From positions 1-35,676 of the forward strand of contig CATLBX010000004.1 in the NCBI GenBank assembly GCA_949879855.1: a stretch of DNA of 35,676 nt. The letters run 5' to 3'. This document shows positions 1 to 35,676 of this stretch, piece after piece. Within the stretch, counting starts at the first letter, position 1, and each line of letters opens with the position of its first letter. Origin of the DNA: an uncultured Coriobacteriia bacterium (GTDB taxonomy: Bacteria; Actinomycetota; Coriobacteriia; Coriobacteriales; QAMH01). The notes under the pieces were generated by a model. It made no database searches, was not told the origin of the DNA, and saw nothing but the letters and a program-made list of their open reading frames with translations. Made by a program: the position numbers and the translations under genes.

Positions 1-1086
<1,086 letters not shown>

Positions 1087-1191
1087 ACGCGGAAGCCTCC
1101 TCGAAAAGAGAGCGATGGTCTTCCCAGTATAGACATGGAGTCAAGAATAGCGATGACAAGACGATGACGAGTATCCAACGCCCGAGCGACG

Positions 1192-1428
1192 CTACAGCAG
1201 CCCCTTCAGGTACGCGATGATGTCGGCGGACTCGAGCATAGGCTTGCCATCGATGACCAAGCACGGCGATTGCGTCGTGCCGTTCATGTCCAGGAGCTCC
1301 TGGCGATGCTGCGGCTCTGTGGAGTTGACAGTCTCGATCTGGATGTCGTTGGCTTCCATGAAGTCGAGCACCCGATAGCAGAACGGGCAGCCAGGCTTGC
1401 AATAGAGAATCATGTTGTCGAACTTCAT
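1192..1428 (-). CDS. Glutaredoxin/thioredoxin-fold protein with CPFC motif
   Basis: MKFDNMILYCKPGCPFCYRVLDFMEANDIQIETVNSTEPQHRQELLDMNGTTQSPCLVIDGKPMLESADIIAYLKGLL; CxxC and cis-Pro region (TQSPCLVIDG). Confidence 0.85.
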   Translation of the reverse strand: MKFDNMILYCKPGCPFCYRVLDFMEANDIQIETVNSTEPQHRQELLDMNGTTQSPCLVIDGKPMLESADIIAYLKGLL

Positions 1429-1438
1429 GGAAGCCTCC

Positions 1439-2932
1439 TTAGAGTGCCTCATCCCTCATGTGGGGGAAGAGCAGCACGTCGCGGATGGTGGGCGCGTCGG
1501 TGAGCAACATGGTGAGCCTGTCGATGCCGATGCCGATGCCACCGGCGGGCGGCATGCCGTACTCGAGCGCGCGAATGTAATCCGCATCAAAGCCCATGGC
1601 CTCGTCATCACCCATGTCCTTCGCCTTGACCTGCGCCATGAAACGCTCGGCCTGGTCGACCGGGTCATTGAGCTCGGTGAAGGCGTTGGCATACTCGTGA
1701 CCCAGGATGAACAGCTCGAAGCGCTGGGTGAGCTCGGGGTTGTCCGGATGCTTCTTCGCGAGCGGCGAGACCTCGAGCGGATGGTCGATGACGAAGGTGG
1801 GCTGGACGATCTTCTCCTCGGCGACGGCCTCGAAGATCTCGGCGATGAGCTTGCCCTTGCCCCAAGCAGCCTCGGCGTGGCCACCGTTTTTCTCGAGGAT
1901 GGCCACCAGCTCTTCGCGCGTGCGATCGAAGGAGACATCCTCGCCCGCATGCTCGCTGGCAAGCTCCATCATGGAAGCACGGCGCCAGTCGCCCGAAAGG
2001 TCGAGGGCGGTGCCCTGGTATTCGACCTGCAGGCTACCGCAGGCAGCCATGGCCGCGGCCTGGAAGCAACCTTGCGCCAAGTCCATCATGGACTCGAGAT
2101 CGCCAAAGGCCTCGTAGGCCTCCATCGTGGTGAATTCGGGATTGTGGTACGGGTCCATGCCCTCGTTACGGAAGATGCGATCCAGCTCGAACACCTTGGG
2201 AAATCCACCCACGAGCAGGCGCTTCAGGGGAAGCTCCGTAGCGATGCGCAGGTAGTAGTCGCGGTCGAGCGCGTTGAAGTGCGTGATGAAGGGCTTGGCG
2301 TTAGCGCCGCCGATGATCGGGTTGAGAAACGGCGTCTCGACCTCGTAGTAGCCCTCGTCCTCCATGAAACGACGGATGGCGGAGATGATGCGCGAGCGCT
2401 TCTTGAACGTCTCGCGAACCTCGGGATTCACGACCAAGTCGACGTAGCGCTGACGATAGCGCGTCTCCTTGTCCTGCAGGCCGTGGAACTTCTCGGGAAG
2501 CGGGCGCAGGCTCTTGGACATGAGCTCGAACGACGTGACCGCCACGGAAAGCTGGCCGCGGCGCGTGCGCATCATGGTGCCCTGCACGGCGATCCAGTCG
2601 CCCACGTCCAGATCCTTCAGCTCCTCGAAGGCATCTTCGCCCAGGGCGTTGATGCGGCAGAAGAGCTGGATGGTGCCCGTGTGGTCCATGAGCTCGAGGA
2701 AGGCGACCTTGCCCTGTGCGCGCTTGGCCATGACGCGGCCGGCGATGGCGACCTCGTCTTCGGTGTCCTGCCCGTCTTCGAGATGGGCGTACTGCTCGTC
2801 AAGCTGCTCGACCGTATGGGAGCTGGTGAAGGCGTGGCCGTACGGATCGCGACCGGCGTCGATGAGTGCCTGACGCTTGTTGTGACGAACCTCTACGGGG
2901 TCGTCGACGATCTCCCCTTGCATGTCGGTCAT
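1439..2932 (-). CDS. lysS: Lysyl-tRNA synthetase, class II
   Basis: Class II aaRS motifs: FRNEGMDPYHNPEFTTMEAYEAFGD, GMPPAGGIGIGIDRLTMLLTDAPTIRDVLLFPHMR. Confidence 0.97.
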   Translation of the reverse strand: MTDMQGEIVDDPVEVRHNKRQALIDAGRDPYGHAFTSSHTVEQLDEQYAHLEDGQDTEDEVAIAGRVMAKRAQGKVAFLELMDHTGTIQLFCRINALGEDAFEELKDLDVGDWIAVQGTMMRTRRGQLSVAVTSFELMSKSLRPLPEKFHGLQDKETRYRQRYVDLVVNPEVRETFKKRSRIISAIRRFMEDEGYYEVETPFLNPIIGGANAKPFITHFNALDRDYYLRIATELPLKRLLVGGFPKVFELDRIFRNEGMDPYHNPEFTTMEAYEAFGDLESMMDLAQGCFQAAAMAACGSLQVEYQGTALDLSGDWRRASMMELASEHAGEDVSFDRTREELVAILEKNGGHAEAAWGKGKLIAEIFEAVAEEKIVQPTFVIDHPLEVSPLAKKHPDNPELTQRFELFILGHEYANAFTELNDPVDQAERFMAQVKAKDMGDDEAMGFDADYIRALEYGMPPAGGIGIGIDRLTMLLTDAPTIRDVLLFPHMRDEAL

Positions 2933-2934
2933 GA

Positions 2935-3414
2935 CTAGTGGCCGACCTTCGTGAGCGTGAACTTCATCTTGCGGCCCGTGGGACCCTCATATTCGATGAC
3001 GTCGCCCTTCTTGTGGCCGAGCACGGCGGCACCCACGGGGGACTCGTTCGAGATCTTGCCCTGGGCGCTATCGGCCTCGGCGCCGCCGACGATGGTGAAG
3101 ACGCGCTCGCGGCCATCGTCGTCGGTCAACGTGACGGTCGAGCCGATGACGACGCGGTTGCCCTTCTTGGGCGCGTCCACGACCTGGGCGTTCGCGAGAA
3201 CGTCGTTGATCTCGGCAATGCGCTGCTCGAGAATGGCCTGCTCGTTCTTGGCGTCGTCGTACTCGGAGTTCTCGGAGATGTCACCGAATTCGCGGGCGAT
3301 GCGAATGCGCTCGCCGACCTCGTCGCGCTTCTCGGTCTCGAGATAGTGCAGCTCCTCCTCGAGCTTTGCCTTGCCGTCTGCGGTCAGGACCACGTCGTTT
3401 GCGTTGTTCGCCAT
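2935..3414 (-). CDS. greA: Transcription elongation factor GreA
   Basis: MANNANDVVLTADGKAKLEEELHYLETEKRDEVGERIRIAREFGDISENSEYDDAKNEQ...; GreA coiled coil and C-terminal domain. ATG at 3414 chosen over the upstream ORF start. Confidence 0.95.
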   Translation of the reverse strand: MANNANDVVLTADGKAKLEEELHYLETEKRDEVGERIRIAREFGDISENSEYDDAKNEQAILEQRIAEINDVLANAQVVDAPKKGNRVVIGSTVTLTDDDGRERVFTIVGGAEADSAQGKISNESPVGAAVLGHKKGDVIEYEGPTGRKMKFTLTKVGH

Positions 3415-3488
3415 GGGGTGTCGTCTCCGTTCATACGTATCGTCTGCCCGCATGCAGAGGCGGGCTGATTTGCCGGTCAGGTGCCGTG

Positions 3489-3788
3489 TTACTCGGCCTT
3501 GCTTGCGGGAGCCTTTTCCGTCTCGACAACGACCTCTTCGGCCGCCGCCTCCTCGACAGGCTTGGCCTGGGGCGCGGGCTCTGCCGATGCGTCCGCCTCG
3601 ACCTCGGCCGGCTTCTCGGCATCGTCCTTCTTCTTGCCGTCCATGCCGTCACGCAGGCTCTTGAACGTCCTGCCGATGGCATTGCCCAGCTTGGGCAGGT
3701 TCTTGGGGCCGAAGATGAGCAGAACCACAATCAGAATGATGATTAGCTCAGGAACGCCAATGCCTCCCAGGAAGGGAATCCTCATCAT
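3489..3788 (-). CDS. tatA: Sec-independent translocase component TatA
   Basis: MMRIPFLGGIGVPELIIILIVVLLIFGPKNLPKLGNAIGRTFKSLRDGM...; N-terminal TM, FGPKNLPKLG hinge, amphipathic helix, acidic tail. Exact start is 3788 or 3785. Confidence 0.87.
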   Translation of the reverse strand: MMRIPFLGGIGVPELIIILIVVLLIFGPKNLPKLGNAIGRTFKSLRDGMDGKKKDDAEKPAEVEADASAEPAPQAKPVEEAAAEEVVVETEKAPASKAE

Positions 3789-3864
3789 ATCCTCCAAGCT
3801 TTGCATATGTGCACTGCGCGAAGAGCGCGTACACGACTTATCACGTATCGCACCATAATAAAAC

Positions 3865-3897
3865 AAAGGGGCTTCCGTCGAATGCAGAAACCCCTTT
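3865..3897 (-). terminator. Putative rho-independent terminator downstream of tRNA-Pro
   Basis: AAAGGGG...CCCCTTT inverted repeat followed on the minus strand by GTTTTATT. Confidence 0.55.
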
Positions 3898-3906
3898 CTG
3901 GCAATC

Positions 3907-3983
3907 TGGTCGGGATGACTGGATTTGAACCAGCGACCTCTCACTCCCGAAGCGAGCGCTCTACCAAGCTGAGCCACATCCCG
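3907..3983 (-). tRNA. tRNA-Pro (anticodon CGG), CCA encoded
   Basis: CGGGATGTGGCTCAGCTTGGTAGAGCGCTCGCTTCGGGAGTGAGAGGTCGCTGGTTCAAATCCAGTCATCCCGACCA folds as a cloverleaf; anticodon loop TTCGGGA. Confidence 0.95.
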
Positions 3984-4049
3984 AATGCGCGGTGATAGAT
4001 TCTAGCAGATTATGCGTGCGGTGCGAGGGATTTTTGTATCAACTCTCCC

Positions 4050-6731
4050 CTACCTCACCCCGTACCAGCCGAAGTCCTCGTAACGCCAGCCGATGCTCAC
4101 CAGATGGTCGCGCTCGACGTCGCTCGTGGTGTAGTGGTGGCTGCCGGAGTTGTTCCTCCATGCGGTGGGGTCGACGGTGGGGTTGAACAGGCGGTGCAGT
4201 CCCACTCCCTGATTGTCGTCGGAGTACCAGCCGATGCCCTCGTCGGACCAGCCCACGGAGATGAGGTGGTCGCGCTCCACGACACTCGTGGTGTAGTGGT
4301 GGTCGGTGCCCGAGTAGAGACGATAGACCGGGGTGGCCGAGATGACCGGGGCGGTCCAGGCCTCGCCCTCGTAGAGCCAGCCGGCGGCCACGATGTTCTC
4401 GATTTCCGAATAGTGGGCGGTGTAGAAGTGCTCGCCGGAGTTGGAGTTGTAGGCGCGGTACATCACCTGGGTGGCCACGGGATCGGGCGTGGCGGCGCCG
4501 GGATCGTCGGGAGCGCCGGGTTTGTCGATGGCGAAGGACACCGTGCGCGTGCCCTGGTAGTTCCCGATTCCCGTCACGGTCGCGGTGGCGGTTCCCGCAT
4601 CCACGTTGTTCGCGTAAGCAACCTCATAATCGGCGCCTTGTGCAAGCACGCCCCCATCCAACATGACCGTCAGCACAGGCATGATGGGCTGGCCCGTCCA
4701 CACCTGCGTTGCAACAGGCTCGATAATCGCATCGCCGATGTCGGCCCTCGTGATGTCGAACGTGCAGCCGATGCTCGTCTGCGCCTTGAAAATCCCATCG
4801 CTTGCAGCCGCAACGGTCACGTGCGCCGTGCCGACGGACGTGTTATCGGCATAGGAAAGCGAGAGGCCCAGGTCCTCGGCGGAATCGGTGCCGAACGTCC
4901 AAGTCTCCCCCGTCACCGGATACGTGAGAGTGACGTACGGCCTGCAGCCGTTGACTCGGTAGGCCTGGTTAGACGCAACGGAGAGCTTGCACGTGCCGAG
5001 GTCGATGAAGTCGACATCGTTCGTGAACGCCTTAATGCGAGCAACGGAGGGCGCTTCGTCATTTTCCATGTACGCGGTGTTTCCCGCGAGGTCGAACCAC
5101 GTCGCGGCGTCGTTGGAACGAACGAAGCTCTGGTTGGGTGACGACGCACTCGTGAAATGCACGAACGTCGTCGTGTCGCCGTACTTGTCACCGGCACCGT
5201 AGGTCGAATCGACGGTGTAGTACACGTCGTCGCCATTGGCATGGGAGAGGGTGAAGACGACGGAGTACTTCGAGCCTTGCGCCACGCGCACGGGTTCGGG
5301 CAGTTCGACCATGTAATAGCCCTGGTACGTCATCTTGCCCGTCACGGGCATGGCAAGGGCGGGGGCGCCGCTCGTGGGATTGGCGGCGTCCTTCACGTCC
5401 GTGTAGATCTGGACGCTGTAGTCGACGTTGACATCGACCAGTTGCGACAGGGACACGGCTGTGACCTCCTCCGCACCGTCCTCGTTGGCGTTGGCGGTGA
5501 AGACGTTGGCGATGCTCCCGCCGGAGACGACCCTGTTGGCGCAGTTTCCGGAAGTGCCGTCGTACTGGTAGTTGTGATCGTATGCATCGACAGGACCGGC
5601 GAAAAACGCGGTGACGAACGAATCCGTCATGGACAGGTCCTCGTAGGACATCCAGAAATACCCGCCATCGCCCCATTCCTCGCCCCAGCTATTGCGCATG
5701 AGCCACGCGCCGTTCTTGGGCAGGGGCTCGCCATAGGTAACGAAGTTGCTCGCGGGATAGTCATCATCCCATCCGACGATGACGACATCGTGGTTGATGC
5801 CGGGCTTCTCATAGTTGTAATAGACGTTCGTGGTCTCGTTGAAGTAATTGAGGTCATCCATGTACATGCTGTGCAGGACGGCTCCGTAGTCGTAAATCGC
5901 CTGCTTGACGTCGTTTTGATCCTCATTGGAAATCATGCGCGTGCCCTCGAGGAGATAGGAATTCTCCGTGTACGCCATGCCGGCCTCCAGCGCGGTGGCG
6001 TCGGTGAAGGCGTCACGGGCCTCGAAGAACTCCGGGGTGAAGTCCTGACCGGTCGAGGGATAGTACTCATATTCGAACTCGTCGTAGGCGTCGAGCAGCT
6101 CCTTCATAGGCGCCACGGCCTCGTCGACGGCGCCCGCCCACTTCGCGAGCGTGCCGGTAGCCAACATCGCATTGCCGCCGACCCCCAGGTACGGATCGCC
6201 GGTGCCGTCAAACCACGCCCCCGAAAACGCGGACCCCCTGGGCGTGTTGTAGTCGCCTACCGTGCCGCCCAGGGGATCGACCGCCTCGTGGTACGAAAAG
6301 TACCCGAGGTGGCGCTCGGAGAGATCGAGCTTGGCGGCGTCAGCGCCATCCCTCTTGATGAGCGACGATTCCATGCAGGCGATGGTGGCATAGGCCCAGC
6401 AGAATCCGGAAGCACCCTGGTCCTTGACGGGAGTCACGTAACCTCGCGCACGAGAGCTGTAGGAACGCGGCAGCGCCGCCTGGGCCGTGAGGGAATCGTC
6501 GTTGGCGTCGTGGATGCTGAGCGCGGGAAGACCGTCGTCGATATGCCCGAGTCCGCGGGGACCGACCGTGGTCGCAATGGACGTCACAGCCGTGTTCGCC
6601 TGCACAGGTTGATCTGGCAGGGCGGCGAAGGCGGATGCCGGCGAGAACGCGAAGGCCAGCGCAAAGGCGAGCAGAGCGCTCATCGCAAGTCGTGACAAAC
6701 GGGGGCGTTTGGTGCCAGAAGCGCTGTGCAT
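4050..6731 (-). CDS. Secreted papain-family (C1A) cysteine protease with C-terminal DUF5648-like module
   Basis: Signal peptide MHSASGTKRPRLSRLAMSALLAFALAFAFSPASAFA; catalytic segments QGASGFCWAY, GINHDVVIVGW, LMRNSWGEEWGDGGYFWMSYED; C-terminal VMYRAYNSNSGEHFYTAHYSEIENIVAAGWLYEGEAW. SD AGGAGG upstream of ATG at 6731. Confidence 0.9.
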   Translation of the reverse strand: MHSASGTKRPRLSRLAMSALLAFALAFAFSPASAFAALPDQPVQANTAVTSIATTVGPRGLGHIDDGLPALSIHDANDDSLTAQAALPRSYSSRARGYVTPVKDQGASGFCWAYATIACMESSLIKRDGADAAKLDLSERHLGYFSYHEAVDPLGGTVGDYNTPRGSAFSGAWFDGTGDPYLGVGGNAMLATGTLAKWAGAVDEAVAPMKELLDAYDEFEYEYYPSTGQDFTPEFFEARDAFTDATALEAGMAYTENSYLLEGTRMISNEDQNDVKQAIYDYGAVLHSMYMDDLNYFNETTNVYYNYEKPGINHDVVIVGWDDDYPASNFVTYGEPLPKNGAWLMRNSWGEEWGDGGYFWMSYEDLSMTDSFVTAFFAGPVDAYDHNYQYDGTSGNCANRVVSGGSIANVFTANANEDGAEEVTAVSLSQLVDVNVDYSVQIYTDVKDAANPTSGAPALAMPVTGKMTYQGYYMVELPEPVRVAQGSKYSVVFTLSHANGDDVYYTVDSTYGAGDKYGDTTTFVHFTSASSPNQSFVRSNDAATWFDLAGNTAYMENDEAPSVARIKAFTNDVDFIDLGTCKLSVASNQAYRVNGCRPYVTLTYPVTGETWTFGTDSAEDLGLSLSYADNTSVGTAHVTVAAASDGIFKAQTSIGCTFDITRADIGDAIIEPVATQVWTGQPIMPVLTVMLDGGVLAQGADYEVAYANNVDAGTATATVTGIGNYQGTRTVSFAIDKPGAPDDPGAATPDPVATQVMYRAYNSNSGEHFYTAHYSEIENIVAAGWLYEGEAWTAPVISATPVYRLYSGTDHHYTTSVVERDHLISVGWSDEGIGWYSDDNQGVGLHRLFNPTVDPTAWRNNSGSHHYTTSDVERDHLVSIGWRYEDFGWYGVR

Positions 6732-6899
6732 GGGTTCCTCCTGCAGGTCGTGCCGGGGGCATGGACGCGTAGGAGCATATTTTGGCAGAGAGCAGGAGAG
6801 AAGAACGGGCACGTAAGGTCCCTTTCGCGCCGAGGGTGCGAAGGATGTCGCATGAGGGAGGGTCTATACGCCTCGAGCCTCCTGCCCCACGTCGCATGG

Positions 6900-6929
6900 G
6901 CCGAAGTCCTCGTAGCGCCAGCCGATGGA
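6900..6929 (-). pseudogene. 30-bp relic of DUF5648-module coding sequence
   Basis: gccgaagtcctcgtagcgccagccgatgga at 6900-6929 is identical to 9082-9111 inside the second DUF5648 module. Confidence 0.65.
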
Positions 6930-6933
6930 CCCG

Positions 6934-7809
6934 CTAGTTACCCGCGAGGTCCTTCCATTTGGCGCCATCCCCGACGCTGTCGGCAAGTTCGCGCAGATGC
7001 TCGTTGTTCGCAGCAGCAGCGCCGCGCAGGTCGACCTTGGCTCCCCTGTCCCTATACCAATCCGTGCCCTCGAAGTAATCCTGAAGGTCGGGATTGCTGA
7101 AATGGTGCCCCTCGCGCGCAAAGGGCTCGTTCCAGGCGATGCAAATCTCGGCCGGGGTCAGGCCCATGGCCTTGAGCTCGCCCATCCCGTATTCACGCGT
7201 GCTCGAGTCCGGCAGCACGTAGCCATCGGAATCGCGCCGCACGGTGCCCGTGAGCTTTTCGCCCGAAGCCGTGTAGACCACGAGCGTAACGGTGTCGGGA
7301 CTAGAAGGCGCATCCATAATGGAGGCCGAGGGATACGACGATGAGGAGGACGGCGCGCTGTTTTGCGGGACGAGCTGGGAGAACGCGTTCACGCCCCCTG
7401 CCGCACAGCCGCCGACGCCGAGGGTCGTGCATCCTCCGACCACCAGTACGAGCAGGAGGATCACGTCGACGAAGGAGATGACCGTGCCCGCGATGGCAAG
7501 ACCCTTCGGGGTCTTGGTCAGGCCAATGAGGGACAGGACGGCACCCAGAATCCAGAGCAGCCAGCCCGCCACCGGCACCCACGAAAGGAACAGCCCGAGC
7601 AAAGCGCACACAAAACCGGCTATGCCAATTCCGTTGCCTCCCGGCTGGGAAGCCTGTTGGTCTGGGGCGACCGGCTCGAACGGCTTGGTGGCATCGGGAC
7701 GCCGTGGCATGAAGGCTGGATCGTCAGCCGGCCTGTCGACCTTGGTTCCGCAGTGCTGGCAAAAGGCAGCGTCATCTGGAATATGCTTGCCGCAACGCGT
7801 GCAGTACAT
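6934..7809 (-). CDS. Zinc-ribbon membrane protein with C-terminal YARHG-like domain
   Basis: MYCTRCGKHIPDDAAFCQHCG zinc ribbon, two hydrophobic TM segments, then YVLPDSSTREYGMGELKAMGLTPAEICIAWNEPFAREGHHFSNPDLQDYFEGTDWY resembling YARHG. Confidence 0.8.
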   Translation of the reverse strand: MYCTRCGKHIPDDAAFCQHCGTKVDRPADDPAFMPRRPDATKPFEPVAPDQQASQPGGNGIGIAGFVCALLGLFLSWVPVAGWLLWILGAVLSLIGLTKTPKGLAIAGTVISFVDVILLLVLVVGGCTTLGVGGCAAGGVNAFSQLVPQNSAPSSSSSYPSASIMDAPSSPDTVTLVVYTASGEKLTGTVRRDSDGYVLPDSSTREYGMGELKAMGLTPAEICIAWNEPFAREGHHFSNPDLQDYFEGTDWYRDRGAKVDLRGAAAANNEHLRELADSVGDGAKWKDLAGN

Positions 7810-7865
7810 GATGGTTCCTCCCCGATGAAAAGTTGCTGGTATCAAAATACCATGCAAGGGTGGGA

Positions 7866-8282
7866 CTAGGAGAGGTGAGGGACGGCTTCCCGCGCCGTCA
7901 TCTTGGGAACGAACGACTTGCGAAACGCTTTTTTGTCATAGCTGATGATGGCGTCGACCTGCAACGCCTCGGCTACGCTGCGGATAAGGCCGTCCTCGTA
8001 GTCGGGCTCGTCGGAATCGAGCGCGGCAAACACCTGCAAACTCGTCAGGTCGACCAAGTCGAACGTCTCGGCAATGTCGCGGATCGACGCGCGCGCCTCC
8101 CCCTCGCGCATGCAATGGGAGTGAAGGGCATAGTAGATTTCGTTCAACGAAGAAGAGAGCGCATAGCACGATGCCTCCTGCTCAAACGCAGCGTGAAGCA
8201 AGTTCGACACATCATCATGAAATGGGGATGAGGGATACACCCAATACAAAAGGGCGTTGGCGTCAAAGAGAAGCGATTTCAC
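7866..8282 (-). CDS. PIN-domain (VapC-like) toxin
   Basis: MKSLLFDANALLYWVYPSSPFHDDV...; PIN acidic residues (FDAN, LNEIYYAL, DSDEPDYEDGLI, DAIISYDKKAF). Overlaps the upstream AbrB-type ORF. Confidence 0.82.
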   Translation of the reverse strand: MKSLLFDANALLYWVYPSSPFHDDVSNLLHAAFEQEASCYALSSSLNEIYYALHSHCMREGEARASIRDIAETFDLVDLTSLQVFAALDSDEPDYEDGLIRSVAEALQVDAIISYDKKAFRKSFVPKMTAREAVPHLS

Positions 8283-8562
8283 GGGCCCCGCGCTCCTTCC
8301 CCTCGCGCAGCAAGTCGTCCGCCGTCTTGCCCCGCGGCCACGGAGCCCGCGTCTTGCGAGAGGCGATTCGCTCCTCGGCCTCGCGCAGACGCGTCAGACG
8401 ATCCGCCGAATCATCGTAGACGGCGGTGATGACGACGACGCCCTTCCTGGGCGAATCGAGACGCAGGGAGGCGTCCGGCTCGATGCAGGCTTCCTGGCGC
8501 AGCGTCTTGGGCAGCAGCACGGCCATGCTGTTGCCAACTTTTGTGAGCGTGGACACGGTCAT
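8263..8562 (-). CDS. AbrB/MazE/SpoVT-type antitoxin (VapB-like)
   Basis: MTVSTLTKVGNSMAVLLPKTLRQEACIEPDASLRLDSPRKGVVVITAVY; swapped-hairpin AbrB N-terminus. Overlaps the toxin ORF by 20 nt. Confidence 0.8.
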   Translation of the reverse strand: MTVSTLTKVGNSMAVLLPKTLRQEACIEPDASLRLDSPRKGVVVITAVYDDSADRLTRLREAEERIASRKTRAPWPRGKTADDLLREGKERGAREIASL

Positions 8563-8584
8563 AATCACTCCAATCGTCGGGAGT

Positions 8585-8602
8585 ATTATGACGCGTTATA
8601 AT
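8585..8602. promoter_or_regulatory. Putative VapBC operator palindrome
   Basis: attatgacgcgttataat, 16/18 positions palindromic, 22 bp upstream of the antitoxin ATG. Confidence 0.5.
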
Positions 8603-8648
8603 TACGATAACCCTATGGGAACTGCCGCCTATGCGCAATGGGGCAACC

Positions 8649-8771
8649 ATGACCAACCTTGAGTCGTATCTGAAAAAACGCGGGATTACCGAAAAGCAGA
8701 TGGAAGAGGCACGCGGGCAAACAGAAGCCCCGCAAGTGATGACGCGTGCTGCGAGACACATCAAGAAATAG
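8649..8771 (+). pseudogene. Possible remnant of an antitoxin gene (short ORF MTNLESYLKKRGITEKQMEEARGQTEAPQVMTRAARHIKK)
   Basis: N-terminal segment resembles the leader of small XRE-type antitoxins from memory; no HTH follows and the ORF stops after 40 aa. Confidence 0.3.
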
Positions 8772-9009
8772 ATGAAGAGCTGTTGAAGGCCGAAATGGAA
8801 ACCTATCACGGTATCATGCGAGGTTACGAACAGTATCTCAATGGTGAAGCGACCCCTGCTGAGGAAATGTTCGCGAAAATACGAGCTGATCGCGGATGGG
8901 ATGAAGAGTGAGGCGACGAATCATGATTCATGAAATCCAAACCGGCATGATGCAGCACAAACTAATACAAGCGTAGTGTTTTTAGCAGTATTCCAGCGAA
9001 ACAAACCTG

Positions 9010-9034
9010 AGGCCGCCCATACGGACGGCCTTTT
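9010..9034 (+). terminator. Putative rho-independent terminator
   Basis: aggccg...cggcct stem followed by tttt. Confidence 0.45.
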
Positions 9035-9063
9035 CGTTGAGTTTCGCGGGCCAGCAAGCCTCG

Positions 9064-12000
9064 CTACTTCACGCCGTACCAGCCGAAGTCCTCGTAGCGC
9101 CAGCCGATGGAGACCAGATGGTCGCGCTCCACGTCGGAGGTGGTGTAGTGATGCGAGCCGGAGTTGTTGGTGGGGGCGCTCGGGTCGACGTTGGGGTTGA
9201 ACAGGCGGTGAAGCCCGATGCCCTGGGCGTCGTCGGAGTACCAGCCGATTCCCTCGTCGGACCAGCCCACGGATATGAGGTGGTCGCGCTCCACGACACT
9301 CGTGGTGTAGTGGTGGTCGGTGCCCGAGTACAGGCGGTAGACCGGGGTGGCAGAGGTCACCGGCGCCGTCCAGGCCTCGCCCTCGTAGAGCCAGCCGGCG
9401 GCCACGATGCTCTCTATCTCGGCGTAGTGCGCCGTGTAGAAGTGCTCGCCGGAGTTGGGGTTGTAGGCGCGGTACATCACCTGGGTGGCCACGGGTCGGG
9501 CGTGGCGGCGTCGGGATCGTCAGTACCAGGCTTATCCGTGCTCGGCTTGTCGGTGGTGCCGGGGTCGTCGGTGCCGGGGGTGTCCGGCTTCGGGTCGTTG
9601 GGCTTGGGCGTTGCAGCCTTCTTAATCTGGAACGTTACATTCTTCTCGCCCGTGTAGTTGCCCTTGCCCGTCACAATACAGGTTGCCGTTCCCTCGTTCA
9701 CGTTATTCTCATACGAAAGGGTGTAGTCGGTGCCCTTCGTCAGCGTCTGGGAATTGTATTTGACAACCGGCTCGGGAGTGAGCGCGGAGCCGGTATACGT
9801 TTGCTGAGCAATGGCGTCAATTGTTGCGTTCGCAATATCGGCCGGCTGCCCTTCCTCTGCAGGAGGGGCAACGATATCGAACTCGACTTCCTTCTGCCCA
9901 GAATACGCGCCCTTGCCTTTGACGATAGCCTTCGCCTTTCCAATAGCGCCGTTATTGAAGTATTCGACTGTATAGTCGTCACCATAAACGAGCAGATCAT
10001 CGCCCAGCCAGACCATAATGCCCGGCTCGACGGGCTTCCCATAATAGAAGGGAGCTTCCGAAACGCCCGCCTCCGCATTCGCAAGATTGTTCGTAGCGGT
10101 GGCATTTACGTCAATCTCCGAAATGGAGCTATCGTTCATGTCCGCCGCACAGGCAATCGCACGAATCTTCGTGGGCTGCATAACCGTTATGCCCTCGTCA
10201 GGATTGTATGCAGCGGTTGTATCCTGTGCGGGTTCCTCGCTTTCCTCATCGCTTGCTTGCGGCATAAAGAAATTCGCGAACGCCTCAAACGGGGCCAGAA
10301 ACGAAACGGGCTCTGCAACGGGAGCGATGGGGTCGCTTCCATCCGTTGTGTAGTAAATCTTTGCGCCCTCGGTCGGCGTCTCGAGAAAGACCTTAGTGCC
10401 TCCCTTGGCAACATAACCCTCTGCCAGTTCCACCGAAACATACGGTGAAGTCACTGTCCCCTCATAGGCAAACAGCGGCTTGACGACCAGATCACTCGTT
10501 ACGGACCACCATGGCGTTTCGCTCGTCGTACCCCAGCTTACAAACTCCATGCCATCAGCCGCCGGATTCGTTTCGGGAAGCTGCGCAGCCTTGCCATGCT
10601 CAACTTGTACGGTCTTGAAAGCCGCGCCCTTTGCGTCAACAAACATGACCGTGTGCATCTTGGGTTCGTATACCGCGGTCACCACCATGTTTCCAGTCAC
10701 CGTCGTAGTTCCGTCCAGGAGGGCATCCCAACCCTTGAAGGTGTAGCCAAAGTCGTCACCCCTGTCGGCTTGCTCCATTGGGGGCGTGAGAGTCTGCCCA
10801 TAAGCGCATGTTTCCAGAAATATTTCCTCTCCCTCATGGTCTACCCATGCCACAGTACACGTGCGCGGAGAGAAGAGTGCATTGATAACCAAGTTATTGT
10901 TCACGCCCGAAGACGTTCTGCTCCACCCCAAGAACGTGCTTCCCTGTCGCTCGGGGGCAGCCGGAACAACAGCATCCTCACCCTCGTTGACAAGCTGCTC
11001 GCTCACAGCCACGATGGAGCCATCCGCGTCCTCATACTGGTACGTCACCTTGTACTGCGGGGTCGGAGCCTTGATAGTGGCAACGTTGACGAGCCCCGTT
11101 GAGCCCTTGACGCCAAGGGCAACGATGAAGTCGCCACTCTCCACGCTCGGGTCCTGTCTCGGAATGAACTCGAAGGAATAGGTATTGTCGGCACCAATAA
11201 TGGTCTGACCGATGAACTGAACCTGGTCTTCGTTGGGGTCGGAGTTGGTCACGTTGTAGACCATGATAGTGGCTTCTTTGCCACTGAGGTCCGCTCCCGC
11301 AGCGAGCTTGCCGGAGATGCTTTGCTTCGTGCCGGACTTGTCCTCCTCGCCCTGAATCTGACCGGGCCGCTTTGTGCGATACCGATACGCGGTACGATTC
11401 TCGACCTCGCGATCAGGTGATGCAGATGCCTCCTCAAAGGCCCAATCAGTCCAATCTCCCCATTTCTGATAACCGTAGGTAATCGTTTTATCGCGCGTTT
11501 GATAGGTGTAGGTCGTGACGATAGATTTTGTCCACCAGTAGGACTGACCTTCACGCCTATGCGAACATGAGCTGTACGGTCCGTGCAAATCCCATGCCTT
11601 ACCGCCCTTATCGGCGAACTTGTTGGGGCAGGCCGCCATGGGAGAATTGAGCGTTATCTCATGATATGTACAGTTAGAACCATAGGCTTTTGAATCCTGA
11701 TTCTGGCATCGGTCGTAGTAATTGCACCAGCGATAGTACGTATACTTGGTCGACTGCCCAACAATCTGCAACGTATCATTCGTTCCCGGTTTGCTCGTCG
11801 TGTACTTATAGCCACTCCAAGCGCCGTACGATGTCGTGTCCTTGCTGTTGCGATCCCAACCCGCGAGAGAGGGCGCGGTGCTCGTCGTGAATTGCCTATC
11901 GCGATACCTGTACTGCACGGCCTCTTCTACCTCGACCGTATCCGACGCAGCGGGCTTCTCGGTCGACCACTCGGACCAGTCGGTGAAGTAGAAGTTATCC

Positions 12001-12165
12001 ATCGTGACAATTTCCTTTTGTACCGCGGCAGAATATGCGCCGCCGGTACGGTAATTGCCATCGAGACCAACCACTTCTACCTCTGCGATAGAGGCAACGT
12101 AGTTTCCGTTGTATTTCAAGGTCACCGACTTTTCGATTTCACTGTCAGTACCGATTTCGATAGAG
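9064..12165 (-). pseudogene. Broken multidomain surface/secreted protein gene: WSxW-type Cys-containing region, InlB-like repeats, chitobiase-C-like segment, two YTGxxxxP repeats, DUF5648 module in another frame
   Basis: ORF 9477-12566 carries NFYFTDWSEWSTEKPAAS, TFLGWSRTSSGVNNN, YYTTDGSDPIAP, QQTYTGSALTPEPVVKYNSQTLTKGTDYTLSYENNVNEGTATCIVTGKGNYTGEKNVTFQI and ends ATPDPWPPR*. The DUF5648 module continues in ORF 9064-9492. No signal peptide; the 5' end runs into an interspersed repeat at about 12168. Confidence 0.75.
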
Positions 12166-12167
12166 TG

Positions 12168-12220
12168 GAGAGATTTCTCGACTCCGGCGCTGCGCGCCTT
12201 CGCTCGAAATGACAAGGGGA
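12168..12220 (+). repeat. Interspersed imperfect-palindromic repeat, copy 1
   Basis: gagagatttctcgactccggcgctgcgcgccttcgctcgaaatgacaagggga; shares gagatttct...tcgaaatgaca with copies at 13127 and 13928. Confidence 0.8.
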
Positions 12221-12228
12221 AGTGTACC

Positions 12229-12256
12229 TGCGGCGCTTCGCTCGAAATGACAGGAA
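12229..12256 (+). repeat. Truncated copy of the same repeat (3' part)
   Basis: tgcggcgcttcgctcgaaatgacagga. Confidence 0.65.
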
Positions 12257-12291
12257 GGAGTGTACCTACGGCCGCTTCGGTCAGGACGTCC

Positions 12292-12639
12292 TTACTCCTC
12301 GAAATGCTCCTCGCAGAAGGATCTGAGCGCGGGAAGGTAGTTCTCCATGGCATCCCAGGCAATCTCGGGGTCGAAGTTATCATAGCCGTGGACCAGATGG
12401 CAGCGCATGCCATAGATGGCGCGCCAGTCGATTTGTGGATGCATATCCCTGAACTCTTCGGAAATCCGACCAACCGCCTCGCCAATCTGGATGAGACACA
12501 GCGAGCAGCTATCCTGGTACGGAACGCTACCCGCAAACACCCCGTAGTCTGCCCCAAAATAGCCACGGGTTTCGTCGAGACGCGCGCAGTAGCGCAGAAT
12601 CACGCCAAGCTGCTCGTTATCGCGCTCGGGTTGCCGCAT
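12292..12639 (-). CDS. hepT: HepT-like HEPN ribonuclease toxin
   Basis: MRQPERDNEQLGVILRYCARLDETRGYFGADYGVFAGSVPYQDSCSLCLIQIGEAVGRISEEFRDMHPQIDWRAIYGMRCHLVHGYDNF...; RCHLVHGY matches the RX4HXY HEPN motif. Overlaps the MNT gene by 23 nt. Confidence 0.87.
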   Translation of the reverse strand: MRQPERDNEQLGVILRYCARLDETRGYFGADYGVFAGSVPYQDSCSLCLIQIGEAVGRISEEFRDMHPQIDWRAIYGMRCHLVHGYDNFDPEIAWDAMENYLPALRSFCEEHFEE

Positions 12640-13084
12640 AGAGCAGCACCTCATCTTGCTTGATCTTGTCGAGGAAGCGTTTGCTGGCTCCTGCCGTCGT
12701 AACCACATCGACCTTACGCCCCAGGCGCTGTGCCAGCTTTTCCTGGAAGTCGAGGACCTGCATGCCCCTAATCTCTCCCTTGTCCAGCAGGATATCGACA
12801 TCGCTCGTCGCCGTGGCCTCGTCACGCGCATAGGAACCGAACAGTGAGACCTGCTGGGCACCGAACTCCTCGGCAAGGGAGATCACGTGATATTCGATGG
12901 TCTCGCGCGATAGCGGGGATTTATCGTCCAAAGCCCGCACCAGAAGCCCCTCGATGTAGCTCGACCGCGTCGTCACCGCGCGTCCCGCGAGTCCAGCCGC
13001 CTTATCGGCTGCGGCCGCTCGTGCAACCTCGGCATCAATGCGGTTTAGCGTCTCGTCCTTGAGATAGAGGGAAATCGTGGGCAT
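12617..13084 (-). CDS. mntA: MNT-domain nucleotidyltransferase antitoxin (MntA-like) with N-terminal RHH-like extension
   Basis: VSLFGSYARDEATATSDVDILLDKGE (GSx(9-11)DxD) preceded by MPTISLYLKDETLNRIDAEVARAAAADK...TTRSSYIEGLLVRAL, CopG/RHH-like. SD AAAGGAGG upstream. Confidence 0.85.
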   Translation of the reverse strand: MPTISLYLKDETLNRIDAEVARAAAADKAAGLAGRAVTTRSSYIEGLLVRALDDKSPLSRETIEYHVISLAEEFGAQQVSLFGSYARDEATATSDVDILLDKGEIRGMQVLDFQEKLAQRLGRKVDVVTTAGASKRFLDKIKQDEVLLYAATRAR

Positions 13085-13126
13085 GGGGCCTCCTTTCTAT
13101 TGCATTATATAATAGATATAGAGGGC

Positions 13127-13174
13127 GAGATTTCTCCACTTCGGCGCTTCGCGCCTACGGTCGAAATGACAGGG
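13127..13174 (+). repeat. Interspersed imperfect-palindromic repeat, copy 2
   Basis: gagatttctccacttcggcgcttcgcgcctacggtcgaaatgacaggga. Confidence 0.8.
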
Positions 13175-13176
13175 AG

Positions 13177-13608
13177 CTACACCCCGAGCTCTCGTAGCCT
13201 TGCGCGGACTTCCTTCGCGTAGCGCTTGCTCACGGGAACCTTCGCACCCGACCCGAGCGCCAGTTCGAGCGAACTCACGGTCGCGATACGCGCCGAGTTC
13301 ACGAGAAAGCTGTTATGACAGCGAATGAAGCTTGCCGGAAGCTTGGCGATGATGTCCTTCATGGTCGAGTACATCTGGAACACGCCGGCATCTGCGTGGA
13401 CGAACACCTTGCGCTTCACGCTCTCGACGTAATCGATGGTATCCACGGGCACGAGATGCATCTCGCGACCGAATTTGATGATGAGCTTGGAAGGTATAGG
13501 CGCTTCATCGGGATTACCCGCACGTTGAGTGCGCTGCGTGGCGCCCTGTTTGAGTGTCTGCGTCTTCCGCGACCTTGTTGAATTGTCGCGGATTGTTTCT
13601 GATTTCAT
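13177..13608 (-). CDS. LytTR-domain DNA-binding regulator without receiver domain
   Basis: KLIIKFGREMHLVPVDTIDYVESVKRKVFVHADAGVFQMYSTMKDIIAKLPASFIRCHNSFLVNSARIATVSSLELALGSGAKVPVSKRYAKEVRARL. Confidence 0.9.
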   Translation of the reverse strand: MKSETIRDNSTRSRKTQTLKQGATQRTQRAGNPDEAPIPSKLIIKFGREMHLVPVDTIDYVESVKRKVFVHADAGVFQMYSTMKDIIAKLPASFIRCHNSFLVNSARIATVSSLELALGSGAKVPVSKRYAKEVRARLRELGV

Positions 13609-13642
13609 ACATTCAAAATAGCACAGTCAATAGCATGCACTC

Positions 13643-13861
13643 ATGCAGAAGTCTGAAATTAGAAACAAAATCGGTTTGCGAATCAAGGACCTTCGTAAGC
13701 AACACGGACTTACGCAAGACCGGTTTGCCCTCATGACGGGAATCAACCGCAGCTATCTCGCAGACATCGAGAAGGGCAATCGTAATTTCGGCTTCGACAC
13801 ACTCGAGAAGATCGTCGAAGGGTTTGGGATATCGTACTCGGAGTTCTTCCACGGGTTGTGA
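13643..13861 (+). CDS. XRE-family HTH regulator, 72 aa
   Basis: MQKSEIRNKIGLRIKDLRKQHGLTQDRFALMTGINRSYLADIEKGNRNFGFDTLEKIVEGFGISYSEFFHGL. Confidence 0.93.
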   Translation: MQKSEIRNKIGLRIKDLRKQHGLTQDRFALMTGINRSYLADIEKGNRNFGFDTLEKIVEGFGISYSEFFHGL

Positions 13862-13927
13862 CTGGCGAAGCGACTGGGACAACGAAAAGAGCGGAGCGAG
13901 ATTACTCGACTCCGCTCTTCTTGTGTT

Positions 13928-13980
13928 GGAGAGATTTCTCGACTTCGGCGCTTCGCGCCTCCGCTCGAAATGACAAGGGG
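13928..13980 (+). repeat. Interspersed imperfect-palindromic repeat, copy 3
   Basis: ggagagatttctcgacttcggcgcttcgcgcctccgctcgaaatgacaagggg. Confidence 0.8.
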
Positions 13981-13985
13981 AAGGC

Positions 13986-14014
13986 CCTGCGCGCCTCCGC
14001 TCGAAATAACAGGG
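13986..14014 (+). repeat. Truncated copy of the same repeat
   Basis: ccctgcgcgcctccgctcgaaataacaggg. Confidence 0.6.
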
Positions 14015-14015
14015 C

Positions 14016-14561
14016 TTACGGCCTGACGATCTTGCCGCGGATGGCCTCGACACGCACGCGCTCACCGGATTGCGGCGCATGAATCATCTGACCGTTGCCG
14101 ATGTAGAGACCGCAATGACCGGGGCTGCATGCCACGACATCGCCAGGGCGCGGGTCGCCCACCGCGGGCATGCCCCAGAACGAATACGACGTGTACGCAT
14201 GGCCGTACCTGCCGGTAAGCGCGTAGCTCACCAGGCCAGAGCAATCAAAGCCACTGGGGCTCGACCCACCCGACCTGTACGGCACGCCCAGCATGGACTC
14301 GGCACGGCGGACGGATTCGGGCTTGGCGGCCTCGATGGCCGCGATGCGCTCTTCCTCGATCTGGGCGGCGGTCTCGTCGATCTGCACGCGGCAGGTCGCA
14401 ATCAGCTCGAGCTGATCAGACTCGTCGACATGGGCCGCCTCGGACCCGTCGGGCGAGAAGGACTGTTGCAGGGGAACGGCGAATGCCGCGGGGCAAAGGG
14501 CGAGGACGAACAGAGTGGACAGCGCAATGCCAAGGACCGACTTACGGTTATGTGAATGCAT
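14016..14561 (-). CDS. Secreted NlpC/P60 peptidase
   Basis: Signal peptide MHSHNRKSVLGIALSTLFVLALCPAAFA; GVPYRSGGSSPSGFDCSGLVSYAL, GDVVACSPGHCGLYIGNGQMIHAPQSG. Confidence 0.9.
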   Translation of the reverse strand: MHSHNRKSVLGIALSTLFVLALCPAAFAVPLQQSFSPDGSEAAHVDESDQLELIATCRVQIDETAAQIEEERIAAIEAAKPESVRRAESMLGVPYRSGGSSPSGFDCSGLVSYALTGRYGHAYTSYSFWGMPAVGDPRPGDVVACSPGHCGLYIGNGQMIHAPQSGERVRVEAIRGKIVRP

Positions 14562-14725
14562 GAGAAAAAAGATTCCTAGCGCCCGCAATACACATGGTGC
14601 TCAATTTGTAGACAGTAATTGCAGCAGGCAAGGAGCCATACTACCCTAAGATTCGCGGCCTCCATAATCTGCGCACATTTCGCGCATATAGGCCCATGTG
14701 AACGGCATCATCCCCGCTAGATGGC

Positions 14726-15883
14726 CTAGAAGCGCAATGCTGCAGTCCATCCTCCACGACAGCTCTCGACGACGCCCCACCGCGTTCCCATGGCCTCGAT
14801 GCAGCTGATGCCGCCCGTGGAAATACCCACGTGACCGGGCTTGTAGAGCACGTCGCCGGGCTGGGCCTCGCTCGGGCTGAACCGTGCCGAGGCGACCGCG
14901 TAAAGCGATTCGGTATAGGACGGCAGTGAAATGCCGATCTGGCGATAGCACCAGGCCACGAATCCCGAGCAGTCGAACGCGTCGGGGCCCTTCGCGCCCC
15001 AGACGTACGGATGCCCCAGCTTCGAGTACGCGTAATCGAGCACGCCACCGTTCGTGGGGGTGCTCGGTGCTGCCCCCGACCCGGACGAGACCTCCGTGAT
15101 GGAGCTGGAGCCACCCGAAGCGCTGGGAGACCCGCCCACGTCGCCGTCGGTCGTGATGCCCGACCCGCCCGTATCGGGAGAGGGGGCCGGGGTGCTGGGC
15201 ACCACCTGCACCGCGCTCGGGACGAACTCCTGCGGCGCGCGGGCGCTCGCCTGGGCCTCGGCGGCCTCCTGCTCGGCAAGGATCTGGCGGTACTCCGCGC
15301 TCAGGTTGTTGTAGATCCTGTCGTACTCGCTTTGCTTGGCGAGCACCTGGTTCATGTAGGCCTCCGCCGAGGAGAGCTGGTCGGCCGCGCGCTGCTGCTG
15401 CGCGATAAGCTCGCCTTGCGCGGACTCGAGCGTCGCCTTCGTGACCTTGGTGCTGGCGACGAGGTCGGCGTCTTCGGCATTGAGGGCGTTAAGGGTGTCC
15501 CACACGGTCGCGAAGTCCTCGAAGGTGCTAACGCCCAGGAGCACGTCGAGATACGAGGTCGAACCCGAGCGGTACATGGCCGTCGCGCGCACGTCGAGGC
15601 GTTCCTGCAAGCTGCCGATGCGCTCCGACATCTCGGTGATGGTCGCCTGCGCCTCCTCGACACGTGCCGTGGCGTCATCGTAGGCATCCATGGCCTGGTG
15701 GTAGCGGTCGCCGGCGGCGGAGACGTCCTCGGCCATGGCCTCGAGTTGGGCCTTGACGGTACGGACCTCGGCCTGCTTCTGCGCGGCCGTGACACCGAGT
15801 GCCTGCGTGGGATTGATGGTGCATAACGCGCCCAGGGCGACGAACGAGCCGACAAGTGCCCTGCGATTGAGAATAGTAGACAT
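14726..15883 (-). CDS. Secreted NlpC/P60 endopeptidase with N-terminal coiled coil
   Basis: MSTILNRRALVGSFVALGALCTINPTQALGVTAAQKQAEVRTVKAQLEAM...; GHPYVWGAKGPDAFDCSGFVAWCYRQ, PGDVLYKPGHVGISTGG. Confidence 0.93.
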   Translation of the reverse strand: MSTILNRRALVGSFVALGALCTINPTQALGVTAAQKQAEVRTVKAQLEAMAEDVSAAGDRYHQAMDAYDDATARVEEAQATITEMSERIGSLQERLDVRATAMYRSGSTSYLDVLLGVSTFEDFATVWDTLNALNAEDADLVASTKVTKATLESAQGELIAQQQRAADQLSSAEAYMNQVLAKQSEYDRIYNNLSAEYRQILAEQEAAEAQASARAPQEFVPSAVQVVPSTPAPSPDTGGSGITTDGDVGGSPSASGGSSSITEVSSGSGAAPSTPTNGGVLDYAYSKLGHPYVWGAKGPDAFDCSGFVAWCYRQIGISLPSYTESLYAVASARFSPSEAQPGDVLYKPGHVGISTGGISCIEAMGTRWGVVESCRGGWTAALRF

Positions 15884-16021
15884 AGCGCGTCCCCCAATGC
15901 AACGTTAGAAGTACATATTGGGTTCTCTGCGCAGGCTATGGTACCACCGTGGCGAACGCACGCCGACAAGGACGAATCGATGTCACAGACTCATCACATG
16001 TGTGGAGGGACGGTGATGGAG

Positions 16022-17077
16022 CTAGGGGCGCACGATCTTTCCACGCACGCTCGAGATGCGCACCGTCGCGCCGGTGTGCGGGGCCTCGATCATCTGACCG
16101 TTACCGATGTACAGGCCGCAGTGGCCCGCGTGGCAAGCGACGACGTCACCCGGTTGCGGGTCGCTCACCTCGGGCATGGCCCAGAAGTCCTGGGAGACGT
16201 AGGCGTGACCGAAGCTGCCCGTCAGCGCCCAGCTCACGAGACCGGAGCAGTCAAAGGCGCTGGAACTGCTCGCACCGTAGACGTAGGGCAGGCCAATGGC
16301 CGAGTAGGCACGCTCGACCGCGCTGGAGCCACCGACGTTGCCACTGGGACGCGAGGAGCTGCTGCTCTTGCTGCCACTGCCACCGCCACTGTTGCCACCG
16401 CTGGAAACCGAGGGGAAGTACGCCGCGCTTGCCGCAGCCGCGGCCTGGGCCTGGGCTGCCTGCTCTTGCTCGAGAAGTTCCTGGTACTCGGAGCTCAGGC
16501 CGTTGTAGATGGACTGGTACTGGGCGGTCTTGGATTCGATTTCGGTCCTGTAGGACGCGGCGATGTCGAGCTGGCGCTGGGCCTCGGCCTGCTTGGCGTC
16601 AAGATCTGCCTTGGCGGCATCGAGCTCGGCCTTTGCCTGCTTGCTGCTCACCACGAGGTCGGCATCTTCCGCGTTGAGCGTGTTGAGGGTGTCCCACACG
16701 GTCGCGAAGTCATCGAAGGAACCCACGCCCATGAGCACGTCGAGGTAGGTCATGGAACCTGAGCGGTACATCGAGGTCGCACGCGTCTCGATGCGCGTCT
16801 GCAGCGAGTTGATCTTTGCCTGGGCGTCGTTGATGCGTTGCTGGCATTCCTCGGCTTCGGCGACGGCCTGGTCATGATTGCGGTTTGCGAGGTTGAAGTC
16901 GTCGACGGCAAGGGAGAGCTCGTCATTGAGCGCGTTGAGCTGCGCGGAGACGCTCTGGATTTCGGCCTGCTTCTGCGCGGCCGTGACGGCACCAGCGCTC
17001 ACGGGAAAGAGCGTCAAGGCGAGTGCCGCGGACAACACGAATGCCAGGGCCGCCTTGCGCTTCATTGGGATATGCAT
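16022..17077 (-). CDS. Secreted NlpC/P60 endopeptidase with N-terminal coiled coil (paralog)
   Basis: MHIPMKRKAALAFVLSAALALTLFPVSAGAVTAAQKQAEIQSVSAQLNAL...; GLPYVYGASSSSAFDCSGLVSWAL. The longer ORF start (17542) is rejected because it overlaps the neighbouring gene in another frame. Confidence 0.93.
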   Translation of the reverse strand: MHIPMKRKAALAFVLSAALALTLFPVSAGAVTAAQKQAEIQSVSAQLNALNDELSLAVDDFNLANRNHDQAVAEAEECQQRINDAQAKINSLQTRIETRATSMYRSGSMTYLDVLMGVGSFDDFATVWDTLNTLNAEDADLVVSSKQAKAELDAAKADLDAKQAEAQRQLDIAASYRTEIESKTAQYQSIYNGLSSEYQELLEQEQAAQAQAAAAASAAYFPSVSSGGNSGGGSGSKSSSSSRPSGNVGGSSAVERAYSAIGLPYVYGASSSSAFDCSGLVSWALTGSFGHAYVSQDFWAMPEVSDPQPGDVVACHAGHCGLYIGNGQMIEAPHTGATVRISSVRGKIVRP

Positions 17078-17258
17078 AGTTAAGAATCCTAACTGCCCGC
17101 TCACACCCGGACCCCGGAGCAGACGGTTTGCTTCGCTCGTTGAGCGTCTATGGTAACACCCGCGCGTGCTCCTGTCTAAAAACGCAGTTCCGCACCACAA
17201 TATCTTGATATGCGCAGGCTCGAAAACACTACGCACCCCTGTCGATACAACAGTGGCG

Positions 17259-18161
17259 CTACGAGAAGGAGAGGCAGAAGGCGTCGAGCAGGAGGACGGC
17301 GAGGTGTTGCTCCCAACGCTCGCCCGAAACCACGCCGACGACCTCCGAATAGCCCTGGGTGGGAATCTCGATGATGACGCGTCGCGGCGTCGTCTTTGCC
17401 GATGACAGGGCGATGCCGATGCGACGCGCAAACATGAAGTCATCGGAGAACTCGATGAGCGGAATACCGTCCTGGCCATCGACCTCGTTCGAGGTGATGC
17501 CAACCATGAGCATGTTGGAAGGAGGAAACGCCTCGAGCGCATCGGCGCTCATGACATGCGCGTCTTCGGAAGTGGCGCGGGCGAGGTTCGCCACGCGCGA
17601 GGCGACCCCGCGGCCGATTTCGTCCAGCCCGTAGAAGCACGCCTCCATCTTCTCAAGCGCCTCGGCCGCACGCGCGAAGCCCATCTGGGCACCTTCGGCA
17701 CTCGTCGGCTCCTTGCCCTCCCAGGCATGGCGCAGGCGCTCGATTGCATCGTAGGTGGTGGTACCCGCGATGCCATCGTCCATGATTCCCACGCTCAGCT
17801 GGAAGTCACGCAGGGCACGCTCGGTGTGCGCCCCGAAGATGCCGTCGGACTTACCGACGACGAAGCCGAGCACTTCGAGAATCTTCTGCAGCGATCGCAC
17901 GTCGGCGCCGTGGAAATGGGGCATGCGCAGGTAGAGCATGCGGTCGCCGAGTGCGAAGCTCGCGTCGACCAGCGCCGACCAGGCCTGCTGGTCGACGAAG
18001 TCGCCCGGCGGTAGCCCCTCAGATTGCCTAAACTTCCTGACCGCATCGCACGTGCGCTGGAGATACGCGCCATCGACGGCAAGCTCGTAGCCCATGACGC
18101 GCAGGCGTCGTTGCACGTCCTCCACGGCGGCACCGTGATCGTTGCGGCCAATCGTCCTCAT
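17259..18161 (-). CDS. Protein with two peptidoglycan-binding domains and a divergent, possibly amidase-derived C-terminal domain
   Basis: GRNDHGAAVEDVQRRLRVMGYELAVDGAYLQRTCDAVRKFRQSEGL and GADVRSLQKILEVLGFVVGKSDGIFGAHTERALRDFQ: two PG_binding_1-type repeats. Confidence 0.83.
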   Translation of the reverse strand: MRTIGRNDHGAAVEDVQRRLRVMGYELAVDGAYLQRTCDAVRKFRQSEGLPPGDFVDQQAWSALVDASFALGDRMLYLRMPHFHGADVRSLQKILEVLGFVVGKSDGIFGAHTERALRDFQLSVGIMDDGIAGTTTYDAIERLRHAWEGKEPTSAEGAQMGFARAAEALEKMEACFYGLDEIGRGVASRVANLARATSEDAHVMSADALEAFPPSNMLMVGITSNEVDGQDGIPLIEFSDDFMFARRIGIALSSAKTTPRRVIIEIPTQGYSEVVGVVSGERWEQHLAVLLLDAFCLSFS

Positions 18162-18168
18162 GGGCGCC

Positions 18169-19188
18169 TCAGCTCAACCGGCTCACGAAGAAGTCGCCCA
18201 TCGAGACGAGCAGCTTGCGTACGGGGCTTGCGGGCAGGACCTCTTTGATCTCGTCCTGATGGTCGTGGGCGAGCTTGATGGCGTACGACCGGGCAAAATC
18301 GATCGAGCCGGCCTCCTGCATGATCTGCACGGCACGCTCGAGGCGTGCCGGGTCGGTCTCCTTCGAGGAGAGGATGTCGATGAGCTCGTCGTGTACGGCG
18401 CCGTCCGTGTGCTCGAGCGCGTGCACGACGACAAGCGTGCGCTTGCCCTCGGTGATGTCGCCGCGGAAGTCCTTGCGCGTGGCCTCCTCGGTACCGACGA
18501 GGTTGAGCAGATCGTCCTGGATCTGGAAGGCCAGTCCGGTCGACATGCCGTAGGCGCGCAGGGCCTCGACCTGCTCCTCGCTGCCACCGCCGATGATGGC
18601 GCCGACGGCGAGCGGCACGCCACCCGAATAGAACGCGGTCTTGTGGGCCGCCATGGTCAGGTAGTCCTCAACGGTGATGTCGAAGCGCTCGTCGCGCGCC
18701 CAACCGATGTCGAGCGCCTGGCCCTCGATGGTGCGCGTCGTCATGTCGACGAGCTCCTTGAGCACGCGCAGCTTGACCGCATCGGAAAGCGAGTCGTCCA
18801 CGAGCACGGTGCCCGTGACGAGCGACAGCGCCAGGTCGCCCGCGTTGATGGCGAGGCCTTCGCCAATCTGATGATGCAGGCAGGGCTTGCCGCGCCTGAG
18901 CTGAGACTCGTCGGCGATGTCGTCGTGGATGAGCGCGGCGGTATGGAAGTGCTCGATGGCCGCGCCGGCGGCACGAGCCCTGTCGTCGTCACCGCCCACC
19001 GCCCGACACGCGAGCATGCAGATGAGCGGGCGATGACGCTTGCCCGCGTTGTTCGAGAACTCGGAGAGCGGCCCGTAGAGATAGCGCCACATGTCGGGAT
19101 GCGTGCCCTCTCCGAAGAACCCGGCCATGTATTCGTCGAAGCTTGCCGTCTTCTCGTTCAGAAACTTCTCGAAGATATGATTGACCAT
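18169..19188 (-). CDS. Polyprenyl (trans-isoprenyl) diphosphate synthase
   Basis: First Asp-rich motif LIHDDIADESQLRRGKP; second motif region FQIQDDLLNLVG; GKRTL. Confidence 0.93.
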   Translation of the reverse strand: MVNHIFEKFLNEKTASFDEYMAGFFGEGTHPDMWRYLYGPLSEFSNNAGKRHRPLICMLACRAVGGDDDRARAAGAAIEHFHTAALIHDDIADESQLRRGKPCLHHQIGEGLAINAGDLALSLVTGTVLVDDSLSDAVKLRVLKELVDMTTRTIEGQALDIGWARDERFDITVEDYLTMAAHKTAFYSGGVPLAVGAIIGGGSEEQVEALRAYGMSTGLAFQIQDDLLNLVGTEEATRKDFRGDITEGKRTLVVVHALEHTDGAVHDELIDILSSKETDPARLERAVQIMQEAGSIDFARSYAIKLAHDHQDEIKEVLPASPVRKLLVSMGDFFVSRLS

Positions 19189-19240
19189 GCTATTGCGCGT
19201 ACCTCCGCAACGAAAAGGCGCTGGGTGCCGTAATCGCCAA

Positions 19241-19624
19241 CTAGCCCTTCATGTTCTTGCGATAACGCACGAACGTCTCGGCCTGGGCCTTGGTGACGTC
19301 AAGACCGTAGTTCTTGTCGTGCAGCTCCTCTTCACCGACGCGACGGTCGAACTTGCGCTTGCCGTTGACGATGACGCGCTCGATCTCTGGGTCTGCGCCT
19401 TCCTCGGCGGGAGGGGCAAAGACGATGTTGACGGGAACCCTGATGGCGCCGTGAGCGGTGAGGTAGCCGTCCTCATCCTCGGTAACCATCCACTCGATGT
19501 GACCGGGACGGTCGAGAACGAGCGGGCTGTCCTTCATGTGCTCTTCGAGATCGAGTGACGCAAGCGCTGCGACGCGGTATTCCGGCAGCCTGTGGGCCGT
19601 CGTGGAGTTTCCAAACAATGCCAT
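19241..19624 (-). CDS. Conserved-looking hypothetical protein
   Basis: MALFGNSTTAHRLPEYRVAALASLDLEEHMKDSPLVLDRPGHIEWMVTEDEDGYLTAHGAIRVPVNIVFAPPAEEG...; in the coding frame between annotated genes; no family recognised. Confidence 0.7.
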   Translation of the reverse strand: MALFGNSTTAHRLPEYRVAALASLDLEEHMKDSPLVLDRPGHIEWMVTEDEDGYLTAHGAIRVPVNIVFAPPAEEGADPEIERVIVNGKRKFDRRVGEEELHDKNYGLDVTKAQAETFVRYRKNMKG

Positions 19625-19698
19625 ATTTTCCCCCTTGGTCGTGCGTTCCCTCTTGTGCAACCATTGTATATCTTCGCGCGGCGCAAATGAGCGCGATT

Positions 19699-19784
<86 letters not shown>

Positions 19785-19818
19785 ACATGCGGGCTCCTAA
19801 TGCTATCACTGCATGGGG

Positions 19819-20286
19819 TTATTCGTGAACAAAGAATATCGTATCGAGAATGGTGTAGTACCAGGTTTGCGGCGCGGTGATGCTCTTCTCGTCAAGATGG
19901 TCGGGAAGTCTCGAGGCATTGTCGACCGTGCCCTGCTCGTTCGTGACCACGGCCGAGCTCTCCCCTTCCCTGACCCAGCCCAGATCCGAACGCGCCTGGT
20001 TCTCGATGCCCTCCTCGGTCTGCAGGGCGTCGTTCTCGGCCTGGACCGCCTCGTTGCGCTCGGTCACGGCGTCAAGCTGGGCCTGAAGGCGCTGCTCGGT
20101 GCGCATCGTCTTGTAGTAATCGCGGCCAACGGGATAGAGGACGACGATGGCGAGGATGATGACGCAGCCGACGATGGCCAGCGTGCGCCATGAGCGCTCG
20201 CGCTTGCGCACCCTGGGGGCGTCCGTGCGCTGCGAGGGCTTGCGTCTCTTGCCGTCCTTCGTCTTCTTGTCCGACTTTGCGCCCAT
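19819..20286 (-). CDS. Septum formation initiator (DivIC/FtsB family)
   Basis: Basic N-terminus, one TM (TLAIVGCVIILAIVVLYPVG), coiled coil, ENQARSDLGWVREGE. Confidence 0.85.
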   Translation of the reverse strand: MGAKSDKKTKDGKRRKPSQRTDAPRVRKRERSWRTLAIVGCVIILAIVVLYPVGRDYYKTMRTEQRLQAQLDAVTERNEAVQAENDALQTEEGIENQARSDLGWVREGESSAVVTNEQGTVDNASRLPDHLDEKSITAPQTWYYTILDTIFFVHE

Positions 20287-20292
20287 ACCGTC

Positions 20293-20709
20293 CTACTCGA
20301 AGTCGCCCGACGTGGTCTCGAGCTCCGTCTTCGCGCGTTGCCAGAGCTCGACGAGTTGTGCCGTCGTCATGTCGTGCAGCGGGCCTTCCCCAGCTTGCGA
20401 GGCGAGGCGTTCCATCATGCCCCAGCGGCGCCGGAACTTGTCACAGGCACGGTCAAGCGCGTCCTCGGCATCGATGCCCTCCTTGCGGGCCACGTTGACG
20501 AGCGTGAACAGCACGTCGCCAAGCTCCTCGACCTGGTTGTCGCTTCCGGGCACAGCGTCCTTGAATTCGCCGACCTCCTCGCGCACCTTGTCCCAGACCT
20601 GCTCGACGCTCTCCCACTCGAAGCCTGCGGCGACGGCCCGCTCGGATATGAGCTGCGCCTGTCTCAGGGCGGGCAGGTCGCGGGGGATGTCGGCAAACGC
20701 CTGCGGCAT
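20293..20709 (-). CDS. mazG: MazG-family nucleotide pyrophosphohydrolase
   Basis: KVREEVGEFKDAVPGSDNQVEELGDVLFTLVNVARKEGIDAEDALDRACDKFRRRW (EExxE...ExxD). Confidence 0.9.
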   Translation of the reverse strand: MPQAFADIPRDLPALRQAQLISERAVAAGFEWESVEQVWDKVREEVGEFKDAVPGSDNQVEELGDVLFTLVNVARKEGIDAEDALDRACDKFRRRWGMMERLASQAGEGPLHDMTTAQLVELWQRAKTELETTSGDFE

Positions 20710-21633
20710 CTAGACCTTGAGGTAGCGGCGCATCGCGATGGCCGAGCCCAACATGCCGATGAACACGCCGGCCACGATGAGCACGAGATAGATGGCGGAG
20801 TACACGCCCGGGTCGACCGACAGCGGCAGGAAGCTCACCATGTTCTCGAGGGCGGGGAACACCGTCACGCGCACGAGCGATAAGACGATGATCGCGAACA
20901 GGGCGCCCACCAGCGCCTGTAGCGCGCCTTCCGTCACGAACGGTCCACGAATGAAGCCGTTGGTGGCACCCACCAGACGCATGATCGAGATCTCGCGCCT
21001 GCGTGCCAGAATCGCGAGGCGGATCGTGTTGTTAAGGAAGACGAGCGAGATGAACACGAGCAGCACGACCGCCACGATGCACGCATAGCGGATGACGTTG
21101 GTGACGGCGAAGAGGCGCTCGACCGTGCCCTGCCCGTACTTGATGGAGTCGGACGGGTCCTCGGGATTGTCGGCGATCGCCGTGAAGGTCTCGCTTCCGA
21201 GAATCGCGCTCACCGTGTCTTGCACCTTGTGCGTGTCACGCAGCGTGATGACGTAGGTGCGCGGCAGCGGGTTGCCATCGAGCTGGTTGACGATGTCGGG
21301 GTTGTTCGCGGTCTGGCGCTGGAAGTCCTCCAGGACCTGGTCCTTGTTGCGGAAATCGACCGAGGCAATGTTGCCCGCGTCGTTCTCGAGCGTCTTGAGA
21401 TAGTTGTCGAGGCTCGTTATCTGCTCGTCGGTGGCCTCGTCCGAGATGTAGAGGCGCACGTTGACCTCGTCCTCGAACGAGGAGGCGAGGTTGCCGATCA
21501 TGATCGAGATGATGATGGTCACGCCGATCATGAGAAGGGACAGGAAGATGGTGACGATGCCACCGATGGTCGTGCCGAGATTGCGGCGCGAGCTGATGAT
21601 GGACTCTTTGAGGAAGTAGATGATCTTAGACAT
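20710..21633 (-). CDS. ftsX: Cell division protein FtsX
   Basis: MSKIIYFLKESIISSRRNLGTTIGGIVTIFLSLLMIGVTI...; four TM segments, LARRREISIMRLVGATNGFIRGPFVTEGALQALVGAL. Confidence 0.95.
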   Translation of the reverse strand: MSKIIYFLKESIISSRRNLGTTIGGIVTIFLSLLMIGVTIIISIMIGNLASSFEDEVNVRLYISDEATDEQITSLDNYLKTLENDAGNIASVDFRNKDQVLEDFQRQTANNPDIVNQLDGNPLPRTYVITLRDTHKVQDTVSAILGSETFTAIADNPEDPSDSIKYGQGTVERLFAVTNVIRYACIVAVVLLVFISLVFLNNTIRLAILARRREISIMRLVGATNGFIRGPFVTEGALQALVGALFAIIVLSLVRVTVFPALENMVSFLPLSVDPGVYSAIYLVLIVAGVFIGMLGSAIAMRRYLKV

Positions 21634-22672
21634 CGTATCCGTACACTCCCTTCTTCTGATCGCGGACGAGCGTGCCGTTCTCGAGGGCGAGCACGCGACG
21701 GCGCATCTGGTCGACCATCTCGCGGTCGTGCGTGGCGACGAGAATGGTCGTGCCCGTGCGGTTAATGCGCTCGAGCAGACGCATGATGCCCAGGGAGGTC
21801 TGGGGATCGAGGTTACCAGTCGGCTCGTCGCAGATGAGGATGGGCGGACGGTTGACGATGGAACGCGCGATGGACACGCGCTGCTGCTCGCCGCCGGAAA
21901 GCTGGTCGGGAAGCTTGTCCATCTTGTCCTCGAGGCCGACGAGGCGCAGGACCTCGGGGACCTGGGTGCGGATGACATGGCGTGACTTGCCGATTACCTC
22001 AAGCGCGAAGGCGACGTTCTCGAACGCCGTCTTGTTGGGAAGGAGCTTGAAGTCCTGAAACACGCAGCCGACGCTGCGACGCAGGTACGGGATGCGCCAG
22101 TTCTTGATGGTGCGCAGGTTCTCGCCAGCGACGACGAGCTCGCCGCTCGTGGGAACGATTTCGCGGTTGAGCATGCGGATGAAGGTCGACTTGCCCGAGC
22201 CGGAGTGGCCGACGAGGAACAGGAACTCGCCCGAGCGGATGTCGAGCGTGATGTTGGCGAGCGCGGGCCTGTTGGGCTGCGCCGGGTACACCTTGGTGAC
22301 GTTTCGCATCGAGATGACGACCGGGCCGAGGTTCTGTTTCGCGTTCTCGTCGAGCGCGAGGTCGGCATAGGAGCCAACGGCCTCGGTGGCTGCCGGCATG
22401 CTGGAAGTGGACAGCGGATTCATCTGTCCCGTCTGGTTGGGCTGGGCCGCCTGACGCTGACGCCCGGTGGCACCCGCGACGTTGCGACGAACATCGACGT
22501 TGCTCTCGGCGTCGATACGCGGAAGGCGCGCATCCATCTGCCTGGTCACGCGCGGGTCGTTTGCCGGACGTTGTTCGTTTGCTTGGGGCGCGTGGGCCGA
22601 TTGCCCGCGCGACTTTGACGAGCGGCCGCCCGCTGCATGGGCGCCACGCGACGATTTGCCGAATATTGCCAC
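21626..22672 (-). CDS. ftsE: Cell division ATP-binding protein FtsE with about 115-aa N-terminal extension
   Basis: ISMRNVTKVYP, GHSGSGKST, LSGGEQQRVSIARSIVNRPPILICDEPTGNLDP; GTG start with CGGAG seven nt upstream. Overlaps ftsX by 8 nt. Confidence 0.93.
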   Translation of the reverse strand: MAIFGKSSRGAHAAGGRSSKSRGQSAHAPQANEQRPANDPRVTRQMDARLPRIDAESNVDVRRNVAGATGRQRQAAQPNQTGQMNPLSTSSMPAATEAVGSYADLALDENAKQNLGPVVISMRNVTKVYPAQPNRPALANITLDIRSGEFLFLVGHSGSGKSTFIRMLNREIVPTSGELVVAGENLRTIKNWRIPYLRRSVGCVFQDFKLLPNKTAFENVAFALEVIGKSRHVIRTQVPEVLRLVGLEDKMDKLPDQLSGGEQQRVSIARSIVNRPPILICDEPTGNLDPQTSLGIMRLLERINRTGTTILVATHDREMVDQMRRRVLALENGTLVRDQKKGVYGYDV

Positions 22673-22782
22673 GTTTCAACTCCGATCTCATTCAGCTTAA
22701 TCGGCTTAGTATTTTAGACCACCGCCCCTGAAGTCCCAACTAAATATTCCGAACATCACAAAGCGTACACGTAGCGAGTCCT

Positions 22783-22813
22783 ATGAGACAAATACCCTGT
22801 GTATTTGTCTCAT
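22783..22813. repeat. Perfect 13-bp inverted repeat (stem-loop) at the 3' end of the transketolase operon
   Basis: atgagacaaatac cctgt gtatttgtctcat; overlaps the stop codon of the 22810-23748 CDS. Confidence 0.85.
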
Positions 22814-23748
22814 TTGCGGGCGATGGCGGCGCGGGCCTTGGAGGCGATACCGGCGGCGTCCAGGCCGTACTCGGCAAGGAGCTCGTCGGGCTCGCCACTC
22901 GTGCCGAACATGTCGCGTACGCCGACGCGCTCGAGTGGCACGGGATGGTTCTCGCCGATGATGTCGGCGACGGCCGAACCCAGGCCACCGACCGTGGAAT
23001 GCTCTTCGCAGGTGACGACGCAACCGGTTTTCTGGACGCTGGCGAGCAGCGTGGGCTTGTCGAAGGGCTTGACGCTGAACACGTCGATGACCTCGGCCGA
23101 GATGCCCTCCTTCGCAAGCTCGTCGGCGGCAATGAGCGCCTGGGCGACCTCGATGCCGCCGGCCACGAGCGTGACGTCGGTGCCCTCGCGCAGCACGTAG
23201 GACTTGCCGAGCTCGAGCACGGTGCCCTCTTCGTAGACGGTGGGAACCTTGGCGCGGCCCAGGCGGATGTAGAAGGGACCGGGCGTGGTGGCCGCAATGC
23301 GCACGGCCTGCTTGGCGGCCCAGTAGTCGGCCGGGACGAGAACGTTCATGCCCGGCAGACCGCGCATGAGGCTCACGTCCTCGAGCATCTGGTGGCTGCC
23401 GCCATCGGGGCCGACGGAAATGCCCGCGTGGGTGGGCGCGACCTTGACGTCGAGGTCTGCATAGCAGACGGTGTTGCGGATCTGGTCGTAGCAGCGGCCC
23501 GTACCGAAGGCGGCAAAGCTGCCGGTGAAGACCGTCTTGCCGGCAAGCGAGAGGCCGGCGGCGACGCCAATCATGTTCTGCTCGGCGATACCGACGTTGA
23601 CGAAGCGGTCCGGGTCGAGGTCCTGGAGTTTCTTGGTGGTGGTGGAGCCCGACAGGTCGGCCTCGACGGCCATGATGTCGTAGCCCTCCTTGACGAGCTC
23701 GACGAGCGTTTCGCCATAGCCCTCACGGGTTGCGATGGTCTGCGTCAT
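22810..23748 (-). CDS. Transketolase, C-terminal subunit (split type)
   Basis: TREGYGETLVELVKEGYDIMAVEADLSGSTTTKKL...FVNVGIAEQNMIGVAAGLSLAGKTVFTGSFAAFGTGRCYDQIRNTVCY. Confidence 0.93.
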   Translation of the reverse strand: MTQTIATREGYGETLVELVKEGYDIMAVEADLSGSTTTKKLQDLDPDRFVNVGIAEQNMIGVAAGLSLAGKTVFTGSFAAFGTGRCYDQIRNTVCYADLDVKVAPTHAGISVGPDGGSHQMLEDVSLMRGLPGMNVLVPADYWAAKQAVRIAATTPGPFYIRLGRAKVPTVYEEGTVLELGKSYVLREGTDVTLVAGGIEVAQALIAADELAKEGISAEVIDVFSVKPFDKPTLLASVQKTGCVVTCEEHSTVGGLGSAVADIIGENHPVPLERVGVRDMFGTSGEPDELLAEYGLDAAGIASKARAAIARK

Positions 23749-23750
23749 GA

Positions 23751-24635
23751 CTACTCCCCTCCCCCGAGCTCGGCAAGCGCGTCGCGGGCCTGCTCCTCAT
23801 TGGGGGCCTTGCCGTGCCAGCCCGCCTGGTTTTCCATAAACGAGACGCCCTTGCCCTTGACGGTATGAGCGACGATGCAGACGGGCGACCCGTCAAGGAG
23901 CGTTGCCGTCTTGAGGGCGGTGACGATGGCGCTGACATCATGGCCGTCGACTTCGATCGTGCGCCAACCGAAGGACTGGAACTTCGAGCTGATGCCGTCG
24001 AGGCCAGCGACGTCGCGCACGTCGCCGTCTATCTGCAAGTTGTTGTTGTCGACGATGGCGATGAGGTTGTCGAGGCCCTGGTGTGCGGCGAACATGGCCG
24101 CCTCCCACACCTGGCCCTCCTCGATCTCTCCGTCGCCGAGCAGGGTGAAGACGCGGCGCTTGGGACCGCCATCACGCTGCTGGTTGAGGCGTGCGCCCAG
24201 GGCGACGCCCGCGGCGATGGAGAGGCCCTGACCGAGCGAACCGGTCGAGACCTCGACGCCGGGAAGCTTCTTGGAATCGGGATGACCCTGCAGGCGGCTG
24301 TGCAGCTTGCGCAGCGTGAGCAGCTCGTCTTCGGGGATGAGGCCGAGTTCCGCGAGAACGGCATAGAGCACCGGCGCGGCATGACCCTTCGAGAGGATGA
24401 AATAGTCGCGTTCTGGGTGCTGAGGGTCGTCCTCGGAATAGTTCATCACGCCGCCAAAGTAGAGCGACGCCACGATGTCCGCGGCCGAAAGTGATCCACC
24501 GGGATGGCCGCTACCGGCCTCTTTGAGCATCTTGATGATGTTTATGCGCATGCTCTTCGCACGCGCCTCGATCTTGTCTACGGATTCCTCGATCACGCGA
24601 AGACCTCGATTTCTCACAGCCGTCTTTTGGGGCAC
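23751..24635 (-). CDS. Transketolase, N-terminal subunit (split type)
   Basis: GSGHPGGSLSAADIVASLYFGGVM, TGSLGQGLSIAAGVALGARL, GDGEIEEGQVWEAAMFAAHQGLDNLIAIVDNNNLQIDG. Exact start uncertain. Confidence 0.93.
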   Translation of the reverse strand: MPQKTAVRNRGLRVIEESVDKIEARAKSMRINIIKMLKEAGSGHPGGSLSAADIVASLYFGGVMNYSEDDPQHPERDYFILSKGHAAPVLYAVLAELGLIPEDELLTLRKLHSRLQGHPDSKKLPGVEVSTGSLGQGLSIAAGVALGARLNQQRDGGPKRRVFTLLGDGEIEEGQVWEAAMFAAHQGLDNLIAIVDNNNLQIDGDVRDVAGLDGISSKFQSFGWRTIEVDGHDVSAIVTALKTATLLDGSPVCIVAHTVKGKGVSFMENQAGWHGKAPNEEQARDALAELGGGE

Positions 24636-24700
24636 AGCCCATGATACCCGCTGCGCGAGACATGACGACGAGAAAATCGAGGATTAGGCGGTGACGTGCT

Positions 24701-25804
24701 CTAACCCGCCTCGCTGACGCGCCATTGGTGATAGCCCACGACGAACTCGTCGATGTCGCCATCGAACACCGCATCGACGTTGCCCGTCTCCACACCGCTG
24801 CGCAGGTCCTTCACCATCTGGTAGGGATAGAGCACGTAGTTGCGAATCTGGTTTCCGAACGAGATCTCGTGCTTGGGGCCGCGTAGCTCGTCGAGGGCGC
24901 TGGCGCGCTTCTCCTGCTCGAGCTCGTAGAGCTTGGAGCGCAGGATGCCCATGGCCGTCGCCTTGTTCTGGAGCTGCGAGCGCTCGTTTTGGCAGGTGAC
25001 GACGATGCCGGTGGGCAGATGCGTGATGCGGACGGCGGAATCGGTCGTGTTGACGCCCTGGCCTCCGTGGCCCGACGAGTGGTAGACGTCGATGCGCAGG
25101 TCACCCTCGTCGATTTCGACCTCGATGTCATCGGGCAGCACGGGCAGCACCTCGACGCCGCCAAAGGTGGTCTGGCGGCGCTTCTTCGCGTCCGTGGGGC
25201 TGATGCGCACGAGGCGGTGCACACCCTGTTCGCTCTTGAGCATGCCGTAGGCGTTGTGCCCACTCACCGTGAAGGTCGCACGGTCCAGGCCGATGGCCTC
25301 GCCGGCAGGGGCATCGTTGACGGTGACCTTCCAGTTCTTGCGCTCGGCATAGCGCGTATACATGCGAAACAGCATTTCGGTCCAGTCCTGGGCCTCGAGG
25401 CCACCCTGACCGGGGTTGATGGTCACGATGCAGTCGCCGGAATCGAGCTCGTCGTCGAACCAGGATGCAAGCTCGAGCGCGTCGGCATTGGCCGTGAGCG
25501 CTCGAATCGAGTCGATGACCTCATCCTCGAGCTCGTCGTCACCTTCCATGGCAAGCTCGTTTGCGGTCTCGGCATCTTCGAGAAGCGAGACCGCCCGATC
25601 GTATTCGCCGATTTCATCGCGCAGGGCGGCCGCCTTGCTCATGATCGACTGGGCGTGCTCCTGGTCATCCCAGAATCCTGCCTGCGCCGACTGGTCCTCG
25701 AGCTCGGCCAGCTGCGCGCGCTTGTCATCGATGTGCAGGTACGAGCCCATCTTCTCGATGCGATCGCGCAGGGAGGCAAGCTCCTGTGCGTGGTTTTCCG
25801 CCAT
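24701..25804 (-). CDS. prfB: Peptide chain release factor 2
   Basis: YHSSGHGGQGVNTTDSAVRITHLPTGIVVTCQNERSQLQNKATAM, GNQIRNYVLYPYQMVKDLRSGVETGN. No in-frame UGA near the 5' end. Confidence 0.95.
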   Translation of the reverse strand: MAENHAQELASLRDRIEKMGSYLHIDDKRAQLAELEDQSAQAGFWDDQEHAQSIMSKAAALRDEIGEYDRAVSLLEDAETANELAMEGDDELEDEVIDSIRALTANADALELASWFDDELDSGDCIVTINPGQGGLEAQDWTEMLFRMYTRYAERKNWKVTVNDAPAGEAIGLDRATFTVSGHNAYGMLKSEQGVHRLVRISPTDAKKRRQTTFGGVEVLPVLPDDIEVEIDEGDLRIDVYHSSGHGGQGVNTTDSAVRITHLPTGIVVTCQNERSQLQNKATAMGILRSKLYELEQEKRASALDELRGPKHEISFGNQIRNYVLYPYQMVKDLRSGVETGNVDAVFDGDIDEFVVGYHQWRVSEAG

Positions 25805-25815
25805 GACACGCTACC

Positions 25816-28572
<2,757 letters not shown>

Positions 28573-28718
28573 GATTCATGCCTTTATTTTCTGAAACGAT
28601 ATTGGCGTCTGCACTACTTTATCACAGGTCAATGGCGCCCTTTCCTCACGAGTGGGGAACAAATGCATGCCCATAGAAGCCACACATCACGTCCGTGCCA
28701 CTTTCGCCTTTCCGTACG

Positions 28719-31385
28719 TCAGCCCATCTTCTGCGTAAGCGCCACCTCCAGCCGCAGCAGCTCGGGGTCGGTGGTGACGAGCGCGTTGTAGAGCTCCCGC
28801 GTCTCGATGGACGGATCGAGCCCGAGGGTGCTTTGCAGGTAGTCACGGCACGAGAGAAACGTCTTGATGGCCGGGCAGCGCTGGCCCGAGGCGATCTGCG
28901 CCTTCATGAGCACGCGGTACACGTCCTCGCGACCCTGGTCCTCCTCCATGGCCTTGCGTGCGAACCACAGGGCGATGCGCGTGTCGTGTACCCGCAAGGC
29001 GCATTCCGTCGCCGCGACCATGGCATCGACGTACAGCGCACGGTAGCGGTCGCGCTGGGCGTTGACGGCGCGTATGCCCCTTTCGCTGGGTATGAGCTCT
29101 CCCCGGTAGAGGACCTCGATCTTCGCGTAGGTGTCGAGCAGGTAGTTCGCGTCGTGGTCCGAGACGAGCAGATGCCGCGTGAGCTGCTCGAATTCGGCGA
29201 CATCGGAGCGCACGAACCGCGGGTCCACGCGGCAGTACTCGCCATTGCGCTCGAGATAGGGCGCCTCGCCGACTATCGAGACGCAATTGGCCCAGACGGT
29301 ATAGAAATTATCGAGCGCATGGGTGCGTGATAACCCCGGCCACAGCTGCTTGAAGAGGTCTTCACGGGGTACGTCGCGACCGTGGTTGAGCACGAGCAGG
29401 GCAAAGAGCGCGCGGGCCTTCTTGCGCCACTTGCCCTCGCTGAGAAACGCGTCGCCGATGGTGACCTCGAAGCCACCGAACAGGCGCACGTACATCTCGT
29501 CGGCTCTCGTGGCGGCAACGTCGGGACCCGGGGTCTTGACGGCATCCTGGGAGGACAACCCCCGCAGCTCCCAGGGAATCGAGGCGGATTCCCGTCCGCA
29601 ACAGGCGGCGAGCATTCCGAGCATGTGGGCGGCGCCGTCGAGGACCTTGGCATCGCGCCGGTCGACGACCGGGCCAACCAACCCGAAGTACCCCGTTTGC
29701 CACATGTCACGCACGAGCAGGGCCTCCGAGAAGGTCGACACCCCGCAGCGGCGCATCCTGAGCACGGCATCGCATCCCAGCTCCTGGACAAGACGACGCA
29801 AGCCGGGATTGTCCACATGGGCGAGCACGTGCAGGCCAAGCCTGAATGCCCGGGTGTCGCCAATGGACTCGGCGTTCTGGGTGAACAGCGCGCCGAGCTG
29901 TCGCACCCGCTGCTTGCCCGGACCGCGCCGCACCTTTTCGTACCTGAGGTCATCGTCGGGCCCGGCAGGGCAGAACGCCCGCGCAAGCTCGGCGTTCGTG
30001 CACGAGTCGAGCACGTTGGCGACAAAGGCCAGGGCACTTGGCGCAGTATCTTCTGACGAGAGCGCGTATTGCTCGTTGTCGACGATCGCGTTCTCGTCGA
30101 ACTGGGCGAGGACGATGCGCGCCGCGACGCTCGCGGCATCGGGCTTCTCGGCTGAGCCCTGCATAACGAGGACGCGTCGTGCGATATGGCAGGCCTCGCG
30201 CGCGTCTCCGGACAGGCCGGCTACCCAGGCGTGAATCGCCTGCAACGTGCCACTTGCCGCGTACGTCGCCTCGGGGCAGCGGTCGAGCAACGTGGAGACA
30301 AGATGCACCTCGCCCGCATCGAGGAAATCCCAACCGTGCTCGACGAGCCAGGCCGCGCAACGCTCGTCATTGCAGAAAGCGTCGATGATGGCGGAGCCAC
30401 GACGCAGGTCACCGCGCCTGAACAACGCGCCGAGCACACGTTCGGAAAGCGCATGGCTACCCTCGAGCACGACCGGCTCGAGCTTGTTGGCAAGAATCGC
30501 CCACCTCAGGTCGGCCAGCTCGAAGCCGGCGACCCCGAACGCTCCCGAAACCGTGTCGATGCCAAAGATCGGATAATCGCGCACGAGCAGGGACAGGTCC
30601 TCGTTCCTGAGAGTGACGCCAACGCCCCCGAGGTCATGCATCGTCCCCGTCTTGAACAAGAGCATGGCGAACATGCCGCGCACGAGCTCGAGAGGCAGCT
30701 TCTCGGAGAACAGCTCCTTGAGGCACTGGCGCTGCGCCATCGTGCTTTCGCCCCAGATGACCGCCGGGGCATGGCCGAACAGCAGCTTGCCGGCATCGAC
30801 CCAGCGCTTCTTGCCAAACGCCCGACTACCGCCATCTTGCTCCGTCACCTGGCGGGGAGCGCACTCCTGCTCGGAGACGAGCAGGTCGGCTGCGTGTATG
30901 CAGAGGCAATCGGATTGCAGGGCACTGAGGGAGTCGCAGGTTGGCGTCGTGGTCATGACGACCTCGATGCCGACATAGAGGGCGGCCTCGATGTGCCGCG
31001 AGAGCATGTTGGCGCGTTGCTCGCGCAGCCAGGGCACGTCATCGAGAACGACCAGGCTCGCAGGGGCGCCTCGCCGCAAGATCGCGTTGTCGTTCCCGTC
31101 AAGCGAGAGCAGGAAGTCGGGACTCGAGGCATCGACCCAGTTGACGGCGTCGGTGCGAAAGAGGCGTTGCGCGTATTCGCGGGCGAGCTCCGTCTTCCCA
31201 AAACCATGTGGGGCCGTGATGACCCGCAGGACATTGCGCTCCTGGAGCATCGTCGATATGAGCTCGTCTCGCTTTACGTGTCCTGCCGACAGCGCCTGCG
31301 TGCACGCGTCCTTCGCGAAACCGTGCCGTTGACTCCCGCCCGCGTCCTCCAATGCCCCGAAATCGAGCTTCAGTTCCTCGTCCAT
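28719..31385 (-). CDS. Large transcriptional regulator: N-terminal P-loop NTPase plus C-terminal winged-helix/BTAD (SARP/AfsR-like)
   Basis: Walker A-like VITAPHGFGKTELAREYA, LVVLDDVPWL; C-terminal VRLFGGFEVTIGDAFLSEGKWRKKARALFALLVLNHGRDVPREDLFKQLWP then BTAD-like helices (YRALYVDAMVAATE...REDVYRVLMKAQIASGQRCPAIKTF). Start ATG at 31385 chosen over ORF start 31448. Confidence 0.85.
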   Translation of the reverse strand: MDEELKLDFGALEDAGGSQRHGFAKDACTQALSAGHVKRDELISTMLQERNVLRVITAPHGFGKTELAREYAQRLFRTDAVNWVDASSPDFLLSLDGNDNAILRRGAPASLVVLDDVPWLREQRANMLSRHIEAALYVGIEVVMTTTPTCDSLSALQSDCLCIHAADLLVSEQECAPRQVTEQDGGSRAFGKKRWVDAGKLLFGHAPAVIWGESTMAQRQCLKELFSEKLPLELVRGMFAMLLFKTGTMHDLGGVGVTLRNEDLSLLVRDYPIFGIDTVSGAFGVAGFELADLRWAILANKLEPVVLEGSHALSERVLGALFRRGDLRRGSAIIDAFCNDERCAAWLVEHGWDFLDAGEVHLVSTLLDRCPEATYAASGTLQAIHAWVAGLSGDAREACHIARRVLVMQGSAEKPDAASVAARIVLAQFDENAIVDNEQYALSSEDTAPSALAFVANVLDSCTNAELARAFCPAGPDDDLRYEKVRRGPGKQRVRQLGALFTQNAESIGDTRAFRLGLHVLAHVDNPGLRRLVQELGCDAVLRMRRCGVSTFSEALLVRDMWQTGYFGLVGPVVDRRDAKVLDGAAHMLGMLAACCGRESASIPWELRGLSSQDAVKTPGPDVAATRADEMYVRLFGGFEVTIGDAFLSEGKWRKKARALFALLVLNHGRDVPREDLFKQLWPGLSRTHALDNFYTVWANCVSIVGEAPYLERNGEYCRVDPRFVRSDVAEFEQLTRHLLVSDHDANYLLDTYAKIEVLYRGELIPSERGIRAVNAQRDRYRALYVDAMVAATECALRVHDTRIALWFARKAMEEDQGREDVYRVLMKAQIASGQRCPAIKTFLSCRDYLQSTLGLDPSIETRELYNALVTTDPELLRLEVALTQKMG

Positions 31386-31398
31386 GACCGTACCTCCC

Positions 31399-31656
31399 TC
31401 AGAGCAGCGTTTCGCACACGAGGAAGACGACCTGGGATAGCGCCGCATGCGGCGTGCACGTGACTGCGATCGCGCAGATGAGCAGGAGCATGCCGCCTGC
31501 AGAGAGCAGGCATGACACGATGAGCAACGCGCGTGGCTGGCGCACCTCGCGCGCCCCTTGGCCCTCGGGGGCCTCGTCTCGTGAAAACCGGGCGAGACGC
31601 TCCATTATGGCCGGGGCGCTTTCCTGCGAAGGTGCAGGTGGAACCACAATGCTCAT
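31399..31656 (-). CDS. Small membrane protein, 85 aa
   Basis: Pro/acid-rich N-terminus, then hydrophobic ALLIVSCLLSAGGMLLLICAIAVTCTPHAALSQVVFLVCETLL; 13 bp upstream of the regulator gene, same strand. Confidence 0.6.
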   Translation of the reverse strand: MSIVVPPAPSQESAPAIMERLARFSRDEAPEGQGAREVRQPRALLIVSCLLSAGGMLLLICAIAVTCTPHAALSQVVFLVCETLL

Positions 31657-31718
31657 CTTGACTCCTCGCTATCGCTCTTGCGAGAAGGCAGGGTACCCGC
31701 ACCGATTATCGCGCTCGT

Positions 31719-31749
31719 GAAAAATCATCTCCACAAGATATGATTTTTC
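31719..31749. repeat. Perfect 10-bp inverted repeat, AT-rich
   Basis: gaaaaatcat ctccacaagat atgatttttc. Confidence 0.8.
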
Positions 31750-31750
31750 G

Positions 31751-31764
31751 CAAACCATGGTTTG
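31751..31764. promoter_or_regulatory. Perfect 14-bp palindrome, candidate operator
   Basis: caaaccatggtttg. Confidence 0.5.
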
Positions 31765-31771
31765 AATTAGC

Positions 31772-31781
31772 GTTACGTAAC
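31772..31781. promoter_or_regulatory. Perfect 10-bp palindrome, candidate operator
   Basis: gttacgtaac. Confidence 0.4.
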
Positions 31782-31787
31782 TCGCAT

Positions 31788-32492
31788 CTATTCCACCACG
31801 GCGCTGATGTCTATGTGGACCTTCAGAAGGCGCACGCCCTTGACGTCAATGAGTACGTCGCGACATATCCGCTTGAAACCGCTTCTCTCGAGGGCACCGT
31901 GCCCGACAAGGTCACCATAGGGCATGTCGCTCGTGACAATCTGGGGCTCAGCGGGCCTGGTCGCATGCCAGCGACCCGACTCCGCGAGATGCAGCACATC
32001 GGCACGCGAGTTGTCATGCTCGACGAGCCTGCTCAGGTCGATGCTGACATCGACACCCGATTTTCCGTAGATGATGTTATAGATGCCGCAGTACATGACG
32101 AGAAAGGCAAGGAGCACATCGCCCGCCTCGCGGTGGGTGCACACGATGATGAGCTTGAGGCGTTCGGGGTGGCTTTCCTTCCGGAAGAAGCTCTCGAGCC
32201 CCATGGCCATGTCGTCGGCGTCCATGAAATACGCCTCGTCGATGATCGCGAGGCTTCCGCCTGCCGCGATGGTGTTGTGGAGCACGTTTTCGAGCGCTCC
32301 TTCGTGAGGTGGATTGAAACGCAAGTCGATGTCATCCCCTAGCACCGACGTGAAGTAACCGCTTCTCTCGTGCGTCGTCAGAACGACCGCACCCTTGGAA
32401 TCGCATGGAGTCTTCATCTGCCCAATCCCCCCTATGATGATATGTCCCTGCCCGTGCACGCACCTCCTTGCCCTATAATCCCTTGTGGTCAT
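31788..32492 (-). CDS. P-loop NTPase-like protein with degenerate Walker A
   Basis: GHIIIGGIGQMKTPCDSKGAVVLTTHE (degenerate P-loop), GGSLAIIDEAYFMDADD (Walker B-like), LKLIIVCTHREAGD. Start codon uncertain: ATG 32492, GTG 32459 or ATG 32417. Confidence 0.6.
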   Translation of the reverse strand: MTTRDYRARRCVHGQGHIIIGGIGQMKTPCDSKGAVVLTTHERSGYFTSVLGDDIDLRFNPPHEGALENVLHNTIAAGGSLAIIDEAYFMDADDMAMGLESFFRKESHPERLKLIIVCTHREAGDVLLAFLVMYCGIYNIIYGKSGVDVSIDLSRLVEHDNSRADVLHLAESGRWHATRPAEPQIVTSDMPYGDLVGHGALERSGFKRICRDVLIDVKGVRLLKVHIDISAVVE

Positions 32493-32515
32493 GACTATAT
32501 GACGGGCCCTAGTAG

Positions 32516-32998
32516 ATGGGAAGGCAAATGACCGGTAAACCGCAGCGGGACATGCCCAAGGAGACGATTCGGGTCGCCGTCGGCGAAGACGTCTACGCTT
32601 CGGTACTGCCGTTGCTCAAGAACGACGCCCTGACCTTTGCGAGCGTAAGCCAGCTCGTCGAGACCATCGTCTTTCTATCCGAACACATCTATGTCGCGGA
32701 AATCGATGACAGCTTCGTCATCGGACTCGTGAAGCTACGGGCGAACAGGACCATCGCCCAAATCAGAGATCCGCGGCTTACGGCATCGCGCTACATACAC
32801 GTCACGCTCGACGTGGGCGCGGTCGAATTCCTCGATTTGCTCGTGCGCAAGTATCACACGCTCTTCAGGAACCGCAGTGACGTCATGGAACTCCTGCTCC
32901 TCAACATCGGGCAGGAATGCGATACGCCAAGCGGGATTCGCTATTACGCAAACAGGCTTGCCGAGGTGCTCAGCTTGCACCCCACCCGCAAACGATAG
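32516..32998 (+). CDS. Hypothetical protein, possible tandem ribbon-helix-helix regulator
   Basis: Two similar segments: IRVAVGEDVYASVLPLLKNDALTFASVSQLVETIVFLS and IHVTLDVGAVEFLDLLVRKYHTLFRNRSDVMELLLLNI. Divergent from the 31788-32492 gene. Start may be ATG 32528. Confidence 0.6.
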   Translation: MGRQMTGKPQRDMPKETIRVAVGEDVYASVLPLLKNDALTFASVSQLVETIVFLSEHIYVAEIDDSFVIGLVKLRANRTIAQIRDPRLTASRYIHVTLDVGAVEFLDLLVRKYHTLFRNRSDVMELLLLNIGQECDTPSGIRYYANRLAEVLSLHPTRKR

Positions 32999-33001
32999 GC
33001 C

Positions 33002-33640
33002 CTATTTCTCGCGTTCGAGGCGCTTCTTGTGCGCGGCGACGATCTGCTCGGAGCGCATGCGCAGGGTGCCGGAGGCGTTCTCGGAATCGAACTTCATGCG
33101 CTGCGCGAGTGCGGAGCTCGTGGCAAGCGAGATGTTCCCCTCGGCGAAGGCGACGAGCTGCATGAGCATGTCGGTGAATTCGGGATTGCCGTGATAGCAC
33201 TGGATGGCCTCGTCGATCTGCGTCCAGACCTCCTCGGAGTTATCCACCGAAGCGCTCCCGTAACCGCAGAAGAAGTGGAACGCGGCCTCGCGCACGAAGC
33301 CGTTCGTCTCGTCATAGAGCGAATCCTCCGCGGCGACGAGCACGTCCTCGTCATAGCGCTGGCCGGCCTTGCCCATCTGGTCGAGCGCGTGCAGGACCTC
33401 CCAGCGCGTCTGCGCCTCGGGCTTGGTCAGGCCGCTTGCGATGTCATCAGCGTAGGGCAGCAGCACGCTCGCGTCCTTGCTGGCGATGAGCGCCACGGTC
33501 GAGGCGGCCTTCTGGCGACGGATCCTGCTCGACCCGGCTATCTCCTGCGCGAGCGCATCGACAATGTCTTCGTCGACAAGCGCCTGCTCGGCCAGGGCCT
33601 CGCGCTCCTCCGCCGTGCCAATCTTCAGTTCCTCTGCCAT
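33002..33640 (-). CDS. HEAT-repeat-like hypothetical protein
   Basis: Alpha-helical repeats: RRQKAASTVALIASKDASVLLPYADDIASGLTKPEAQTRWEVLHALDQM... Confidence 0.7.
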   Translation of the reverse strand: MAEELKIGTAEEREALAEQALVDEDIVDALAQEIAGSSRIRRQKAASTVALIASKDASVLLPYADDIASGLTKPEAQTRWEVLHALDQMGKAGQRYDEDVLVAAEDSLYDETNGFVREAAFHFFCGYGSASVDNSEEVWTQIDEAIQCYHGNPEFTDMLMQLVAFAEGNISLATSSALAQRMKFDSENASGTLRMRSEQIVAAHKKRLEREK

Positions 33641-33677
33641 AGGAGCACGCCCTTTCGCTTCTCGTTGCCTGTCTTGC

Positions 33678-35093
33678 CTAGTCGTTGTAGAACGTCTGCA
33701 CGTGGTCGATCTCCTGAACGACCTCTTCTTGCACCGTCTGCTCGCGCTCGTCCATGGAAACGTAGGAGCGCGTGTTGTTGATTGCCTTGTACGCGGGGCG
33801 AATGATGCGCTTGCCCTCGACGATCTCCTCGAAGCGATGCGCCGCCCAGCCAGCCATGCGGGCCGTGGCGAACAACGGCGTGTAGAGCTCTTCGGGGATG
33901 CCGAGCATCATGTACACGAGCCCGGAGTACATGTCGATGTTGGCGCAGATCGCCTTGCGAGAGCCACGAGCCTCCTGGAAGAGCTCGGGCGTGAGCCGCT
34001 CGATGGTCTCCACGAGCTCGAACTCCTGCTCGTACTGCGTGCCATGGGCGAGCTCGCGCGCGTACTTCTTGCAGATGGTCGCACGCGGATCGCTGAGCGT
34101 GTAGACGGCATGGCCCATGCCGTAGATGAGGCCGCTGTTGTCGAAGGCCTCCTTCTTGAGGACGCGGCGCAGGTAGTCGGCCACCTGCCCCTCATCGCTC
34201 GGGTCGCTCACCTGCTCCATGAGGTCGCGGCGCTGCTCGACCACCTTGATGTTGGCGCCGCCGTGCCGCGGCCCCTTGAGCGAGCATATGCCACCGGCAT
34301 AGGCCGAGTACGCATCGGTACCGCTCGAGGTGAGGACGCGCGTGGTGAAGGTCGAGTTGTTGCCTCCGCCGTGCTCGGCGTGGAGCATGAGCATGATGTC
34401 GAGCATGCGGGCTTCCTCGGCCGTGTACTGCATGTCGTGACGCAGCATGTAGAGGAAGGTCTCGGCAGTCGAGAGACCCGGCTTGGGCGGGTTTATGTAC
34501 ATGGGGCTGCCGGCAACGGTGCGCTGGCGGCTGGCCAGATAGGACAGGGCGGCGATACGCGGCAGGCGGCTCAGGAGCTGGACGGCGACCTCGATTTCAT
34601 GGCGCTTGTTGATGGCGTCGATCTCGTCGGCACCGTCGGCGGCGTAGAGCATGAGCACGCTGCGGGCCATCATGTTCATGACGTTTTCGGACGGGTAGTT
34701 CATGATGAGGTTGTTGACGAAGCCGTTCGGCAGGTCGCGAAAGCCGTCGATGGCGGCGTTGAAGCGCTCGAGTTCGGCGCGCTTGGGCAGGTCACCGGCA
34801 ATCAGGAGGTAGGCAAGTTCCTCGTAGCCGGCACGGCCCTCCGCGGCGGCGGCGTCGACGAGGTCCTCGATGTCGTAGCCGCGCAACGTAAGCCGGCCTT
34901 CGTCGGGCACGCGCACTCCCTCATCCGTAAGGTAGCCGTGCACGTTGGATATCGAGGTGATGCCGGCGACGACACCCGTGCCATCGGCATTGCGCAGACC
35001 GCGTTTGACGTTGAAGTGGCTGTAATAGCTCTGGTCGTAACCGCTATATGCACCAAAGTGCTGAAAGACCTCGGATTCCTTTGGATCTGACAC
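33678..35093 (-). CDS. gltA: Citrate synthase
   Basis: LRGYDIEDLVDAAAAEGRAGYEELAYLLIAG, MLMLHAEHGGGNNSTFTTRVLTSSGTDAYSAYAGGICSLKGPRHGGAN, GMGHAVYTLSDPRA. Start GTG at 35093 (VSDPKESEVFQHFG) inferred. Confidence 0.92.
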   Translation of the reverse strand: MSDPKESEVFQHFGAYSGYDQSYYSHFNVKRGLRNADGTGVVAGITSISNVHGYLTDEGVRVPDEGRLTLRGYDIEDLVDAAAAEGRAGYEELAYLLIAGDLPKRAELERFNAAIDGFRDLPNGFVNNLIMNYPSENVMNMMARSVLMLYAADGADEIDAINKRHEIEVAVQLLSRLPRIAALSYLASRQRTVAGSPMYINPPKPGLSTAETFLYMLRHDMQYTAEEARMLDIMLMLHAEHGGGNNSTFTTRVLTSSGTDAYSAYAGGICSLKGPRHGGANIKVVEQRRDLMEQVSDPSDEGQVADYLRRVLKKEAFDNSGLIYGMGHAVYTLSDPRATICKKYARELAHGTQYEQEFELVETIERLTPELFQEARGSRKAICANIDMYSGLVYMMLGIPEELYTPLFATARMAGWAAHRFEEIVEGKRIIRPAYKAINNTRSYVSMDEREQTVQEEVVQEIDHVQTFYND

Positions 35094-35400
35094 GTGCTGC
35101 TCTTTCGCTTGGCATGCGCATGGGTGTTGCGCAGGGGTTTGCAATGTAAGCGGCTATTATACTCCAGCATGATGCAGTGCCCGGTAACGGGAACGTGACA
35201 GGTGGGCGAATCCGACAGGCGATTGAGGGCTTGCCCTCGCACCCGACCTGCACCTCGCGCGCTGCCGCTGCGGAACTCGCGCGCATAAATCGCGCGCTCA
35301 GACAGTCCTCGCAAAACCGCATCGCGCTCGTCGCATGTCTGCTCGAGATGCCCACAATCGCCTGTTGTATTCGCCGGTTTGAATTTGGAGGGCTCTCGTT

Positions 35401-35676
35401 CTACAGCTCCCGGCGGGATTCGATGGCACGCCCGAGCGTGACCTCGTCCGCGTACTCGAGTTCGCCACCCACGGGAAGGCCGCTGGCCAGACGCGTCACA
35501 CGAATGCCAAGCGGTTTGATGATGCGGGCCAGGTAGCTGGCCGTGGTCTCGCCCTCCACATCAGGGTTCGTGGCGACGAGAACTTCCTCGACGGGCTCGG
35601 ACCCCAGACGCGCCATGAGGTCGGAGATGTGCAGGTCCTCGGGCATCGACCCTTCCATGGGATTGATGACGCCCCC
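35401..35676 (-). CDS. recR: Recombination protein RecR (C-terminal part, truncated by window edge)
   Basis: [90 protein letters not shown]; Toprim core and RecR C-terminal motif. Confidence 0.95.

Follow-up and report, generated by a model that had tools for sequence, protein, structure and literature searches.

Large SARP regulators of Streptomyces, of the AfsR and SARP-LAL types, are single large proteins with a winged helix, an adjacent BTAD and a P-loop NTPase, and SARPs carry the winged helix-BTAD unit at the N terminus (PMC10972967). MalT and other LAL-type STAND regulators have an N-terminal P-loop NTPase, a long middle part and a C-terminal DNA-binding domain, which is a LuxR helix-turn-helix. 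Atypical receiver domains form the N-terminal part of larger ATPase-like proteins in TadZ (PMC13170226) and in TsfV of the T7SSf (PMC11217815). Among ribbon-helix-helix (RHH) proteins, R1 TraY forms the double RHH fold as a dimer (PMC12117103).

Here we analyze four genes in a 35,676-nucleotide stretch of DNA (the window) from an uncultured Coriobacteriia bacterium. The initial annotation had placed four ORFs between secA and citrate synthase; they are found, at roughly the positions claimed, between secA and the HEAT and citrate synthase genes. It had also joined them into a single signalling locus, and this part does not hold: the locus is two separate gene pairs, orfB-orfA and orfC/orfD, rather than one signalling system. 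Comparison of G000 with its sister species, G006, shows strong purifying selection on three of the four genes (dN/dS 0.03–0.09). The first pair and its surroundings are:

25816..28572, minus strand: secA, downstream of the regulator and widely conserved in that place
28573..28718: gap of 146 bp between the regulator and secA
28719..31385, minus strand: orfA, an 888-aa regulator with a STAND-like P-loop NTPase, a putative winged helix and a BTAD (better start, ATG 31385)
28779..29204, minus strand: BTAD domain of orfA, residues 728-869 (Pfam PF03704, E 1.1e-13)
29337-29423, minus strand: weak winged-helix match of orfA just before the BTAD, residues 655-683
31038..31055, minus strand: Walker B of orfA, LVVLDD, residues 111-116 (alignment of 8 orthologues)
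31191..31214, minus strand: Walker A of orfA, APHGFGKT, residues 58-65 (alignment of 8 orthologues; GKT in 7/8)
31399..31656, minus strand: orfB, 85 aa, with a hydrophobic segment at the C terminus (hydrophobic proteins at the same position in G005, G001 and G004)

The description of orfA as an N-terminal P-loop NTPase with a C-terminal winged-helix/BTAD is borne out by its Walker motifs and the Pfam BTAD match; the winged-helix match is weak. Both Walker A and Walker B are kept, save conservative changes, in eight aligned orthologues from across the order, and the BTAD is present in all eight. Trans_reg_C, the OmpR-type winged helix, is below cutoff in orfA and appears in 7/8 members, with its best match (9e-4) in an orthologue; Pfam AAA matches in orfA are below cutoff only. 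For the C-terminal part, NCBIfam gives a match to its AfsR model (E 6e-8); a MalT match is weak. The better start, ATG 31385, has a Shine-Dalgarno sequence (SD), AGGGAGGT, at 31392-31399; the frame given in the initial annotation begins at 31448.

Like the large SARPs, orfA is one large protein that combines a BTAD, here with a putative winged helix next to it, and a P-loop NTPase, but the order is reversed, with the NTPase first and the BTAD at residues 728-869 of 888, and the gene is linked to secA rather than to an antibiotic cluster. With MalT and the LAL regulators it shares the N-terminal NTPase, the long middle and the C-terminal DNA-binding domain; unlike theirs, its C-terminal output is a BTAD with a putative winged helix. 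The regulator lies directly upstream of secA, and co-directional with it, in 30 of the 31 genomes or loci examined (families f1, f2, f4, f6, f7 and f8), which were drawn mostly from the better regulator matches and not at random. In G004 the regulator frame contains an internal TAA. Between G000 and G006 the dN/dS of orfA is 0.065. The best explanation is that orfA has long been part of the order and that, in most families, its place upstream of secA-prfB is fixed. Our search of the open-licence literature found no paper that connects a BTAD regulator with secA in this order.

The short product of orfB has one strongly hydrophobic stretch, and the gene ends 13 nt before the better start of orfA, so the two are probably on one transcript. 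As had been claimed for the window, a small hydrophobic protein is encoded directly upstream of the regulator and in the same direction; three of the family's five genera have it (g1, g2 and g5; genomes G000, G006, G005, G001 and G004). It is absent in g4, and in g3 the contig is cut. This partner is found only in the window's family, and the selection signal is weak (dN/dS 0.57, on few changes, G000 vs G006). A Pfam TMEM_230_134 match was below cutoff, and we treated kinship with TMEM230/134 as chance. Given a P-loop and winged-helix/BTAD regulator with a small hydrophobic protein directly upstream, a membrane-linked STAND-like regulator is plausible. That much of the proposed membrane-linked sensor feeding such a regulator stands; its tuning by an inactive NTPase is unsupported.

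The second pair is divergent and comprises:

31788..32417, minus strand: orfC, a 209-aa stand-alone receiver-like protein (start set by SD and homologue alignment)
32238..32240, minus strand: Asp60 codon of orfC; the residue closes beta-3, the receiver phospho-acceptor position (alignments and model)
32418..32527: shared divergent control region of orfC and orfD, 110 bp
32528..32998, plus strand: orfD, a predicted 156-aa tandem RHH DNA-binding protein (AlphaFold2 pLDDT 86.6, pTM 0.83)

The supposed inactive NTPase was orfC, read as a degenerate P-loop protein with a 'broken Walker A', GQGHIIIGGIGQ. The AlphaFold2 model instead shows a receiver-like (beta-alpha)5 fold with no P-loop, in which residues 7-146 are folded (pLDDT >90 over most), residues 149-183 are disordered and a short C-terminal tail follows. 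The likely start is ATG 32417, with an SD, AGGGGGG, 9 nt before it that falls inside the supposed motif, and GQGHIIIGGIGQ lies upstream of this start. This segment has no counterpart in five distant orfC homologues, whose similarity begins after it, and in the sister species the stretch shows 0 synonymous and 1 non-synonymous change. We rejected a Walker A in orfC; the segment is likely leader sequence.

The best fold match of orfC is the VpsT receiver (probability 0.97, but a weak E of 0.04); matches to designed TIM barrels were taken as chance. As in response-regulator receivers, there is an Asp after beta-3 (Asp60), invariant in the seven family members and in two aligned element-borne relatives, and a conserved Ser/Thr after beta-4. 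Unlike in those receivers, the acidic pair after beta-1 is not conserved, with TT-x-ER there instead, nor is the Lys after beta-5, which is present only in g1 sequences; there is also no fused output domain, the partner being encoded divergently. An atypical receiver, with the receiver Asp but without the full phosphorylation site, is the best explanation for orfC. Its dN/dS is 0.086 (G000 vs G006).

In the model of orfD, beta-alpha-alpha occurs twice, as motif 1 (residues 11-57) and motif 2 (residues 87-128), so that the RHH-like DNA-binding candidate of the initial annotation is upheld and is in fact a tandem double. Among solved structures, the most credible match is to F-plasmid TraY, a chain of the F relaxosome (probability 0.99, TM 0.69 on target), and this match is weak by E-value (0.22); named viral RHH proteins also support the identity. 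Like F-plasmid TraY, orfD has two RHH motifs in one chain, but it is only ~10% identical and longer, has a C-terminal helix and has no relaxase or transfer gene nearby. Of the four genes it has the lowest dN/dS, 0.034 (G000 vs G006).

The 110 bp between orfC and orfD differ from the sister species at 2/110 bases, vs 7.9% at four-fold sites (binomial P 0.007). They contain TATAAT at 32474-32479, a weak, chance-sized inverted repeat, GTCATGACTATATGAC, at 32488-32503, and the supposed 'broken Walker A' codons, which are untranslated if ATG 32417 is the start. No operator motif in this region is conserved across the family.

Both orfC and orfD occur in 7/7 genomes of the window's family, always divergent and adjacent, and in none of the 294 further genomes sampled from the order, bar two orfC matches. 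One, in G013, is a receiver-domain match; the other, in G068, lies in a 653-aa frame that is nitrilase-like by eye and was taken as chance. Across the phylum, orfD was found only in the window's own genome, and orfC gave one further weak partial match. The pair has been little studied and was seen only in a single small family of bacteria from animal guts. Their flanks vary: HEAT-gltA plus the regulator in G000, G006 and G005, HEAT-gltA in G001, isocitrate dehydrogenase then HEAT in G002, clpB and a methyltransferase in G004, and a Ser/Thr kinase and a prolyl isomerase in G003, some of these gene names being assigned by inspection. In the loci read, we recognised no relaxase, Tad, T7SS or other transfer genes beside the pair.

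Outside the family, orfC is most closely related to the N-terminal domains of larger ATPase-like proteins, some of which are encoded on conjugative elements. The receiver homology extends over 136 columns (hhalign P 1.8e-6; P 4e-4 in another comparison), and two of the larger proteins have transfer-type neighbours. This is the arrangement of TadZ and TsfV, to whose atypical receiver the predicted receiver-like fold of orfC may correspond; unlike them, orfC stands alone, ending after its disordered linker and short tail without a C-terminal deviant-Walker-A ATPase. TadZ itself gave no direct sequence or structure match for orfC, and PDB searches with the receiver-ATPase proteins returned nothing useful. 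Beside two of the relatives (G013 and G365) is a divergent RHH gene. Similarity to orfD is marginal for the G013 protein (P 0.0035) and lacking for the G365 one (P 0.16), so this common arrangement may have evolved twice. No match was found by tblastn of phages with orfC or of plasmids with two receiver-ATPase proteins or orfD, and a scan of viral contigs with orfC found no relative; on these searches we rejected a phage or plasmid origin of the pair. An anti-phage defence role was likewise rejected, since neither the four proteins nor the HEAT protein had a meaningful match in PADLOC, and Rfam found two tRNAs only as structured RNA in the window.

The reading we prefer, at a probability of roughly 0.5, is that the locus consists of two adjacent but independent modules: an activator with a membrane partner (orfB-orfA) and an autoregulated switch (orfC/orfD). 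From the genes, their predicted folds, pairing and linkage, and the receiver homology, we infer the following contacts between proteins and with DNA, signals and direction of regulation. The product of orfA would be an ATP-switch transcription activator, with a STAND-like NTPase, a helical middle and a C-terminal winged helix and BTAD; orfB would most likely keep it at the membrane or report membrane or secretion state, and ATP-bound orfA would then activate its promoters. As a single-chain double RHH protein, orfD would bind the 110-bp divergent region and repress orfC and orfD, perhaps with other genes, and binding of orfC to orfD would relieve or tune this repression.

By analogy, the architecture of orfC/orfD resembles the layout on mobile-element-like contigs in which a receiver with an ATPase-like domain is divergent to an RHH gene, minus the ATPase. 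It is tempting to see in the pair a former conjugative-element module that became fixed in the chromosome, lost its ATPase domain and is now a new type of two-protein switch, in which a stand-alone receiver works on the single-chain double RHH protein independently of phosphorylation, perhaps through pairing of the C-terminal strand of orfC with an RHH ribbon; we regard this origin as possible but doubtful.

We consider it highly improbable that all four genes form one locus, in which the STAND regulator receives its input from a membrane sensor and is modulated by an inactive NTPase together with an RHH repressor. The genes are adjacent in G000, G006 and G005 and in G004 fall within a stretch of about 6 kb, but three of these four genomes belong to one genus. 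In G003 the regulator and orfC/orfD are on different contigs, both many kb from contig ends; they are also unlinked in G001, as far as its short contigs show, and in five other families of the order the regulator stands beside secA without orfC/orfD. Since the two are found apart in G003 and these families, the genes are not co-conserved in related genomes, the outcome that the initial annotation had itself named as refuting, and the four-gene reading is largely refuted by linkage; nor can orfC, which lacks a P-loop, be the inactive NTPase.

Other readings concern orfC/orfD only. The pair could be a DNA positioning or segregation module, in which orfD attaches to sites on the chromosome in the manner of TraY or of small RHH centromere-binding proteins, with orfC tethering it to a partner at the cell pole or membrane, much as TadZ-type proteins act for pili. 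The F relaxosome match of orfD, the fusion of orfC relatives to ATPase-like domains on conjugative elements, and CpaE/TadZ, which has an atypical receiver and places the Tad pilus machine (PMC13170226), all point this way, but orfC lacks the ATPase part, our search of the family, at the sensitivity applied, gave no homologue of that part, and no relaxase or Tad gene is beside the pair; we hold this unlikely. A core family pair with a function unrelated to transcription, for which the secA and gltA positions are incidental, would fit the family-wide conservation, very low dN/dS and variable neighbours, and we rate it slightly lower still, given the confident predicted DNA-binding fold of orfD and a control region more conserved than four-fold sites. 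RHH antitoxins are common, and the obligate pairing of orfC with orfD would suit a toxin-antitoxin pair. Divergent orientation is unusual for such pairs, though, orfC is receiver-like with no known toxin fold, the pair is in every genome of the family, and there was no Pfam, PADLOC or PHROG toxin match, which makes this very improbable.

Under the two-module reading, a speculative four-part signalling system is replaced by two testable units. That a large ATP-switch regulator stands directly before secA in most families suggests that regulation and protein export are connected. The couple of receiver and RHH protein encoded by orfC/orfD is compact; relatives of its receiver occur on conjugative elements, and the pair may illustrate how mobile-element parts turn into a regulator.

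The initial annotation tentatively read four genes (28719-32998, between secA and citrate synthase) as one signalling system. All four are borne out in the window sequence, which is contig 4 of a 226-contig assembly. For orfA, the BTAD/P-loop regulator, the most likely start is ATG 31385, with AGGGAGGT ahead, replacing 31448; given this start, the stop of orfB, the small membrane protein, lies 13 nt upstream. For the receiver-like orfC the likeliest start codon is ATG 32417, with AGGGGGG (Shine-Dalgarno) in front of it. Given this start, its supposed broken Walker A does not survive, being encoded by the leader, Shine-Dalgarno included, upstream of that ATG. This segment has no counterpart in an alignment with five distant homologues and shows 0 synonymous changes and 1 replacement between the window's genome (G000) and its sister species G006. 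Between these two, dN/dS is 0.034 for the tandem ribbon-helix-helix (RHH) gene orfD, 0.065 for orfA and 0.086 for orfC, compared to 0.024 for secA; the 0.57 for orfB comes from 13 changes only.

The NTPase-BTAD regulator is fixed immediately upstream of secA in six families (window 25816-31448; loci L068-L110). It was detected in 7/7 genomes of the window's family, f1, and some orfA match, often best in the C-terminal part, occurs in 184 of 201 genomes of the order. We judged linkage at 35 loci with sufficient sequence, mostly chosen from the better orfA matches, so the proportion should not be taken as unbiased: orfA lies upstream of secA and co-directional in f1 (7/7) and in families f2 (15/16), f4 (2/2), f6 (3/3), f7 (1/1) and f8 (2/2). 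At the remaining loci inspected, one from f5 and three from f10, secA did not adjoin orfA. At the linked loci, prfB and the transketolase genes follow wherever the contig extends that far. We found no open-licence literature on such a regulator upstream of secA in this order. A full-length alignment of eight orthologues, drawn from three families, gives 28-54% identity to the window protein, with Walker A, Walker B and the C-terminal winged helix-BTAD region conserved. By sequence, orfA is a predicted STAND-like activator, with a domain order reversed relative to large SARPs (PMC10972967), and it might affect secA. In G004, an in-frame TAA separates the NTPase and BTAD halves (L073, G004:C216, about 6377-9298), perhaps because the gene is broken or the assembly is wrong there.

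A hydrophobic protein resembling orfB lies ahead of orfA in G000, G005, G001 and G004 and is absent in G003; the G006 copy, seen directly, is near-identical, and in G002 the contig is cut. Among the loci tested from other families, one (L102) had a hydrophobic frame, 53 aa long and further upstream, which was taken as chance. orfB would serve orfA as membrane anchor or sensor.

Both orfC and orfD are present in 7/7 f1 genomes (seven species in the collection), and they were not found in the 294 other genomes sampled, bar two orfC matches: a receiver domain in G013 and a likely chance match in G068. The pair is invariably adjacent and divergent, and its surroundings vary; in G003 it lies about 86 kb along a contig of 111 kb, with the regulator-secA block on a separate contig. 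Linkage thus speaks against a four-gene system: orfC-orfD is a unit of which orfA is no obligate part. Relatives named in the orfC search are uncultured Coriobacteriia, Coriobacteriaceae or Coriobacteriales assemblies, one labelled horse faeces; those labelled RUG are presumably of rumen origin.

The AlphaFold2 model of orfC has five strands alternating with helices at high confidence (residues 7-146), followed by a stretch of disorder and a tail that the model places poorly. VpsT is the closest solved structure (prob 0.97, E 0.04). An invariant Asp60 closes beta-3 and a Ser/Thr follows beta-4; conservation does not extend to the acidic pair and the Lys that canonical receivers carry. The orfD model contains beta-alpha-alpha twice (pLDDT 86.6, pTM 0.83) and matches F-plasmid relaxosome chains of 102 to 120 residues, which we read as TraY, a monomer bearing the full RHH dimer fold; annotated viral RHH proteins match likewise.

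Outside f1, orfC relatives are N-terminal domains of larger proteins, in G013 (P 1.8e-6 over 136 columns), G365 (P 4e-4) and, by further profile matches, G111, G103, G385 and G386. Their C-terminal part is hypothetically MinD/TadZ-like, from its layout and a P-loop-like stretch recognised by eye; neither Pfam nor PDB searches bore this name out. Neighbours in G111 (VirD4/TraG-like coupling protein, SSB-like and cell-wall-peptidase-like genes) and G103 (an ATPase ahead, with a weak TraG P-loop match), several named by sequence inspection, point to conjugative elements. In G013 and G365 a short RHH gene diverges from the receiver-ATPase gene. Because the G013 RHH is only marginally similar to orfD and that of G365 is not similar, it is only a hypothesis that the whole arrangement arose once. 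Downstream of the receiver-ATPase gene of G013 is a gene that, by inspection, encodes a large surface protein containing SpaA-like stretches (L083, G013:C264, 3-1727, minus strand).

In the 110-bp orfC-orfD control region G000 and G006 have 2 differences, compared to 7.9% at four-fold sites, which gives modest evidence of constraint (binomial P 0.007). It carries TATAAT on the plus strand; no operator motif common to these regions across f1 was found. orfD would autorepress the divergent promoters, and orfC would modulate orfD. By eye, the C terminus of orfC (gene 31788-32417) reads LLKVHIDISAVVE and the second ribbon strand of orfD (32786-32812) reads RYIHVTLDVGAVEF; strand pairing between them is possible.

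Other genes in the window are:
4050-6812, minus strand, 920-aa protein with papain-family peptidase (C1), lectin-like and DUF5648 domains, probably secreted or surface-exposed
14726-17542, minus strand, two adjacent PcsB-like coiled-coil + NlpC/P60 cell-wall hydrolase genes
20710-21978, FtsX gene, a few kb from the PcsB-like/NlpC/P60 pair
33002-33640, minus strand, HEAT-repeat-like protein adjoining citrate synthase, kept in several f1 genomes

Gene reality, predicted folds, pairing and linkage are established here, and the locus comprises two modules. One is a STAND/BTAD regulator linked to secA, together with a membrane partner specific to the family; the other is an independent receiver/tandem-RHH pair, confined to one family as far as searched. 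This orfC/orfD pair is the less ordinary half of the locus.
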